Under the pieces are notes generated by a model that worked only from the letters and a program-made list of their open reading frames with translations, was not told the origin of the DNA and made no database searches. A stretch of DNA of 64,000 bases from an uncultured Paracoccaceae bacterium (GTDB taxonomy: Bacteria; Pseudomonadota; Alphaproteobacteria; Rhodobacterales; Rhodobacteraceae): the NCBI GenBank assembly GCA_947503925.1, contig CANNFQ010000005.1:186001-250000 (forward strand), written 5' to 3'. Position 1 is the stretch's first letter, and the number at the start of each line of letters is the position of its first letter. Of this stretch, positions 1 through 64,000 are shown piece after piece. The position numbers and the translations under genes were made by a program.

Positions 1-1
1 C

Positions 2-244
2 GAGATGCAGACGCTGATTAACTGGCGACGCGACAATGGGATCTGGGCGCAAACCCGGCAGGCGCAGGCCGATTACTGGTTTACCGAAGATGTACGGCAA
101 GGGGCGGTTGATCTGATCTTGCAGGACCCTGCAACGGCAGAACGGATCAAGGCTGCGCAAGCGGCGGTCTCCGCCGGAACATTGTCACCCACGGCAGCGG
201 CGGCACAGGTTCTGGCACCGTTTCATGCCAAGGCCAACACCTGA
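2..244 (+). CDS. meaB: MeaB/ArgK-type GTPase, C-terminal end only (partial)
   Basis: The frame is open from the first bases of the window, so the start and the G domain lie upstream. The visible 80 residues resemble the helical C-terminal region of MeaB/ArgK proteins: a Trp-Arg-rich helix, then a helix with the pattern G-x-L-S-P-x-A-A-A. MeaB is the GTPase that protects and reloads adenosylcobalamin-dependent methylmalonyl-CoA mutase. Its last 22 bases overlap, tail to tail, with the HxlR-type regulator on the other strand. The assignment rests only on this tail, so it is moderately secure. Confidence 0.6.
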   Translation, partial: EMQTLINWRRDNGIWAQTRQAQADYWFTEDVRQGAVDLILQDPATAERIKAAQAAVSAGTLSPTAAAAQVLAPFHAKANT

Positions 245-756
245 CCGATCTCTGCCCCGGTATCTGTGGCGATGTAACGCGCGCGCGCGGGACGCTGCAT
301 CGGCTCAACCGACCGGTCAAGCCATCCATGCCCTTCCAGACGACCCAGTGACAATGACAAGGCGCGGTCAGTGATCGGCCCCAGCGACATCTTAAATTCA
401 CTGAAATAGCGGGGTTCCTGCGCAATCGTCAGGATCGGCAAGGTCCACATCCGGCGCAGCAGTGCGGCATCGGCCTGTTGTTTTACCACTTTTTCAACAC
501 CAGCGGCGATAACCGCCATCTGCGCACCACGTGGCGTCAGGCGGTATTCCGGGCGTAACGGATGCCCATGACCCGGGTTTCGTTCGACCAGTTCCAGCTG
601 CATCAGATGTTGCAGGCTTTGTCCAAAGGCCGTCCGCCCGGCCCCCGATGCGGTCAGCAAGGCCGCCTGTCGCCCTGGCACAGCATCATGCATCAGCGCC
701 AAAATGCGAAACGACCAGGCCCTGGTCGTTACCTTGACAAGCTCGTTTATGTCCAT
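223..756 (-). CDS. HxlR-family winged-helix regulator with two HxlR-like modules
   Basis: This DNA-binding protein of about 177 residues has an HxlR-like winged helix in its first half (RAWSFRILALMHDAV, then a Ser/Thr-rich recognition region and RPEYRLTPRG). A second similar module follows (MWTLPILTIAQEPRYFSEF... RARYIATDTG). The ATG at 756 (MDINELVKV) was chosen over an upstream in-frame start because the domain begins there and the longer form would occupy most of the gap to the divergent gene. It is transcribed away from a VOC-family gene 39 bp off and probably controls that gene. HxlR proteins often sense reactive electrophiles; the ligand here is unknown. Confidence 0.72.
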   Translation of the reverse strand: MDINELVKVTTRAWSFRILALMHDAVPGRQAALLTASGAGRTAFGQSLQHLMQLELVERNPGHGHPLRPEYRLTPRGAQMAVIAAGVEKVVKQQADAALLRRMWTLPILTIAQEPRYFSEFKMSLGPITDRALSLSLGRLEGHGWLDRSVEPMQRPARARYIATDTGAEIGQVLALA

Positions 757-795
757 AAAGTATAGTTTATATATTTTTTGACGAAAGGAAAGCCC

Positions 796-1173
796 ATGTC
801 GCTTGTCACCCTGGATAAAACGATCACTTTCGCAATTTCGGTCAGTGACCGACATGCCAGCGCAAAATGGTATGGCGATACGCTAGGATTTAACCTTTTG
901 TATCACGCCGATGAGGCAGGCTGGAGCGAGCTGAGCACAATGACAGAAGGGGTTACACTGGGACTGGGCGAACAGGCAGAACCAACCCCCGGCAACGCCG
1001 TCCCTGTCTTTGGCATTGCCGATATCGACGCCGGGCGCAAAAAGCTTGAGGCCGCAGGCATCCGCTTTGACGGCGCAACAGATGTCATCGACGGCATGGT
1101 GGCCACCGCAACATTCTATGACCCGGATGGGAATGCGCTAATGCTCGCGCAAGACCTGACCGATCAGGGGTAA
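796..1173 (+). CDS. VOC-family (glyoxalase/bleomycin-resistance fold) protein
   Basis: A protein of 125 residues with the vicinal-oxygen-chelate pattern: an N-terminal strand (KTITFAISVSD), a helix carrying W-Y-x-D-T-L-G-F, and a C-terminal ATFYDPDGNALML segment with the typical metal-ligand region. The ATG at 796 has a purine-rich AAAGGAAAG just upstream. Members include glyoxalases, dioxygenases and antibiotic-binding proteins, and the sequence does not decide between them. It is divergently paired with the HxlR-type regulator, which suggests an inducible detoxification or drug-resistance role (inference). Confidence 0.75.
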   Translation: MSLVTLDKTITFAISVSDRHASAKWYGDTLGFNLLYHADEAGWSELSTMTEGVTLGLGEQAEPTPGNAVPVFGIADIDAGRKKLEAAGIRFDGATDVIDGMVATATFYDPDGNALMLAQDLTDQG

Positions 1174-1294
1174 GGTCGAAAGGCCCCCGCATATCGCCAC
1201 ATCTATCGCAAAGGTCCAATGACAGCGACCTTTGCATCGGCGATCAGAACCAGCGCGGCTTTCACAAGTTTCTGGCGGCTCTGCCGTCATCTCT

Positions 1295-2089
1295 TTACCG
1301 CAAACCCGCAAACCATTGTCGTGTTTGTTCATCCGCCGGAAGCAGTGTTTCGATCCGCAAATCATCCAGGGTTGCGTCCATACTCATCCCAACCGTGGCA
1401 ATCAGCGAAAAGAGTTTCAGATCTGCACCATCAATCATGAACTCGATTGAAAGAACCGGTGCGGGATGCTCTTTCGGGCGCTCTGCGATAGCATCGACTA
1501 CTCCCGGAAGTGACCTCAACTCTTCCAGCAGGTTTTTGCCATCCTCATCATGGGGTCGGCGCGCCACCTCAAGATCAAGCAAGCGAAACAAAGCGCGGGT
1601 CACCTCTGACCAGTTGCGGATGTTATTGCGGAGCACACCGGGTGAAAACACATCGCGCAGCATATTGGGCTGACCCGTTCCGCCTGCTGCGGCAAAGAAT
1701 TTCAGCGCGCTTTCATTGGCTTTTTTCAGGTTCCAGATGCGGTCAACAGAGACAGCTGGATACGGTTCATGGCTGTTTAACACGTAGTCAATTGAGGCAT
1801 CGACTGCGGCATGGACCTCGGCGTTCCAACTCGCGTCGGTGGATTGTGGCGCGAAGCCCGCAGATACTAACATGACGTCATGTTCTGCCGCTGGCATCTG
1901 AAGTGCCTCGCAAATCTGTCTGACGGCATACCGGCTCGGCTTGGACCGTCCGGTTTCGAGGAAACTGATATGGCGTTGTGACATGCCGGCACCCATCGCA
2001 AGATCAAGTTGGCTGACATGCCGTCTGTTCCGCCATGATTTCAGCAGCGGACCAAACGCATCCTGTGGTCTGTTCATCAATAGTGTCAT
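1295..2089 (-). CDS. XRE/MmyB-like helix-turn-helix transcriptional regulator
   Basis: The 264-residue protein starts with an XRE helix-turn-helix (LDLAMGAGMSQRHISFLETGRSKPSRYAVRQICEAL). It continues with a C-terminal region typical of MmyB-like regulators, which bind a small lipophilic ligand in a PAS-like pocket. The start is uncertain: ATGs at 2089 and 2077 are both possible and a GGAGG lies directly before the first. It is divergent from a membrane-anchored SRPBCC protein and may regulate it, a common arrangement for MmyB-type genes next to oxidoreductase or lipid-binding genes. The target is inferred only. Confidence 0.78.
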   Translation of the reverse strand: MTLLMNRPQDAFGPLLKSWRNRRHVSQLDLAMGAGMSQRHISFLETGRSKPSRYAVRQICEALQMPAAEHDVMLVSAGFAPQSTDASWNAEVHAAVDASIDYVLNSHEPYPAVSVDRIWNLKKANESALKFFAAAGGTGQPNMLRDVFSPGVLRNNIRNWSEVTRALFRLLDLEVARRPHDEDGKNLLEELRSLPGVVDAIAERPKEHPAPVLSIEFMIDGADLKLFSLIATVGMSMDATLDDLRIETLLPADEQTRQWFAGLR

Positions 2090-2201
2090 GCCTCCTTTTT
2101 ACATGACGGCATTTCGGTTTCGATTACCTAAGGCGTAATTGAGATGCCCCAGCCTCGGTGAGATTGATGATCAAGAACCGTCTAATCATCAGAGGTATAT
2201 C

Positions 2202-3107
2202 ATGCCACGTTCTTCAGCCGCCCGCATCTTTCTCAAACTAAACAGCCAGTTTTCAACGCTTAACGGTATTGTTTTGCTGATCGCCGCTGGCTTTGTTGCC
2301 CCCACCCTGTTTACCAACCCGGCAGAGTGGGCGGCCTTGGGACTACGCGGTTTGGGGATTGGTCTTCTCGGCTTTGCGGCATTTGTTTACGCGCTGTCCA
2401 GAAACAAGTTCGTATCACGCGCTATGGTCAACGAGATCGTTGTTCTCGATGCGCTCTGGGTTGTTGGCAGTGTCCTGCTGATCACCTCTTGGGGAGAGAT
2501 CTTCACAACAAATGGCATCGTCATCGTGACATTCGTTGCGATGGTCGTCGCATTCTTCGCAATATCCCAATTCGTTACCGCTACAAAGATCCAAAGCCCT
2601 ATACCGAATGCACAGGTCGAGTTGCGCGACGGCACGCTCTTTGCGACCGTCACACGCCATGCAAGTGCACCGACGGCAACGGTGTGGGACGTGATGACAG
2701 ACCATCCGGCCTACGCAGATGTCGCCAACAATATCGCGAAGGTCGAAGTGCTATCGGGTGATGGGCTGGGCATGAGGCGGCAGTGCTACGGCCCGAAAGG
2801 CGAAAACTGGGTGGAAACCTGCGATCTCTATGAACCTGGCCACGCATACGGGTTCCGTATTCATACCGAGGCCAACAATTATCCCTATCCATTCGCCGAA
2901 CTATCCGGGCGTTGGACGGTAGAAGAACATAGCGCCGGATCGGTGTTTGCCATTGAAATCGTGGCAAAACTGAAAGGGGGCGCCCTATCGCGATGGTTGT
3001 TTGCCACAATGGCAAAGCCGCAGTTCAAGGCGATCCTCATCGATCTCGCCGATGCATGGGCCGCGCGCATGGAACGGGAAGCCACGCAAAAGAGTGCATC
3101 AATGTAA
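2202..3107 (+). CDS. Membrane protein with C-terminal SRPBCC (START-like) domain
   Basis: About 300 residues from the ATG at 2202 (MPRSSAARIF). The first half has four hydrophobic segments (around GIVLLIAAGFVAPTLF, GIGLLGFAAFVYAL, VVLDALWVVGSVLLI and GIVIVTFVAMVVAFF), so it is a small integral membrane module. The second half begins with a strand and helix typical of polyketide-cyclase/SRPBCC folds (ATVTRHASAPTATVWDVMTDHPAYADV) and ends in a long amphipathic helix. SRPBCC domains bind hydrophobic ligands. An in-frame start 63 bp upstream exists but adds no hydrophobic or domain sequence. It is divergent from the MmyB-like regulator. Confidence 0.7.
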   Translation: MPRSSAARIFLKLNSQFSTLNGIVLLIAAGFVAPTLFTNPAEWAALGLRGLGIGLLGFAAFVYALSRNKFVSRAMVNEIVVLDALWVVGSVLLITSWGEIFTTNGIVIVTFVAMVVAFFAISQFVTATKIQSPIPNAQVELRDGTLFATVTRHASAPTATVWDVMTDHPAYADVANNIAKVEVLSGDGLGMRRQCYGPKGENWVETCDLYEPGHAYGFRIHTEANNYPYPFAELSGRWTVEEHSAGSVFAIEIVAKLKGGALSRWLFATMAKPQFKAILIDLADAWAARMEREATQKSASM

Positions 3108-3224
3108 CGTTCGGGGAACTAGTGCAATCCACGCGATTTGGGCAAGGGCGACCTTAGACGGCGTCTGCAACTAGATCACAACACCGGCACATGCCACCCA
3201 ATTTACCGTCGAAACGGGCTTCAT

Positions 3225-3407
3225 TCAAATGCCCGCTGCCGTCGTGGCCATCGCCTGGTTCTCTGCTGCAACACGTTGCTGCACTGCCGCGCAAGCCTGC
3301 AAATCACCGGCCAAACAGGCTGCATCGATCTTTTCGTGTGCTGCAATCTCTGCAGGTGATTCACATGCGCTGAGGGCAAGAACTGCCAAAAAGAGGTATG
3401 GTTTCAT
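3225..3407 (-). CDS. Small predicted lipoprotein
   Basis: A 60-residue protein starting MKPYLFLAVLALSACESP, a compact lipoprotein signal with the lipobox L-S-A-C. The mature part would be about 45 residues, with two further cysteines (CLAGDLQACAAV) that could form a disulfide. A TTG directly upstream in frame is a less likely start. It is monocistronic between the SRPBCC gene and the AraC-type regulator. No specific function can be read from it. Confidence 0.6.
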   Translation of the reverse strand: MKPYLFLAVLALSACESPAEIAAHEKIDAACLAGDLQACAAVQQRVAAENQAMATTAAGI

Positions 3408-3576
3408 CAAAGGCCCTTTCGTGTGGGTTTCGTTTCGCGCATTTGCAGAGGCAGAGAGGGCGCGCCATTCATTGCCTCTGCAAGCGTGAGGTTTATCCTC
3501 GTCTTCGCCGAGTGTTCGTGAGTGGTGGGTCGTAAGTTTGTTCTAATCGGCTGTTGTGTGATCAGGTTTCGCCGAT

Positions 3577-4791
3577 TCAGGTCCCCATGTCGTCCAACCC
3601 GGCAGGTTGAGACATTGCTTTTCGATAACTGGTTGGGGTTTCGCCGGTGACGCGCTTAAACGCGTTGTAAAACGAAGACCGCGCGTTGAACCCCACTTCG
3701 TAAGTGATGGTCAAAACGGTATCGCCAGTGGTCGCAAGCAATGTCTTGGCCTCTGCAATGCGGTAGCCATTGACGAAGTCAAAGAAGCTTTCGCCGATCT
3801 CTTCGCTCAGGGTCTGAGAGATATAGTTCGGCGATGCCCCCACATGCTGGGCCAGAGCCCATAGCGACAGGTTCGGGTCGCGGTGCAGATGATCTCGCTC
3901 CATCGCGGCCCTTAGCTTGCGCGCGATGCGCGCCGAAGCGTCTGCACTTAGCGCGGATTTTTCGTATTTTCCACTGCGCAGGTCTGACGACGGTTCTTCG
4001 GCGCTTTGCGTCGGTTCTGCGACGACATCAGGCACCAAAGGCGGGCGTTGCCTAAGCCCCCACAACGTCATTGCGGCAATCAGGGCAAGGCTGGAAAACC
4101 CCGCGACACCGATGAACGCAGGCACCGTGCCGGCCTGTGCCGTGTCAAAGGCCACAAAAAGAATAAGGGTCCGCATCACCCAATACAGCCAGCCCAAACC
4201 GCCGATGATATAAACCCATCGCAATTCATGTTTTTCGGTGCTTGCATAGTAGTCGCGCAGCGTGAGCCGATAACTGATCATGCGGCGCACAATCAAGAAC
4301 AGGTAAATCGCCATTTGCGGATACAGGGCAACCTGAAAAAGAACGACAAGGGCGACAAGCGCAAGGAACCATCCCGATGTCGGGATCGCACCGCCTAAGA
4401 AGATCGCCGTACTGACGTCTTGTGGTGAAAATGCGACGATCAAACCAACCAATATGGCAGCCCCCGGCAGCAGGAAATGCCGATAAAGGTGCTTTGGTCG
4501 CCTTTGCGCTGTTGATGTCAAAGCAAACAAATACACCCAGAACAACGGCGCAACGCAAAGCGTGCTTGGCGTCCAGATGATCAGTTCGGCGATCAGAACA
4601 TACTGATTATCCATCGCGTCCAGAACGCGACCGGCTGCATCCGGTATGCTGTTGATTGCCACCGCCGCAAGAAAAAGCGCAAAACTGCGGCTGACGCGGG
4701 AATATTTGGTCTGCAAAAGACTCAAAATTATACCAAACACCGCGATTGCGATGGCCGCCGTGCTCGTCATTTCGACAATGATCATGTCCAT
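3577..4791 (-). CDS. Membrane-anchored AraC-family transcriptional regulator
   Basis: About 404 residues. The N-terminal two thirds contain six to seven hydrophobic segments. The C-terminal 110 residues form an AraC/XylS double helix-turn-helix (LSLWALAQHVGASPNYISQTLSEEIGESFFDFVNGYR, then the signature-like region ending FNAFKRVTGETPTSYRK). Such 7TM-AraC regulators are thought to sense envelope or small-molecule signals at the inner membrane and bind DNA from there. The ATG at 4791 (MDMIIVEM) places the first membrane helix close to the start. No neighbour clearly marks its target, although the adjacent serine hydrolase is co-oriented about 270 bp upstream. Confidence 0.8.
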   Translation of the reverse strand: MDMIIVEMTSTAAIAIAVFGIILSLLQTKYSRVSRSFALFLAAVAINSIPDAAGRVLDAMDNQYVLIAELIIWTPSTLCVAPLFWVYLFALTSTAQRRPKHLYRHFLLPGAAILVGLIVAFSPQDVSTAIFLGGAIPTSGWFLALVALVVLFQVALYPQMAIYLFLIVRRMISYRLTLRDYYASTEKHELRWVYIIGGLGWLYWVMRTLILFVAFDTAQAGTVPAFIGVAGFSSLALIAAMTLWGLRQRPPLVPDVVAEPTQSAEEPSSDLRSGKYEKSALSADASARIARKLRAAMERDHLHRDPNLSLWALAQHVGASPNYISQTLSEEIGESFFDFVNGYRIAEAKTLLATTGDTVLTITYEVGFNARSSFYNAFKRVTGETPTSYRKAMSQPAGLDDMGT

Positions 4792-5058
4792 GCCGCAAAC
4801 TGGCTTAAACCGCAGGAGGAGACCAGAGTGGGCAAACCATACGCGCAAAAAATGTGTATCGCCGTTTAAATGCGCTCTGATTGAGAAGATATCGTGATGA
4901 GGCCGATGTCGTCGGAACTGAGGCCTGTCTTGCCGGTAAGACGTCCCGATCGACGCATTTGGGATCAGAACACTGGTCGATATGAACCGCTACGTGCAAA
5001 TCTGTTGGGTGTAGCCGTTCATATCCCTGTCCGACGCGGTTGGGTTTGATCCTTGGGA

Positions 5059-6069
5059 TTAACCCGATGTCACCACTTCGATGTAGCCCGCTATCGCGCC
5101 GCTTTTGTTCGTCATGGCAGCACGTACCGTACCAGTTCCAAGCTCCGCAACCATGACAGAGTCAAATCCAAAATTGCGCCCTTCATGCGAAATGAGAGCA
5201 TCGGAATGGACAAACACCCCTAATCCGGCACCCGAACTGACCGGGGTGACCATACGTTGCGCCAGTTCAACCGGAATGATCGCGTCGCTTGTTCCGCGTA
5301 GTGAATGGATGATGGCCTGCATGATCTTTGCAAGATCCGTTGCTGTCGCCCAAAGGCCGGCAGCCGCGCTTTCCGGGTGTCGCCTGTATCCGCCGGGAAC
5401 CGGGCGCCCATCTTCAAACGTTCCATACGCGAAAGGTGCGGATGGTGTGATCGCGAAAGTCGCAAGAGGCGCGCCGACGGGGCGTAACACCGCAGCGGCC
5501 GCATAGGTTGCGAAATCGGTTCTGGTCACGTCCTCGATCAATGTCTGCAAGACCGTTGTGCCGCCACCGCTGTAGCTAAAGCGACGAAGCTGCCAACGGC
5601 GAGCCCGAATGGGGTCCGAATTCGCAGGTGGGCTGCCATCCAGGATATTCAGCAGATCCGGCAGCGGGTCATCCGGCCCATAGCCTGCAAAACCATGAAT
5701 TGTGATGCCAGCGGTATGTGACATCAATTCAGCGACCGTCGCTGTTGCGCCTCTGGCACCCGGCAACTGCCAACGTTTCAGATAGTCGTTCACCGGTCGA
5801 TCAAGCGCAACCCGACCATCGCGCACCAGTGTCAGAACCGCCAATGCGGCCGCGGTCTTCGAGCAGGATGCCGCCTGGAAAAGCGTGTTATCATCGACAG
5901 CAAATTGTGGGGTTGCCATGCCACCATACCCGGTCGTCAAACGCCCCTCTTTGATTTCAGCGATCTGATAGCCGGGGACATCTGGTTTTGTCTGTTGCGC
6001 AAGCGACAAGCGCGGCGGCGGTGCAAGAAATGCGGCCAAGCCCGCCGTAGTAAAGGTGCGTCGATCCAT
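5059..6069 (-). CDS. Secreted serine hydrolase, class C beta-lactamase/esterase fold
   Basis: A 336-residue protein with a Tat-like leader (MDRRTFTTAGLAAFLA, Arg-Arg at positions 3-4) ending near S-L-A-Q-Q. The catalytic Ser-x-x-Lys is in AASCSKTAAALAVL. The second motif appears as FSYSGGGTTVLQ, with a Tyr-Ser in place of the usual Tyr-x-Asn. The start at 6069 has AGGAAG eight bases before it, which decides it over the upstream alternative. The family includes AmpC-like lactamases, D-aminopeptidases and EstB-type esterases. With only this sequence, an exported esterase/peptidase is likelier than an antibiotic-resistance enzyme. Confidence 0.75.
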   Translation of the reverse strand: MDRRTFTTAGLAAFLAPPPRLSLAQQTKPDVPGYQIAEIKEGRLTTGYGGMATPQFAVDDNTLFQAASCSKTAAALAVLTLVRDGRVALDRPVNDYLKRWQLPGARGATATVAELMSHTAGITIHGFAGYGPDDPLPDLLNILDGSPPANSDPIRARRWQLRRFSYSGGGTTVLQTLIEDVTRTDFATYAAAAVLRPVGAPLATFAITPSAPFAYGTFEDGRPVPGGYRRHPESAAAGLWATATDLAKIMQAIIHSLRGTSDAIIPVELAQRMVTPVSSGAGLGVFVHSDALISHEGRNFGFDSVMVAELGTGTVRAAMTNKSGAIAGYIEVVTSG

Positions 6070-6302
6070 GGTTGCAGTCTTCCTAAATGGCCAAGTGTGA
6101 GACCCATTCGTCATTATGGGCCCTGCAATGTTGCTTTCGCCGTCTTGGGAAGTCGCCTCTTCCGGCAGGGTTGGACAAAGTCCTTGGCGTCAAACTGTTC
6201 TGTTGGCGACGCGACAACCGATTGGAGCTGTAACCCAAGGCACTTCTGTCCTATGTACGTGACGACTTGGCGCGGAATGCCCCATTGAACGGGCAAAGCG
6301 GG

Positions 6303-6331
6303 TTGACTGGGTCACGGAATCCTCTTATCTC
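6303..6331 (+). promoter_or_regulatory. Predicted promoter of rpmB
   Basis: TTGACT at 6303-6308 and TATCTC at 6326-6331 are separated by exactly 17 bases, a good sigma-70-type match for an alphaproteobacterium. They lie about 100 bp before rpmB. No gene is seen in the 360 bp between the serine hydrolase and rpmB, so this gap is mainly leader and promoter space. Ribosomal-protein leaders often carry control elements, but none is recognisable here. Confidence 0.5.
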
Positions 6332-6432
6332 GCGCTGATCTTATTCATGACCCGATGTGATCGGGTTCAAACGCTATGCAGGATGTCCCGCCATACGGGC
6401 TGGTGATATCCCTTAAGACAAGGAAAACGCTC

Positions 6433-6717
6433 ATGTCGCGCCGTTGCGAACTGACTGGAAAAGGCCCGATGTCTGGCAACAATGTCAGCCACGCCAACAA
6501 CAAGACCAAACGCCGCTTTCTGCCGAACCTGCAGGATGTGACGCTGCAATCTGACGTTTTGGGCCGGTCTTTCAAATTCCGCATCTCTAACGCCGCCCTG
6601 CGTACCGTTGATCACCGCGGTGGTCTGGATGCGTTCATGGCCAAGGCAAAAGATGCAGAGCTTTCCGCTGACGCGTTGAAAGTAAAGAAAGAAATCACCA
6701 AGGCGACCGCCGCTTAA
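6433..6717 (+). CDS. rpmB: 50S ribosomal protein L28
   Basis: The 94-residue product begins [29 protein letters not shown], the N-terminal signature of bacterial L28, and has the usual alphaproteobacterial length. The motif CELTGK and the basic stretch that contacts 23S rRNA are intact. The start at 6433 has AAGGAAAAC just before it. It stands alone with its own promoter and a strong terminator downstream. Confidence 0.97.
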
Positions 6718-6741
6718 GCGCCTTTTCCTGATCTGAAAAAC

Positions 6742-6782
6742 AAAAACCCGGTTGCGCCCGTCGCAGCCGGGTTTTCCTTTTT
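6742..6782 (+). terminator. Rho-independent terminator of rpmB
   Basis: An inverted repeat (AAAACCCGGTTGCG pairing with CGCAGCCGGGTTTT, one G-T wobble) around a CCCGT loop is followed by TTCCTTTTT. It starts 25 bp after the rpmB stop codon. Confidence 0.85.
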
Positions 6783-6937
6783 GGTCAGGTTTTGCTGACT
6801 TGGTAGATTTCACAAAACCTGCTATTGTTCCCGCATTCGTTACCGCAAGCGTTTTGAAAAATTAATTTGCGTTCATAAGTGAGATGCATGGTCGTTCACC
6901 ATGATGACCCGCATTGTTCGTACCTGGGGGTTCGATT

Positions 6938-7336
6938 ATGAAAAATTCAATCAAGCACCTTTTGGGTGCAGTTACATTGATGGCCGGGCTGATTTTGCCT
7001 GCGTTCTCAGCTGCCAACGAAACTAACGCCGGTCGCTGGTCAGATGAGATCAATTATATCCGGTCGCATGGCGTTTCGGTCATCCAGAATGGCAATGGTT
7101 CGGCCCTGATCGTTTTGGAAACCAAGTTCGGCCCTGAACCTGCCCCGGCGATGCGCTTACATCTCGGCAAGGACGGGGTCGCTAACCCAACCGCTGATCT
7201 GGGTGTCCTTTCCAAGATCAAGGGCCTGCAAGTGTTTGAAACACCTGCCGCCGTCGACATCACCGATTTCAATGAGCTGCATATCTGGAACGTCGATGAC
7301 GGGACCTCACTGGGTGTCGCGCCGCTGGGGCAGTAA
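6938..7336 (+). CDS. Exported DM13-domain protein
   Basis: A protein of 132 residues with a cleavable signal peptide (MKNSIKHLLGAVTLMAGLILPAFSAA). The mature part matches the DM13 pattern: a glycine-rich strand giving VLETKF, then GPAPAM-type L-x-L-x-L-G, D-L-G-V-L-S-K-I-K-G, a V-F-E-T-P core and the closing I-W-N-V-D-D-G-T-S-L-G-V-A-P-L. DM13 domains are proposed to act in redox or electron-transfer reactions at a conserved Cys in eukaryotic members, which is absent here. It is monocistronic and ends 84 bp before hrpB. Function in bacteria is not established. Confidence 0.7.
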   Translation: MKNSIKHLLGAVTLMAGLILPAFSAANETNAGRWSDEINYIRSHGVSVIQNGNGSALIVLETKFGPEPAPAMRLHLGKDGVANPTADLGVLSKIKGLQVFETPAAVDITDFNELHIWNVDDGTSLGVAPLGQ

Positions 7337-7420
7337 ACGACAGGTAATGTTTCTGGCGTTTCGTCAAACGCCGCTATCCTCCCCTTGACCCCCTGCCGCA
7401 AGGTGGCGGACATAAGGGCG

Positions 7421-9826
7421 ATGAACGTTCTTCCGATTGATCCGATCCTGCCCGAGCTCATGGATGCCCTTGGCACCCATGGGCGCGCCGTGTTGCAGGC
7501 CCCGCCCGGTGCAGGCAAGACTACCAGGGTGCCGCTGGCAATGCTGAATGCCGCCATCAACCCGGGCAAGATCATCATGCTGGAACCCCGCCGTCTGGCA
7601 GCCCGCGCCGCCGCCGAACGGCTGGCGGAATCCCTGGGCGAGGTCCCGGGTCAGACCGTCGGTTACCGCATGCGCGGCGACAGCAAGCCGGGATCAGGTA
7701 TCGAAGTCGTCACCGAGGGCATCCTGACCCGCATGATCCAATCCGATCCGGAATTGGCCGGGATCGGGGCGGTGATCTTTGACGAATTTCACGAACGGTC
7801 CTTGAATGCTGATCTTGGGCTGGCGCTCACCTGGGAATTGCGCAGTGTCTTACGCCCCGATCTCATCATCCTCGTCATGTCCGCCACGCTTGATGCAGGT
7901 CCGGTTGCCGCGATGCTTGACGATGCGCCGGTCCTGACCTCTGAAGGGCGGTCATTTCCTGTCACCTTTCACTATCTTGATCGCGCCATCCCCAAGAATA
8001 CGCGACTGGAACACGCCACAGCCGATCTGATTGTTGACGCGGCGGGCCAGACAACAGGTGGCATGCTTGTATTTCTACCGGGAGAGGGCGAGATCCGGCG
8101 CACCGCCACAGCCCTTGATGGCCGCTTACCCAATGATTGCCAGATCAGGCCTCTTTACGGTGCGTTACCGTTCAAGGATCAACGCGCGGCCATCGCCCCT
8201 GCAAAAGCCGGGCGCAAGATCGTTCTTTCGACTTCGATCGCTGAAACCTCGCTGACCATTTCGGATATCCAGGTGGTGATCGATGCGGGCCGGGCGCGGC
8301 GCGCACGGTTTGATCCGGGCTCTGGCATGTCGCGGCTGGTGACCGAAAAGGTTAGCCGGGCCGAGGCCACCCAGCGCGCAGGCCGTGCAGGACGGGTCGC
8401 CCCCGGTGACGCCTTCTGTCTTTGGACAAAGGGGGAAAACGGCGCGTTGTCCGGCTTTGCCCCGGCCGAAATTGAAGCCGCTGATCTGGCTGGGTTTGCC
8501 TTGGAACTCGCGGCCTGGGGCAGCGATGACCTTGCCTTTCTGACGCCACCGCCACCCGGTGCCCTGGCAGAGGCACGCAGCCTGCTGCAATCGCTGGGGG
8601 CACTGGATGCTGACCTGCGGATCACCGACCATGGCCGCGCATTGGGCGCCCTGCCCTTACATCCGCGTCTGGGACATATGCTGCAAGTCGCTGGCGCACA
8701 GGCCGCCCCTTTGGCGGCGCTTCTGGCGGGGCGCGACCCGCTGCGCGGGGCACCGGTTGACATCACCTTGCGTATCGCCGCTCTGAAGGGGCGCTATGAT
8801 GGACCGGGCACCGTCAATCATGGCGCAGTGTCGCAAATCAAAGCCGAAATCCCCCGCCTGTCGAAAGGGTTGCCAAAACGGCCGCCGATGGAGCTCGCCC
8901 AACAATCCGCGCTCGCCTATCCCGACAGGATCGGGCTACGCCGCAAGGGGGATACCCCCCGTTACATCCTGTCCGGCGGCAAGGGAGCCATCCTTGCCGG
9001 GGATGATCCGCTGGCCGGGCAACGCCTGATCATTGCCACCGATCTTGATGGTGATGCGCGTGAAGCACGGGTCAGACAGGCCGTGACCATCAGTGAAAAG
9101 GCGCTACGCGAACTGTTCGGCGATCAGATCAGTTGGAAAGATATCTGCGTATGGTCACGGCGTGACGGTCAGGTTTTGGCCCGAAGGCAAGAATGCTTTG
9201 GCGCGCTGGTGCTGGATGACAGGGTCTGGCCGGATGCGCCTGACGATGCTGTGGCGCGGGCGATGCTGGATGGGATACGGCAGCTGGGCCTGCTTCCTTT
9301 GCTGGCCGCAGATCGGTTCCGGGCGCGAGTTGCGCTGGTGGATGGTTTGCCCGCAATGGATGATGAAAACCTGCTGGCGGAGTTGGAGGATTGGTTGCTG
9401 CCGCATCTGCATGGCGTGCGCAGCGCAGCGGATTGGAAGAAATATGACATTCTGCCGGCATTGCGCGCGATGCTGGACTGGGACCAAATGCAAAAGCTGG
9501 ATAAGGTCGCACCAGGCCATTTCGAAACACCGCTTGGCCGCAAGATACCTATTGATTATCAGGGCGGCGCGCCCGGCATCACCTTGCGGTTGCAGGAAAT
9601 GTTCGGCGTCACCCGGCATCCGATGGTGGGTCAGGTACCGTTGCGGGTCACGCTTTTGTCGCCTGGGCAAAAGCCGGTGCAGGTGACACAAGACATTGTG
9701 GGATTCTGGGCCAGCTCTTACGCAGATGTGCGCCGGGACATGCGCGGGCGCTATCCACGCCACCCCTGGCCCGAGGACCCCACCGTCGCCGACCCTACTT
9801 TACGCGCGAAACCACGAGGCACATGA
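7421..9826 (+). CDS. hrpB: ATP-dependent helicase HrpB
   Basis: An 801-residue DEAH/RHA-type helicase of the usual HrpB length. Motif I is APPGAGKTTRVPLAM, motif II is DEFHERS (DEFH in place of DEAH, as in HrpB), motif III is MSATL, and motif VI is QRAGRAGRVAPG. The C-terminal HrpB-specific region, including HPLGRKIPIDY-like text (TPLGRKIPIDYQ) and RGRYPRHPWPEDP, is present. The start at 7421 (MNVLPIDPILPEL) aligns with the family, so the extra upstream codons were dropped. HrpB is thought to remodel RNA, though its cellular target is poorly defined. Confidence 0.93.
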   Translation: MNVLPIDPILPELMDALGTHGRAVLQAPPGAGKTTRVPLAMLNAAINPGKIIMLEPRRLAARAAAERLAESLGEVPGQTVGYRMRGDSKPGSGIEVVTEGILTRMIQSDPELAGIGAVIFDEFHERSLNADLGLALTWELRSVLRPDLIILVMSATLDAGPVAAMLDDAPVLTSEGRSFPVTFHYLDRAIPKNTRLEHATADLIVDAAGQTTGGMLVFLPGEGEIRRTATALDGRLPNDCQIRPLYGALPFKDQRAAIAPAKAGRKIVLSTSIAETSLTISDIQVVIDAGRARRARFDPGSGMSRLVTEKVSRAEATQRAGRAGRVAPGDAFCLWTKGENGALSGFAPAEIEAADLAGFALELAAWGSDDLAFLTPPPPGALAEARSLLQSLGALDADLRITDHGRALGALPLHPRLGHMLQVAGAQAAPLAALLAGRDPLRGAPVDITLRIAALKGRYDGPGTVNHGAVSQIKAEIPRLSKGLPKRPPMELAQQSALAYPDRIGLRRKGDTPRYILSGGKGAILAGDDPLAGQRLIIATDLDGDAREARVRQAVTISEKALRELFGDQISWKDICVWSRRDGQVLARRQECFGALVLDDRVWPDAPDDAVARAMLDGIRQLGLLPLLAADRFRARVALVDGLPAMDDENLLAELEDWLLPHLHGVRSAADWKKYDILPALRAMLDWDQMQKLDKVAPGHFETPLGRKIPIDYQGGAPGITLRLQEMFGVTRHPMVGQVPLRVTLLSPGQKPVQVTQDIVGFWASSYADVRRDMRGRYPRHPWPEDPTVADPTLRAKPRGT

Positions 9827-9893
9827 GCGTGATTTGCCAAGCGATTCGGCCTATGTTAATAAAAACACAATAAAATAAACCTATTGGCAGGTT

Positions 9894-10361
9894 ATGATGA
9901 GTTCGAAGATCCACAACCTCTGGACGGGGGCAATCCGTCCATTGCTGAAACGCCCACCTGCACTGCAAGTGGCAGCTCTTTGTCACCGCGATAGTGCCAA
10001 TGGCCCTGAGGTTATGCTCGTCACCAGTTCCAGCGGACGCTGGATTCTGCCAAAGGGTTGGCCCATTGACGGGCTGACCGCGGCTGAAGCTGCCAAGCAG
10101 GAAGCTTGGGAAGAAGGCGGCGTGAAAAAAGGCAAAGTCGACAAAACCGCACTTGGCCATTTCCTGACCGAGAAACGCTTTGACAATGGCGCCGTGATCC
10201 CTTGTGAGACGCAAGTCTTTCCGATTGCTGTGAAATCCGTGGCCAACGACTATCCCGAAGCTGATCAGCGGGATCGCATCTGGGTGTCGCCTGAAAAGGC
10301 GGCCGAAATGGTTGATGACCCGGGTCTAAGCAACATGCTGGAAACTTTCGCCGCGGCCTGA
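9894..10361 (+). CDS. NUDIX hydrolase, DIPP-like
   Basis: A 155-residue protein with a NUDIX box at about residues 58-80 (GWPIDGLTAAEAAKQEAWEEGGV). The key E-x-x-E-E-x-G core is present, but the first Glu of the consensus is Leu and the Arg is Gln, as seen in diphosphoinositol-polyphosphate-phosphohydrolase-like members (the preceding PKGWP supports this). Two consecutive ATG codons, at 9894 and 9897, could serve as start. It probably hydrolyses a nucleoside or inositol-type diphosphate; the substrate is unknown. A PiT phosphate transporter follows 67 bp later on the same strand. Confidence 0.8.
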   Translation: MMSSKIHNLWTGAIRPLLKRPPALQVAALCHRDSANGPEVMLVTSSSGRWILPKGWPIDGLTAAEAAKQEAWEEGGVKKGKVDKTALGHFLTEKRFDNGAVIPCETQVFPIAVKSVANDYPEADQRDRIWVSPEKAAEMVDDPGLSNMLETFAAA

Positions 10362-10428
10362 GTCTTAATCAGTTGCCAGCGCGGCATGCTGTCGCTAACC
10401 CTTCCGCCAGTTTGGGGAAGGGCAAATC

Positions 10429-11913
10429 ATGCGTGACGGGCAACCAACAAATCAGTGGAAAACACTTGACCGCGACCTTGGGCGGATCGGGGCGGTGGAA
10501 TACGCAACGCAATATGTTGCCCAGCCATTGGTTGGCCTCGGCATTGCAATGGCGTTCATCATCGTTGCCGCGCTTGCCAGTACCTTGTTCTTTGGCGGTG
10601 AGACCCATTCCTATGTTGTGATCGCCGCCGCAGCTTTTGGCGCTTATATGGCGGTCAATATCGGCGCCAATGACGTTGCCAATAACATGGGACCTGCGGT
10701 TGGAGCCAATGCGCTGACCATGGGTGGCGCCATCGTAATTGCGGCCCTGTGCGAAAGCGCGGGCGCGCTTCTGGCGGGTGGCGATGTGGTTTCAACCATC
10801 TCCAAAGGGATCATCGACCCTGAAAGTGTTGCCAGCAGTGAGGTTTTCATCTGGGCGATGATGGCCGCCCTGATTTCATCCGCCCTTTGGGTCAATCTGG
10901 CCACCTGGGTTGGCGCGCCCGTTTCTACAACCCATTCAGTGGTCGGCGGCGTGATGGGGGCAGGCATCGCTGCAGCGGGTTTCGCCGCTGTCAACTGGCC
11001 CACGATGAGCGCGATCGCCGCAAGCTGGGTCATCTCTCCCATGATGGGGGGCATCATCGCCGCCGCTTTCCTTGCCTTCATCAAGACCGCAATCATCTAT
11101 CAGGACGACAAAATCGCCGCCGCCCGGCGTTGGGTGCCTGTTCTGATCGGGATCATGGCAGGTGTCTTTGCGATGTACCTGGCCATGAAAGGGTTGAAGA
11201 AAATCGTCAAGATCGACCTTTTGAGTGCCTGCACGATCGGGCTGGTCATCGGCGCGGTCGTCTATGCAATCTCCGCACCGCTGATCAAGCGGCAATCCGA
11301 AGGACTGGAGAACCGCAACCGGTCGTTGAAGCTGCTGTTCAACATCCCCCTGATCCTCTCGGCCGCCCTGCTGTCATTTGCCCATGGGGCCAATGACGTG
11401 GCCAATGCGGTTGGCCCCCTCGCCGCCATTGTGCATGCAGAGGAGTTCGGCACATTCGCAGGCAAGGTCAATATCCCCACATGGGTCATGGTCATCGGGG
11501 CGTTCGGGATATCCTTCGGTCTGATCCTTTTCGGGCCCAAACTGATCCGCATGGTCGGCAGTCAGATTACGAAGCTGAACCCGATGCGCGCCTATTGCGT
11601 CGCCCTGTCAGCTGCGATCACCGTGATCGTGGCCAGCTGGCTGGGCCTGCCCGTATCTTCAACCCATATTGCTGTCGGTGGCGTCTTTGGTGTGGGCTTC
11701 TTCCGCGAATGGGATGCCGAACGCCGCGCACGGCTGTCATCTGCCAAACGCCCCCCAGCAAAGCGGATCGCACCCGAAGAACGCCGCCGCCGTAAATTGG
11801 TGCGCCGGTCGCACTTCATGACGATCATCGCGGCCTGGGTCATCACTGTACCCGCGGCGGCCATAATGTCCGGCCTGATCTTTCTTGGACTGCAAATGGC
11901 GTTTGTCGGCTGA
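10429..11913 (+). CDS. Inorganic phosphate transporter, PiT family
   Basis: A 494-residue membrane protein with the two mirrored PiT signatures: NIGANDVANNMGPAVGA near residue 75 and AHGANDVANAVGPLAAI near residue 320. About ten to twelve hydrophobic segments flank a central cytoplasmic loop, and a basic stretch (SAKRPPAKRIAPEERRRRKLVRR) lies before the last helix. PiT proteins couple phosphate (as metal phosphate) uptake to protons or sodium. A long hydrophilic N-terminus precedes the first helix, as is common in alphaproteobacterial members. A palindromic AT-rich terminator follows. Confidence 0.93.
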   Translation: MRDGQPTNQWKTLDRDLGRIGAVEYATQYVAQPLVGLGIAMAFIIVAALASTLFFGGETHSYVVIAAAAFGAYMAVNIGANDVANNMGPAVGANALTMGGAIVIAALCESAGALLAGGDVVSTISKGIIDPESVASSEVFIWAMMAALISSALWVNLATWVGAPVSTTHSVVGGVMGAGIAAAGFAAVNWPTMSAIAASWVISPMMGGIIAAAFLAFIKTAIIYQDDKIAAARRWVPVLIGIMAGVFAMYLAMKGLKKIVKIDLLSACTIGLVIGAVVYAISAPLIKRQSEGLENRNRSLKLLFNIPLILSAALLSFAHGANDVANAVGPLAAIVHAEEFGTFAGKVNIPTWVMVIGAFGISFGLILFGPKLIRMVGSQITKLNPMRAYCVALSAAITVIVASWLGLPVSSTHIAVGGVFGVGFFREWDAERRARLSSAKRPPAKRIAPEERRRRKLVRRSHFMTIIAAWVITVPAAAIMSGLIFLGLQMAFVG

Positions 11914-11944
11914 GAGTTTTCGTAACGAAAATTCTCCCGTTCGG

Positions 11945-11971
11945 AAAAAAATTTCCTAGGAAATTTTTTTT
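11945..11971. terminator. Perfect AT-rich palindrome between convergent genes, probable bidirectional terminator
   Basis: A loop-free 26-bp palindrome centred on CCTAGG, with A7TTT and AAAT7 arms, sits between the PiT stop and the argF stop. Either strand reads as a stem followed by a U-rich run, as expected for a shared terminator. A second, weaker inverted repeat (GAGTTTTCG/CGAAAATTCTC) lies directly before it at about 11914-11936. Confidence 0.6.
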
Positions 11972-11976
11972 GCCTG

Positions 11977-12882
11977 TCAAACGCCGAGGCAATAGCGCAT
12001 GATCGCCTTCTGCGCATGCAAGCGGTTTTCGGCCTCGTCAAAAATCACTGAGTTTGGCCCATCCATCACGCTGCTTGTCGCCTCATCGTCGCGATGGGCA
12101 GGCAGGCAATGCATAAACAACGCATCATCCTTAGCCTTACCCATCAGCGCATCATTGACCTGATATCCCCGCAACTGATTATGCCGTCTTTCGCGGGCCG
12201 ATTGCGGGTCATGCATACTAACCCAGGTATCAGTGACCACAAGATCAGCCCCATGCACCGCCTCATGCGGATCGCGCACGATAGTATAAAGCCCGTCAAG
12301 CACGGGTTCAGGGTCGAGCGGCGGCGGGCCAGTAAAGACGAGATCAAAGTCAAACTGCTTGGCCGCATGGGCAAAGCTGGCAAAGACATTGTTGCCATCA
12401 CCTGACCAAACGACTTTCTTACCCTTGATCGACCCCTGATGTTCCTCAAACGTCATGACATCGGCCATGATCTGGCACGGATGAGTGCGGTTGGTCAGCC
12501 CGTTGATCACCGGCACGCTGGCGTATTCAGCCATCTCCAAAAGGGTCTGTTCCTCAAATGTGCGGATCATGATCAGATCGACATAGCGTGACAGGACCCT
12601 CGCGGTATCAGCGATCGTTTCGCCATGACCCAACTGCATATCGGTGCCCGACAGAACCATCGTCTGCCCGCCCATCTGGCGCACGCCCACGTCAAAGGAC
12701 ACACGGGTCCGGGTGGAAGGTTTTTCAAAGATCAGCGCCACCATTTGCCCCTCCAATGGTTGTTCGGCGTCCATGGTGCCTTTGGGCTTGCCTTTACGCG
12801 CGTCTTTCATCGCTTGAGCATTGGCGATGATCTTGCGCAGGTCATCCGCAGGTGTCGTATCAATATCCAGAAAGTGGGTCAT
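11977..12882 (-). CDS. argF: Ornithine carbamoyltransferase
   Basis: A 301-residue protein with the carbamoyl-phosphate site S-T-R-T-R ([15 protein letters not shown]), HPCQIMAD, and the ornithine-binding MHCLPAHR near the C-terminus. Length and motifs match anabolic OTCase. It makes citrulline from ornithine and carbamoyl phosphate in the cytoplasm. It is the last gene of a three-gene unit argD-GNAT-argF, 39 bp after the GNAT gene. Confidence 0.95.
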
Positions 12883-12921
12883 TCTTTTCGCTTTTCGTTG
12901 GGCCGAAGGAGGGCCGAGAAG

Positions 12922-13404
12922 TCAAAGGTGGGTCATCACCTGAACAAGTTTACCATCGCGGGTCTGGGCCAATCGTCGTTTTCGAAACCCGGCCTGATTG
13001 TAGATCCCGATTGTCCTTGTATCCGTTGTATTCGCTGCAACAGCGACCATCGGATAATGCAGGCGCAGATCGCGCAGATAGGCGTCAATGTAACCCACCG
13101 CATGGCCCTGCCCCAGATATTCCGGGTTGCCCACAAATGTGCCAATCACCCGCGTCCCGCGCGGCAGATCAGCATATTCAGGCATCGTAAATGCGCTTGC
13201 ATCATGGTCATGGATATAGGCGAACGGGCGATTGACCAATTCAACCATATGCATGTCGATTTTGGTGTTGTTCATATCCTGTTTGATCAATGCGATCTGC
13301 TTTTCCGCCTCACCCCACCACACTTTGACATGTGGCAGGTCAAGCCACTGACGCAGCTGCGCCAGATCATCGGGGGTCACGCGGCGAAAGCTGTAGTTAC
13401 GCAT
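12922..13404 (-). CDS. GNAT-family acetyltransferase between argD and argF
   Basis: A 160-residue protein with the AAC(6')/IucB-like GNAT pattern: DLPHVKVWWGEAEK, PFAYIHDHDA, and the acetyl-CoA loop in NPEYLGQGHAVGYIDAYL. Its start overlaps the end of argD by 8 bp, so the two are translationally coupled. Its position inside an arginine operon hints at acetylation of an amino-acid-like or aminoglycoside-like amine, but the substrate cannot be named from sequence. Confidence 0.78.
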   Translation of the reverse strand: MRNYSFRRVTPDDLAQLRQWLDLPHVKVWWGEAEKQIALIKQDMNNTKIDMHMVELVNRPFAYIHDHDASAFTMPEYADLPRGTRVIGTFVGNPEYLGQGHAVGYIDAYLRDLRLHYPMVAVAANTTDTRTIGIYNQAGFRKRRLAQTRDGKLVQVMTHL

Positions 13405-14575
13405 CGTCTCCCTTGATCTGTTCGGCTACCTGGCCAAGTTTTTCAACGGCCAGCGCGATATCATCATCCGGAATGTTCAACGCCGGCAAAAGACGGACCA
13501 CGTTATCAGCCGCAGGCACGGTCAGCACGCCTTGCCCGAAGCCTGTATTCACCACATCACTGTTGGCCGCCTTGCACTTCAGTCCAAGCATCAGGCCCGA
13601 TCCGCGTACCGCCTCAAACACATCCGGATAGGCGGCAACTAATCCTTCGAGTTTCTGGCGGAAAAGCCCCGCTTTGCGGTTCACCTCTGCTAGAAACGCA
13701 TCATCACCGACAATCTCCATCACCTTGGCCCCAACCGCACAAGCCAGCGGGTTGCCACCATAGGTCGACCCATGTGTCCCAGCAGTCATACCTGATGCCG
13801 CATCTTCAGTGGCCAGCACGGCCCCCAAGGGAAAGCCCCCGCCGATGCCCTTGGCGACCAGCATGATATCGGGCGTCACACCGGCCCATTCATGCGCAAA
13901 AAGCTTGCCGGTCCGGCCCATGCCGCATTGCACCTCATCAAGGATCATCAGGATGCCATGCTGATCACATAAGTCGCGCAATCCTTTCAGGCAGGCGTCT
14001 GGCAAGGGCCGAATGCCCCCTTCGCCCTGCACGGGTTCGATCATAATTGCCGCGACCTGATCGCTTGCCGCGGCTTGCAGCGCATCATGATCGCCAAACT
14101 CCAGATTGGTAAAGCCGGGCAGCAACGGGCCAAACCCCTTGGTCATCTTTTCGGACCCGGCTGCCGCAATCCCGGCGCTGGACCGGCCGTGGAATGACCC
14201 AGTGAAGGTGATGATCTCTGTCCGATCCTCGCCCTTGTCAGACCAGTATTTTCGGGCCATTTTTACCGCTAACTCGCAAGCTTCCGTCCCCGAATTGGTG
14301 AAAAACACCGTATCGGCGAACGTTTTGTCGACCAGCGCATCGGCCAGCTGCTGCTGAGCCGGAATGTTGTAAAGATTGGAGACATGCCACAGCGCACCAG
14401 CCTGTTCAGCCAGGGCCGCGACCAGTGCCGGATGCGCATGGCCCAGCGCATTCACAGCAATCCCGGCGCCCAGATCCAAAAAACGTCGGCCATCTGCCTC
14501 TGTCAGCCAGGAACCTTCGCCAGACGTGAATGTCAGCGGGGCACGGGAATAGGTTGGCAGAATAGATGCGATCAT
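13397..14575 (-). CDS. argD: Acetylornithine/succinylornithine aminotransferase
   Basis: A class-III PLP aminotransferase of about 392 residues. The PLP lysine lies in MLVAKGIGGGFPLGAVLA, the aspartate contacting the pyridine nitrogen in LMILDEVQCGMGRTG, and the phosphate loop in FFTNSGTEACELAVKMAR. It transfers the amino group from glutamate to N-acetylglutamate semialdehyde in arginine synthesis. The ATG at 14575 (MIASILPTYSRAPL) fits the family better than one three codons earlier. It heads the argD-GNAT-argF unit. Confidence 0.93.
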   Translation of the reverse strand: MIASILPTYSRAPLTFTSGEGSWLTEADGRRFLDLGAGIAVNALGHAHPALVAALAEQAGALWHVSNLYNIPAQQQLADALVDKTFADTVFFTNSGTEACELAVKMARKYWSDKGEDRTEIITFTGSFHGRSSAGIAAAGSEKMTKGFGPLLPGFTNLEFGDHDALQAAASDQVAAIMIEPVQGEGGIRPLPDACLKGLRDLCDQHGILMILDEVQCGMGRTGKLFAHEWAGVTPDIMLVAKGIGGGFPLGAVLATEDAASGMTAGTHGSTYGGNPLACAVGAKVMEIVGDDAFLAEVNRKAGLFRQKLEGLVAAYPDVFEAVRGSGLMLGLKCKAANSDVVNTGFGQGVLTVPAADNVVRLLPALNIPDDDIALAVEKLGQVAEQIKGDDA

Positions 14576-14779
14576 AATGATCATCCTTCGAAGATTGGCC
14601 CGATTGGTGCAGAACCACGCGGGGGTGTCAATGTGTTTAGGGGGTTTGATGAGGTCGTGACAAAGGGCGGCGCTATGAGCGTCGGCGTCGGTTTTCAGCT
14701 GTCATATTCATCATCATGCTGGCGGGATAACTGGAAATGAGGGCATAAGAAAGGGCAAATCTTCGATGAGTCCGATGTC

Positions 14780-15547
14780 ATGCCCCGCAAACAATACCAG
14801 ACGAAGCTGGATGCGCCGTTCCTGAAACGGATCACGTTGCGTCCCGAGAAGATGGAGAAAGGTTACCCGTTTGATCTGCATTGGTTGCAGGAACCGGATT
14901 TCGAACTGAATTTCACCCAGCCGGTGACTATCATCGTCGGCGAAAATGGCACCGGCAAATCAACCTTGATTGAAGCGATTGCAGGGCTTTCCGGGTATGA
15001 TGAGGCTGGTGGCGGGAAAGGTTACCGCCCGGTCGACCATTCAAATGCGATTGATACCAGCGGTGCTGCGCTTGGCGATGCGTTGCGTGCTGGTTGGCTC
15101 CCGAAAATTACCAATGGATGGTTTTTCAAGGCCGAGAGCTTTTTCGACGTGGCGCGCTATTTGGATGAGGTTAACAGCCCCAGCGCGGATTTCCTGTCTC
15201 ATTCCCACGGCGAAGGCTTCATGCGGGTGTTCGAAGAACGCATGTCCCGGCAAGGCATCTATTTCATGGACGAACCGGAAAGTGCGCTTTCACCCAAACG
15301 CCAGCTTGCCTTGTTGCGCATCCTGAACCGGGTGCAGACCGCGGCAAAGGCACAGGTGATTATGGCCACCCATTCGCCGATCCTGATGGCGTTGCCCGGT
15401 GCCGATATCTGGCAGATCTGCAAGGACGGGATCACCCCGGTCGATTATCGCGACACATCGCATTTCCGGCTTTATCAGGATTTTACAATCGATCCCGAGG
15501 CCTTCATCGCCGAAGCCATCGCGGATGAGACGGAAAGCCAGTTCTAG
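14780..15547 (+). CDS. Small AAA-type ATPase (predicted ATPase, COG3910-like)
   Basis: A 255-residue stand-alone P-loop ATPase. Walker A is VGENGTGKST, the ABC-like signature region is LSHSHGEGFMRVF, Walker B is GIYFMDEPESALSPKRQ, and the switch His is in IMATHSPILMALPG. These features place it in the SMC/RecF-like superfamily, close to AAA_21-type proteins. No membrane segment or partner gene is evident. It stands alone between argD (divergent) and the reductase gene. Its role is unknown. Confidence 0.75.
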   Translation: MPRKQYQTKLDAPFLKRITLRPEKMEKGYPFDLHWLQEPDFELNFTQPVTIIVGENGTGKSTLIEAIAGLSGYDEAGGGKGYRPVDHSNAIDTSGAALGDALRAGWLPKITNGWFFKAESFFDVARYLDEVNSPSADFLSHSHGEGFMRVFEERMSRQGIYFMDEPESALSPKRQLALLRILNRVQTAAKAQVIMATHSPILMALPGADIWQICKDGITPVDYRDTSHFRLYQDFTIDPEAFIAEAIADETESQF

Positions 15548-15605
15548 CAACTGTCTCCCTCAGGCAGTTTGCTATGCCCCGGCGATCGGGCCGCCGGGGC
15601 ATACA

Positions 15606-16130
15606 TCAAAGCGTGTATTCCTGATAAATTGCACCGCTGTCATACACTTTATGCTCAGTCAACCGCATCTGCCGGGCCGGGCCTTCCCCGGTAAAAAGCG
15701 GAACGCCCCGTTCAAGAAGGATCGGGGCGCGTTTCAACCGCAAATGGGTTATTTGTCCCGCCCTCAGCAACATTCCGGCAAGAATGCCACCACCGCAAAG
15801 ATAGATGGGCCCGGATGCATCGGACCGCAATCTTTCGACACGTGGCAAGGGATCGGTGACCTTTTCGACCTGCGCACCAGCAGGCAAATCAATCGTCCTG
15901 GAAATCACCAGCGACTGCGCCCATGGATAGGGGTTTTGGCCCGGCTTTAGACCAAAAGCGTAGCCAAACTCATAGGTCGCCCGGCCCATGAGGACCGCCG
16001 CATAAGTTTGCAGCCGGGCAGTGTAGTCGTCGACCACCTCCCCTGTATGAGGGAAAAGGGACACGTCGCCAGATGCGCCTGCGATAAAACCGTCAGCCGA
16101 AACGGCGACGTCATAGATAATGGGTTGCAT
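15606..16130 (-). CDS. Dihydrofolate-reductase-like (RibD C-terminal family) protein
   Basis: A 174-residue single-domain protein beginning MQPIIYDVAVSADGFIAG, as in the RibD C-terminal/DHFR-like family. It contains VLMGRATYEFG for the nucleotide site and GPIYLCGGGILAGMLL. These are stand-alone NADPH-dependent reductases of unknown substrate, distinct from folA. It stops 58 bp after the convergent ATPase gene. Confidence 0.8.
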   Translation of the reverse strand: MQPIIYDVAVSADGFIAGASGDVSLFPHTGEVVDDYTARLQTYAAVLMGRATYEFGYAFGLKPGQNPYPWAQSLVISRTIDLPAGAQVEKVTDPLPRVERLRSDASGPIYLCGGGILAGMLLRAGQITHLRLKRAPILLERGVPLFTGEGPARQMRLTEHKVYDSGAIYQEYTL

Positions 16131-16283
16131 GTTTGTGCTCCCGCTTGGATTGGATCAAATGGATGGATCGTGGTCCGTTACTTGATCACTGGCAGGGCAC
16201 TCCTTCTAACACCGGTTGATGTTATCATATTGTGGGGCAATTCGGCAATTGCCACCGACAGCATCACGGGTCAGAAAGCACAG

Positions 16284-17162
16284 ATGACCCTGCGCACACC
16301 TAACCCACCGCTGGCCGTTGCCCTGATGCTGACGGCCACTGCGTTCATCGCGGGGACGATGCTGTTGGCCAAGACGCTGGGCACCGATTTCCTCGGCGAT
16401 CCGCTGCACCCTTTGCAGATTAGCCATGGCCGGTTCTTGTTCGCATTTTTGGCAATTGCCACTGCCACCGCAATCTATCGGCCAACGCTCAGCAAACCTG
16501 ATTGGGGGCTGCATATCGGGCGGACCGTGTTTGGCTGGGGCGGTGTCACACTGATGTTTGCCGCCGTCAGTTACATCCCATTATCGGACGCCACGGCGAT
16601 CAGCTTTCTCAACCCGGTGTTTGGGATGCTTCTGGCGATCCCGCTGCTGGGTGAACGGGTGGGGCCGTGGCGCTGGACCGCCGCCGCCATGGCGCTTGGC
16701 GGGGCGATGGTCCTGTTGCGCCCCGGTCCTGACAGTTTTCAGCTGGCTGGTTTGTTTGCCCTGGGCGCGGCGGTCATCATGGGTATGGAACTAATTTTTA
16801 TCAAGAAACTGGCGAACAAGGAACCGGCCTTTCAGATCCTGTTGACCAACAACGCGCTTGGGCTTGTGATCGCGTCCGCCGCGGTCCTGCCGGTATGGGA
16901 GCCACCAACATCCGCGCAATGGATCGCGCTGGTCGGGATTGGTGTCATGATGGCCGCAGCCCAGACATGTTTCGTCAACGCGGTCGCCCGCGCCGATGCC
17001 AGCTTTGTCACGCCGTTCAGCTATGTCACACTGATCTTTGCAGCGCTTTACGATCTGCTGATCTTTGATGTTGTGCCGGATGCGATCAGCATTTTCGGTG
17101 CCGCCATCATTCTGACCGGCGCAACTTTGCTTGCCTGGCGCGAAAACCGACACACCGCTTGA
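16284..17162 (+). CDS. DMT-superfamily (EamA) transporter
   Basis: A 292-residue integral membrane protein with about ten hydrophobic helices in two EamA-like halves. The first half ends in FLNPVFGMLLAIPLLGERVGPWRWTAAAMALGGAMVLLRP. The second ends with VTPFSYVTLIFAALYDLLIFDVVPDAISIFGAAIILTGATLLAWRE. Such proteins export or import small metabolites. The ATG at 16284 was chosen because upstream codons add only non-hydrophobic, unrelated sequence. The substrate is unknown. Confidence 0.85.
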   Translation: MTLRTPNPPLAVALMLTATAFIAGTMLLAKTLGTDFLGDPLHPLQISHGRFLFAFLAIATATAIYRPTLSKPDWGLHIGRTVFGWGGVTLMFAAVSYIPLSDATAISFLNPVFGMLLAIPLLGERVGPWRWTAAAMALGGAMVLLRPGPDSFQLAGLFALGAAVIMGMELIFIKKLANKEPAFQILLTNNALGLVIASAAVLPVWEPPTSAQWIALVGIGVMMAAAQTCFVNAVARADASFVTPFSYVTLIFAALYDLLIFDVVPDAISIFGAAIILTGATLLAWRENRHTA

Positions 17163-17231
17163 TCAGAATGCGGCAACAACGATACTGCCCCGGTCAAATT
17201 ACAGCCACGATTCTGGGCTAGATGCGCGACC

Positions 17232-17645
17232 ATGAACGACGTTTACGAGTATCGCAGAGCACCGAATCAATGGGTGATCCGATTGTTCGCGATTGCCATT
17301 GTTTTATTAATGACAGTCGTCGCCCTGACGGGGGCGGAACACCTGATGACGCTTGTCTGGGCGCTCAGCGCGATTACCTTTACATGGATGCTGCTGCCCA
17401 AGCCGATCTCGGGCATTCGGGTTGACCAGGATCATCTGACCTTGGCGGCCTGGCGCAAGCCGCGATCTATCCCCCTCGATGATATCGCCTATCTGCGGGT
17501 GACCGAACTCAGCGCCGAATGCTCTGTGACGATTGTCTACAAGGACGGGCGCGAAGAGGGCACCTTTGCCGGTGACCTGCCAGACATTGATGAATTGTCA
17601 GAGGTGATGGCAGAACGCGGCGTGCCTTTGCGGGACGTGTTCTAG
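17232..17645 (+). CDS. Small two-helix membrane protein with PH-like tail
   Basis: A 137-residue protein. Two adjacent hydrophobic helices (LFAIAIVLLMTVVALTGA and LMTLVWALSAITFTWMLL) are followed by a beta-rich domain (GIRVDQDHLTLAAWRKPRSIPLDDIAYLRV) typical of bacterial PH/DUF2244-like membrane proteins. Its last four bases overlap the 3' end of the convergent ABC permease. No function can be assigned. Confidence 0.6.
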   Translation: MNDVYEYRRAPNQWVIRLFAIAIVLLMTVVALTGAEHLMTLVWALSAITFTWMLLPKPISGIRVDQDHLTLAAWRKPRSIPLDDIAYLRVTELSAECSVTIVYKDGREEGTFAGDLPDIDELSEVMAERGVPLRDVF

Positions 17646-18445
17646 GCCTTCATACGGTAGCCCGTTTTCATCCAGCGCCAACAAATGCTCGTCACAACCA
17701 CGCAAGCCACCCCGACGACGCCAAGGCCGATCCACGGGCTACTGTCACTGACTCCGATCATGCCAAACCGCACCCCGTCAATCACATAGAAAAACGGGTT
17801 GATGTGGCTAAGTGTCTGCAAGAATGGCGGCAAAGCATCAATTGAATAAAACGTACCGGACAAAAAAGCCAAAGGCGTGATCAGGAAATTCGAAATCGCG
17901 GAAAGCTGATCGAATTTATTGGCAAAGATGCCCGCGATCATGCCCAACCCGCCCATCAGCACCGACCCCAGCAAAACAAAGCCAATCACCCATAGCGGTT
18001 GCCGGATCTCCGCATCCAGAAAAACCGCAGCCCCGATGGCAATGACAATCGCCACCAGGAAACCACGCACCACCGCCCCGCTCAGATAGCCGATCACCAG
18101 TTCCAGGGCCGAAAGCGGGGGCATTAGCGTGTCCACGATATTGCCCTGCATCTTGGCCGAGGTCAGGCTGGATGACGTGTTGGCAAAGGCATTCTGGATC
18201 ACCGTCATCGTCAGGATACCCGGGGTGAGAAAGGTCATAAACGGCACGCCCATCACATCTCCCCGGCCCGGCCCGATGGCGATGGTGAAAATCATCAGAA
18301 ACAGGCCTGCATTGATCAGCGGCGCCATCACCGTCTGCGACCAGACATTCATGAAACGACGCACCTCACGACGCATCAATGTCCATGTGCCCAGCCAGTT
18401 GACCCGGCCAAATCGGCGCACACCCATCATTGCTTGTTCTTTCAT
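17642..18445 (-). CDS. ABC-2 type transporter permease
   Basis: A 267-residue permease with six hydrophobic segments and the ABC-2 hallmark near the end (ISNFLITPLAFLSGTFYSIDALPPFLQTLSHINPFFYVIDGVRFGMIG). This pattern is typical of NodJ/DrrB-like exporters of polysaccharide, lipid or drug. The usual ATPase partner is not beside it in this window: upstream (higher coordinates) is gcrA on the other strand. The ATPase must therefore be elsewhere. Confidence 0.88.
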   Translation of the reverse strand: MKEQAMMGVRRFGRVNWLGTWTLMRREVRRFMNVWSQTVMAPLINAGLFLMIFTIAIGPGRGDVMGVPFMTFLTPGILTMTVIQNAFANTSSSLTSAKMQGNIVDTLMPPLSALELVIGYLSGAVVRGFLVAIVIAIGAAVFLDAEIRQPLWVIGFVLLGSVLMGGLGMIAGIFANKFDQLSAISNFLITPLAFLSGTFYSIDALPPFLQTLSHINPFFYVIDGVRFGMIGVSDSSPWIGLGVVGVACVVVTSICWRWMKTGYRMKA

Positions 18446-18572
18446 GTCGCACCCTTTGGCAAATTGCGGTGTCGGTCCTTCACATCCGCCTCTGCCATGC
18501 TTAGAATAGGGGATCGAAGAATAGACAAGGCCTGATGTAAGCCATCAGTCCCTCCGAACCAGAGGAAACGAT

Positions 18573-19160
18573 ATGTCCTGGACAGACGAGCGCGTCGAGA
18601 CGCTCAAAAAGATGTGGGGCGAAGGCCAGTCAGCCAGCCAGATCGCCAAGGAACTGGGCGGGGTGACCCGCAACGCCGTGATTGGCAAGGTCCACCGCCT
18701 GGGCTTGTCCAACCGTGCAGGTTCTGGTGGCGCCGCTGCAACCAAAGCGGCGCCGAAGGAAAAGCCAGCGGCGGCAGCCAAGCCCGCCCCGAAACCTGCA
18801 ACCAAAGCCAAACCCGCCTCGACCCCGCCAAAGGAAGAGCCGGAACTGGACGAGAACGGCATCCCGATATCCGCCGCGCGGCGGGCGATCATTCCTGCCG
18901 GGCAACCCTTGCCACCGCAGCCGTCGGCGAATGAAATCAGCCCGGAAGCGCTGGCAAAGGTAAGTGAAGTTGAAAAGACCGCCAAGAAAATCACGCTGAT
19001 GGAATTGACCGAAAAGACCTGCAAATGGCCTGTCGGCGATCCGGCAACGGATGATTTCTGGTTCTGCGGTCTGGCCGTACAACAGGGCAAACCCTATTGC
19101 GAGGCGCATGTTGGCGTGGCGTTCCAGCCAATGTCATCGCGGCGTGACCGGCGGCGTTAG
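18573..19160 (+). CDS. gcrA: GcrA cell-cycle regulator
   Basis: A 195-residue protein. The N-terminal 45 residues (SWTDERVETLKKMWGEGQSASQIAKEL, then NAVIGKVHRLGLSNR) form the GcrA DNA-binding helix-turn-helix. A long Ala/Lys/Pro-rich linker follows, then a C-terminal domain with CKWPVGDP and a Cys-containing FCG...YCEAH segment that binds the sigma-70 domain 2. GcrA works with the CcrM methyltransferase at GAnTC sites to activate cell-cycle genes and is restricted to Alphaproteobacteria. Confidence 0.93.
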   Translation: MSWTDERVETLKKMWGEGQSASQIAKELGGVTRNAVIGKVHRLGLSNRAGSGGAAATKAAPKEKPAAAAKPAPKPATKAKPASTPPKEEPELDENGIPISAARRAIIPAGQPLPPQPSANEISPEALAKVSEVEKTAKKITLMELTEKTCKWPVGDPATDDFWFCGLAVQQGKPYCEAHVGVAFQPMSSRRDRRR

Positions 19161-19188
19161 GCATAGGCGCGACCTAACTATCCAAAAG

Positions 19189-19214
19189 GCCCGCATGTTC
19201 ATGCGGGCTTTTTT
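19189..19214 (+). terminator. Terminator of gcrA
   Basis: Stem GCCCGCAT/ATGCGGGC around a GTTC-type loop, directly followed by TTTTTT, 28 bp after the gcrA stop. Confidence 0.85.
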
Positions 19215-19292
19215 ATGCGCGGGCTGTGTTGATCCGTCATGCGGAAAGCCCAATTATCAAAGATAACAACACCAGCCACAGCGGAGATAACC

Positions 19293-20069
19293 ATGCCAAA
19301 CACAGCACTTATTACCGGTGCCTCTGCCGGGATCGGGCGCGAATTTGCGATCTATCACGCCGAGAAAGGGGGCGACCTGATTATTACGGCACGGCGCGAG
19401 GCTGCGCTTTCCGCGCTCAAGGCAGAGATTGAAGCCGCCCATGATATTTCTGTCACCACGGTTGCACTTGACCTTGGCACTGAGGATGGTGCCCAGCACC
19501 TCTATGATGCGGTCAAGGGCCGACGGATTGACATCCTGATCAACAATGCTGGTTTTGGCGGGCATGGGGCGTTCATTATGCGCGACCTCGACAGCGATCT
19601 TGCGATGATCGACCTGAACGTCAAATCACTTGTTGCACTGACCCATATGGTCGCCAATGACATGGCCGCGCAAGGTGACGGTAAGATACTGAATGTCAGT
19701 TCCACTGCCAGCTATATGCCCGGGCCGTTACAAGCGACCTATTTCGCGACGAAGGCCTTTGTCAGCAGTTTCTCGCAAGCATTGGCGGAGGAGCTGAAAG
19801 ATAAGGGCATCACAGTCACGGCCCTTGAACCCGGTTATGTCGAAACCGAATTTGCAGCCCGCGCCGATCTGGAAAACACCGGCCTTGTCAATGCGGGCGG
19901 TGCCACCCCGCGTAGTGTGGCCAAGTTCGGGTATGATGCGATGCGGCGGGGCGCCCTGCGGGTGGTCAATGACGGGCGGCTGCGGTTCATGCTGAACTGG
20001 CTGGTCCCTTTCGCGCCGCGCTGGTCGGTCCTGAAGATGATGCGCAAAATGCAGGAAAAGACGGGTTAA
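19293..20069 (+). CDS. Short-chain dehydrogenase/reductase
   Basis: A 258-residue classical SDR. The cofactor loop is TGASAGIG, the structural motif is NNAG (ILINNAGFGG), and the catalytic Ser-Tyr-Lys are in NVSSTASYMPGPLQATYFATKAF (Tyr-x-x-x-Lys). The missing second-strand acidic residue (LIITARRE with Arg-Arg) suggests NADP preference. The ATG at 19293 fits the Rossmann start. The substrate is not determinable. Confidence 0.88.
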   Translation: MPNTALITGASAGIGREFAIYHAEKGGDLIITARREAALSALKAEIEAAHDISVTTVALDLGTEDGAQHLYDAVKGRRIDILINNAGFGGHGAFIMRDLDSDLAMIDLNVKSLVALTHMVANDMAAQGDGKILNVSSTASYMPGPLQATYFATKAFVSSFSQALAEELKDKGITVTALEPGYVETEFAARADLENTGLVNAGGATPRSVAKFGYDAMRRGALRVVNDGRLRFMLNWLVPFAPRWSVLKMMRKMQEKTG

Positions 20070-20175
20070 CCCTCTGCCGAGATACCTGGAACATCACCTA
20101 TCACATAACGCGTTGAAATCGTAGGTTTCAGACAGCGTTCAGGTGATTGCGGGTTTTCGGCATAGCACTCCAACA

Positions 20176-20202
20176 AAAAGGCCCGCGCAATGCGGGCCTT
20201 CA
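20176..20202 (-). terminator. Terminator between SDR and VPLPA protein genes
   Basis: Stem AGGCCCGC/GCGGGCCT around GCAAT. On the minus strand it is followed by TTTTTG, so it most clearly ends the minus-strand surface-protein gene, and it may also serve the convergent SDR gene. Confidence 0.7.
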
Positions 20203-20226
20203 TATCAGTTTTTCTACCGAGCGCAG

Positions 20227-20883
20227 CTAGGCTATCTTGCGACGTCGGGACACAAATACCATTGCCCCTAACCCTGCAAGAAGCAGCGGCAAGGATGCAG
20301 GTACCGGCACCTGCGACAACTCATACCGCAGGTTATCGATCGCACCAGAATTATTGCCAAAATTGAAGGTGAGCTGTGTCACATTCTGCCAGTTCAGCAG
20401 GCCGGTGGTCGAAAAATAATTATCATATTGTGACCCAGTCGGTGTTCCAATGCGGATCCGGTTGCCATTGTTGTCGCTTGCAGCAACCGATTCATCATCC
20501 AGAAAATCGAACCCGAGGAATGTGATCGCCTGCGAAAAGTTGAACCTGATCCAACCGCCATTGCCGTCATCATCAGGCGCACCATCATGTTCCTGCACGA
20601 TCAGCGCCCGCCCCACATGGATGTCATAGTTCACGCCATCATCGGTGAACGGACCTTCCAGATCGCGATCACGGGTGCCAGAAAGCGTGGTATCGAAAAT
20701 CCAAGCTTCATCGGGGGCGCTGGCCGATCGGCCATTCGCCGTTACGGACGCTGTAACACCACCACCCAAGTTGACCGATGTGATGACATCGCCATGTCTA
20801 TAGTCATCGAATGTCAGTGTTGCAGCTGTTGCCGATCCGGCAAACCCGATAATGGATGCCGCGGTCAATAGAAATATCTTCAT
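20227..20883 (-). CDS. Exported protein with VPLPA/PEP-CTERM-type sorting tail
   Basis: A 218-residue protein with an N-terminal signal peptide (MKIFLLTAASIIGFAGSATAA). The beta-rich body is rich in Asp/Asn/Gly. The C-terminus has the sorting signal V-P-V-P-A-S-L-P-L-L-L-A-G-L-G, a hydrophobic helix and a final RRRK cluster. In Rhodobacterales this tail is processed by an exosortase-like system and marks envelope or exopolysaccharide-associated proteins. The body resembles PEP-CTERM beta-sandwich domains without a known activity. The ATG at 20883 was chosen over a GTG four codons upstream. Confidence 0.78.
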   Translation of the reverse strand: MKIFLLTAASIIGFAGSATAATLTFDDYRHGDVITSVNLGGGVTASVTANGRSASAPDEAWIFDTTLSGTRDRDLEGPFTDDGVNYDIHVGRALIVQEHDGAPDDDGNGGWIRFNFSQAITFLGFDFLDDESVAASDNNGNRIRIGTPTGSQYDNYFSTTGLLNWQNVTQLTFNFGNNSGAIDNLRYELSQVPVPASLPLLLAGLGAMVFVSRRRKIA

Positions 20884-21010
20884 CAAGAACCCCACATACT
20901 CTTTAAAAACTTAGGTAATTCTACAACTGACTTTACCGACGGATCAAGTGAAAGCGCACCATCTTTACCTTCTATACATGCCTACTGATCACCCACCCGA
21001 GACAATGCAG

Positions 21011-21290
21011 CTATAACAACGCCATTGTCGCCATGGCTGCGCAAGGAACGTCTAAGCCTCCGGCAAATTGCAACGCAAAGAGATAGCCGATCCAAAGCCC
21101 TGTTTGGCGGGAAACCAGCACTTTCTGCCCATCATGGACCTCTTGCAGTGCTTCAGGCATAGCGCGCCAATCTAAGATCACGACAACATCGCAACGACGC
21201 GCTTGGCGGCCATGACCACCGATGCGCTGCAGCGCGTCAGACCGAACTTTCGCCGCAAATCGCCAGGAGAAGGGCCTGCTCCTCTTTGAG
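21011..21290 (-). pseudogene. Possible decayed coding fragment of unknown origin
   Basis: Reading the minus strand, a frame with protein-like composition (VRSDALQRIGGHGRQ... RRCDVVVILDWRAMPEALQ... LWIGYLFALQFAGG) stays open over about 93 codons and stops at 21011. It has no convincing start and abuts the transposase remnant upstream. I do not recognise the family. It may be the tail of a chromosomal gene cut by the island, or chance. Confidence 0.25.
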
Positions 21291-21297
21291 TCCGCGT

Positions 21298-21465
21298 TTA
21301 TAAGTTAGCTCTGTTCAGGTTTTGGTCTTCCTCTGACCGGTTAGCATATTCCGCCGGTGTCAATTCAGCGAGGCTGGAATGCGGGCGGTTGTGGTTAAAG
21401 TCGGTGCGCCATGCCGCCACCAAATTGCGTGCATGGCGCAGGTTGTCGAATAGGTGCTCGTTCAG
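21298..21465 (-). mobile_element. Remnant of an IS3-family transposase (OrfB C-terminus)
   Basis: The minus strand encodes LNEHLFDNLRHARNLVAAW, then RTDFNHNRPHSSLAELTPAEY and a short Arg/Asn-rich tail before TAA at 21298. This is the integrase-core C-terminus of IS3-family (IS407-like) transposases. Only about 55 codons remain; the rest of the IS and its terminal repeats are missing. The break near 21465 coincides with the truncated 5' end of the next gene, so a deletion or recombination at this IS probably formed the left island edge. Confidence 0.8.
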
Positions 21466-21468
21466 ACG

Positions 21469-21996
21469 ACAACTCTTTCAATCGGCCACGCAGATCCGTA
21501 TCCGCTGGCCGCTACCCACACGAAAGCAAAGGACGCACCAGAAAGCGAACCTATACGTTTCAGCCTAGAAAGCATCGAACTAGGCACCCGAAAAAACGGC
21601 GAGCCGTTTGCGTCTGCGGTGTTGATTGAGCGCGAAGAACAAGTAACACGCGCCATTAAGCTAACCCGGTCGCAGCAACGCGCCATGAAGGCATTTGATG
21701 ACGCTGCCAAAGAGCATGGGCAGTTTGCCGACGACGGCTCGTTTGTGGGCGTGCACCGCGACGATTGGCGGGCGGCTTTTCTTCGCATCGCAACGCAGGA
21801 CAACGACGACAGCAAAAGCAAGGCTTTCCGCCGTGCCTGCACCGATCTTGTCGAGAAAGGCGAACTGGACGTGGCCGACGACGTATTCCGGTACGTAGGC
21901 ACGTTCGCTTGGGTGAAAAATCAAGCGGTTACGGCCACCCGGACAGCCGGACAGGACACGGACATTGCCGGACATGTCCAAATGGCGAGACCGTGA
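21469..21996 (+). pseudogene. C-terminal piece of a plasmid/phage-type RepA-like AAA ATPase
   Basis: The frame begins at the broken IS edge, so the protein is 5'-truncated. The visible 175 residues include PLAATHTKAKDAPESEPIRF and SIELGTRKNGEPFASAVLIE, which match the C-terminal extension of RepA/DnaB-like replicative ATPases carried by phages and integrative elements. A small winged-helix-like tail follows (SQQRAMKAFDDAAKEHG... DDWRAAFLRIA). The ATPase core with its Walker motifs is absent. Identification is by pattern memory, not by search. Confidence 0.45.
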
Positions 21997-22085
21997 GTTA
22001 CCCGGACGGACAGGACACACCCCTTTAGGGGGTGTCCACTTGTCCGGCACGGTCGGGGGATTATCCGACCAAGAGAAAACCGCAA

Positions 22086-22484
22086 ATGAAATGGGAAAAG
22101 GCGATGAACGTATTCATAGAATGTTTGGAAATCACACGACACGGCCAACCCAAAGGACGTATCGTTATCAACCTAGAAGCCATCATCAATATCCGCGAAG
22201 AAACGACAATTGGCGAACTTAAAGGGTGCAGGATAACGACCAAGGAACTCTCAGTTGACCTGATAGCAGCGGAGACCTACGGGGCTTCGGCCTCGTACTC
22301 AGATAGCATCTTTATTGCAGGCAGCATCAAAGAATTCTTCGCACGCATTGAGGCTGCGCAAGGCCAATGTGGGAAGCAACCAAAGCCGTCACGACGAAAG
22401 GCTTCCGTCGCATTCAAATGGTCATCAACACAGATTTTTCGTCCATATCAGTCTAATTGCAGGCTGCGGCACAATTGCGTTTGA
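22086..22484 (+). CDS. Hypothetical island protein
   Basis: A protein of about 132 residues from the ATG at 22086 (MKWEKAMNVFIECLEI); an alternative ATG lies at 22104. The central part (GRIVINLEAIINIREET... ELKGCRITTKEL) looks beta-rich and is followed by a helical segment and a basic tail. No family was recognised. It lies in a run of small genes typical of integrated element remnants. Confidence 0.4.
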   Translation: MKWEKAMNVFIECLEITRHGQPKGRIVINLEAIINIREETTIGELKGCRITTKELSVDLIAAETYGASASYSDSIFIAGSIKEFFARIEAAQGQCGKQPKPSRRKASVAFKWSSTQIFRPYQSNCRLRHNCV

Positions 22485-22555
22485 CGCGCCAAAGGAAGCC
22501 CGCCTTAACTGACGGTAAGATACCAATAAAGGGCTGAAATTGGCAGGTTAAGACG

Positions 22556-22819
22556 ATGGCAAGCGCACCTACACAAAGCGGGGTATACAAAGCCCCCCAC
22601 CCCCAAGGGCAGACAACCCGCCGTGTTCGGGTCAAACTCGATACCGTGACCGGCGCCCGAAAAGAAATGTCGAAGCTGTACCGCGAAGCACGCGCGGGCA
22701 AGATCGACATTGCCGACGCCTCCAAGCTGGCAAACATTCTCATGCTTATAGGGCGAATGATCGAAGGCAGCGACTTCGAGCGCCGTTTAGAGGCCCTAGA
22801 AGCCGCCGAACAGACGTGA
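22556..22819 (+). CDS. Small hypothetical island protein
   Basis: An 87-residue protein starting MASAPTQSGVYKAPHPQG. The second half is a charged helical hairpin (EMSKLYREARAGKIDIADASKLANILMLIGRMIEGSDFERRLEAL), as in small phage accessory proteins that sit before terminase genes. The stop overlaps the start of the next small gene (GTGA), so they form a coupled pair. No terminase is present here. Confidence 0.5.
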   Translation: MASAPTQSGVYKAPHPQGQTTRRVRVKLDTVTGARKEMSKLYREARAGKIDIADASKLANILMLIGRMIEGSDFERRLEALEAAEQT

Positions 22820-23055
22820 CACGCGCCGCCCTAACCCGGCTAAAGCGCCTTGAAGCCCAGCGCCGTGCGGCCCCAACGCTGCAACGCCGAGTCGTTCGTT
22901 TCTCACCAGCCGGTGTGCTGCTAGATGAACTGCCCAATAGCCCTTTCATGGCCGTCACTGATCACGGGACAGATGCGGAATGGGAGAACTGCCTTACCGA
23001 ACAGCAACGAAAACACACTATGCTCGAAACAACACAACTGACAGAAGACGCTTAG
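22816..23055 (+). CDS. Small hypothetical island protein, coupled to the previous gene
   Basis: A 79-residue protein with a GTG start at 22816 that overlaps the preceding stop by four bases. It is Arg/Leu-rich at the N-terminus (LTRLKRLEAQRRAAP) and acidic at the C-terminus. No domain was recognised. Coupling to the previous gene is the main evidence that both are real. Confidence 0.4.
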   Translation: MTRAALTRLKRLEAQRRAAPTLQRRVVRFSPAGVLLDELPNSPFMAVTDHGTDAEWENCLTEQQRKHTMLETTQLTEDA

Positions 23056-23092
23056 CTCGGGCAAATACTACCCACAGACGGGGTGATATCAG

Positions 23093-23428
23093 TCACTGGA
23101 CCTGTGCCGCCCGGCGGCGCAGATTGCCGCCCAAGAAGGACACAAGGAACGTACGCACCCCTGCATATCCGCCGTAGCTGTTGGTCGCGTTGACGGTCAC
23201 GCATACGCCCGTTTGACCTTGAAGCGCGGCTTCAATCGCAAAAGGTTCGGAAACGTTGTGCAGTCGCATTGATTGCGGGTCCAAAAGGCTTTGTTGCACC
23301 GTAGAAATAGCGGTTTCTTTGTACCAGTTTGGCGTTCGGTCAACCGGGTTGGATACCGTTGGAGTGACGTTGCACGCGGCAACACTCAGAAGTGCAATGG
23401 CCGCAACGACTTGGGAAGAAAGCTTCAT
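23093..23428 (-). CDS. Small predicted lipoprotein divergent from the XRE regulator
   Basis: About 111 residues starting MKLSSQVVAAIALLSVAACN, with the lipobox S-V-A-A-C. The ATG at 23428 has GAGG before it; longer forms upstream read through the operator region and are unlikely. The mature part contains a WYKETAISTVQQSLLDPQSMRLHNVS segment and ends in a basic GGNLRRRAAQ tail. Such small lipoproteins are common on mobile elements. Its promoter region holds two operator copies of the R-M regulator, so it may be co-regulated. Confidence 0.6.
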   Translation of the reverse strand: MKLSSQVVAAIALLSVAACNVTPTVSNPVDRTPNWYKETAISTVQQSLLDPQSMRLHNVSEPFAIEAALQGQTGVCVTVNATNSYGGYAGVRTFLVSFLGGNLRRRAAQVQ

Positions 23429-23444
23429 AGGAACCTCAAGCGAA

Positions 23445-23476
23445 TATCTGAATTTTAGATAACTGAATTTCAGATA
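23445..23476. promoter_or_regulatory. Two tandem 17-bp operator-like palindromes
   Basis: TATCTGAATTTTAGATA (23445-23461) and TAACTGAATTTCAGATA (23460-23476) are imperfect copies of a dyad TATCTGAA-n-TTCAGATA and overlap by two bases. They sit just before the XRE regulator start (23480) and between it and the divergent lipoprotein. A third copy precedes the methyltransferase gene. The arrangement matches autoregulated controller (C-protein) operators of restriction systems. Confidence 0.7.
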
Positions 23477-23479
23477 TAG

Positions 23480-23767
23480 ATGAAGACCCCATCGCAAACA
23501 AGGTGGGACCGCAAAGTGGCAAGGACATTTGGGAAAGCCCGACATATGGCGCTTGTTAGAATGCTTACCGATGCCCGCGAAGCCGCAGGCATAACGCAAA
23601 CAGAGCTTGCCCAGAGGCTGGGAGAGTATCAGTCCTTTGTCGCAAGACTAGAAAGTGGCCAGCGGCGCATAGACGTTGTCGAACTCATCGAGCTTTCTGA
23701 CATCTTAGGTTTTGACGCACCCCAGCTAGTAGCGTCGCTCCAACAAGTTGATGACAAAGGCACCTAG
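23480..23767 (+). CDS. XRE-family controller-like regulator of the restriction locus
   Basis: A 95-residue protein with one helix-turn-helix (LTDAREAAGITQTELAQRLGEYQSFVARLESGQRRIDVVELIELSDIL). It lies upstream of, and on the same strand as, the nuclease-methyltransferase gene, with matching palindromes before both. Controller proteins of this size delay restriction until methylation is established. A longer N-terminal tail than classic C proteins (MKTPSQTRWDRKVARTFGKAR) is present. Function is inferred from position and operators. Confidence 0.75.
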   Translation: MKTPSQTRWDRKVARTFGKARHMALVRMLTDAREAAGITQTELAQRLGEYQSFVARLESGQRRIDVVELIELSDILGFDAPQLVASLQQVDDKGT

Positions 23768-23773
23768 CTTGGC

Positions 23774-23790
23774 TATCTGAAATTGAGATA
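23774..23790. promoter_or_regulatory. Third copy of the XRE-regulator operator, before the methyltransferase gene
   Basis: TATCTGAAATTGAGATA lies 6 bp after the regulator stop and 31 bp before the ATG of the nuclease-methyltransferase gene. It differs from the two upstream copies at only a few positions in 17, so one protein probably binds all three. Confidence 0.7.
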
Positions 23791-23821
23791 ATAAAAATGA
23801 ACACGGCCAACCGAGGCGCAT

Positions 23822-25715
23822 ATGTCAGACATTGAAATCAAACGAGACGGAAAAGGCAAAATCTATAGCCATGTTCGAAAGAAGTGGCTTGTCGAAACAC
23901 CCGAGGAAACCGTTCGACAAGAGTACCTGTTAGTACTGGTCAATGACTACCAGTTTTCGCTTGACCAAATTTCGGAGGAAATGGAACTGACAGGTCGGGG
24001 CAGCGCTGGTTCGCGTGCCGACTTCGTTTTGTGGCGAACGGCACAAGATAAGCTTGACGACAACACGCCTTTTATCATCGTAGAGTGCAAGTCCGACAAC
24101 GTCACAATCAAGCCTGCCGACTATAGCCAAGGCGAAAACTACGCACGTATCATCGGCGTGCCCTTCTTCGTAACGCACAATTCACGCGAAACAAAATACT
24201 GGCGTGTGAAGAAAGATAAAGTACCCGGATATACTGAAGAAATCGAGAATATCCCGCATGGCGACGCATCGGACAAAGACATTAAGGAACTCCTAAACAA
24301 GCTTCGGGCATTCAAGGAAAAAGAGTTCGCCGATCTACTTCACCAGTGCCATAACATCATTCGAAACCGAGAGAAAAAAGACCCGGCTGCTGCATTTGAC
24401 GAAATCGCCAAAGTTCTCTTCACCAAAGTCTATGTTGAACGTCAACTTCTTACACGCCGCAGCAAAACCAACCTATTCACAGTTGATGTTCTCGAGGGGC
24501 AGATTGCAGAAAACCCTTTAGACAACCTCTTCCAGCAAACGAAGTCACATTATTCGACTGACAAGATTTTTGACGATGATGAACGCATCAATCTTAAGCC
24601 CGCTACGGGGGAAGAGATTGTTCGAAAGCTCGAAAAGTACAACCTGTCGGACACCAGCGAGGACGTAAAAGGTGTCGCGTTTGAAAGATTCCTCGGACGC
24701 ACCTTCCGAGGCGAAATCGGCCAATTCTTCACGCCCCGAACCATCGTAGAATTCATGGTTCACATGCTGGACCCGCAAGAAGGCGAAGTTGTTTGTGACC
24801 CTGCAAGCGGTTCCGGAGGGTTTTTGATCCGTGTGTTCGAAATCGTGCGTGAAAAGATACTTGCGGATGCTGACCGACAGTACAACGACTTCAAGGATGA
24901 AATCGAAGCGGATGCGAGCTTGAGCGAGGAACAACGCGCCAAAAAGCTGAAATCGAAATACCAAGAGATTCAGCGCCGGATTGATCAAAGCGTCCAAGGC
25001 TCAAGGCTGTGGAAGCTATCCAACCGCTCCATCTATGGCACCGATGCCAACGACCGCATGGCCCGTACATCCAAAATGAACATGATCATGCACGGTGACG
25101 GGCATGGCGGGGTTCACCACCACGACGGCTTTTTGAACGTAAACGGCATCTTCGAAGGACGGTTTGATATTATTCTGACCAACCCGCCCTTTGGGGCCAA
25201 TGTTGAACCAAGCGACAAGATTCTGCCGTCGGAAATCGAAGTCTCCCCCGCAGCCGAACGCCGCTATCGGGACGAATACGGCGATCTATACACCGAATCC
25301 CAAGAACGTGTCCGTGCGCATGTGAACCAGCCCATCGCTAGCCTGTTCAAGCTACCCGCGTCGGAGAAAGCCAATATCAAGACCGAGCTGTTGTTCATCG
25401 AACGGTGCTTGGACTTATTGAAACCCGGCGGTCGTATGGGCATCGTTCTGCCCGAAGGCATTTTCAACAACCCGTCGCTGGCGCGTGTTCGGGAGTTCAC
25501 TGAAGACCAGGCCTTCCTGCGTGCGGTCGTCAGCCTTCCCCCGGAAACCTTCGTCAGTTCCGGAGCGAGCGTGAAGTGCTCTTTGCTCTTCCTTCAAAAG
25601 TTCACCGCAAGCGAAGAGCGCGTTTTCCGCATTCGTCGGAAGGCGTGTCGAAAAGTAACAAACGGCAAATACAAACCGGAAATTGAAGCCGAAACATCGC
25701 GGCTTGAAACCGAGA
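23822..25715 (+). pseudogene. Nuclease-methyltransferase restriction fusion, 5' part, interrupted by the transposon
   Basis: The N-terminus carries a PD-(D/E)xK-type HsdR_N-like nuclease (Asp67 in SRADFVLW, Glu88 and Lys90 in FIIVECKSDN). Residues from about 200 onward form an N6-adenine methyltransferase of the HsdM type: SAM-binding VCDPASGSGGF near 322 and catalytic NPPF at 454-457. A nuclease and methyltransferase in one chain with a separate HsdS recalls BcgI-like systems; no HsdR helicase is present. The gene is cut after codon 631 by the Tn7-like element. The frame then runs on into transposon DNA to 26224, giving an 800-residue chimera. The 3' part resumes at 49363. Confidence 0.88.
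25711..25715. repeat. Left copy of the 5-bp target-site duplication (CGAGA)
   Basis: CGAGA directly precedes the TGTGG terminus of the transposon and is repeated after its other end at 49358-49362. Five-base duplications are the hallmark of Tn7-type insertion. Removing the element and one copy restores the reading frame of the interrupted gene. Confidence 0.93.
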
Positions 25716-25830
25716 TGTGGAGTCCGGTGAGAAACCGAGTCTCGCGGTTTTTTAAGTCATTGAAAGAGAGTCGCTTTTTTCGAGCTGTCCGTACAGAACC
25801 CCAACTTCGTCCGGGTGAGACGCGAGTCTC
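25716..25830. repeat. Left transposon end with TnsB-type binding repeats
   Basis: Besides the terminal TGTGGAGTCCGG, two related sequences of 21 bases lie at 25723-25743 and 25810-25830. Both start TCCGG, contain GTGAGA and end CGAGTCTC. A weaker relative (AAGAGAGTCGC) is around 25766. Their shared core resembles the right-end repeats in reverse complement (CCGGYGWGAA). Spaced repeats of this kind are where TnsB assembles in Tn7 relatives. Confidence 0.65.
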
Positions 25831-25846
25831 TTCGTTTAATGGAGAA

Positions 25847-25869
25847 ACAAAAAGCCGCAAAATGCGGCT
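25847..25869 (-). terminator. Terminator of the tns operon inside the left end
   Basis: On the minus strand, the stem AGCCGCA/TGCGGCT (25853-25869) with a TTT loop is followed by TTTTTG. It lies about 30 bp after the tniQ stop, and would end the tns transcript before it leaves the element. Confidence 0.75.
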
Positions 25870-25897
25870 CAAAAAATCTCAATTTATTTGGCGTTTT

Positions 25898-27688
25898 TCA
25901 GTGGTTCAGCAGGTCATCGGCAAAATATATTGGAAGGCCATGAGCTTCTGGGACGGGACTGATGTTGCAGATGCGAACGCGCTCTTCGATTTCAGTTTCA
26001 TTGATATCCAATGCTCGCGCCGCGCTTCGCGGGGTCTGAAAGCGTTTGAGAAATTGCTCCAAAATTATCGTGCTGACGCTGTTCTGCGCCCGCCGATCCT
26101 GACTTTTTGCGGTTGGATAAGTCGGCAAAAAATTCAAGAGATCCAGCTGTCTCAGTTCTGGAGAATTCAGGCCAAGACGGTCGGTCAGTTCAGAGGCTAT
26201 GATGTGGTCGCTTTTGAGAATTAACAACGCTTCAAGTAACTCCGATCTAAGAACACGAATTCCGGCAATACCGGTATGGCCATTGGCCAAATATGAGCGC
26301 CCTAGCTGGCCTGAAATGAGAAACCTGAGGATTTGTGGCGTTGTGCACTGATATGCAAAGCAAGCCTTATGAATGCTGCATGCTTCATGGCAATCTGGGG
26401 GACCAACCCCAGATAGTTGGTTCGTCACCTTCGACGAAAACTCATCAATGTCATCAGGACGAAACCGCCATTTCTTGTGAGTTTGGCTGCTGATCGGTTG
26501 GATGAGCCCATCTTTGACCAGAGCCTCGAACCCTTTAATTCCGATGTTCAATCGTCTCGCGCTTTTGATGGCGTCCAAGCTGTTCACCAGATCGACGATA
26601 TGGCCCATGCATTTCTTAGAAAGGTAGGGTTCCAAATTCACGTACTTGGGTTTGCCATTGCTCGGTAGCAGGCCATCGCGCACGAGTGCTTTCCGTACCC
26701 ATGAGTGATGACGGTTGGTAGCTCGAGCAATATCCAGGATCTTCGCATCAACAAGCCTCTCAACACTCATGTCCGTTGAGATGCTGACAAGGCAATACTG
26801 GCCTTGCTCGGCACACAATCGTTTTATGAGATCCCGGAAAAATTGTCGTTCTGGTGGATTTACTGAAAGGAGAGCCCAATTGTGCAACCAAGTCTTGCTG
26901 AGCCTTAAGCGGTGTTTGCACAAAGCTTTATCGACAGCGTCATAGACTGCTGGATTCCCCCGCTCAGTGACGGCAAAACCGATCCGGATGAGGTCCCTTT
27001 GATGGTTGATCTCAAGCTGCTCGGGATGGCCGACACCTTTCGTAATGAATTGCCCAAGTCCAAGACACCATCGTTCGAGTACATCAATCTGGATGTCACC
27101 GATCCATCCGCACATAGGTGTGCCGGTGTTCATTTGCTCGAGTGCGGCGCGTTCGAACGGGCTTTGCCGCATAGGCTGAACAAGTTCGGGCAGCCTGTCC
27201 AACCAACGCCTGTCCAGTTCGGCTCGCATGACGTGGTCATAGCACGAGGTGTAGTCTGCATAGGGCAACGGCACCAACACAGCCTGGTGTTTGGCGCAGG
27301 TCTGAAGTGGGCGGGGCAACCAATCCCGTCGAATGCATAGATCTGAACGCTCATGGGTGCCTGTCTCGAGCCAGCATTGCGGGCAGATCGCTAGGTCCTT
27401 CTTGCGTAGAGAGCGCGTCAAGAATTTCTGGATGCTAAGGATGGAGGTTTTTCGCCCCCCCTGAAGCGGACTGTTTCGCGCAAGCAGGGTCGCATCAGAG
27501 CCAGTGAGATTGGCCAGATACTCGAGTTGGTCGCTTTCACCGGCACATAGGCCCGCTTTGGACAATCCGGTCACTGTACAGAATTCCTGGGTGGTTCTTG
27601 ATGCGTTAATAGCCGTGTTTCTCGCGAGAACTGAGAATCCAGGTTCGTCGGCCAGAGCCGATTTCTTTAGGGGCAATACTGAGATCAT
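25898..27688 (-). CDS. tniQ: TniQ-family transposon target-selection protein
   Basis: About 596 residues from MISVLPLKKSAL. The zinc-binding TniQ core is clear: CPQC at 102-105 and CAKH at 131-134, with HERSDLCIRRDWLPRPLQ between. A long C-terminal part contains several helix-turn-helix-like segments (IARATNRHHSWVRKALVRDG, ARALDINETEIEERV), suggesting DNA reading as in TnsD. TniQ/TnsD links the target site to TnsC. It starts 36 bp after tnsC. Because the insertion lies in hsdM-like DNA, either this TniQ has relaxed choice or the site is specific; one insertion cannot tell. Confidence 0.85.
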   Translation of the reverse strand: MISVLPLKKSALADEPGFSVLARNTAINASRTTQEFCTVTGLSKAGLCAGESDQLEYLANLTGSDATLLARNSPLQGGRKTSILSIQKFLTRSLRKKDLAICPQCWLETGTHERSDLCIRRDWLPRPLQTCAKHQAVLVPLPYADYTSCYDHVMRAELDRRWLDRLPELVQPMRQSPFERAALEQMNTGTPMCGWIGDIQIDVLERWCLGLGQFITKGVGHPEQLEINHQRDLIRIGFAVTERGNPAVYDAVDKALCKHRLRLSKTWLHNWALLSVNPPERQFFRDLIKRLCAEQGQYCLVSISTDMSVERLVDAKILDIARATNRHHSWVRKALVRDGLLPSNGKPKYVNLEPYLSKKCMGHIVDLVNSLDAIKSARRLNIGIKGFEALVKDGLIQPISSQTHKKWRFRPDDIDEFSSKVTNQLSGVGPPDCHEACSIHKACFAYQCTTPQILRFLISGQLGRSYLANGHTGIAGIRVLRSELLEALLILKSDHIIASELTDRLGLNSPELRQLDLLNFLPTYPTAKSQDRRAQNSVSTIILEQFLKRFQTPRSAARALDINETEIEERVRICNISPVPEAHGLPIYFADDLLNH

Positions 27689-27723
27689 TTTTCTGCTCGT
27701 TTTTTGACCGCTTGTTGCGGCGA

Positions 27724-28629
27724 TTATTGTTGTGGTTTGATTTTGATGGTTTCGAAGTCGTCGGTGATGAATGGATTGAGTGCTGGAACGCAGTCTTCTT
27801 CTTGCTGGTAGACGTTTTGAAAGTGCTGGATTGTTAATTCCGAAGCATTTGCATCTAGGGCGGTGGCGACGCCTCTTTGAGACCAAACGCAGGTTGAGCC
27901 GAAACCATACATACCGGCATGCATGAGACGTGCTGCGAACTCCTGTGTCTTCACACTGGGTGCTAACTCAATGGCCGCTCCGTCGCTAATTTTCTTGAGC
28001 GTCTTAATGGTCCGCGCAAGATCTATCGCTGGGTCCAGACTTCGCATTCTGATTTTTGAGTATCGTCGATCAAGTTGCCCATCCGATTCAAGTATCTCGT
28101 TGAAAACAGGCAACCCAATCAAGATTGGCATGATCCTTCCTCGACTGGGTTTCACCATCGATTTTAGGAAGTCTTGGAGGTCTTCACGGTCCTGCTTGCC
28201 GGTCGATCTGACATGTTGAATTTCGTCGAGCACCAATATCTTCGTATTTAGCTCTGCCATGTAATTGCGACTTGATCGCCAGTTCGACTGACCGCTGGAT
28301 CGCGGCATTTCCGGCCACCCGAGCTCCTCCAGAATGTCCGAACTAAGAGATTTCAATGTGGCTCGGGCACCTAAATCAAGCTTCAGAAGAGGTCGCTCGG
28401 TATCACCTGGTATGGTTTCTACCATGCCCAGAGATTCAAGGGCTTGCATTGTCCCTTCGGTTTTGCCAGTTCCAGTTGGGCCAAGAATTGCTATTCCCTT
28501 TGCCTCGAAACGCCTTCCAGCCTTCACAGCTAAACAAAACTCATCATAGGCCTTTGAAATTTGTGCGCGGATCCTTTTGGAATCGGGGCTTTCCAAGAAT
28601 GCGGTCGAGGAAAAGCTATTACACGTCAT
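27724..28629 (-). CDS. tnsC: TnsC-like AAA+ transposition regulator
   Basis: A 301-residue ATPase with Walker A GPTGTGKT (50-57), Walker B ILVLDEIQH (131-139) and sensor-like ILIGLPVFNEIL. TnsC/TniB proteins form ATP-dependent filaments on DNA that connect TniQ to the TnsAB transposase. The ATG at 28629 (MTCNSFSSTAF) overlaps the end of tnsB by 11 bp, indicating translational coupling. The C-terminal tail (INPF-like ALNPFITDDFETIKIKPQQ) may contact partner subunits. Confidence 0.88.
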   Translation of the reverse strand: MTCNSFSSTAFLESPDSKRIRAQISKAYDEFCLAVKAGRRFEAKGIAILGPTGTGKTEGTMQALESLGMVETIPGDTERPLLKLDLGARATLKSLSSDILEELGWPEMPRSSGQSNWRSSRNYMAELNTKILVLDEIQHVRSTGKQDREDLQDFLKSMVKPSRGRIMPILIGLPVFNEILESDGQLDRRYSKIRMRSLDPAIDLARTIKTLKKISDGAAIELAPSVKTQEFAARLMHAGMYGFGSTCVWSQRGVATALDANASELTIQHFQNVYQQEEDCVPALNPFITDDFETIKIKPQQ

Positions 28630-30799
28630 CGTCGCTCTCCTGCTGCCACCAGCTATCATCATCGACGTCTTTGTCATCTCTGATGGGCGTTTCGACCTCT
28701 GGCGCGAATTCACTAATTGGCAAGGTGCCATCTAGTTGTATTTCGTCGTTTTGACCGCTCTTGGCAGGAGGGCCGATGACGTAGCCAAGACCGTCGTTTG
28801 AACGCGTCAGCCCGGAAAGATCGGTTGTTTTGTCTTGGAAAACCGAGAGACCATGCCACAAGTTCTTCTCAAACTTGTCGACCGTTTCAGAGGTTGCAGC
28901 TGGTGGTAAAGTGCCGGCGATTTTTTGCGCCTCGGTTACATTGCTGCGAATGTAGTTGAGCGCTTCCAGGATTTCGGCAAAATTCACCTTGGCTTCCGCT
29001 GCATACCGCCGCCGAAGTATTTCACCGACAGCATTCCATTCCGCGACAGAGATGCCCCTGAAATCTTCGATACTATTGGGAACCTCGACCCACTCGCCTT
29101 TGACATAAACACTAACTGTGCCAAGGGAGTCTGGATCAACGTAAACAGGGCACTTTGAGTTTCCGATCCTTTTTCGGACACCAACCAATTGTTCGCTGTG
29201 GAAGTCGATACCCAGGACGCGGACACCTTTGCGCGTCAAGACGCGTTCAACCCGGATGCCAAAAGCGCGCCGATTGATATGTTTTGGGAGCTCTGGCGGC
29301 TTTCCAATCGTATCAACCAGCCGATTGAATGCGTTCTGGGGCGTCTCTTCATAGAGTCCGAAGTGCAAAGACTGATGGTATACATCAACGATGTATCGGA
29401 TGAAAATTGATGCCAACTGATCGTCAGTGAGCGTTACGCGGGCCTCGGTGTCGTAGTCGCCACGTTCTTGAGGATTGCCGTACGTTCGGCCTGGGATGTA
29501 AGGCATCGCTCGATCGGTGAATGTCAAAAAGATCCGTTCAATTATGCCACGAAGATGCGGCTCACCCACTTGTGGAAAGAAGTAGGTGGCATATGCTGTG
29601 CTGACGGCGCGGTGCGTGTATTCTGAAAAAAATGCAGAGCCGGTATCCGATTGCAGGCTTTCAAACTGCATGCCTTCCCAACTATTTTTTGCGCCGGCGG
29701 CCTTAGCAAGTTGATCCTTGTTCTTCGTGGCCATACGTAATGAACGAACAGCTGCTTCAGAGTTCTGACTGTCTGATAACGCGAAGCCAACGACATACCG
29801 CGTGGCGACATCAATGACGATGTACATCCAACGACGTCCGCGTGGCAGTGCCGCCAGGGTTTTCTTGTCGAGCCCCTCACGCAATGGGCCTGACCTTATG
29901 AAATTACGTGCATCGACCTCCCATTCGTCGATTTGAAAGCACTCTCCTGGTCGCGTTGCACGTTCGGTTTTTCCTACACCCGAAAACTCCCGTTTGGCGG
30001 CCGCCAGTCCCTCACGGCCTGCCATAATGGCAAAGGGTCCAAATTTCTTGAGCCATTCGTGCAAGACAGAGCGACCACGACTTTGCAAAAGTGTCTTGCC
30101 GGCCTTCGCACGTTTGGCGTTTTCAACCTCGATTTCCATGATTGTCTTGGCAATGACTTCGTTGCCAGAATGTCTCTGTTCGGTCAAAAACTCGCGCAGT
30201 CGGGACGTGATGAAAACATAGCTTTCTTGGTCAATGTCAATCGAGGAGGCTTTGCCGCGATGGTCCTTAAGAGACTCAATCCGCCTTCCAGACGCTCGAT
30301 AAATTCGCTTCCAACCCAAGATAGTGCATGCATTCGGCCATTGCGACGGACTATCGCTTTTCGAACTGAAGTACTTTTTACCAAACTCGCCTTCAAAAGC
30401 AGATCGTGCCTTCTCAACCTCCTTCCTGAGATTATGTTCGTTGTCCTGAACGCTCTTGGGTGTGAATTTGATCCTCTTTTCTGCGTAGAGTTTTTCGACA
30501 CAGAGAACGAAGAACCATCTATTTAAAACGAGCGTTCGCTGCGTTTTTGGCAGTTCCCACACGAACAAATAGGGGTCTGGCGCATGCATCGCTTCGATGA
30601 CGTTGGCTGACCGCCGCTTGATGTCCCAACTGTCATCAGCAACGATCTCGTTGATGTCGACCCAAGAGATTTTTTCTACTGCGTCTGAGCCACCGGCGCG
30701 CCTCATATATGCAAAGTCCGCATCGCTGTAGAGGAAATTGTAGGAAACACCGTCCCAACAATAGAGATCCACTGTGTTAAAGTGAAACTTCGGGGTCAT
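28619..30799 (-). CDS. tnsB: TnsB-like DDE transposase
   Basis: A 726-residue Mu/TnsB-type integrase. The DDE residues are Asp291 (FQIDEWEVDAR), Asp385 (LQSDTGSAF) and Glu421 (PHLRGIIERIF), with the typical 35-residue Asp-Glu spacing. N-terminal segments resemble the winged-helix DNA-binding repeats of TnsB, and a beta-barrel-like region follows the catalytic core. The acidic C-terminus ends in Asp/Trp/Gln-rich residues. It starts at an ATGA overlap with tnsA. It cleaves and joins the 3' ends of the element. Confidence 0.93.
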   Translation of the reverse strand: MTPKFHFNTVDLYCWDGVSYNFLYSDADFAYMRRAGGSDAVEKISWVDINEIVADDSWDIKRRSANVIEAMHAPDPYLFVWELPKTQRTLVLNRWFFVLCVEKLYAEKRIKFTPKSVQDNEHNLRKEVEKARSAFEGEFGKKYFSSKSDSPSQWPNACTILGWKRIYRASGRRIESLKDHRGKASSIDIDQESYVFITSRLREFLTEQRHSGNEVIAKTIMEIEVENAKRAKAGKTLLQSRGRSVLHEWLKKFGPFAIMAGREGLAAAKREFSGVGKTERATRPGECFQIDEWEVDARNFIRSGPLREGLDKKTLAALPRGRRWMYIVIDVATRYVVGFALSDSQNSEAAVRSLRMATKNKDQLAKAAGAKNSWEGMQFESLQSDTGSAFFSEYTHRAVSTAYATYFFPQVGEPHLRGIIERIFLTFTDRAMPYIPGRTYGNPQERGDYDTEARVTLTDDQLASIFIRYIVDVYHQSLHFGLYEETPQNAFNRLVDTIGKPPELPKHINRRAFGIRVERVLTRKGVRVLGIDFHSEQLVGVRKRIGNSKCPVYVDPDSLGTVSVYVKGEWVEVPNSIEDFRGISVAEWNAVGEILRRRYAAEAKVNFAEILEALNYIRSNVTEAQKIAGTLPPAATSETVDKFEKNLWHGLSVFQDKTTDLSGLTRSNDGLGYVIGPPAKSGQNDEIQLDGTLPISEFAPEVETPIRDDKDVDDDSWWQQESDDDV

Positions 30800-31596
30800 C
30801 GGATCGCTTTCACCATAGTAAAGAAATTGATGCGGCCCGGGCTGATCTTTCGAAGTTTTCCTTCATAAAGGCCACGCACAATACAACGAAAACCGCGTCC
30901 TCCTGCTCGACAAAGACGTGAAAGATCGCTGATGGAAATCTCGCCCCTAACCGTCCTGAGCGTTTCCTGAAGACGAGCGTCGACATCATGGTCTGGGCAT
31001 AGCGCGAAGCGCTGATACATAATCGCATTGAACGCTTTCTCACGTGGTATGCAGAGTTCAGTTACAAGGCGGATTTCGTCTGCGATACCGGGGACGATGC
31101 TGTTGTGAAGCTGCTTAAGCTCGCGAAAGAACCTTCCTGATTCCAGCCGCTCAGTTGGTTTCACAGCAACAGCGACGCGGCGGCCATCGTGATATTGGAT
31201 CAAGAGGTCTATGAAGTGTTTGGCTGGTTTCCCATCATCGCCGATGAACGGCAAAGGACCGACCTGTTCGCGAACCTGCGCGACAGATGGATCGATCAGC
31301 GTCAGTACCAAATTGTGGTACTCAACTTGACTATCCAGTCCGTACTTTCGGGGTTTCCCGGTTTCGAGATCCAAAAGAATTGCAAGAATACGGCAAGATC
31401 CGCGAGACCTTACGTTGATCGATCGGTTGCCACGATATGGTAGTGGCGCTGCGTCGGGCATTTCGATCGGCCCGAAGTCATCAGGTATGGCCTCAGTGGG
31501 ACCAAAAGCACGTTGAAAGGCTTCCGGCATACCCGAGAGATCCATTCTTGTGAATTTTTCTAGGTCCAAAGCCGTGTGTCTGAGTGACATGTTCAT
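30796..31596 (-). CDS. tnsA: TnsA-like endonuclease subunit
   Basis: About 266 residues from MNMSLRHTALDL. The restriction-like catalytic residues are seen as Glu92 (SQVEYHNLVL), Asp130 (HFIDLLI) and Lys146 (VAVAVKPTER), spaced as in TnsA. TnsA cuts the 5' strands, so the element should move by cut-and-paste rather than by copying. A C-terminal helix-turn-helix region (ISISDLSRLCRAGGRGFRCIVRGLYEG) is typical. It is the first gene of the four-gene tns operon. Confidence 0.88.
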   Translation of the reverse strand: MNMSLRHTALDLEKFTRMDLSGMPEAFQRAFGPTEAIPDDFGPIEMPDAAPLPYRGNRSINVRSRGSCRILAILLDLETGKPRKYGLDSQVEYHNLVLTLIDPSVAQVREQVGPLPFIGDDGKPAKHFIDLLIQYHDGRRVAVAVKPTERLESGRFFRELKQLHNSIVPGIADEIRLVTELCIPREKAFNAIMYQRFALCPDHDVDARLQETLRTVRGEISISDLSRLCRAGGRGFRCIVRGLYEGKLRKISPGRINFFTMVKAIR

Positions 31597-31641
31597 TGCA
31601 AAGCATCCCCGTTTCCGTACGCAATGGCGTCGGATTTTTGA

Positions 31642-31665
31642 GCGCAAGCGACTGATCGCTTGCGC
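31642..31665. promoter_or_regulatory. Hairpin upstream of tnsA
   Basis: Perfect 10-bp arms GCGCAAGCGA and TCGCTTGCGC with a 4-base loop, about 45 bp before the tnsA start. It has no T-run on the tnsA strand, so it is more likely a leader structure or a protein-binding dyad than a terminator. Confidence 0.4.
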
Positions 31666-31792
31666 GAGTCTGTTGACTTTCAAAATGTGAGGTGGGATGA
31701 ATAAGGTGTATCAAGCGGGGTCTGGATTGCGAAAGCATCCGGGCCTTTGCTTATTCAGCAGTACCTCCGGCTAGTTCTTGGTAAAACCTAGG

Positions 31793-32020
31793 TCATTCTG
31801 CATCCTCCCGATCGTTTGAGTGTTGTCTTTGCGCAGAGCGTGCTGCTTTGAGCGTCTCAGCGATCTTAGTCATGATTGGTTTGCTGGTGCGTCTACGATG
31901 GATTACCATACTGACAGTCGACGGATGTCGGTTTATGGTCGCGGCGAATGCTGCAATTGACAGACCCGCCTCTGTTTCAAGGCGAAATTTGATCTCAGCC
32001 GCGCTCATACTGCAATCCAT
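31793..32020 (-). CDS. Small helix-turn-helix protein upstream of tns genes
   Basis: A 75-residue protein (a second ATG lies four codons in). The middle forms a helix-turn-helix (GLSIAAFAATINRHPSTVSMVIHRRRTSKPIMTKIAETL) like Ner or other short phage-type repressors, followed by a charged tail. It is co-oriented with tnsA, about 200 bp upstream. Tn7-like elements often carry a small repressor controlling transposition genes, and that is the likely role here. Confidence 0.6.
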   Translation of the reverse strand: MDCSMSAAEIKFRLETEAGLSIAAFAATINRHPSTVSMVIHRRRTSKPIMTKIAETLKAARSAQRQHSNDREDAE

Positions 32021-32322
32021 AAAGTGACGTCCAGTTTCCTATACGATGTGACAGTATTCTGATTCTTTAGGCAGCATCCGTCCAGAAATCTTTGGTATTG
32101 CGTTTTGAGGTGTTGATCTCTATAATGATGTTTGTTTTCAATTACTTAAAGTTAAAAATAGAAACGAAAACTTACTAAGAAACCTAGACTGCGGAACCCA
32201 AGAAATACATCGGTTTCTCAAGGAAATTCAGTGTTCTTGCAACGGGAACGGTTTACTCGGTCGCGCAATTTGTAGCGTTTACAATAGCGCCCTTTGATGG
32301 GGGTGAGAACGAGGTCAACCAA
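32021..32322. other. AT-rich intergenic region, probable divergent promoter space
   Basis: About 300 bp with no convincing gene, between the small repressor (minus) and the next cargo gene (plus). The stretch near 32130-32190 is strongly AT-rich (TTAAAGTTAAAAATAG, GAAACGAAAACTT). It separates the transposition module from the cargo and probably holds promoters in both directions. No repeats were found. Confidence 0.4.
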
Positions 32323-32757
32323 ATGGATGAGAAATTTGATGAGGTCTTGAAGGTTATCGCCGATGCTGAACGAGGACCATCGGACGAGGAACTTCTGAAT
32401 GCGCCGATCATCAACCATTATCGCCTCGAAACAATTGGTGAAAGCGTTCAACAAATTTACGGTCGGGTGCAGGGACATCCGACGATTGATGACCCGTATG
32501 TGACGACAACACCGCTTTTCGCTTTTGATCCCGATGCCGGATGGGCACGGACGCGTAGTCGTTGGTACCGGCTGGGACCAGACTGGCTGCTTCTAAATCC
32601 TGAAGAGCGCGATGAAACGACCAAGGCCACTCAAAGGCTTCTAAAGGCGACGCGGGATTGGGTGGTCGCCGAGATACAGGATGATCAGGAGTTGAAAAAC
32701 GTTGTAGATGAGCGTCGCGATGAAAGGCCCATCGCTGTTCGCCTCAAAGATCTGTAA
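32323..32757 (+). CDS. Hypothetical cargo protein, DUF6634-like
   Basis: A 144-residue protein. An acidic helical N-terminus (MDEKFDEVLKVIADAERGPSDEELLNAP) precedes a segment G-H-P-T-I-D-D...TTPLFAFDPDAGWARTRSRWYRLG, which I associate with small alphaproteobacterial proteins of the DUF6634 type. That link is from memory and tentative. The C-terminus is charged and probably helical. No activity is known. Confidence 0.5.
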   Translation: MDEKFDEVLKVIADAERGPSDEELLNAPIINHYRLETIGESVQQIYGRVQGHPTIDDPYVTTTPLFAFDPDAGWARTRSRWYRLGPDWLLLNPEERDETTKATQRLLKATRDWVVAEIQDDQELKNVVDERRDERPIAVRLKDL

Positions 32758-32849
32758 AGAACTGCGAAATCAGAGCTCGGTATGGAATGCCAACCAGAGC
32801 TCATCGACGTTCGCGGAACACAGAGCCAATGTGAAGATTGATAACCTTC

Positions 32850-33074
32850 TCAAAGTTCGAAGTCTGACGCTTGAGCGCAAATCCGATCAGACAGCAGGCA
32901 CAACCAGTTTAGTGTTTCTCTCAATTCCGCATCAGCGAGCGCCTCGTTCTGAATGAGTTCCAACACCGATCCTCGCAACTCTGGCCATGTTTCGCAGAAA
33001 TCGCTCAAGTCCCTGATACTATCGGCAGGCCTGTCGTCAGTTTCATGGTTTGGTTTTCTCAAGTTGTGCTCCAA
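32850..33074 (-). CDS. Small hypothetical cargo protein
   Basis: A 74-residue frame with a TTG start; the same frame stays open upstream to 33129 (YWAQNLTPNLNRWLEHNL), so the true start may be earlier with a non-standard codon. The C-terminal half (PELRGSVLELIQNEALADAELRETLNWLCLLSDRICAQ) has a helical, coding-like pattern. No family was recognised. The alternative plus-strand frame over the same DNA looks less protein-like. Confidence 0.35.
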   Translation of the reverse strand: MEHNLRKPNHETDDRPADSIRDLSDFCETWPELRGSVLELIQNEALADAELRETLNWLCLLSDRICAQASDFEL

Positions 33075-33215
33075 CCACCTGTTTAGATTTGGTGTAAGAT
33101 TCTGAGCCCAATATGCCTCTTGCTCGATCTATCGGTCGCGTGAAAAAAATGTGAGTGATCTATCATTCTCTGCTAATCTGCTCATTATTTGACGAGAACA
33201 AACGTTTTAGATTGT

Positions 33216-34859
33216 ATGGTTTTGACTATTAGAAAGCTTCAAATAAGGCTCTATGGCAGCTTTTCTTGCCAATGGGACACCGGGCAAATGGTGGATGTCC
33301 GTGGTGCAAAGCATCGAGCATTGATTGCTATGTTGGCAACTGCGCCAAACGGCACTCATACTCGGAGCTGGATCCAAGATGTTTTGTGGCGTCGAGCTGG
33401 CGAGGAGCACGGGCGCGCAAGCCTTCGTCGCTCTTTGTCCGACATCCGCAAAATTTTCGGGGATGATTTTGAACTTATTTTTAGAGTGACCAATGCAGAT
33501 GTACAACTTGATCCCAAGTCATTTGAACTCGTAGGAAGCCGGTCGGATGGAGAATTTGCCGAAGGTATCAACATTCCGGAGGAAGGGTTTAAGAACTGGG
33601 TGCATCAGAAACGCAAACTTCTGAACAACGATTTCCTTTTGGCGTCACAGGTTCCGCATAACCGCATTGCTCCGAAAATCGCGATCGTACCGTTTGCTAC
33701 TCGCCACAAGGCAACGGAGGAGCAACACCTTAGCGATTTGGTTGCGCAAGAGATTTCCCGTACGCTTTCTCGTTCACGACTAATAAGGGTTATTTCCCAT
33801 CTCTCCAGTAGGCGTGTCGATGGGACACTTTTGGACATCATCCAAATACGAGAAACTCTAGATGTGGACTATGTCGTTTACGGATCGGTGGGGTTGCACG
33901 ACGGCGAATATCGTATCGATGCCGAGTTGGTTCGGACATCTGATGGCCAGATTGAATGGACCCGGCAGATATCTGGGCGCGTGGCTGATCTGCTTATGAA
34001 TTCTGATGACCTGCTCGATCTGTGTTCCCAGATCGGACACGGAATTCTCTCAGCCTCAGTCGAAATGGCACATGGAAGGCCACCAGGTGAAGTGGAGAGC
34101 CATGTCTTACTTATGTCGGCGGTGTCAAACATGCACCAACACCGACTTGCGGGTTTTGCTCGAGCAAGAAGCCATTTGGAAGAACTCATTTCCCGTACAC
34201 CAGGCAATTCAGAACTGCATGCCTGGCTTGGCAAATGGTACGTTCTTTCGATAGCGCAAGGATGGAGTACTGATCCTAAAGCGGATAGTCGAAACGCAAT
34301 CGACTGCACAAAGCGCGCACTTGATAGCAATCCACATTGCCCATTGTCTCTAACCTTCGATGGTATGATCCGTTCAAGTGACCTAGCGAATTTGTCTAAG
34401 GTAGAAGTGCAATTCGACCGTGCAGTCGAGATTGATCCGAACAACTCACTTGCATGGCTTATGAACTCTCGCCTTCACATGTTTGACGGCAATGGTGAGA
34501 TGGCATTGCACTTTGCAGAAAGGGCATGCCAGCTTTCTCCCATTGATCCCTACGGCTATTTTTTCGACATTATTCGAGCCAGCGCACTGTCAATTTGCGA
34601 AGACTATGTTGGCGCACTCGATTTGGCCGAAAAGTCGATTTCTGCGAATCCGCGTCATACGTCGTCGCATCGGGTCAAAGTGATTGCTCTTGCTCTGATG
34701 GGACGGGACCACGATGCCGCAAAAGCTGCAAAGCGACTTACTCGGCTTGAACCTAACCTCACAATCCAGGGCTATCTCAGGAACCATCCGGCGGGCGATC
34801 GCCCGATGACACGCAAATGGGCAGACGCCCTCAAAGAAGCAGGTGTGCCTGCTCGATAA
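33216..34859 (+). CDS. SARP-type winged-helix regulator with TPR region
   Basis: About 547 residues from the ATG at 33216; a TTG nine codons upstream is an alternative. The first 100 residues form an OmpR/SARP-type winged helix (IRLYGSFSCQW... VRGAKHRALIAMLATAPNGTHTRSWIQDVLWRRAGEEHGRASLRRSLSDIRKIF). A TolB/adenylate-cyclase-associated-like region follows (APKIAIVPFATRH... VDYVVYGSV). The rest contains TPR repeats (AVEIDPNNSLAWLMNSRLHMF, ACQLSPIDPYGYFF, ISANPRHTSSHRV). Such proteins are large activators. It lies 25 bp before the PAP2-type gene on the same strand and probably controls that set. Confidence 0.8.
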   Translation: MVLTIRKLQIRLYGSFSCQWDTGQMVDVRGAKHRALIAMLATAPNGTHTRSWIQDVLWRRAGEEHGRASLRRSLSDIRKIFGDDFELIFRVTNADVQLDPKSFELVGSRSDGEFAEGINIPEEGFKNWVHQKRKLLNNDFLLASQVPHNRIAPKIAIVPFATRHKATEEQHLSDLVAQEISRTLSRSRLIRVISHLSSRRVDGTLLDIIQIRETLDVDYVVYGSVGLHDGEYRIDAELVRTSDGQIEWTRQISGRVADLLMNSDDLLDLCSQIGHGILSASVEMAHGRPPGEVESHVLLMSAVSNMHQHRLAGFARARSHLEELISRTPGNSELHAWLGKWYVLSIAQGWSTDPKADSRNAIDCTKRALDSNPHCPLSLTFDGMIRSSDLANLSKVEVQFDRAVEIDPNNSLAWLMNSRLHMFDGNGEMALHFAERACQLSPIDPYGYFFDIIRASALSICEDYVGALDLAEKSISANPRHTSSHRVKVIALALMGRDHDAAKAAKRLTRLEPNLTIQGYLRNHPAGDRPMTRKWADALKEAGVPAR

Positions 34860-34884
34860 CGATAATCATTGGGAGAACTAATTC

Positions 34885-36123
34885 ATGTCAAGCCAAGCTA
34901 CCGGAACCGCGATGACTGCAATGACCGCGATGACTGCAATGACTGCAATGACGGCGATGAGTGGTTCAACCGCTATGACAGCCATGACGGCGATGTCTGG
35001 CAACGCTGCTGCTGCAGGCAACTATGATGGCACAACGGCTGCGGGCCTTTTGCTGGCAAGGGATGGAATTGTCGGCCAGTGGAGCGGAGCAACACTAAAC
35101 CCCCGCGAGCGCGATCTCAACAATCCAGAGAACCTAGAAGATTGGTCTCAGATGGTTCGCACCATGGTGGTGTTACAAGATTTGCTGACAAACAGCGGAG
35201 TTGCTTCAAGCCCTTCAGGTTGCACACCGGAAGTTTCGTTCTATCACTTCAACCGTCCATGCGACGCAACGGCGATGCTCGATACATTCGATATCACGGC
35301 CCAAAGACTGGCTGGGTTTACAAGACCTAGGAACGGAGAGTTCGTTGCTCAGCTCGAATTGGTGCGAGACTATGCAGATCTTCGAGCGGACCGACTGCCT
35401 GAAATCCTGTCACAGGCAGGGTATCCGGTTCCTTATATGACAGCCATTGCTGATCTGCACCCTGGCCGTAAAGAGTTCACCCATGAACTATTAGGAATAA
35501 CGCAAGTTTTTGCCACGCATGTTGTTCTTTCCGTAAAACAGGCTCTGGCTTGTCACCGACCTGACGCATTCTCTCCGCAGGTACAGCCCGTAATACCAAC
35601 TCCTGGTCACGGAGCTTTACCCAGCGGACACGCGACAGAAGCTTTTGCAATGGCCGTTGTCCTGTCCCGGCTGATAGAAGCCGAACGTGGAGACACTGGA
35701 CGCGGCGCGGAAGTAACTAAGCTATATGTCGACCAATTGATGCGCCAAGCCGCTCGAATTTCCATCAACCGGACAGTCGCCGGTGTTCATTTCCCAGCGG
35801 ACTCAATGGCAGGAGCGATGCTTGGGCTGCTTATCGGGCAGTATTTGATTGCGCGGGCAACCGGTCATGGATGCCTCTACCCAGTGGGATTCGATGGGAC
35901 GAAAGTGGCGACCTCACCCGCAAGTGGAGCGGGCAACTTGGTACCAATAGACTTTAGGACCGAGACTTACCTTTCGGCCAACGCTGATCCTTTAGTCGCC
36001 CCCCCTGCACACGATGGGATCGTAACTGAGCTGGGAGACCCCATACCGGCTTCACCTGGATTGATAAGCGCTCCACTTAAATTCTTGTGGGACAAGTCCC
36101 TACTCGAATGGAAGAAGCGGTAA
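34885..36123 (+). CDS. PAP2/vanadium-haloperoxidase-fold enzyme with a Met-Thr-Ala repeat N-terminus
   Basis: A 412-residue protein. The phosphatase/haloperoxidase triad of motifs is complete: K-Q-A-L-A-C-H-R-P, then LPSGH, then NRTVAGVHFPAD (R-x5-H-x3-D). Members dephosphorylate lipids or sugars, or use vanadate to oxidise halide. Residues 9-40 are almost only Met, Thr, Ala, Ser and Gly in repeats of M-T-A, with no hydrophobic signal peptide. The gene ends 12 bp before a subtilisin-like protease gene, so the two are probably an operon. The repeat tail could be a protease-cleaved leader or an assembly segment (inference). Confidence 0.8.
   Translation: MSSQATGTAMTAMTAMTAMTAMTAMSGSTAMTAMTAMSGNAAAAGNYDGTTAAGLLLARDGIVGQWSGATLNPRERDLNNPENLEDWSQMVRTMVVLQDLLTNSGVASSPSGCTPEVSFYHFNRPCDATAMLDTFDITAQRLAGFTRPRNGEFVAQLELVRDYADLRADRLPEILSQAGYPVPYMTAIADLHPGRKEFTHELLGITQVFATHVVLSVKQALACHRPDAFSPQVQPVIPTPGHGALPSGHATEAFAMAVVLSRLIEAERGDTGRGAEVTKLYVDQLMRQAARISINRTVAGVHFPADSMAGAMLGLLIGQYLIARATGHGCLYPVGFDGTKVATSPASGAGNLVPIDFRTETYLSANADPLVAPPAHDGIVTELGDPIPASPGLISAPLKFLWDKSLLEWKKR
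34912..34995 (+). repeat. In-frame Met-Thr-Ala codon repeat
   Basis: About ten tandem nine-base units of the form ATG-ACN-GCN, interrupted once by a Ser-Gly-Ser-Thr spacer, encode the M-T-A run at the N-terminus of the PAP2-type protein. Third positions vary (ACT, ACC, ACG; GCA, GCG, GCC), so the peptide rather than the DNA appears to be conserved. It could still expand or contract by slippage. Confidence 0.8.
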
Positions 36124-36135
36124 GGGGGTTGGATT

Positions 36136-38364
36136 ATGGGCAAGGCTAGAAGTTGGTTTCCAGACCCACTGGAATATGTATCGAAGGAAAAAATACAAGT
36201 TCCTAGTTCGCCTACTCAGAAGGACTATTTTCGGATTTCTGACTCCTACTCACAATGGATCGCCGCCTATGGTTCGGAGTTCGCATTCACTGAAGAAATA
36301 CCGAAGGCCGACCAGAACGATTTCAAGTATGCATTGGTTGTAAGAGAAATTGCAGACAACGTTATTGTAGAAGCAGTCAGATTTGATTTCTTAGGGAACC
36401 CGTTTGCGGGCCCCGGTATCTCCCCACCGATCGAAGACTCGTTTTTGGGAAGACTGCCGATACGAACGCTGAGCGCCGGTCCGCAACTCGGTACAACAGC
36501 TGTTGATGGCTACGGTATTTTGTCGAACGTGCCACTTGGCTCAGACCCAAAAAAGCTAGTGATCGTTGGGCTTATTGATGACGCGATCAACATCGGCCAG
36601 CGCCGGTTTCGAGATGCTTTAGGCAACTCCCGGGTAGATCGTTTCTGGATGCAAGATGGAAAACATCAAAGCAACAGTGTTCCGTTTGGGCGCGAGTTCT
36701 CGACAGATGACATAACTGACAAGATCAACGAAAATCCGAACGACGATGACGCGATTATGCGCGAACTCGGCTTGATAGCAACGCCGGACCGACCATACTT
36801 GCCAACTGCTCTACGGATGCACGCTTCTCACGGAACGCATGTTGCCGATTTGGCAGCTGGCTACGATCCGGAAGAAGAGAATGCAGTAAATCGCCGTATA
36901 ATTGCAGTACAGCTTCCTGTCTTCGCATCTCAAGATACATCGGGCGCGTCTTTGATGGCGTCGATCATTTCAGCTTCGGATTACATCTTCAAGCGAGCAG
37001 AAAAGATGAGCCGAGACCTAGGGGTTTCGATTCCGGTCGTGCTTAATTTTAGCTACGGTTTCGGTGGCGGCCCCCGAAATGGTCAACACATTGTTGAACG
37101 AGCCTTGCGTAAACAAGCGGAGCAGTATCGCCAAAAAACTGAAGCCATGTCGTCGGGTGTGCCTGCCCCCGCTGAACTGGTTCTTCCCGCTGGAAACGGC
37201 CATCTGTCCCGTACGCATGCACGTGGTGCAGCACCTTTAGCCAATACGGCTCCCGTACTGGATTTCAACCTTCGCGTTCAGCCGGAAGATCGAAGTTCAA
37301 GTTTTGTGGAAATCTGGTTTAGCGAGAAAACCCACCACATAAGTGTTAGGGTGGAAACACCGGATGGTCTTGTAGAAACCTTCCCGTTCGATCTAGCCGG
37401 TGGCTACAACAATCAGGTTTCCTTGGATTCGGACATGGTGCTTGCTGAGCCTGAAACCGGCGATCTGCATTCTTTCAAAGAAGGCACGATAATCGCGCGC
37501 ATCTCGGTGGATCGGCCAAATTTGCCGCCGCCGGTCGCAAATCACACCGAACCTGTACCTTCCACTGAAGACGGCACACCTTTCTGGCGAGTTGTGTTGG
37601 CGCTTGGTCCAAGTACCTGCTTGCGGGCCAATCAACCACCCTGTCCACACGGGATCTGGAAGGTTGCATGTCAAGGTCATGCTAATGGTCGTGGGGCGAT
37701 CCAGGCCTGGATCCAACGCGATGAAGCTGTTGGAGGGTTTGGCGAGAGTGGCAGGCAAGCCTATTTTGATGATACCGTCTATGAGGACAATCGTTTTGAT
37801 GAGATCGGCGACGTAGTTGTTACGGATAAAGATCAACCCGAGAGTATCGTCAAACGAGATGGAACCGTATCCGGTATCGCGACGAATCCGAGCGCGAGCT
37901 CAGGTTCTGCCGACAACCCAAAACCACTTTTGGTTATTGGGGGGGTACTTTGGGATAGTGACAGAGCCGCATTTTATAGTGCTGCGGGGAACGACAAAGA
38001 ATTTAGCGCTCCACATTTCCTTGCCCCATCTGAGAGTTCCCGGGTTCTTACCGGAATCAATGCCACTACCACTCGCAACGGCGGGCAGGTCGCAATGGGT
38101 GGAACAAGCGTTGCGGCCCCTCAAGTCGTAAGGCTTCTGGCTGATAAGTTGGAGAAACTCGCTCCGACTAGATATGACACTTTTGATGCTCAGAGGTTTC
38201 TCAAGAGCAATGCGAACAAAGTATTGCGGCCTAACCCGCAAAACCCAGAACGAGCCGGCAATCGTAGGGTTCGAATAGAACGCGTACGTAATGATAAGGG
38301 TTTAGTAGAACCACACCCTGATCTCACGAAACAAATCACGCGACAAAAAACGCGTAAGGTGTAA
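36136..38364 (+). CDS. Subtilisin-like (S8) serine protease
   Basis: A 742-residue protein. The catalytic Asp lies in IVGLIDDAINIG, His in HASHGTHVADLAAGYDP, the oxyanion Asn in LPAGNGHLSRTH, and Ser in MGGTSVAAPQVVRLLADKL, in the usual order. No signal peptide is visible, so it may act inside the cell. The first 140 residues are not protease-like and may be a binding or pro-region. A beta-sandwich-like insert lies between the Asn and Ser motifs. It is co-transcribed after the PAP2-type gene. Confidence 0.88.
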   Translation: MGKARSWFPDPLEYVSKEKIQVPSSPTQKDYFRISDSYSQWIAAYGSEFAFTEEIPKADQNDFKYALVVREIADNVIVEAVRFDFLGNPFAGPGISPPIEDSFLGRLPIRTLSAGPQLGTTAVDGYGILSNVPLGSDPKKLVIVGLIDDAINIGQRRFRDALGNSRVDRFWMQDGKHQSNSVPFGREFSTDDITDKINENPNDDDAIMRELGLIATPDRPYLPTALRMHASHGTHVADLAAGYDPEEENAVNRRIIAVQLPVFASQDTSGASLMASIISASDYIFKRAEKMSRDLGVSIPVVLNFSYGFGGGPRNGQHIVERALRKQAEQYRQKTEAMSSGVPAPAELVLPAGNGHLSRTHARGAAPLANTAPVLDFNLRVQPEDRSSSFVEIWFSEKTHHISVRVETPDGLVETFPFDLAGGYNNQVSLDSDMVLAEPETGDLHSFKEGTIIARISVDRPNLPPPVANHTEPVPSTEDGTPFWRVVLALGPSTCLRANQPPCPHGIWKVACQGHANGRGAIQAWIQRDEAVGGFGESGRQAYFDDTVYEDNRFDEIGDVVVTDKDQPESIVKRDGTVSGIATNPSASSGSADNPKPLLVIGGVLWDSDRAAFYSAAGNDKEFSAPHFLAPSESSRVLTGINATTTRNGGQVAMGGTSVAAPQVVRLLADKLEKLAPTRYDTFDAQRFLKSNANKVLRPNPQNPERAGNRRVRIERVRNDKGLVEPHPDLTKQITRQKTRKV

Positions 38365-38579
38365 CGCAAACTACATGCTTGTGTTGTTGGAACTGCGAAT
38401 AGTCAAGGTTTGTTCCCAAAAAAACGATTGCCAGCAATGTCCGTTTTTCACGTTTAACTCACAACAAATCGGGGAAACCGAGCTTTATCGTGGTCATGTG
38501 ATGGGCACTATGCCCAGTCATTCAAAGTCAAGAAATCGTCGGCAGGCCTTTAGGGGCGCCGGCTAAGAGGAGAAAAATC

Positions 38580-38981
38580 ATGACCACGTTATCCCAAGTT
38601 TCTAATGATCTCGCTATATTTGACAGCGATGATGATCAACATGTCGAGAAATGGAACGCTGAAGAGAAGGAAGCTTCAGAGGGCGAACTCAAGCAAATGG
38701 GAGAAGAGGCATTCGCATTCGCGCTTGCGGCATACATCACTTACGGTAACCGTTGTGGCTTTGCCAGCTCTGGAAGGCTGGCATATGTTGTAAATCGCCG
38801 TCGCGACCGTGCAGTCAAAGCTACTGTCCGTGTGCGTTGGCGTCAGGGTATCAATTCTGGATCCTATGATCGCGTAAAGACAATTCCCGCTGGCAGCCGC
38901 GTTGGGCTTGGCTGCACTCGCAGTGGATCCATCCCCGTTGCTGACTATAGTTTCTCGGTTGTCGGAGCCCAAGTGCTTTGA
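38580..38981 (+). CDS. Small protein downstream of the protease
   Basis: A 133-residue protein with a strong Shine-Dalgarno (AAGAGGAG) before its ATG. The N-terminal half is acidic and helical; the C-terminal half is beta-rich and basic (VKATVRVRWRQGINSGSYDRVKTIPAGSRVGLGCTRSGSIPVADYSFSVVGA). No family was recognised. It lies about 215 bp after the protease and before a strong terminator, so it closes this plus-strand set. It could be a substrate, inhibitor or partner of the protease (inference). Confidence 0.6.
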   Translation: MTTLSQVSNDLAIFDSDDDQHVEKWNAEEKEASEGELKQMGEEAFAFALAAYITYGNRCGFASSGRLAYVVNRRRDRAVKATVRVRWRQGINSGSYDRVKTIPAGSRVGLGCTRSGSIPVADYSFSVVGAQVL

Positions 38982-38999
38982 GGTGAAGCCTCTCAGATT

Positions 39000-39040
39000 G
39001 ACCCAGCCCGGACACTGATTTCGGGCTGGGTCCTTGCTTT
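39000..39040 (+). terminator. Terminator after the plus-strand cargo set
   Basis: Stem GACCCAGCCCG/CGGGCTGGGTC (39000-39032) with an 11-base loop, followed by CTTGCTTTT, 19 bp after the stop of the small protein. Confidence 0.85.
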
Positions 39041-39472
39041 TCCAAGCGACAAAAAATCGATAGTGCGAAGTCGCTCTTAGTCATCCCCAATGGGGTTGTG
39101 GGTTTATTGAGCCGCAATATGTACTTTGAGGCTTTGGGGAGCCTCTTCCGCGACGATCGGCCTGCACCATTGGTGCCGATTTTATGATTTTTGCACCAAT
39201 TTGAGACAGGTATACCGATAAGGTTTATTGGGTGGTGCATAAGTCAGGTGCGCAAAGTTTCCGGATGTTTTGGATTATTCGTATGATCGTAGGTTACAGG
39301 CGAGTAGCTTAGCCATTTATTGTGTAACCACCAAGAACTGCCCGAAGGGTGCTAACGAAACACAATTGGGAAGAGTAAAATCAATACTGAAGAAAAGAGC
39401 GTCGCGTTTTTAATGGAAGGTCAAAAGTCGACCCAAGACTTCACCTTCTGACAATCGGCTGAAGTCGATTTG
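39041..39472. other. Intergenic stretch between convergent cargo sets
   Basis: About 430 bp. A minus-strand frame through part of it overlaps the preceding terminator and has no protein-like pattern. No tRNA, repeat or clear promoter was seen. It separates the protease set from the DndC-like gene, which is transcribed toward it. Confidence 0.4.
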
Positions 39473-40570
39473 TTAGGCAAATCTCTCCACGACCTCTCGA
39501 ACTGCAGCTTGATGGACTATTGAATCATCCGCTGATCGAACTCCAATGTTGACTTCAAACAAATAGTCTTTTCCCCAAAGCCCAAGGATGTGCTCAATTT
39601 CTCCGTCAGCAAACACTTCAATCCCAGTAGACTTTTCCAACTGAAGGAGACCAAGGAGAATTTCTTCTCTGGCCGCAATGGAAAACGGGCCGGGGCGCTG
39701 AACACCATTTCTCCGAACAGGCCACCTGCGTGCTTCATCGTTCCGCACTTCCGCAAGCCAATTCCTAAATTCAAGAAATGGCTCCAGCTGTGCATGACCA
39801 GCGTCGACCAGCTTTATTGCGGAATGGTCCTTCCGAACAACCGTGCAAGTCCAGCAACCAAAGCGACCGCTACCACATGGTGGTGAATTCGGTGATTTTA
39901 TTACGGGGCATTCACCCGACGCATCCCTGTAAAGCCGCTCAATTTCAGACGCATCTATGGATACAGGGACTCCAAGAAGGAAAATTGTGTCCCAAACATC
40001 GGATATATTAAGATCCAATATTGGAAGGAAAATCGAAGCTGATGATCCTCCTTGTTTTTGCCAGTAATCGTCCCCATTTTTTTTGATTGAACGTTTACGT
40101 TGTTGGCTTTCATCACGCCGACTTCCCAAAACAACTACAGCATCTTCTGCGCCGAATGTTTTTATGAACCTCACAACCGGATTTATTCTCAGGGCTTTGG
40201 TGCACCATCGAAAGTGGTTAGTCGGGGTGGGGTATCCGCGCCCAGCAACCTTGGCAAAAAACCGGTCTTCCAACGGTGCTCGAAGAATATCGATAGAAAC
40301 ATCCATACCCAAAGCTGTTGTTTCGTGGTCAATTTTTAGAAGGGTTCGTTTGACATATTCATCAATGACCGGATTTTCGACGCCAGTGTCGCAATAAATC
40401 AAAGATACAGCTCTCGGTTTCTTGTGTACCTTTTTCAAGGCGGCGAGAAATATTTTTAGGGTCGCAGTTGAATCTTTGCCTCCGGAATAGGCAATAATCC
40501 AGTGTTTTTGGGAATTCGCTTCGATGGCCCGCTTGGTACGTTCGATAGCTGGCAATATTTGGTCAGTCAT
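39473..40570 (-). CDS. DndC-like PAPS-reductase-family protein
   Basis: A 365-residue protein. The ATP-pyrophosphatase P-loop is AYSGGKDSTATL (residues 29-40). HFRWCTKALRI lies in the middle, and the DndC-type iron-sulfur region CPV...PPCGSGRFGCWTCTVV near 240-260 is intact. DndC activates sulfur for DNA phosphorothioation in Dnd systems; this version is shorter than DndC and has no dndB, D or E neighbours. The start overlaps the end of a small membrane-protein gene by 8 bp. The pair may be a separate defence module (inference). Confidence 0.8.
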   Translation of the reverse strand: MTDQILPAIERTKRAIEANSQKHWIIAYSGGKDSTATLKIFLAALKKVHKKPRAVSLIYCDTGVENPVIDEYVKRTLLKIDHETTALGMDVSIDILRAPLEDRFFAKVAGRGYPTPTNHFRWCTKALRINPVVRFIKTFGAEDAVVVLGSRRDESQQRKRSIKKNGDDYWQKQGGSSASIFLPILDLNISDVWDTIFLLGVPVSIDASEIERLYRDASGECPVIKSPNSPPCGSGRFGCWTCTVVRKDHSAIKLVDAGHAQLEPFLEFRNWLAEVRNDEARRWPVRRNGVQRPGPFSIAAREEILLGLLQLEKSTGIEVFADGEIEHILGLWGKDYLFEVNIGVRSADDSIVHQAAVREVVERFA

Positions 40571-41288
40571 TTTTGAAGTACGCTTTCACTTTGTCAGAGT
40601 GAAACTTCCGAATTGTGTCGATTTGGCCATCACTGATCTCCTTGTGGAATGCTGTGAGTTTCCAAGAAATAGGCCACGTTGCTGCAGCGCTGAGAGAAAA
40701 TACGACCACTCCAATCAAAGCTCCTTGAGAAGAGAAGATGAAGTGATGCAATATCGAATAAACAGAAAACAATATTGAGATTGCTTTTAAATCGGCGGTC
40801 GATGTCCATAAAAGACCATTGAAATAGGCCCGCTTGGACTGAATCTTAAGGCTCTCATCAGAATCTACAATTCTGTAAAATAGCATTTTGATATTTGACC
40901 ACTCGGACTTTTGTTGATCAGTATGATCTCCAGCAATATCTGCTATTCCGTGCATAATGTTTAACTTCACATCAGCATGATTTCTTCGGTTGGCCCAATC
41001 CCGCAGAGGAGTGACGTAATAGATCACTCCTGCAATGATGGCTGGCAGCGTTTTGGCCAAGTCAGACAGTGATTTAGGGGCATCAAACTTCCAATCCCCC
41101 GTCCATTTGCCAAGCAAACTCCAAAAGAAGACGATAATGATGCCGGGGACGAGCAGGCGTAAATACTTCAACGTTTCGAGGGACAATGAAAAAAACCTTA
41201 TGAAACCAAGGGCACACCTCAAAAAGATGGGCGTTCCCGCCTTCGACGATACGCCCAAGGGTTGAAGTTGACCATAGGTGAAATTCAT
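40563..41288 (-). CDS. Membrane protein coupled to the DndC-like gene
   Basis: A 241-residue protein with four hydrophobic segments in two pairs (LLVPGIIIVFFWSLLG and LPAIIAGVIYYV; AISILFSVYSILHHFIF and LIGVVVFSLSAAATWPI). A cytoplasmic helical loop lies between them and the tail is basic. No family was recognised. The 8-bp overlap with the DndC-like gene implies they work together. Two-pair membrane topology is common in effectors that act on the membrane, but nothing shows this here. Confidence 0.65.
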   Translation of the reverse strand: MNFTYGQLQPLGVSSKAGTPIFLRCALGFIRFFSLSLETLKYLRLLVPGIIIVFFWSLLGKWTGDWKFDAPKSLSDLAKTLPAIIAGVIYYVTPLRDWANRRNHADVKLNIMHGIADIAGDHTDQQKSEWSNIKMLFYRIVDSDESLKIQSKRAYFNGLLWTSTADLKAISILFSVYSILHHFIFSSQGALIGVVVFSLSAAATWPISWKLTAFHKEISDGQIDTIRKFHSDKVKAYFKND

Positions 41289-41427
41289 TGAGGTTGAATG
41301 TATAGCGACGCTGAAAAGTACCCGATGAATGAAGCGAACATCAGCGCGATATAGATCACACGAACACCAAAGATTTATCGGCTGGAACGCTCAGGAAGAA
41401 CTTAGGTAACTTGCAAGTTTTCCAGGT

Positions 41428-41799
41428 CTAAGCTCCGGTATCCGAGTTCTTCCTTGGGCGACCATTCATACACCATTTGACCCGCCCATTCTGAAGAAAA
41501 AAATGGCAACCGCATGCGTTTTTCTGATGAACTGAAGGATTCAGGGTAGGTCGGAGCCAGTAGTCAATTGACACCCCCCACCTTGGCCGCCGAGCTGGAT
41601 TCAACGACAACGAAATCTGTTTGCCGCATCCTCCAGGGCAACGCATACAAGCCCATTTCGACACTTCACCTTTGCAAACAACAACCAAGTCTCCTTTACT
41701 GATGCTCCCATTATTCGGGAATGCTTCTCGTTGAACCACGATAAAATCCGTGTTCAGCAACCTCAGCCACCGCAGCATTTTGATCAATTTGGCATGCAT
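41428..41799 (-). CDS. DUF6527-like zinc-binding protein of the ubiquitin-like operon
   Basis: A 123-residue protein with Cys clusters MRCPGGCGKQISLSL and SVHQKNACGCHFFLQNGRVKW. This is the pattern I associate with DUF6527 proteins that sit beside bacterial E1/E2/JAB genes. The SLSLNP...W...LNPSV linker fits that family. It starts 5 bp after the JAB-E1 gene. Role unknown; a metal-binding accessory or adaptor in the conjugation pathway is the likeliest reading. About 140 bp of non-coding DNA separates it from the downstream membrane-protein gene. Confidence 0.7.
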   Translation of the reverse strand: MHAKLIKMLRWLRLLNTDFIVVQREAFPNNGSISKGDLVVVCKGEVSKWACMRCPGGCGKQISLSLNPARRPRWGVSIDYWLRPTLNPSVHQKNACGCHFFLQNGRVKWCMNGRPRKNSDTGA

Positions 41800-41803
41800 G
41801 ACT

Positions 41804-43210
41804 TTAACCCACTAGCCCTAAAAAAGGCTCTGCGTCGGCGCGCCCCAGCACATCGGTCTGGCCACACACCGGACAATCTGGATTGAGCGAAGGGATGGGA
41901 AACCTATCGTCTTGTGCATGGAACCTGCGGACCCGATGTGGCGTCATACCATGAGAGCCTTGAAACGAAGTAAGTGAGGCAACAAGCTCGTTTACTGCCA
42001 TACAGGCCACTTCAGTGGTAAAGGTCACAACTGCTGGTGAAGGATCACCGCCGCCTAAGACGTACGCCTCTTCTTTCAGTTTGTGAAAGCTGACAGAGTC
42101 ATCTCGCTCAAGCGCTTCATCTGCCGCTTTTTGAGGATCCATCACCCCATGACACATTAAGCACTGATACCCTTCAACGAAGGTTGTTACGCGACCAAAC
42201 ACATCGACGTGGCCGTCCTCATGGCGTTTCATGCGTAGCCCCAAATCGATCAAAGGAATGCCGTAATAATGAGCCAAACGATTCAAGAAAATTCGGCCTG
42301 AGTGATCATCCGTCGCACCAAATACAGCGTCGCAAGACTTCAATGCATCACGAGAACCTTGTGAACCGGCCCATGATTGCATGGTGACTACCTTTGGCCC
42401 CAAGTCAGTTTCAGTCGCCATACGAGCAATATTTTCGACTTTGCTGAGCTTTTCTTTCACGTCGCTAAGGCGTGCACCGTGAACACGATTGAGATTGGTC
42501 AACTCTAGCACATCTTTGTCCATGACTAAGATGTGCCCGACGCCCAACCGGATCAAAAGCGCTGCAACAGCACTACCCGTTGCACCTGCTCCGACCACGC
42601 CTATGCGAAGTTGACCAACCGCATCGTTGAAAGAAGATCCGAACAAGCGTGCCTGACGATCAAGTACACTGTTATCAGCAGTATCACCTGAAAGGTCCTT
42701 CAAAAACTGAACTTTTGATCCAATCGAGGTTACGCGCTCGATGTCACGACATCCGCCATCAGGTGACCATAAACGTACAGCAATACTACGGTCCCCATTG
42801 ATGACGATGCTGAGAAGGCCTTTGACCCCTTTAACAAACGCCGTTCGTGCAAGGTCCTTCTCGTTTTTGTTATCCTGACTTGAAAACCGGGCAACGCCAC
42901 GCGGATGGGTATGCACCAATGCTGGAATGAGGCCTTCTGACTTGGCCTTAGACAGAAGCCGCATAAATCCACTCGTCGACCAAGTCACATGACTCGCTGA
43001 TGAACTGATTTTCTCTGTTTCAGTGATTGGGACAAACTTGTGGGACACAACACGCAAACGAGGTGTCCCAAACCAAGGATCGGCCGTAATTTCTGAACTC
43101 CCAAATAACATATACGCAGAGGCTTCAGACCCGTCAGACGTGTCCAATAGCCTTTCGATCAGTTCAAAATGTGCAGAATGTAGAACTGCATCCAGTTCAA
43201 GTTTATGCAT
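41804..43210 (-). CDS. JAB peptidase fused to E1-like (ThiF) activating enzyme
   Basis: A 468-residue fusion. The N-terminal JAB/JAMM metalloprotease has H100-T-H102-P...S110-S-Q-D113 with a candidate Glu40. The E1-like domain follows with the nucleotide loop GAGATG (207-212), VMDKDVLELTNLNR, and a zinc pair CLMC (350-353) with CPVC (446-449). E1 enzymes adenylate the C-terminus of ubiquitin-like proteins; JAB removes or matures them. It overlaps the preceding Ubl-E2 gene by 8 bp from the ATG at 43210. Having activation and removal in one chain fits bacterial ubiquitin-like operons. The E1 catalytic cysteine could not be fixed with certainty. Confidence 0.88.
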   Translation of the reverse strand: MHKLELDAVLHSAHFELIERLLDTSDGSEASAYMLFGSSEITADPWFGTPRLRVVSHKFVPITETEKISSSASHVTWSTSGFMRLLSKAKSEGLIPALVHTHPRGVARFSSQDNKNEKDLARTAFVKGVKGLLSIVINGDRSIAVRLWSPDGGCRDIERVTSIGSKVQFLKDLSGDTADNSVLDRQARLFGSSFNDAVGQLRIGVVGAGATGSAVAALLIRLGVGHILVMDKDVLELTNLNRVHGARLSDVKEKLSKVENIARMATETDLGPKVVTMQSWAGSQGSRDALKSCDAVFGATDDHSGRIFLNRLAHYYGIPLIDLGLRMKRHEDGHVDVFGRVTTFVEGYQCLMCHGVMDPQKAADEALERDDSVSFHKLKEEAYVLGGGDPSPAVVTFTTEVACMAVNELVASLTSFQGSHGMTPHRVRRFHAQDDRFPIPSLNPDCPVCGQTDVLGRADAEPFLGLVG

Positions 43211-44132
43211 GGCCCTTCTCCAATGCACACCGAGCGCGCGTCACCATTGTATGCAATCCATCAACCCCCGGACGCCAGGCAGTGCTATGACGCGACCAGC
43301 GTTGCCATGTGCGATTGCCAAAGACATGAGGTACATTTGCACACCGTGCCTCTGCGCCTGTCTTCTTTAACTTGAGCCATGGATCGACAAAAAACATATC
43401 TGGACGGGCGTCCGGATAACCGCGTGGCAATAGGATCAGCAAGTCGGCGGTATCGCTGTCATAGGCATTTTCTGGAAGTGGAAAATCCTTGATGATAACG
43501 CCAGCTTGTCCAACATGAGTTTGAAATTCATGCGAAAACCCCTCAGTTTCTAGATATTTGCGATCCTTAGATGGGAGGGGCTCAAGCCCCTCCGTCGTTT
43601 CCGCCATCACGGTGATGAAACGCTCGACGCCGCGTTCACCCAAGTTGATAACAGCACAGTCTTCGATCAATTCGTCGTGGCCCTTGCCTCCAGGCACCTC
43701 CATGTAAAGATCATATCCGGCAGGCAGAGATGCCAATTTTTTAAGAACGAAGCCGCTGATGAGCGACTTACCCCATTCCAAGTCACGATGATCGATTTTG
43801 AATTTGAAGCTACGATCAGTCATGAAGTAGATGACCTTTTCTGCACCACGCCCGCGCAAATCGAATGGCTCATCGAGGCTGATGTCTTCAAAATCGCCAT
43901 TGCCCAAGACGGCGACCAAGCCATGCTCTTCTACAGGATGTGCCCCAACGGCCTCCAGAATTTGACGGCCCAGTGGAATAGGATCATCAAGCTTGATCTT
44001 CGTGGTTTTCAAAGTTTCGTTTGCGACGTCAACACGGTACTTGCGTGCCTTATGCAAAGGACGATGACCGCGTACAGCGTCACCGATATCGTCGAACTCC
44101 ATGATTGGAGAATTGTTGTATTCGTCTGTCAT
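43203..44132 (-). CDS. Two ubiquitin-like domains fused to an E2-like domain
   Basis: A 309-residue protein. Residues about 31-103 (KYRVDVANETLKTTKIKLDDPIPLGRQILEAVG...) and 108-176 (RSFKFKIDHRDLEWGKSLISGFVLKKLA...) look like two multiubiquitin-type beta-grasp domains. Residues about 190-305 match the prokaryotic E2 family-E pattern (LLILLPRGYPDARPDMFFVDPWL, then WQRWSRHSTAWRPGVDGLHTMVTRAR). No Gly-Gly ends either Ubl and no classic HPN-Cys motif is seen; Cys264 is the only cysteine near the usual site. It is 86 bp after the helicase gene and overlaps the JAB-E1 gene. Confidence 0.82.
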   Translation of the reverse strand: MTDEYNNSPIMEFDDIGDAVRGHRPLHKARKYRVDVANETLKTTKIKLDDPIPLGRQILEAVGAHPVEEHGLVAVLGNGDFEDISLDEPFDLRGRGAEKVIYFMTDRSFKFKIDHRDLEWGKSLISGFVLKKLASLPAGYDLYMEVPGGKGHDELIEDCAVINLGERGVERFITVMAETTEGLEPLPSKDRKYLETEGFSHEFQTHVGQAGVIIKDFPLPENAYDSDTADLLILLPRGYPDARPDMFFVDPWLKLKKTGAEARCANVPHVFGNRTWQRWSRHSTAWRPGVDGLHTMVTRARCALEKGHA

Positions 44133-44217
44133 TTGAATGACCCTCTATGTTATGCACGAACTGCCTGTCCCTGCTTGCAATGGGTCAATCGACTCGAATT
44201 TTGAGAGTCGGTAAAAA

Positions 44218-47200
44218 TTAATTAAGATTTTTCTTACGCACCGTACCGGCAGGTAATTTACCGCAAACAAAGTAGTTTGAGCAGTTAGGGCAACGATCAC
44301 TTGGTTTGGCTTCAAACCGGCCTTGATGAAAGGCCGCACCTAAATCACTCAATTTTGTGATCCTATTTCTAGCTACCGTTGAACTGAGTGTGACTGGGTA
44401 TAGGTCATGGCTTGTTAGGAACAACATTTCAGCACCAGACACAGTTGCATCACCCTGTGAAGCCAAGAACAGCATACAAATTTCAAGGTTGTCGAGAGGT
44501 TTGCGCTGCATCCGGCCCGTTCTAACCCGTCTCAGGGTCTTGGACAGTGTTCCAATAACATGGGCTTCGTCAGGGCGCAGAACGACGTAGCAATCGCCGA
44601 AGTGATATTCCAATTCTGGTGGATCAACACTTTGCAAACCTGCATGTTTGGCAACAAGAAACTGACTCAGATCAAGAGCAATCAACTTGTAGTCGTCGCA
44701 GTACGGGTTCTCTGTCGGGCCCTCTTCAAGCCATGCCTGTTCAAAATGGTCTGCTACATCATCCCAAGCAATGGCAGTCCCATGCATGGTTTTGACCATA
44801 TTAACAAACTTTTGGACGGCGTTATGCATGAGCATAAATGGTGTTTCCCGACGCCGCCCACCCAGTTTCATGACATGGGTATAAAAGACCTTCCTCGGGC
44901 AAGCTGTATATTGATCAGGAATCGCGGGATACATTTCCAATGGTGCATCAAAATTTACACTAATTGGGTTAGTGTTTCTCGATTGGCGTGCAGTTGTGCC
45001 ATCGACAAGGGGTCTTTCAATCGTGTTGCCAAGCAGGGACAGGAACGGAGAAGAAGGCCGGTTTCGTCCTGAAGCATTGCCTTTCGCGATTGTTTCAGTC
45101 GCCGCATAAAGATAGAGTTGGTCTTCAGCGCGAGACATGGCGACAAAAAACAAACATTCTTGTTCTTCTTCATGTCCTGCTCGCAAGGCATCGATACCCG
45201 GGCCGGTAACTCCCTCGATCATACCATCTGGTGGATCTAGCGGCTTGGTAAACCCGCTAAAGCCGATTGGGATCGAGTCCTTTGTCAGGCTCGGTACATG
45301 GACAACAGGGAACTCTAACCCTTTGCTGCCATGCATCGTCATCAGGCGTACCGCATCTACTTCCTGCGCCGCATCAGGCAACTGCCGCAAATCGCGGTCA
45401 TCGGCTAACAAAGCGATGCGTCGAACATGATTCATCAATCGCTGGATGGGATATCCATCCCCATCCCTGGGATAGGTTCGCAAAAAGTTCATGAATTGCC
45501 AAATGGCTATTGTTGCATTCCTACTAGAAGCAGCGGTTCCTTTGGCCAGATCAGCAAGGTGACGCGTGTCATCTAGAAGAACCTTGGTTAGAAGGTCCCA
45601 AGGATCTGTCGCAGGCACCATATCTCTGAAAACCGCTTGAAGTCGTTCAAAGCCGGCGCGGCCGGCAGAGGAAAGCGCTAGATTGGTCGTATCAAACTCA
45701 GACCACATACCTAAACGATCAACTTTTGCTTCCCGCATCGCCAAAATGATTGCCTCCACATCATTGAGTTCCATCTCGAACGATTTCATGCAGGCAACTT
45801 TGACCAAACCCATGGGTCGGGCCTCGACCGCAAGCGAGAGCAGCGACACTAATTCTCGTATTTCATCACGTTCAAACAATGGCCCCAAGAAGAGGACAGG
45901 AATCCCGCGTTCCTCCAGGCCAGCGGCGAGAGCCGCCAACCGCTCGTTTCCTTTGCACAGAACTGCTTGGTCTTGGAACGACACACCAGTTTGATGAACA
46001 GCTTGGATAGAGTTCGCCAACACTTCTATCTCGTCATCCTTACTACGTGCACGGATGAACTGAGGTTTTGCTCCAAGAGCGCCTCGTGCTGCATCGACTT
46101 TGAATGATGCCGGAGCGTTGCGCATCCCAGAGCGCGCAAAGATCTCGAAAGTCTTGCAGATCTCATCGCTTGATCGATAGTTTGTCGTGAGCTCTGCACG
46201 TGCGCCGTTGGGGAAATCTTCCGCATCAAATCGTACCAAATTATACGATGACGCACCTCGAAATCTGTAGATCGATTGTTTCGCATCGCCCACAACCCAC
46301 AGGTTATCTCCGCTCCCTACGACCGCTTTCAGCAACCGGACACTAGCCCGGTTTACATCCTGATATTCATCGACCAAGACGTGGTCATATTCAGATTGTA
46401 TCAAGCCGCGTACGATTGGATCGCTTTCAAACAGCCCTACCGGTAGTGCCACCAGATCCCCAAAATCTAGCTTGTTTCGCTGTTTTTTTAGACTCTCGTA
46501 GACTTCGTAAACCTTTGCTACTTCTTCGCAAATAAGTGCGGACTTTTTACGAACTTCGTCCGACGGGTCGATCTCATCCGCCATCGCAGTTGCTAAGTCA
46601 GCGTACTTTTGAGCATCAACAACCTCGTCCTTTGCACGTGAAATAGCTGATAAAATGGAACGTAGCTTGTCTGTTGGATCCCAAAGGTCGCGAAAATGGG
46701 TCAAGTCTAGATGCGCATACTCAATTTCGAGCAGCTCGATCGCTTCTGTTTGATCCATCATCCCAGGGTTATCCGGCAATCCGAACTTATTATAAAACCG
46801 CCGAATCAGGTCCAAGCCAAACGAATGAAACGTGCCCACCCACATCTTGCCTGCGGCCTCAGGCCAAGCTGAGGTGATGCGTTCCAACATCTCTCCGGCA
46901 GCCTTATTGGAATACGTCAAAACGAGCAGTCGTTCGGGGTCAGCGCCTTCGTCACGCAATGAGGCGATGCGGCCAACCAACGTCTGTGTTTTTCCAGTCC
47001 CCGGACCTGCTTCAAGTAGGAAGGGAGAACCGCGATGTTCCGCAGCCCTCTTTTGAAAGGCATTGAGAGGCTTTGGCGTTGATATTTTCGGTACAAACGG
47101 GGGGCGTTCTGGAAGTAGAATAGCATCCATGATTTGCATCGCTACTACTTCAAATGGAATGCCAAGCTCATCCGAAATATCAGACGCCGACTTAAGATCG

Positions 47201-47664
47201 TTGAGGTGCAACTTCCTGGCAGACGACCTCGGAAAAAGCAACTCGCGTGCAAACAGATCCATTTGGACTTCGCGCCGTTGCCTGCGTCCGTAGTCAACAA
47301 CACGTTCTACACCAACAGACGCTACCTCTGCTGGGCGCAAAGGGTCCGGTTCAACTTCTGTGTCAGTGTGAACTTGGCCTCCAAATTCCATGTGGCCAAC
47401 TTCATGTGCTACATGGAATGCATCTCGGAAGATGTCACCTGTATCAGCGTAAACAAGCACATCGAGATCTGCGTCAAAGTACGCGTGACATCCCTTTAGA
47501 GGATCACTGCCCGGCCTAGCTTTCTGAACCTCAACATCGTGATTTCCGCAAATGTCGACAGCAGCAAGCGCGATGCCCATCAAGTCAGATGGATCAACGC
47601 TAGTAGCAATGATCTTTCTATGTAGCTCGTCGGCGCGCTGCCTGCCCCGCTCAATCGGGTCCAT
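44218..47664 (-). CDS. ImmA/IrrE-type metallopeptidase fused to UvrD-family helicase
   Basis: About 1,148 residues from MDPIERGRQRADEL. The N-terminal peptidase has HEVGH (87-91) and a third ligand in FARELLFP (Glu141), as in ImmA/IrrE enzymes that cleave repressors. The helicase has Walker A GPGTGKT (220-226), VDEYQD, a Q-x-x-Y-R-F-R-G segment and MTMHGSKGLEF. The C-terminus resembles an AddB/Cas4-like nuclease, with CPRK and CPNCSNYFVC cysteines for an iron-sulfur cluster, but the catalytic Asp/Glu/Lys pattern looks degenerate. The start overlaps the upstream gene; ATG at 47682 is an alternative. Confidence 0.88.
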   Translation of the reverse strand: MDPIERGRQRADELHRKIIATSVDPSDLMGIALAAVDICGNHDVEVQKARPGSDPLKGCHAYFDADLDVLVYADTGDIFRDAFHVAHEVGHMEFGGQVHTDTEVEPDPLRPAEVASVGVERVVDYGRRQRREVQMDLFARELLFPRSSARKLHLNDLKSASDISDELGIPFEVVAMQIMDAILLPERPPFVPKISTPKPLNAFQKRAAEHRGSPFLLEAGPGTGKTQTLVGRIASLRDEGADPERLLVLTYSNKAAGEMLERITSAWPEAAGKMWVGTFHSFGLDLIRRFYNKFGLPDNPGMMDQTEAIELLEIEYAHLDLTHFRDLWDPTDKLRSILSAISRAKDEVVDAQKYADLATAMADEIDPSDEVRKKSALICEEVAKVYEVYESLKKQRNKLDFGDLVALPVGLFESDPIVRGLIQSEYDHVLVDEYQDVNRASVRLLKAVVGSGDNLWVVGDAKQSIYRFRGASSYNLVRFDAEDFPNGARAELTTNYRSSDEICKTFEIFARSGMRNAPASFKVDAARGALGAKPQFIRARSKDDEIEVLANSIQAVHQTGVSFQDQAVLCKGNERLAALAAGLEERGIPVLFLGPLFERDEIRELVSLLSLAVEARPMGLVKVACMKSFEMELNDVEAIILAMREAKVDRLGMWSEFDTTNLALSSAGRAGFERLQAVFRDMVPATDPWDLLTKVLLDDTRHLADLAKGTAASSRNATIAIWQFMNFLRTYPRDGDGYPIQRLMNHVRRIALLADDRDLRQLPDAAQEVDAVRLMTMHGSKGLEFPVVHVPSLTKDSIPIGFSGFTKPLDPPDGMIEGVTGPGIDALRAGHEEEQECLFFVAMSRAEDQLYLYAATETIAKGNASGRNRPSSPFLSLLGNTIERPLVDGTTARQSRNTNPISVNFDAPLEMYPAIPDQYTACPRKVFYTHVMKLGGRRRETPFMLMHNAVQKFVNMVKTMHGTAIAWDDVADHFEQAWLEEGPTENPYCDDYKLIALDLSQFLVAKHAGLQSVDPPELEYHFGDCYVVLRPDEAHVIGTLSKTLRRVRTGRMQRKPLDNLEICMLFLASQGDATVSGAEMLFLTSHDLYPVTLSSTVARNRITKLSDLGAAFHQGRFEAKPSDRCPNCSNYFVCGKLPAGTVRKKNLN

Positions 47665-48202
47665 TGTCGTAACCGCCGTCATAGAGCCGCGCCATCTGGA
47701 CCTCATCAAGGTCCAAACTCGCGACAAAATCCGTAAATGATGTCTTCTCCATTTCCCCGGGCTTACCCGCAGCCTTCATAGAAAGACCAGTTGGGATTCT
47801 CGTTGGCATGCACAGATATGCCAAGAGTTGTGCTTTGCCGATTGAAGCAGCAGAGGCGGTTCGCCGGACAAGCGACTGAGGAAGCGTTTCTGGTGCAAAA
47901 TTCCTATCTCTAAATGCAGCGATTACGGCGCGTGGGAAACCCAACTTTCTTGCAATTTCTTTGGCATTCTCACCGCTTAAAGCGTCCCTAACCTGTGATG
48001 TGTCTGCTAGGTTTGCTTCAACGTCTAGATCTGTATCAGACAACGGAGATGCAAGTAGCTCGAGCTCAAGCGACAGCCTAACGAGGTCCGAGGCGAACTG
48101 AGGGTATTGCGCAAGGTAGGCATCAAGCGTTGCTTTGGATTGATCTTCCTCAATGGAGAAAGAACGCAGGACATCCTCTTTTGAAAGTGTCTCTGACATC
48201 AT
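47651..48202 (-). CDS. Partner protein between sigma factor and peptidase-helicase
   Basis: A 183-residue protein; its ATG overlaps the sigma-factor stop (TAATG) and has GGAGGAG before it. It contains a helix-turn-helix-like segment (GENAKEIARKLGFPRAVIAAFRDR) and a region LPQSLVRRTASAASIGKAQLLAYLCMP...KAAGKPGEMEKTSFTDFVASL. I associate this combination with small regulators next to ImmA/IrrE peptidases, so it may be the repressor or anti-sigma cleaved by the peptidase. That is inference. Confidence 0.65.
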   Translation of the reverse strand: MMSETLSKEDVLRSFSIEEDQSKATLDAYLAQYPQFASDLVRLSLELELLASPLSDTDLDVEANLADTSQVRDALSGENAKEIARKLGFPRAVIAAFRDRNFAPETLPQSLVRRTASAASIGKAQLLAYLCMPTRIPTGLSMKAAGKPGEMEKTSFTDFVASLDLDEVQMARLYDGGYDNGPD

Positions 48203-48999
48203 TACTCCTCCCTTAACATATTTTTGATTTTGGAACGCGCCGATTTGAGGCGGTTTTGAACAGTCTTTGGTGTGCATCCCAGGATTGATGAAATTGACAT
48301 GACGGATGGATCATTCGACTCAATTGGGTATTGCTTCATCATGTACAGCATAACCTCCCTTTCTTTCTCTGGGAGTTGGCCAATCGCGCGTAATGACTCT
48401 TTCAGGTAAATTTTTTCTTCGTTTTCAACAAATGCATCTTCAGCCAACTTTGTGAGAGCAACTTTGACCTCGGCCGTCAGACGCTCTTCTTCGTCACCAG
48501 TGGTCATCGAAACACACTTTGAAGCAGGACCCATGACCGAACGCCATGCATCTATCCGGTCAAACTTTATGGCCTGATCAAAACTGACCTCGTAGTAATC
48601 TAAATCTTCATCATAGTTAGCTTGATCGTTAGCAATCAGAGCTCCAAGATTATCCAAGACCATGTCTTCCATTTGAAGCTGATTAGAGTCTTCAGTGCCA
48701 TCTCGGCCGGGTATGTACCAAGGAAAGGATCTTTGGATGCGGTTCCACAAGACCAAGAAGAGCTTGTCAAACAGAGCGCGATTGTTGTGAGTTTTGGCTT
48801 CCCTCATCATGAAGACGAGGACTTCAGACACAACATAGTCGGGCGAAGATCTGTCATTGATCTCCGCGCGTTCCAAAAGATTAGCATAGCCGTGGGCTTT
48901 TGCACGTTGGATTTGCTTGACGGTGCGCGCACGTCGGGTCTGAACGTGACCTGAAAGGGTTTTCTTACGGAGCGGCGGCAACTCGTCGTACTCAGTCAT
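48202..48999 (-). CDS. Sigma-70 family RNA polymerase sigma factor
   Basis: A 265-residue sigma factor from the ATG at 48999 (MTEYDELPPL). Region 4 is clear at the C-terminus (LKESLRAIGQLPEKEREVMLYMMKQYP... SVMSISSILGCTPKTVQNRLKSARSKIKNML). Region 2 is divergent and lies in the middle. Longer upstream starts read into the transposon end and are unlikely. It heads a chain of overlapping or closely spaced genes that includes the peptidase-helicase and the ubiquitin-like genes, so it may direct their expression. Confidence 0.85.
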   Translation of the reverse strand: MTEYDELPPLRKKTLSGHVQTRRARTVKQIQRAKAHGYANLLERAEINDRSSPDYVVSEVLVFMMREAKTHNNRALFDKLFLVLWNRIQRSFPWYIPGRDGTEDSNQLQMEDMVLDNLGALIANDQANYDEDLDYYEVSFDQAIKFDRIDAWRSVMGPASKCVSMTTGDEEERLTAEVKVALTKLAEDAFVENEEKIYLKESLRAIGQLPEKEREVMLYMMKQYPIESNDPSVMSISSILGCTPKTVQNRLKSARSKIKNMLREE

Positions 49000-49285
49000 T
49001 ACTAGATCTTCAATACCTTTAGTTGAATGAGTCCACTGTGATGCAATCTGTTGCCGATCTCCATGGCATATTTCAAAAATGGAAAAATCTGCAGTTACAT
49101 TGTTTCGAATGCAGGTCTGCTTACATCCAACATTAGCAGCCATACTGGATCTGCAGCGAAGGTCCGGAAACCGCCCGACGTGTCAAATCTAATGACACAA
49201 ACTCACATGCTTCAGGACACTTCTTGAAAACCGGCAATTGGAGAGCCCAAGCAGATTGATGGGGAGAAAAACCGTCTCAACTGCC
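49000..49285. other. Upstream region of the sigma-factor operon, next to the right transposon end
   Basis: About 285 bp without a convincing gene. It must hold the promoter of the minus-strand sigma-factor operon and grades into the right-end repeats. A longer in-frame extension of the sigma gene through here has no domain-like sequence. Confidence 0.4.
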
Positions 49286-49357
49286 AAAAGTCGCGGTCTT
49301 ACCCGACATAAGTTGCGTTTCTCGCCGAACAAGTTGCGATTCACGCCGGACGGCACA
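49286..49357. repeat. Right transposon end with three direct repeats
   Basis: Three related 20-base units lie at 49286-49305, 49308-49327 and 49329-49348, with 21-22-base spacing and a core AAGTTGCG...TC...CGCCG. The end follows 9 bases later with GGCACA. Tandem, close-packed repeats at the right end and spread repeats at the left end mirror the asymmetry of Tn7 TnsB sites. Confidence 0.8.
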
Positions 49358-49362
49358 CGAGA
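49358..49362. repeat. Right copy of the 5-bp target-site duplication (CGAGA)
   Basis: Directly follows the terminal ACA of the transposon and matches 25711-25715. Confidence 0.93.
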
Positions 49363-49670
49363 TTTTAGCAGCCAAAGCCGCAAAGGATTCCAAGCTACGC
49401 ACGGCTCTCCAAAAAGAGCTACGAGAATATTTGAAACGCATGGAAGAAATGAAAGCTATGGAAGCTCGTGAGCTAGCGAAAGGCCGTTTCCCGTACACAA
49501 TCTTCATGTACGAAGCTGAGCATGTGGGCATATCTGCCACCGGTGACGAAGATACGAATGAGCTAGGCCCCCATACGGTATTGCCTGACGGTGTCGAGCG
49601 TTCTTGCTTGGACTGGTACCAACTGTACCAGAACGATCCGGCTGCGTTGTCACAGGAGCATTTGCAGTGA
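49363..49670 (+). pseudogene. Nuclease-methyltransferase restriction fusion, 3' part
   Basis: This is the C-terminal 103 residues of the interrupted gene: a basic coiled segment (ILAAKAAKDSKLRTALQKELREYLKRMEEM) and the HsdM-type end FPYTIFMYEAEHVGISATGDEDTNELGPHTVLP. Joined at the duplication to codon 631 at 25714, it gives one uninterrupted frame of 733 codons. It ends with a GTGA overlap with hsdS. Alone it has no start for the restriction protein, so the enzyme is inactivated unless the element excises. Confidence 0.88.
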
Positions 49671-50998
49671 CAACCCACGCCAACCAAGCAAAAACGCCTC
49701 TGATCGTACCGTTTGTAAAAGCTCAAACGTGGAACGTTGCGGCCCAGTTTGCCGTGCAGTGGCAATGGGATGACAAAGACATCAAAGAACTAGGTTCAGC
49801 TCTAACCCAGCGAACAGAAGCCGCCGCTGATACCCTGCCGCTGGAAACCGAAGTGACTCTTCTAACCATTCGTTTTGATGGATCAATCGAGCCGCGCCAA
49901 CCGCTGCGCATTTGCGACGTGAAAGGAAAGCTGTTTCGGGTGCATCCCGGCGATGTGGTGTTCTCTAAAATTGACGTGCGCAATGGAGCTATCGGAATCG
50001 CGCCGCGCGACATAACTAACATGTGCGTAACGTCTGAATTCCCCGTTTACACAGTGCAAGAAAGCTACGCCAATTCAGACTATGTGAAGTTGCTATTTAG
50101 AACACAAGCTTTCATGCGCCTCTTGAACTCAATGATAAGCGGTGCGTCGGGCCGGAAGCGAATACAGCCATCGCAACTTGAGCAAGCAAAGGTGCCGCTT
50201 CCCAACCTAGGAGTTCAGCAAACAATCGCCCATGAGTGGAAGTGTGCTGAGCAGGTTGTTTCCAGATACCTCAATGACTTCGAAGGGCTGACACTCGAAG
50301 TAGATAACGGACTGCGAAGTAGGACTTCGCATTTCGATGAAACCTGTAAGTCGAAGTTCTTTGTGTCGTCGTATGATTTGACACGGCAATGGGACATGAA
50401 AGCTGGGCGAGCGGCCCACTTCACCGGCTCGAACCCAACCTTCGTGCGTTTGGGGGAGCACACCGAAGAGTGTTCTGAAACCGTTCGCCCGTGGGATGAT
50501 CCCAACAAAGATTGGCCAATCTACGGCGTCAACAACAAGGACGGCGTGTTTCTAAACAGCTATCAGAAGGGAAAGGACTTCAACGCGCCATACAAACGCA
50601 TCAAGAAAGACTGGTTCTTCCACAACCCAACACGCGCGAATGTCGGCTCGCTTGGCAAGGTTCCCACCGTGCCTAAGGACGCAATCACAAGCCCTGAATA
50701 TCAGGTTTGGCGACTTACTGGCGGCTTTCTCCCCGAATTCATGGCACTCCTAGTCCGCACTGACTACTTCCTGTCGCTCGTAGATTTTAATCGCGTGGGC
50801 GGGGTCAAGCAGCGCATGTACTACAGCAATCTTGCCGACATTCGGTTGCCTATGATCCCAATACAAGAACAGCAAGCTATAGCGGATAAGTACGCTGCAC
50901 TTCTTAACGATATTGAAAATGCACGCGCAAACCTTGCACACACAAAAGTAGATATCGAGCAAATGATTTTGGGCACTATGAAGATTGAAGGGAACTGA
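49667..50998 (+). CDS. hsdS: Specificity subunit HsdS
   Basis: A 443-residue protein with GTG start at 49667, overlapping the methyltransferase stop. Two target-recognition halves are separated by helical repeats. The first half ends with SGASGRKRIQPSQLEQAKVPLPNLGVQQTIAHEW, the second with NRVGGVKQRMYYSNLADIRLPMIPIQEQQAIADKYAAL, which are classic HsdS conserved regions. It would direct the nuclease-methyltransferase to a bipartite site. The gene itself is intact; its partner is not. Confidence 0.9.
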   Translation: MTTHANQAKTPLIVPFVKAQTWNVAAQFAVQWQWDDKDIKELGSALTQRTEAAADTLPLETEVTLLTIRFDGSIEPRQPLRICDVKGKLFRVHPGDVVFSKIDVRNGAIGIAPRDITNMCVTSEFPVYTVQESYANSDYVKLLFRTQAFMRLLNSMISGASGRKRIQPSQLEQAKVPLPNLGVQQTIAHEWKCAEQVVSRYLNDFEGLTLEVDNGLRSRTSHFDETCKSKFFVSSYDLTRQWDMKAGRAAHFTGSNPTFVRLGEHTEECSETVRPWDDPNKDWPIYGVNNKDGVFLNSYQKGKDFNAPYKRIKKDWFFHNPTRANVGSLGKVPTVPKDAITSPEYQVWRLTGGFLPEFMALLVRTDYFLSLVDFNRVGGVKQRMYYSNLADIRLPMIPIQEQQAIADKYAALLNDIENARANLAHTKVDIEQMILGTMKIEGN

Positions 50999-51000
50999 CG

Positions 51001-52625
51001 TTGTCGCGGGGTAAACAATTTGTCGAGTTTGAAGGGCTTTTCGCCGAGGGCGTTCTAGGAATTTTCCGCATCATTCGAGGCTACGCCGACCTACGCGACC
51101 TTGCCGCAGTTTCGGTTCCTTACAAAATGGAAGCAGGCCCAGCGGGCGCAGGCGTCGTAGGCCATCAACGGCCTGAATCAGAGAAGCACGCCGAAGACAT
51201 CAAAAAGTATCTGGAACAAAGCGAAAGCCGGTTCCTGCCGGAAGTCATTTTGTCTGTTCGTTCGCCGGTCAAGCTTACGACAGAGCGCGGCGATATTGAT
51301 CCTGATGAACTGGGGTTGGGAGAAATCGTGTTTGGGGCCACAAGCGACGGCGACAGCCCTGTACAAATCAACCGACGGCATTCGAACAGAACAAGCCGCA
51401 TCCAGCGCATTCGCGTCCCTCGTAACCAGCTTGAGGCTATTCGGAACGACAAGCTTGTTCGTAGGATCGACGGCAACCACAGGCTCCATTTGGCCGAAGA
51501 ACTCACAGACGATCCCAACGCGCCGACGAAGTATCTTGCCCCGTTCTGCATGATCCTACTTGGTGAAGCCGCGAATGATTCGGACGATTTCGCTGAAAGC
51601 TTGATCTTCCACACGATCAACAGCACAGCGCTACCCTTGGAGTCTGAACACGGCCTTCAACTATTGCTTGGGCAAAATCCAGCACACGCGATTCTTCCAG
51701 ACAACGAGTTTGCTTACAGCCCGGAATTGCATCTGACCCGTTTGTTAGCAACCCACCTTGACGGACTGCCAGCCCCCACACGGGCAAAATTCGGTGAACG
51801 TCCGTTGACGGCACTGTGGGAATCTTCCCGAAACTTGATAGCGATGGATCCGGCAATTGCGCAGGACAGAGCAACCCTTACCGACTTCGCGGCAACACTT
51901 TTTGCGGGGCTTTCGGAAATCTCGGTGCAGCTTACCGTGAACCACCCATCGCTTTGCCGTACTTATGGCTTCTTCGAACTTGCGGCGCGAGTTTGGCAGG
52001 AAACGGCAGGAGAGACGCACGAAGACAAAGTTCAAGGTTCGGTCGCTGTACTTGATCGACTTGGGCAGTGGCTAGGCGGTCAAGGTATCACCAACTTGTT
52101 GAACCGACTTTCTCCTGCGGAACAATTGCTTGAAACCTTTAAGGCGGCGCAAAACCGGATTCCTAAGCGGGTGTTTCTAGCCCGGTGGTACCCCCACAAG
52201 ATGCGGCCAATGGGGCGCATAACAAGGCAACTCTTCGGCTCGAACAGCTTCACCAAACATTGGCGAATATCCTTGCTACCCACGGCATTGCCTTGGAACT
52301 CATTGACATGGGGACGGAAGAGGGCGGCACCTTTCCAATTCACACTAAGATGTACGAAGCAATCGCGTCGGCAGACATCATCATTTGTGATCTAACAGGA
52401 CAGAGACCGAACGTATTCATCGAAGCAGGTTTCGCGCTCAAACACCATGAGCAAGACAAGCTCATTTTCTTGTTCGAACCGAATGGAGAAGCAGACAAAG
52501 TTCCTTTCGACCTAAACACATTCAAGTATGTTCAGATCACGCAAGCCGCAGAAATTCCAAATCGGATCGGCACTGAGATCGAAGCCATCTTGCGGAACTC
52601 GGGGGCAACGTTGGCCAATTACTGA
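51001..52625 (+). pseudogene. DGNHR-motif protein with TIR-like C-terminus, broken by a frameshift
   Basis: The TTG at 51001 starts 3 bp after hsdS. The N-terminal part has VRRIDGNHRLHLAEEL, as in DGQHR/ParB-like domains. After ARWYP at about 52190 the frame must shift by one base, at a run of five C (52191-52195), to continue into PQDAANGAHNKATLRLEQL. The second part is a TIR-like/deoxyribosyltransferase-type domain (MYEAIASADIIICDLTGQRPNVFIEAGFAL). Unshifted, the first part ends in unrelated sequence at 52395. One extra C would give a protein of about 541 residues. It may be a real mutation, a sequencing slip, or programmed shifting. Confidence 0.75.
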
Positions 52626-53676
52626 AACCAAGACTGAGAAGTTCTTTTGCAATCACTGCAAGGGCAGAACCAATCATTTTGTCCGTGCTGAACACCAATC
52701 TGATACCTACGATTCCCGCACCGGGACAGGACTTGCCGCCCGATACTGCGTTGTGGAATGCTGCGGCTGTGAGAACGTCGCATTGGTCAAGAAAACGCAC
52801 TTCTCCGAACACTTCGACTACTTCGAAGACCCTTCCACGGGCCAGCAACACCGCGAAGCCTTGTGGGATGAAGAGATATATCCACCAGTGACCTACCGAG
52901 CATCCCCACCTTGGTTTGACGATCTTCCTGACGATACCCTTCGGGAAATTTCGGGAGAAATCTATAAGTCCCTGCAATCAGGTTCGCACTACCTTGCTAC
53001 ATTTGGTTCACGTACTCTGATCGACCGCCTCATAGTCTTGACGGTTGGCGACAAGGGCAACTTCCCCAAGGGTCTCCAAGCACTGCAAGATGAAGGCAAG
53101 CTTTCCCCTCAGGAGCGGGAAATACTGAACCCGGTGGTGGAAACTGGAAATGCCGCCGCACACCGGGGGTGGGCACCTACCGAGGAGCAGCTAGCCGTCA
53201 TTCTGGATACAGTTGAGGGGCTTATTCACCGGCTCTTGGTGCTTCCTACTCTTGCCGAAGAACTGAAAGAGGCGGTTCCAAATCGTGGCGGCAATGCTTC
53301 CGCTAAACCCGGCAAGCCTGTTGTCACAGTGAAGGACAAAATCGACGCCGCGCCGAAAGACGTTCGTGCAACCTACGATGAGCTTGCGAAGAAACTGGTG
53401 GCAATGGGCGATGACGTTTCATTGCATCCACAGAAACACCACATGGCCTTTCGACGGAACAGGAATTTCGCTTCGGTTCAAGTCTACAATCAGAAGCGCG
53501 TCGTTCGTGTGTATCTGAACCTTGATCCTGATACGGTCGCACTGGACGCTGCCATGATGCGCGACGTTCGCCAGATCGGGCATTTTGGGACGGGTGATCT
53601 GGAAATTACGCTTAAAAACAAGAATGACATCGAAAAGATAGATACGCTCATTGCCGCCAGCTATGCGGCTTCATAG
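52528..53676 (+). CDS. DUF4145-like protein with C-terminal DUF5655-like domain
   Basis: The recognisable protein begins around 52625 with a zinc-type FCNHCKGRTNHF and a second pair C-C-G-C-E. It continues with a DUF4145 pattern (LPDDTLREISGEIYKSLQSGSHYLATFGSRTLIDRLIV... NAAAHRGWAPTEEQL). The C-terminus (DDVSLHPQKHHMAFRRNRNFASVQVYNQKRVVRVYLNL) resembles DUF5655. The first ATG in frame is at 52528, inside the previous gene, so the true start is doubtful. DUF4145 is frequent in restriction loci. It is the last island gene before tRNA-Ser. Confidence 0.7.
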   Translation: MFRSRKPQKFQIGSALRSKPSCGTRGQRWPITETKTEKFFCNHCKGRTNHFVRAEHQSDTYDSRTGTGLAARYCVVECCGCENVALVKKTHFSEHFDYFEDPSTGQQHREALWDEEIYPPVTYRASPPWFDDLPDDTLREISGEIYKSLQSGSHYLATFGSRTLIDRLIVLTVGDKGNFPKGLQALQDEGKLSPQEREILNPVVETGNAAAHRGWAPTEEQLAVILDTVEGLIHRLLVLPTLAEELKEAVPNRGGNASAKPGKPVVTVKDKIDAAPKDVRATYDELAKKLVAMGDDVSLHPQKHHMAFRRNRNFASVQVYNQKRVVRVYLNLDPDTVALDAAMMRDVRQIGHFGTGDLEITLKNKNDIEKIDTLIAASYAAS

Positions 53677-53750
53677 CCATATGCGGCCCATGGGTAGGTC
53701 GTGGGTAGATTTTCCTCACATCCAATTTCTTCAATGAAATCAATGTGAAA

Positions 53751-53840
53751 TGGCGGAGACGAAGGGATTCGAACCCTCGAGACGGTTTCCCGCCTACTCC
53801 CTTAGCAGGGGAGCGCCTTCGACCACTCGGCCACGTCTCC
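53751..53840 (-). tRNA. tRNA-Ser (anticodon GCT)
   Basis: Read on the minus strand it starts GGAGACGTGGCCGAGTGGTC, has the anticodon loop CTGCTAA with GCT, a long variable arm as in class-II tRNAs, the T-arm GGTTCGAATCC and the acceptor end CGTCTCCG-CCA. All stems pair. CCA is encoded. The island lies directly beyond its 3' end, a classical integration position. Confidence 0.96.
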
Positions 53841-54056
53841 GTTGACCCGTTTAGCGATGCGCGCAGAGGGGGGCAAGGGTGAAATCACCTTGACCTGTGC
53901 AATCAATGCGACGCTGCGGTACGCCAGCCTGCAAACAGGTTTCGGGGACATTGCAGCCGAACCAACATCATCCACACGACGCCCATCCGCAATCAATGCA
54001 AAATGTCGCGGGCAAACATCTTGCGCAGCCCGTCAAAAAGAACATAACATGAACAT

Positions 54057-55292
54057 ATGACACGCATGGCTCTCTCTGACAAACTCGCGATCCTCAGTGA
54101 CGCGGCCCGTTACGATGCGTCTTGCGCGTCCAGCGGGACGGCCCGACGTGACAGTCGGGATGGCAAGGGACTTGGGTCCACGGAAGGGTCGGGGATCTGC
54201 CATGCCTATGCCCCCGATGGGCGCTGCATCAGTCTGCTCAAGATCCTGATGACGAATTTCTGCATCTATGACTGCGCCTATTGCATCAACCGGGTGTCGT
54301 CACATGTGCGGCGTGCCCGGTTTTCAGCGGATGAGGTGGTGCAGCTGACCATCGAATTCTACCGGCGAAATTACATTGAAGGGCTGTTTTTGTCGTCCGG
54401 CATCATCCGATCCCCTGATGCGACCATGTCCGATATGGTGCAGATCGCCAAACGGCTGCGCGAGGGTGAAAACTTCCGGGGCTATATTCACCTCAAGACG
54501 ATCCCGGATGCCGCCCCCGAATTAATCGAACAGGCGGGGCTTTATGCCGACCGGCTGTCTATCAACGTGGAATTGCCCACCGACAACAGCGTCAAAGCCT
54601 ACGCGCCCGAGAAAAATCCGGTGACCATCCGCAAGGCGATGGGCGACGTAAAGTCGCGCAAGGAAGTGGCGTCCGAGAAAAGCTATACCGGTAAACGGGG
54701 CAAGCGGTTTGCACCTGCTGGTCAATCGACCCAGATGATCGTGGGTGCGGATAGGTCCACCGACGCCACGATCCTTGGGCAATCGACACGGCTTTACGGC
54801 GCCTACCAACTGCGCCGGGTTTATTATTCCGCCTTTTCGCCGATCCCGGATGCCACAGCCCAACTGCCATTGATCAAACCGCCATTGGTGCGTGAACACC
54901 GGCTTTATCAGGCGGATTGGCTATTGCGGTTTTATGGGTTTGGGGTGGATGAAATCACCGCCGCCCGCCCCGATGGCAATCTGGATTTGGAGCTTGACCC
55001 AAAACTGGCCTGGGCGCTGCAAAACCGGGCGCTGTTTCCGGTGGATGTAAACCGGGCCAGCAAAGACATGCTGTTGCGGGTGCCCGGTTTCGGGACCCGG
55101 ACAGTAGACCGCATCCTCAGCACGCGCAGGCATCGCAACCTGCGCTATGGCGACCTTTTGCAGATGGGCACGCCAATGAAAAAGGCGCAGCCTTTCATCG
55201 TCGCCCGCGACTGGACCCCCGGTGCCCTGACAGATAGCGCCAATTTGCGCACCCGTTTTGCCCCACCCCCGCAACAGTTGAGCCTGCTTTAG
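54057..55292 (+). CDS. Putative DNA modification/repair radical-SAM protein
   Basis: A 411-residue protein. The radical-SAM cluster motif is C-I-Y-D-C-A-Y-C (C-x3-C-x2-C) in LMTNFCIYDCAYCINRVSS. A helix-hairpin-helix near the C-terminus (FPVDVNRASKDMLLRVPGFGTRTVDRIL) indicates DNA binding. It matches the TIGR03916-type family, found with a partner that includes a UdgX-like protein. The partner gene follows with no gap. Their reaction is unknown. Confidence 0.85.
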   Translation: MTRMALSDKLAILSDAARYDASCASSGTARRDSRDGKGLGSTEGSGICHAYAPDGRCISLLKILMTNFCIYDCAYCINRVSSHVRRARFSADEVVQLTIEFYRRNYIEGLFLSSGIIRSPDATMSDMVQIAKRLREGENFRGYIHLKTIPDAAPELIEQAGLYADRLSINVELPTDNSVKAYAPEKNPVTIRKAMGDVKSRKEVASEKSYTGKRGKRFAPAGQSTQMIVGADRSTDATILGQSTRLYGAYQLRRVYYSAFSPIPDATAQLPLIKPPLVREHRLYQADWLLRFYGFGVDEITAARPDGNLDLELDPKLAWALQNRALFPVDVNRASKDMLLRVPGFGTRTVDRILSTRRHRNLRYGDLLQMGTPMKKAQPFIVARDWTPGALTDSANLRTRFAPPPQQLSLL

Positions 55293-56132
55293 ATGTATAC
55301 CGTCCCCCTGCCCCGCATCGGCACTGATCTGGCCTGGCGTGATGCGGCCAAACGGCTGATTGGAGCCGCTATCCCACCCGAAGATGTGCTGTGGGATTTT
55401 GGCGGTGAGATGGGCGAACTTTTCGCCACAGCCGCCCCATTGCCACCGCCCAGCCGCCGGATCAAGGCACCGCAAAGCTTTATCCAGATGGCCGATACCG
55501 TGGTCTGGCACAAGGACCCGCAGCGGTTTGCACGGCTTTACGCCATGCTATGGCGGCTGCGGCATGAAACCGGCCTGATGCAGGACAGGGCGGATCAACA
55601 CCTGGCCAAACTGCGCCAGATGGAAAAGGGTGTAAACCGGTGCAAGCACAAGATGAAGGCCTTTGTCCGCTTTCGCGATTTGCGCCAAGGCGGCGACAGG
55701 CGCAGCTTTGCCGCATGGTTTGAACCGACCCATCACACCGTCGAACCGACCGCCCCATTCTTTGCCCGGCGCTTTGCCGATATGGATTGGATGATCGCTA
55801 CGCCTGATGTGACCGCGCAATTCGTCGATGGAAACCTGAGCTTTCATCCCGGCCAACCCAAACCCGACCTGCCAAAGGACGGGGCAGAGGCGCTGTGGGG
55901 GGCCTATTTCTGCAACATCTTTAACCCGGCGCGGGTCAAGATAAAGGCGATGACGTCTGAAATGCCCAAGAAGTACTGGAAAAACCTGCCAGAGGCGCAA
56001 CATATTCATGATCTGATCGCGGGGGCAGAGGCGAAAGTCCAAAAGATGCAGGATGCGGCACCGACGATCCCGCCGGAGCGTGCGCAGCGCATCCGGAGAC
56101 AGCTGCGCCAGCAGAAGGGCGACGATCAATGA
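55293..56132 (+). CDS. TIGR03915-like putative DNA-repair partner protein
   Basis: A 279-residue protein whose ATG directly follows the radical-SAM stop (TAG-ATG). It has the DUF4130-like pattern of the radical-SAM partner family (RFARLYAMLWRLRHETGLMQDRADQHLAKLRQMEKGVNRCKHKMKAFVRFR... FEPTHHTVEPTAPFFARRFADMDWMI). Many relatives are fused to a C-terminal UdgX-type uracil-DNA-binding domain; this one ends with a basic tail instead. The UdgX part is either absent or encoded elsewhere. Confidence 0.78.
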   Translation: MYTVPLPRIGTDLAWRDAAKRLIGAAIPPEDVLWDFGGEMGELFATAAPLPPPSRRIKAPQSFIQMADTVVWHKDPQRFARLYAMLWRLRHETGLMQDRADQHLAKLRQMEKGVNRCKHKMKAFVRFRDLRQGGDRRSFAAWFEPTHHTVEPTAPFFARRFADMDWMIATPDVTAQFVDGNLSFHPGQPKPDLPKDGAEALWGAYFCNIFNPARVKIKAMTSEMPKKYWKNLPEAQHIHDLIAGAEAKVQKMQDAAPTIPPERAQRIRRQLRQQKGDDQ

Positions 56133-56153
56133 CGCCGCCCTCCTCCGCAATCG

Positions 56154-58199
56154 TCAAAGCGTCTTGAGAAACGCAATCAGCGCGGCGCGTTCTTCGTCGC
56201 TTAACGCCCGGCCAATCACACCGGTCTTGTCGCCATCAACCGCCGCGCCAAAGGCGTGACCGGTATTGCGGTTTCCGTCCAATGTCGTGTCCATGATGAA
56301 ATACCCGTCAACATATGCGGGATACGTATCACCATCCAACACAGGTTGGGCCAGCCCGACCTTTGCGGCGTCAAACGCAGGATCGCCAAGGCGCACAAAT
56401 CGAGGGCGCTCATCCGCAGGGCGCAATAGATCGTCCAGCGTTGGCACGGACCCATTATGCAGGAACGGGGCTGTTGCCCAGACACCGTTCAGCGGTCGGG
56501 CCTTGTAACCTGCCCCGGCTTGCAGGCAATTGGGTTGCTCACCAGTAAATTGGGTCCGAATATCGCGCGGCACGTTATTGGCTTTGAACCAGGCATCATT
56601 GGTTTCCTGGACCAAGGCGCCCAGCGCATGGGCAAAATTCAGCATTGGCCCATCACTAACCTCCAAAGGCACCAGCGCGTTCTCGGCGTCACCACCGCGC
56701 TTATTCACCGTATCATCATAGCCGCTTTCGGTATTGGCCACGCCCGTTGAACGTGGTTGGGGGACACAGATCGTGGTGTTGATGCCCAACCCGGCCTCAC
56801 CAGTTGTCGTGTCGGCGGCTGTGTTGATGGTACGTTGCGCCAGAACCCGGGATTGAGCCGGGTCTGTGCCGATCACATCAAGCGGTAGAATATTCAGGGC
56901 CAGAAACGCGTTTTCGGTGGTCTGTGGGCCATTATAGCTGTCCCAGGTGATGGGCTTGAAGTAACGGTCGCTCCAGATCTCATCGCCGTTCAATGGGGGC
57001 ATGTGACACCCGCTGCACATATCCTGATACAAAGCCGCGCCCGTTTCGGCCAAAGCCGCGTCAACCGGACCAAGCGAGGTGGGCCATTCAGGAGCCAACA
57101 ACCCGTCAAATGCGCGTGCTTGCATCGGCGGCGTCGCGCCGGCCAGCGTTTGCTCAATCCAGACCAGATCATCCACCGGAATAGCCGATGAAAAAAGGCC
57201 TTGATCCGCGGGGGCGGTCAGATTGACTGCCGCATGCACGCCCAGCGCCTCACCCGCATTGCGGATCAGCGGCTGCATGATTGATCCATCATATTGGACC
57301 CAGTCAAACCAGCTGACTGTCCAGATATGGGGATAGTTCACAGGAGCATTGATCGGGGCGTAATTCTCGACCCGGCCGGTATTCTTGGAAAACACCTGAT
57401 TGCCGATGCGGTTCAATGCATCCAGACGGCCAAAACCTTCGACCACATCAATCGTATCAGCCTGTGCAGCACCCGCTTCGGCCACCGACTGCAGCTCATC
57501 GGCAAGCTTCAACTTAGTAACCGCGGAATAGGTGTCTCCCAAGACGGCGCGGGCAAAACGATCAAATCGTTTGTTAGGCAATGGCAGTTTGGAGGCGAGC
57601 ACCGTCTGTCCCAATGCTGCGGCCAACCCCGCCGACAAGACCTGTAAATCAGTGACGGCCGGGCCGCCATTGACCAGATATTCCGTATCGCCATCAACCA
57701 GACGGCCAGTATGGCAGGCAGCACAGGTGAACCCCACAGCCGTTGTCATCGTCGGATATCCGGCAATATTCTGGAAATCCGTCCGGGCAAAGCCGATTGG
57801 CAAACCATCCGGATTGTGCACCGAAGGGGTGCTGGGTATGAACCCATAACCAGCGATGTAATCAGGCTCTGTGAATAGCGCGTTCGCCCCCGGCCATAAC
57901 AACCCCCATGGGGATGCCTCCGGCTGTTCCAAGGCGATCAGCCAGTCATAAGGGATCGGCAGGGTCGCCGTACCTTGCGAGACGAAATAAAAACGCTCTG
58001 TTATCTGTGGGGTCCAGTTCTGGGCCAGGACTTCGCGGTTTTGCGGCAAATCCTGCTGTGGCAAGTCAGGCGGCGTCAACGTCGCAATCAAGGCCTGCAC
58101 GCCCGCGCTGCGTAGCAGCAAAAACACGGCAATGGCACCGATCACCAAGACGGCCAGCCAGAATCGTTTTGAGAAGATCAATGAAAACTTGAAGGTCAT
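56154..58199 (-). CDS. Membrane-anchored di-heme c-type cytochrome
   Basis: A 681-residue protein. One N-terminal hydrophobic helix (FWLAVLVIGAIAVFLLLR) anchors it on the periplasmic side. Two heme c motifs are seen: C-A-A-C-H (VGFTCAACHTGRLV) near residue 160 and C-S-G-C-H (YQDMCSGCHMPP) near 395. Length and spacing recall di-heme oxidases/peroxidases such as RoxA-like proteins or cytochrome c peroxidase relatives. The substrate cannot be told. Confidence 0.75.
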   Translation of the reverse strand: MTFKFSLIFSKRFWLAVLVIGAIAVFLLLRSAGVQALIATLTPPDLPQQDLPQNREVLAQNWTPQITERFYFVSQGTATLPIPYDWLIALEQPEASPWGLLWPGANALFTEPDYIAGYGFIPSTPSVHNPDGLPIGFARTDFQNIAGYPTMTTAVGFTCAACHTGRLVDGDTEYLVNGGPAVTDLQVLSAGLAAALGQTVLASKLPLPNKRFDRFARAVLGDTYSAVTKLKLADELQSVAEAGAAQADTIDVVEGFGRLDALNRIGNQVFSKNTGRVENYAPINAPVNYPHIWTVSWFDWVQYDGSIMQPLIRNAGEALGVHAAVNLTAPADQGLFSSAIPVDDLVWIEQTLAGATPPMQARAFDGLLAPEWPTSLGPVDAALAETGAALYQDMCSGCHMPPLNGDEIWSDRYFKPITWDSYNGPQTTENAFLALNILPLDVIGTDPAQSRVLAQRTINTAADTTTGEAGLGINTTICVPQPRSTGVANTESGYDDTVNKRGGDAENALVPLEVSDGPMLNFAHALGALVQETNDAWFKANNVPRDIRTQFTGEQPNCLQAGAGYKARPLNGVWATAPFLHNGSVPTLDDLLRPADERPRFVRLGDPAFDAAKVGLAQPVLDGDTYPAYVDGYFIMDTTLDGNRNTGHAFGAAVDGDKTGVIGRALSDEERAALIAFLKTL

Positions 58200-58419
58200 G
58201 TGATATCCGATGTCGAAAATGATTAGTCTTTAAGAATAATCAGACGATAACACGACATCCGGATCTGCAAAACACTTATTAGGCGATCCCAAGCCACCAC
58301 CACAACCGAAACTGCATATGCAGAATAGCGTCTTGTCAAACCTTGTGGGCGGCGGCCTGTTGTACAGTCAACCTCGGGCGCAAACACAAGGCAGTCAGGA
58401 TATAAGGCCGCCTGATTTC

Positions 58420-59517
58420 CTAACCACTATGCAGGAAATGCATCACATCGCCATCCTTGACGATATAGCCTTTACCCTCGGCCCGCATCTTGCCCGCTTC
58501 CTTGGATGGCCCTTCGCCGCCAAGCGTCACGAAATCATCATATGCAATCGTTTCGGCCCGGATAAAACCACGTTCAAAGTCGCCATGGATCACGCCAGCA
58601 GCCTGCGGCGCGCTGGTGCCCTCTTTAATGGTCCAGGCGCGCGCCTCTTTCGGGCCGACGGTGAAATAGGTCTGCAAATGCAGCAATTCATAACCTGCAC
58701 GGATCAACCGATCCAACCCCGGCTCCTCCAACCCCATTTCGCTCAGGAACATCTCGGCCTCGTCAGGCTCCAACTGACTGATCTCTTCCTCAATCCTGGC
58801 ACTGATCACGACATGGGCATTACCCTGGGCGGCAGCCATTTCAGCGACGCGCGCGGATTGGGAATTCCCTGAACCGGCGCTGTCTTCTTCCACATTGCAG
58901 ACATAAAGGATCGGTTTGGTGGTCAGCAATTGCAGCATCTTCCATGCCTTGGCGTCGTCTCCATCGACCTCAACCGTGCGGGCGGGCTGACCGTCTTCCA
59001 ACGCGGCCTGCGCCGCCTTCAACAGGCGTTCCTGCACGACGGCTTCCTTGTCACCACCGCGGACCTTGCGCACAATATTCTGCAAACGCTTTTCGATACT
59101 TTCCAGATCGGCCAGCATCAGTTCGGTTTCGATCACATCAGCATCCGCCACCGGGTCAACACGACCATCAACATGGGTAATGTCATCATCTTCAAAACAA
59201 CGCAGCACATGGGCAATGGCGTCGCATTCGCGGATATTGGCCAGAAACTGGTTGCCCAACCCTTCACCTTTGGATGCGCCTTTGACCAGACCGGCAATGT
59301 CAACAAAGGTCATCCGGGTGGGGATAATCTGCTTGGACTGCGCAATCGCTGCCAGCTTATCAAGCCGGGCATCAGGCACGGCCACTTCACCAACATTGGG
59401 CTCAATCGTGCAGAACGGAAAATTCGCTGCTTGCGCCGCCGCCGTTTTGGTCAGCGCATTGAACAGGGTCGATTTGCCCACATTCGGCAAACCCACAATA
59501 CCCATCTTGAAACCCAT
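58420..59517 (-). CDS. ychF: Ribosome-binding ATPase YchF
   Basis: A 365-residue Obg-family ATPase. The P-loop is [15 protein letters not shown]; the G4 region favours ATP as in YchF. The C-terminal TGS-like domain carries [43 protein letters not shown]. The ATG at 59517 has AAGGAG before it; an upstream extension is not family-like. YchF binds the 70S ribosome and responds to oxidative stress. Confidence 0.95.
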
Positions 59518-59650
59518 GGCGAAACTCCTTCGTATCTGGCGCGCTTCTAGGGATGCAAAGGCAGGCTGGCAAGGCGGTGATCCCGTTTCGGCCATTGATT
59601 TTCCGCCCATCTTGGCCCAAACCGACGCAAGTTTTGAAACGGGGACGATC

Positions 59651-60442
59651 ATGAGCAGAATTGACGCAACCTTTGCGCGGCTTCAGGCATCCGGGAAAAA
59701 GGCCTTTGTCGCCTATGTGATGGCCGGTGACCCCGATTACGACACCGGGCTTGAGATCGTCAAAGGGCTGCCCGCTGCGGGCGTTGACATCATCGAACTG
59801 GGGATGCCGTTTACCGATCCGATGGCTGATGGCCCCACGATCCAACTGGCGGGTCAGCGGGCGCTAGAAGCCGGGCAGGATCTGGAAAAGACGCTCGCCT
59901 ATGCGCGCAGCTTGCGCGAAACCGATGACACCACCCCGATTGTGATGATGGGCTATTACAACCCGATCTATTCGCGCGGGGTTGATGCGTTTCTGGCCGA
60001 TGCCAAAGCGGCAGGGATCGACGGGTTGATCATCGTTGATCTACCGCCCGAGGAAGATGAGGAACTTTGCATTCCCGCACAGGCGGCAGGCATCAACTTC
60101 ATCCGACTGGCGACGCCCACCACCGATGACAAACGCCTGCCAAAGGTGCTCGAAAACACATCTGGATTTGTCTATTACGTCTCGGTCACAGGGATCACCG
60201 GGGCGGCCGCAGCGCAGGCTGATGTCGTTGGGCCAGAGGTCGCCCGGATCAAGGCGCAAACCGATCTACCCGTCATCGTCGGTTTCGGGATCAAAACGCC
60301 AGAGGCTGCCGAAAACATTGCCCGTATTGCTGATGGGGCCGTCGTCGGATCGGCAATCGTCGAACGGATCGGCGATGGGCAGAGCGTGGCGGAGGTGCTG
60401 GATTTCGTCAAATCGCTCGCCGACGGTGCACACCGCGCCTAG
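59651..60442 (+). CDS. trpA: Tryptophan synthase alpha subunit
   Basis: A 263-residue TIM barrel. The catalytic Glu lies in [21 protein letters not shown] and the catalytic Asp in [14 protein letters not shown]. It cleaves indole-3-glycerol phosphate to indole, which passes to TrpB. It starts at 59651 with GGGGACG upstream. trpB is not adjacent in this window. Confidence 0.95.
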
Positions 60443-60504
60443 TTCCTCTCCCAACGAACCGTGGGTCTTGTCATCAACCGCAGATTGCGGCTTAACTCCG
60501 GCCC

Positions 60505-62520
60505 ATGACCGATGACATTGCTTTTCCCGCACTGGAAACGGATGCCGCCGCCATCGCGGCGTTTTCCAAACGACATATCACCCGGACCGAAGCTGCATAT
60601 TGCGACGATCAGTTCGACGCCGATGCCGCCCAATTCGGCAAGATCATGGAGGATCCAGACAATCTGGGTGGCGTGATCCGGCGCGGCAATTGGATCTTCA
60701 ACTGGCACCGCAACGCGGATCACCCGCGCGGGCTTTGGCGGCGGGTACAGGAAGGTGCAGCCATTCGTCCGGATGCAGATTGGCAGACGGTTTTCGACCT
60801 TGATGCGTTTTGCGAAGCCGATGGGGATGACTGGCACTGGCGCGGGGCCGCAACGCTCTGGTCTGATCCGTCCCGCGTGGTGCTGCATTTGTCGCATAAA
60901 GGGTCCGATCTGACCCGCCATCTGGAATGGGATTGTGATGCCGCAGCGGCCGTGCCCGGTGGTTTTGACATCCCCCCAGCACGGTCCGAAGCCAACTGGC
61001 TAGACAAAAACACACTTTTGCTCGCAACAGCCGCCCTGCCCGGCAGCGCGACGCGCTCCGGCTGGCAAGGACGGGTGGTAAAGTTGCAGCGTGGCATGGC
61101 CCTCACCGACGCGCCGACATTGTTCGAAGTCGATCATGACGATCTGCTGGCCTATGCCTACACCTTCCCGCTGCGGGGCGGCACGCGCGGGATTGGTTTT
61201 GGACGGGTGCGCAATATTGGCGATACGGTGCTGCGCCTGCAAATCGAGGGAAAAAACCACGTGCTCGACGCGCCCAGCCACACATCCTGCAGCCATAACG
61301 AAACCCACTACGCCTATGTCACTGCTGATGATGGGCTGGATGCGCCCGGCACTTTGGTGCTGCGCCGGATCGATGGCAGCGACAAGAAAATCCTCTTCAC
61401 CCCATCCGAACGACGAGCGGTACAGGATGCGTATGCGATCTTCGGACGCGATCACCTGTTCTGGGTCGAGGAAGACACATTAACCCCCAGCCTGCGCCGC
61501 TATGATCTGCGTGACGCGGATACCAACCCTGAAACCCTGCCCCTACCAACCGATACGCAATCCGTCACGATATCCCCTTTCGATGCAGAAGGGCAGGCCG
61601 ACGGTCCGATGCAGCTCTTTACAGGCGGCTTTCTGGAGCCGAACCAATCCTGGGTTTTTGAACAGACAGGCACACCCGCAACAGCCGCGCGGCTGACCAA
61701 CGGTACAACCAGTTTCGATCCAACCGGGATGGCGGTGCGATTGCACATGGCGATCTCTGACGACGGGACGGAGGTGCCGTATCACATCATCCTGCCTGAT
61801 GGTCACGCCGACCGCATGGGCAAGATACCCGTGCTGCAATACGGGTATGGCGGGTTTGGCGTATCACTTGGGCCGCATTACATGCGATTGCAAGGGCCTG
61901 CATGGCTGGCACGCGGCGGGGCTTATGTGCAGGGCTACATTCGCGGCGGTGGGGAATTTGGGACAGCATGGCATCTGGCCGCCAAGGGCGAAAAGCGCAA
62001 ACATGGCTTTGCCGATTTCGCCGCCATCGCACGCGATCTTGTGCAGCGGGGCTATACCACCGCAGATCAGATCGCATGCCATGGGGGCAGCAATGGCGGG
62101 CTACTTTGCGGGGTCATGCTGACCCGTTACCCTGATCTTTTCGGGGCAGTCTGGGCGTCGGTCGGGGTGTATGATCAGCTGCGCTATCACCTGTTCCCGG
62201 CGGGCGCCGGCTGGATCGATGAATATGGCGATCCCGATGATCCACAAGCCCGTGACTGGCTGCGTGCCTATTCACCGATGCACAATGTGGCGGCCAACAC
62301 CGATCAGGCTTATCCCCCTGCCCTGATCGACACCAATGAAACCGATGACCGGGTGGACCCATCCCATTCGCGGCGATTTGCGGCCCTGTTGGAACAGGCC
62401 GGACAACCTGTCTGGTTTCACAGCCGGGCGGGCGGCCATGGCGGGGGCGGACAAACAACCGAAGCCGCGCGCGAACAGGCACTGGGCTATGCATTCCTGC
62501 GGCGCGCCTTATCCCTTTGA
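60505..62520 (+). CDS. Prolyl-oligopeptidase family (S9A) serine peptidase
   Basis: A 671-residue protein. The catalytic Ser529 lies in GGSNGGLLCG, with the Asp in TNETDDRVDPSHSRRF and the His in SRAGGHGGG. The N-terminal 400 residues form the beta-propeller that limits access to small peptides. No signal peptide, so it is cytoplasmic. It follows trpA by 62 bp on the same strand. Confidence 0.9.
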   Translation: MTDDIAFPALETDAAAIAAFSKRHITRTEAAYCDDQFDADAAQFGKIMEDPDNLGGVIRRGNWIFNWHRNADHPRGLWRRVQEGAAIRPDADWQTVFDLDAFCEADGDDWHWRGAATLWSDPSRVVLHLSHKGSDLTRHLEWDCDAAAAVPGGFDIPPARSEANWLDKNTLLLATAALPGSATRSGWQGRVVKLQRGMALTDAPTLFEVDHDDLLAYAYTFPLRGGTRGIGFGRVRNIGDTVLRLQIEGKNHVLDAPSHTSCSHNETHYAYVTADDGLDAPGTLVLRRIDGSDKKILFTPSERRAVQDAYAIFGRDHLFWVEEDTLTPSLRRYDLRDADTNPETLPLPTDTQSVTISPFDAEGQADGPMQLFTGGFLEPNQSWVFEQTGTPATAARLTNGTTSFDPTGMAVRLHMAISDDGTEVPYHIILPDGHADRMGKIPVLQYGYGGFGVSLGPHYMRLQGPAWLARGGAYVQGYIRGGGEFGTAWHLAAKGEKRKHGFADFAAIARDLVQRGYTTADQIACHGGSNGGLLCGVMLTRYPDLFGAVWASVGVYDQLRYHLFPAGAGWIDEYGDPDDPQARDWLRAYSPMHNVAANTDQAYPPALIDTNETDDRVDPSHSRRFAALLEQAGQPVWFHSRAGGHGGGGQTTEAAREQALGYAFLRRALSL

Positions 62521-62529
62521 CAGCTTTTT

Positions 62530-62562
62530 CTCGAATTGGTATGAGAACTTTACCAATTCGAG
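62530..62562. promoter_or_regulatory. Perfect inverted repeat before the alpha-hydroxy-acid dehydrogenase gene
   Basis: Arms CTCGAATTGGTA and TACCAATTCGAG (12 bp each, no mismatch) are separated by 9 bases and end 9 bp before the ATG. The AATTGGT/ACCAATT core is like operators of GntR-family regulators such as LldR/PdhR. There is no T-run, so it is unlikely to be a terminator. The right arm overlaps the GAGG ribosome-binding site, so a bound repressor or an RNA hairpin would block translation. Confidence 0.65.
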
Positions 62563-62571
62563 GATTTGATC

Positions 62572-63735
62572 ATGCCTATCATCACCACAATTGATGATCT
62601 CAAGCGGCTGCACAAACGCCGCGCACCCAAGATGTTCTATGACTACGCCGAAAGCGGCAGTTGGACGGAACAGACATTCCGCGAAAACACCTCCGATTTC
62701 GAACAGATCAGATTGCGGCAGCGGGTGGCGGTGGACATGTCCGACCGCAGTACCAAGGCGCAGATGATCGGGCAGGATGTGGCCATGCCGGTGGCGCTCG
62801 CCCCGGTCGGGCTGACAGGCATGCAATGCGCCGACGGTGAAATCAAGGCGGCGAAAGCGGCGGAAAAATTCGGCGTGCCCTTCACCCTTTCCACCATGTC
62901 TATTTGTTCGATCGAAGATGTGGCCGAACACACGAAAAACCCGTTTTGGTTCCAGCTTTACGTCATGCAGGATGAGGAATTCGTCGATAACATCATCGCC
63001 CGGGCCAAGAATGCGGGTTGTTCGGCACTGGTGCTGACGCTGGACCTGCAAATCCTGGGCCAGCGGCACAAGGACCTCAAAAACGGGCTGACCGCACCGC
63101 CGAAACTGACCATTCCGACGATGATCAACCTCGCTACAAAATGGCAATGGGGGCTTGGCATGCTGCAAACCAAGCGGCGGTCATTCGGCAATATCGTCGG
63201 ACATGCCAAAGGGGTCGGCGACACGTCCAGCCTGTCATCATGGACGGCTGAGCAGTTCGACCTACAGCTCGACTGGGACAAGATCGCCAAGCTGAAGGAG
63301 AAATGGGGCGGCAAACTGATCCTCAAGGGGATCCTTGACCCTGACGATGCCAGAAAAGCAGTCGAAATCGGGGCGGACGCCATCATCGTCAGCAACCATG
63401 GCGGACGGCAACTGGACGGGGCATTATCGGCCATTCGGATGCTACCACAGATCGTGCGGGCCGTCGGTGACCAAATCGAAATCCATATGGATAGCGGCAT
63501 TCGCTCCGGCCAGGACGTGTTGAAAGCTTTGGCGCTGGGGGCCAAGGGCGTCTATATCGGCCGGGCCTATATCTATGGGCTGGGGGCGATGGGTGAAAAG
63601 GGCGTCAGCGCAGCACTTGAGGTAATCCACAGGGAACTGGACGTGACCATGGCGCTATGCGGGCGACGGCATGTGCAGGACCTGAACCGGGATGTGCTGC
63701 TGGTTCCGGATAATTTTGAAGGGCAATGGGCCTGA
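62572..63735 (+). CDS. lldD: FMN-dependent alpha-hydroxy-acid dehydrogenase (L-lactate dehydrogenase-like)
   Basis: A 387-residue TIM barrel. N-terminal Tyr-containing FYDYAESGSWTEQTFREN, the FMN-site APVGLTG, and the active-site SNHGGRQLDG with catalytic His are all present, as is the closing GIRSGQDVLKALALGAKGVYIGRAYIYGLGA. It oxidises L-lactate or a related 2-hydroxy acid. The GntR-like operator before it suggests substrate-controlled expression. Use of lldD rests on family resemblance; the exact substrate may differ. Confidence 0.85.
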   Translation: MPIITTIDDLKRLHKRRAPKMFYDYAESGSWTEQTFRENTSDFEQIRLRQRVAVDMSDRSTKAQMIGQDVAMPVALAPVGLTGMQCADGEIKAAKAAEKFGVPFTLSTMSICSIEDVAEHTKNPFWFQLYVMQDEEFVDNIIARAKNAGCSALVLTLDLQILGQRHKDLKNGLTAPPKLTIPTMINLATKWQWGLGMLQTKRRSFGNIVGHAKGVGDTSSLSSWTAEQFDLQLDWDKIAKLKEKWGGKLILKGILDPDDARKAVEIGADAIIVSNHGGRQLDGALSAIRMLPQIVRAVGDQIEIHMDSGIRSGQDVLKALALGAKGVYIGRAYIYGLGAMGEKGVSAALEVIHRELDVTMALCGRRHVQDLNRDVLLVPDNFEGQWA

Positions 63736-63748
63736 CAAAGGACGTCAC

Positions 63749-64000
63749 TTATGGCAGTGGCGAAACACCAATCACACCGGGATGAGCCATAATCAATAGG
63801 GCCCAAACCACTACACCGATCAACACCCGCAACCCGAGATCGACAATCGAATGGGGCCTGTACCAAACGGGCGCTGTCTTCGTTCGCTGCAAAAGCGCAC
63901 GCCATGCGCCCGGGCCCATTTCGCGCCGCCTACGCCGGTCGATAATACGCGGCCCCAGCAGAGCAAAGCCAAGAAACACACCAAACAGGATCACATGCGC
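63749..64000 (-). CDS. NnrU-family membrane protein, C-terminal part (partial)
   Basis: The frame is open to the window edge, and a GTG at 63994 is internal, since AHVILFGVFLGFALLGPRIIDRRRRREMG continues the NnrU pattern. Two hydrophobic segments are seen (VILFGVFLGFALLG and LIGVVVWALLIMAHPG). NnrU-like proteins have been linked to nitrogen-oxide metabolism and carotenoid isomerisation; which applies is unclear. Confidence 0.7.
   Translation of the reverse strand, partial: AHVILFGVFLGFALLGPRIIDRRRRREMGPGAWRALLQRTKTAPVWYRPHSIVDLGLRVLIGVVVWALLIMAHPGVIGVSPLP

Follow-up and report, generated by a model that had tools for sequence, protein, structure and literature searches.

How a ubiquitin-like (Ubl) modifier that has no Gly-Gly end is released when it is encoded in one chain with its E2-like partner, and how far the operon that encodes it extends, are the questions raised by a group of genes in a 64,000-nt stretch of DNA from an uncultured Paracoccaceae bacterium (hereafter, the window). 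The genes nearest to this problem are three, all on the minus strand:

43203..44132, minus strand: Ubl-Ubl-E2 fusion, 309 aa (Pfam and match to solved BubB)
41804..43228, minus strand: JAB-E1 (ThiF) fusion, 474 aa (Pfam, match to BubCD and key residues)
41428..41799, minus strand: DUF6527 protein, 123 aa, probably metal-binding (Pfam and alignment of 12 members)

A Bub-type core operon

All three genes hold up as real, intact reading frames. Pfam profiles scored above their curated cut-offs for two Multi_ubiq stretches (E = 6.7e-24) and Prok-E2_E (E = 6.1e-41) in the Ubl-Ubl-E2 protein, Prok-JAB (E = 5.5e-7) and ThiF (E = 3.6e-34) in the JAB-E1 protein, and DUF6527 (E = 3.6e-24) in the third product. 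The E2-like domain matched BubB (E = 7e-11), and residues 23-423 of the 474 in JAB-E1 matched BubCD (E = 1.3e-28), with the JAB motif (H106-x-H108-P...S116-x-x-D119) and the E1 residues G213xGxTG218, D237/D239, R248, K263 and D307 all kept. The 12 aligned DUF6527 members share, besides CPxxC, another Cys and a His, making this protein, which we take to be protein Y of 2006, or BubE, a probable metal binder. These results bear out the first-pass annotation as to the three reading frames, their spacing (one 26-bp overlap between the Ubl-Ubl-E2 and JAB-E1 genes and one 4-bp gap before the DUF6527 gene), the domain assignments and the link to Bub; the loss of E1 nucleotide-binding residues, which it had named as evidence against itself, was checked and the residues are present.

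As an architecture, the three-gene unit is already known, the Bub-type operon being operon type 6e of Iyer, Burroughs and Aravind (2006). Citrobacter BubB/BubCD (PDB 9ea4, 9ea5, 9eae, 9eav) comprises the same multi-Ubl, WSRH-bearing Prok-E2_E and JAB-E1 fusion, whereas here Ubl and E2 form one protein with a TTEG junction. Type 6e, in the accessible part of its description (PMC1779556), shares the polyUbl-inactive E2-like fusion, the JAB-E1 fusion and the metal-binding protein. BilABCD follows the same logic of double Ubl, E1, E2 and JAB, with BilA processed by JAB according to the accessible part of PMC11354881, but differs in gene layout and in the catalytic Cys that BilB carries in a CEHH motif.

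Junction and E2-like domain of the fusion

Two short motifs characterize the Ubl-Ubl-E2 protein:

43587..43598, minus strand: TTEG, residues 179-182, where Ubl2 meets E2; JAB is predicted to cut here (conservation)
43287..43298, minus strand: WSRH, residues 279-282, invariant in the E2-like domain (29/29 E2 domains)

As first annotated, the fusion has neither Gly-Gly nor an HPN-Cys motif, and this had left the release of the Ubl as a puzzle; the T179-T-E-G182 motif had been overlooked. Of the two-Ubl fusions examined, 14 of 14 carry a [ST]T[EA]G sequence where Ubl2 gives way to E2; in 8 of 8 split multi-Ubl proteins it closes the protein or stands no more than eight residues from its end. Both sets contain close relatives (the window with L002; L011 with L012; five among the eight split proteins) and hence represent fewer independent events. 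In the two-Ubl fusions, the residues directly following the motif are variable. Longer fusions, apparently three-Ubl by length and alignment (L004, L017, L018, L060 and L078), were counted apart; all five lack the motif and have an NGE-type sequence in the same place. To judge from this conservation, the likely answer to the puzzle is that the [ST]T[EA]G junction is cut by the JAB domain.

The fusion, called unusual in the first-pass annotation, is so only in part: row 6e of Table 1 of Iyer et al. 2006 (PMC1779556, accessible part) already lists a fusion of polyUbl with an inactive E2-like domain, and a frame of fused length occurs in 7 of the 16 Prok-E2_E genomes in the family draw of the window's host. 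Ubl-Ubl-E2 fusions recur in Rhodobacterales, rhizobia, Methylomagnum and one cyanobacterium. Ubl-E2 also matched 172 plasmid records, of which 10 loci were examined among the 60 matches listed.

Alignment of 29 E2 domains revealed YP..DM and a further Trp to be as invariant as WSRH (29/29). This set includes L015, L016, L019 and L020, counted for E2 only because Ubl genes were unrecognised in these short loci, and leaves out L005, which fell below the cut-off. The window's E2 has a Cys (C264), Citrobacter BubB has none at the aligned position, and the best Cys column is filled in 15 of the 29 rows; on this alignment, the family keeps no conserved cysteine.

Three upstream genes and the company they keep

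While its three genes stand, the unit as first annotated was drawn too short, missing three co-directional genes upstream:

48202..48999, minus strand: sig, sigma-70 region-4-like DNA-binding protein (Sigma70_r4_2, FliA profile match, alignment)
47651..48202, minus strand: p208, a protein of ~184 aa whose gene overlaps sig and the helicase gene (alignment, weak Xre-like HTH signal)
44218..47727, minus strand: M78(ImmA/IrrE) metallopeptidase-UvrD helicase-degenerate PD-(D/E)XK protein, 1169 aa (Pfam, HExxH conservation)
41454..49160, no strand assigned: six-gene cassette, DNA shared with Epibacterium ulvae (blastn)

The cassette thus reads sig, p208, M78-UvrD, Ubl-Ubl-E2, JAB-E1 and DUF6527, and is the only stretch that the window and the 16.9-kb E. 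ulvae locus (L002) have in common at the DNA level (85.3% identity, blastn). The open frame of sig extends to 49143, with homologues beginning near the ATG at 48999. Sigma70_r4_2 was recognised in 11 of 12 members of the sig family at E values of up to 0.1; the copy in the window scored 23.1 bits, below the 25.7 cut-off. By profile comparison, sig matched FliA (E = 1.2e-4). The p208 open frame comprises 208 aa (to 48277), and one of 12 family members returned Xre-like-HTH (E = 0.0034); a relationship to CapH was considered, and profile comparison lent it no support, the match to CapH-like proteins having 2% probability. For the helicase protein, where the ATG at 47682 is a more likely start than the TTG listed, Pfam gave Peptidase_M78 (E = 2e-8), UvrD (E = 1.9e-63) and, under its cut-off, PDDEXK_1 (E = 9e-4). 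All 18 of the 18 proteins aligned retain HExxH, and the helicase motifs are conserved, while the PD-(D/E)XK domain seems, from its sequence, to have lost its catalytic residues; the C-terminal part had no PDB relative at E 0.1.

By Pfam, the trio differs from CapW, CapH+CapP and CapK+CapS, the frequent but not defining neighbours of Bub, whose upstream place it takes here. CapH+CapP and PprI-DdrO likewise have an M78 protease beside a DNA-binding protein, for CapH+CapP again with a putative immune operon; here, however, M78 is fused to UvrD and accompanied by sig and p208, with no clear XRE repressor. The sigma-like, p208 and M78-UvrD genes go unmentioned for type 6e in the accessible part of PMC1779556, and no description of the trio was found. 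Profiles built from the trio failed to retrieve the divergent regulators at other Bub loci, and at E 0.1 no PADLOC model matched Ubl-E2, sig, p208 or DUF6527. Searches returned no Ubl-E2 match in phages (E 1e-3) and, by a method that detects close relatives only, no relative of Ubl-E2 or p208 in viral contigs. Promoter and terminator scans gave no excess over shuffles.

Genome scans with p208 matched nine genomes, the window's own included, and all nine carry sig, p208 and M78-UvrD in order; eight have a multi-Ubl/E1 operon next to the trio, and the remaining one has a JAB/ThiF-like operon of another kind there. The draws behind these scans, made at family, class and phylum level, overlap (G000 is in all three, G568 in two), so that their sizes do not add up as distinct genomes. 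Beside the same trio, operons of subtype B lack both JAB and Prok-E2_E, which means that the trio is independent of JAB processing. Among the 18 genomes with above-cut-off Prok-E2_E, only three have p208. Plasmid records matched by p208, counted by that match alone, numbered 55, including 45 from Acinetobacter; the helicase matched 93, of which seven, picked for diversity, were examined among the 40 matches listed.

A proposed switchable conjugation cassette and its alternatives

We consider the six genes to be a mobile cassette for regulated ubiquitin-like conjugation, combining a Bub-type core with an M78-UvrD switch, and give this reading a probability of roughly 0.6. It is built on gene content, order, motifs, co-occurrence and the mobility of the E. 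ulvae copy, from which we infer cleavage, conjugation, DNA sensing and switching. The tagging operon itself is of a known kind; the larger six-gene mobile cassette around it includes a so far undescribed protease-helicase fusion. The pathway would be made as a Ubl-Ubl-E2 precursor, which the JAB domain of JAB-E1 would cut after TTEG to yield, at 1:1, the E2 and a mature double-Ubl that ends in glycine. The E1 domain would adenylate this glycine, and the E2-like domain, built on WSRH instead of a conserved cysteine, would help transfer the Ubl to a target, from which JAB could also remove it; the DUF6527 protein may bind metal and help select targets. Upstream, engagement of damaged or invading DNA by the M78-UvrD helicase would activate its protease, which would cleave the candidate substrate p208 (or sig); the sigma-like protein would thereby be set free and all genes of the operon expressed more strongly.

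By analogy with PprI and CapP, the trio may be a DNA-damage switch: ssDNA activates cleavage of DdrO by the M78 protease PprI, and CapP-CapH is described likewise (PMC10904395, accessible part). Many Bub operons adjoin ssDNA-sensing regulators, and no phage protection by Bub has been demonstrated, as far as the accessible part of PMC13373217 goes. We tentatively suggest, at somewhat below even odds, that sig, p208 and M78-UvrD form a module for sensing DNA that is dedicated to bacterial Ubl conjugation and has not been described before. In it, a helicase that reads DNA structure would be joined to a protease that switches tagging on, and proteobacterial and cyanobacterial Ubl operons of at least two, probably three, different builds would have taken it up. 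If the fusion does command Ubl operons, their trigger would be the state of DNA. The TTEG junction, in turn, lends itself to a straightforward assay of cleavage in a precursor that unites the modifier with its conjugating enzyme.

Other readings of the fusion concern its E2-like domain and its junction. Iyer et al. proposed, in the accessible part of PMC1779556, that the E2-like domain is inactive; as an RWD-like Ubl binder, it would leave the E1 to hand Ubl directly to targets. The lack of a conserved Cys, in BubB as in the alignment, is consistent with this idea, but three invariant elements exceed what would be expected of a passive binder. Ye et al. are also said to have described non-thioester (oxyester) intermediates for Bub, and we regard an inactive domain as unlikely. 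Recurrence of fused forms across many lineages would fit a chain that stays uncut, the tethered E2 acting in cis on its own Ubl or presenting it to E1; retention of the TTEG-type motif but not of the residues behind it, and split versions that end at or near the motif, make this quite improbable.

For the trio, M78-UvrD could be a working partner or effector instead of a transcriptional switch: it would be the main conjugation target or be activated by attached Ubl, and would act on invading DNA. A 1169-aa motor with conserved helicase motifs is large for a regulator; it is found alongside Ubl operons of at least two, perhaps three, architectures, and in six other Bub loci its place is taken by a nearby stand-alone ImmA/IrrE gene of shorter length. 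Against this, its gene lies together with that of a sigma-like protein, M78 domains are known to cleave repressors, and the apparent loss of nuclease residues leaves no obvious DNA-destroying activity, so that we find an effector role doubtful. That the trio is an unrelated neighbour co-travelling in defence islands is the reading to which we give hardly any credence: p208 is missing from 14 of the 16 Prok-E2_E genomes of the family draw, and its search profile, with 11 of 12 rows from Ubl-linked loci, may bias the matches, yet a Ubl/E1 or JAB/ThiF-like operon stood next to the trio in every p208 genome, and the E. ulvae locus shares precisely these six genes.

Tn7-like elements and the cassette

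The six-gene cassette lies in the same island of the window as a set of Tn7-like genes spanning 25898..31683:

25898-27886, minus strand: TniQ (Pfam)
27724-28731, minus strand: TnsC/TniB (Pfam)
28619-30799, minus strand: TnsB (Pfam)
30796-31683, minus strand: TnsA (Pfam)

The first-pass annotation had the operon as transposon cargo. In the window, the Tns genes agree with that description, but the ends of the element were looked for and not found, and no empty site was seen: no inverted 22-nt pair with up to three mismatches links 20000-34000 to 46000-53800, nor 20000-24000 to 25500-34000. Long inverted pairs in the window were taken as chance. A tandem pair, AAGTTGCGNTTCNCGCCG, at 49310-49348 resembles an end-type repeat and aligns weakly to the E. 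ulvae end. For the related E. ulvae copy, transposon carriage is well supported: the cassette sits inside a ~20.3-kb element with TnsA/B/C-TniQ genes (TniQ by tblastn only), bounded by terminal inverted repeats agreeing at 28 of 29 nt, with an identical 9 bp just outside both ends.

The three-gene core and its E2-like domain

The ubiquitin-like (Ubl) conjugation genes reported by the first-pass annotation are all present and intact in the window:

43203-44132, minus strand: Ubl-E2 protein, 309 aa, two Multi_ubiq stretches and one Prok-E2_E domain
41804-43228, minus strand: JAB-E1 protein, 474 aa, JAB followed by ThiF/E1
41428-41799, minus strand: third core protein, 123 aa, DUF6527

Sequence searches matched the Ubl part of the 309-aa protein to four multi-Ubl proteins of solved structure (best E 2.1e-27), its E2 part to Citrobacter BubB of the bacterial ubiquitination-like (Bub) pathway (E 7e-11), and residues 23-423 of JAB-E1 to Citrobacter BubCD (E 1.3e-28). 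The JAB residues H106, H108, S116 and D119 are retained, and so are the nucleotide-site residues of the E1, whose loss would have told against the first-pass description. The Ubl-E2 fusion had been considered unusual, a view that we uphold only in part, as its outline is already given in the type 6e passages of Iyer, Burroughs and Aravind (2006; PMC1779556): a polyUbl, an inactive E2/RWD-like domain, a JAB-E1 fusion and a metal-binding protein, with the polyUbl joined to the E2-like domain in some species. The corresponding passage of a review (PMC11354881) restates this account, including the polyUbl-E2 fusion. The operon is thus a further member of an already known type. Within a draw of 394 genomes from the window's family, Prok-E2_E scored above cut-off in 16, seven with fused frames of at least 307 aa and nine with frames of 149-167 aa; the class draw gave matches in four of 385 genomes (three above cut-off). 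The fused protein also had matches in 172 plasmid records, 31 of which covered 80% or more of it.

Alignment of 29 E2-like domains identified L194, Y239, P240, D245, M246, P251, W279-S-R-H282 and W286 as invariant. As none of these is a cysteine and Cys reaches at most 15 of the 29 rows in any column, a classic thioester E2 is unlikely. Ye et al. are reported to have described Bub as using a diverged mechanism that is not thioester-based.

A six-gene cassette and the distribution of its trio

DNA-level similarity between the window and a 16.9-kb Epibacterium ulvae locus is confined to window positions 41454-49160 (85.3%), which contain the core and, 5′ of it, a trio comprising sig (sigma-region-4-like), p208 (~184 aa) and an M78 (ImmA/IrrE)-UvrD fusion, all on one strand and overlapping or closely spaced. 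The unit is therefore six genes, trio plus core. Plasmids of Roseovarius, Agrobacterium and Sinorhizobium, the last with its helicase gene in two frames, carry the genes in this same order. A second arrangement, subtype B, places the trio before a multi-Ubl gene lacking Prok-E2_E, a JAB-less ThiF gene and DUF6527, and occurs in Acinetobacter, Cereibacter, Leptolyngbya, Agrobacterium pusense and Mesorhizobium. Pfam identified three Multi_ubiq stretches and a DUF6791 domain N-terminal to ThiF in the Acinetobacter proteins; the others were assigned by alignment, except for the E1 of Mesorhizobium, for which only profile and length were used. Robbsia has the trio oriented divergently from a Ubl-E2 operon of greater length.

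Subtype B loci
L057:9538-11910 (ThiF gene DUF6791-ThiF), L058, L061-L063, L074, L076, L077: multi-Ubl, then ThiF without JAB

Of eight subtype B multi-Ubl C-termini compared, seven read FNVT(R/K)T..S, locus L079 being the exception; the L058 protein, viewed in a separate alignment, has this ending too.

To gauge the link to Ubl genes, genomes were searched with the p208 profile alone and no Ubl query; the outcome could be biased, as 11 of the 12 profile rows derive from loci linked to Ubl genes. Matches occurred in 3/394 (family), 3/385 (class) and 6/374 (phylum) genomes, overlapping draws that yield nine distinct genomes. All nine carry the trio in order, and in eight a multi-Ubl and an E1 gene lie directly downstream, with DUF6527 in seven of these. 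In the ninth (locus L073), the helicase gene lies in two frames and the trio is accompanied by a protein of 169 aa, one with DUF7665, one with a JAMM motif (spotted by eye) and one weakly matching ThiF (E 0.032). The plasmid search yielded a similar set in B. japonicum (L059): DUF7665 (3e-14), a protein matching Prok-JAB weakly (0.033) and one of 487 aa without a Pfam match. The small first proteins of both sets, which resemble each other distantly (E 2e-4), matched no Pfam family, and that of L073 had no match in the PDB; we read them as Ubl-like. They terminate in or near NG. The trio precedes the DUF7665 and JAB/ThiF-like genes at L073:7342-10174 and L059:9543-12477, perhaps an undescribed third Ubl-conjugation architecture. 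Since only three of 18 Prok-E2_E genomes carry p208, the trio is one among several partners of Bub cores.

Among the best matches per query in a mostly open-access literature, no paper was seen to describe the trio beside Ubl operons. As far as this shows, the six-gene cassette with its protease-helicase trio is an undescribed variant and deserves testing.

Ubl release and a possible role of the trio

Aligning fused and split forms, we found that [ST]T[EA]G ends the second Ubl in all 14 two-Ubl fusions, directly followed by a stretch variable in sequence and length. In all eight split multi-Ubl proteins examined, five of them close relatives of each other, TTEG lies at the C-terminal end or 2-8 residues before it, and in the Synechocystis plasmid pSYSX protein it is the very C-terminus. 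The natural reading of these patterns is that JAB would cleave after this glycine, making the fusion a precursor that gives modifier and E2 together. Counting against a universal rule, the motif is missing from all five longer, apparently three-Ubl fusions, whose junction holds an NGE-type sequence instead.

As for the trio, HExxH and UvrD motor motifs are retained in 18/18 M78-UvrD proteins, and inspection of a C-terminal PD-(D/E)XK remnant shows its Cys ligands in place, whereas the catalytic residues seem to have been lost. Sigma region 4 was detected in 11 of 12 sig family members, mostly weakly; the window's own match falls slightly below the Pfam cut-off, as does that to the sigma70-ECF superfamily (E 2.6e-7), and region 2 gave a weak hint (E 0.082). 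The HTH signal of p208 is weak, and its profile matched CapH-like proteins with 2% probability. The relevant passages of PMC10904395 describe PprI as an ssDNA-activated M78 protease that cuts DdrO, and portray CapP-CapH likewise. According to parts of PMC13373217, 219 of 544 Bub operons adjoin CapW or CapH+CapP and 59 adjoin CapK+CapS, all of them DNA-damage responsive; "helicase" is absent from its main text, and its uvrD passage deals with host repair genes. Given the PprI/CapP analogy and these neighbours, our preferred reading is that the trio may be a DNA-triggered protease switch, in which M78-UvrD, triggered by DNA, would cleave p208 or sig. Upstream of Bub genes, loci L025, L027 and L029 carry a divergent set (sigma-like or hypothetical protein, ~140-aa protein, short M78 protease) that is laid out like the window trio, yet unmatched by its profiles.

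Mobility and other island genes

Comparison with three same-genus genomes delimits an island from near 20.1-20.8 kb to 53.73 kb, with its right limit at tRNA-Ser (53751-53840); none of the three displayed an empty site, the flanks lying on different contigs or ~200 kb apart. The earlier proposal that the operon is transposon cargo stands in part: TnsA, TnsB, TnsC and TniQ share the island with the cassette, but a search within the window did not find the ends of the element. The E. ulvae cassette begins just inside an inverted repeat (28/29 nt matching) that starts 27 bp beyond a ribonucleotide reductase gene; its partner lies ~20.3 kb further, and by eye the 9-bp GTAGTTGTG is found 2-4 nt outside each repeat. 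As TnsA/B/C-TniQ relatives between these repeats are only 24-29% identical to the window's, related cassettes accompany two divergent Tn7-like machineries. A second copy of the left end of the E. ulvae element (88% identical) lies ~4 kb past the right end, at G1124 contig C20:493220-493297 (locus L083), and perhaps marks a second related element.

Other genes and features of the window's island
23822-26224: HSDR_N + N6-methylase gene
34906-34995: start of a PAP2-phosphatase gene, where tandem repeats of nine bases encode a repeated MTA motif
39473-41288: immediately downstream of the cassette, a DndC-like PAPS-reductase gene and a gene for a 241-aa protein with no Pfam match; neither found in the E. 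ulvae locus
49604-50998: Methylase_S (HsdS-like) gene

The tns genes and cargo lie between the HSDR_N/N6-methylase and Methylase_S genes, a distance of ~23 kb; the two are possibly a single restriction locus split by insertion.
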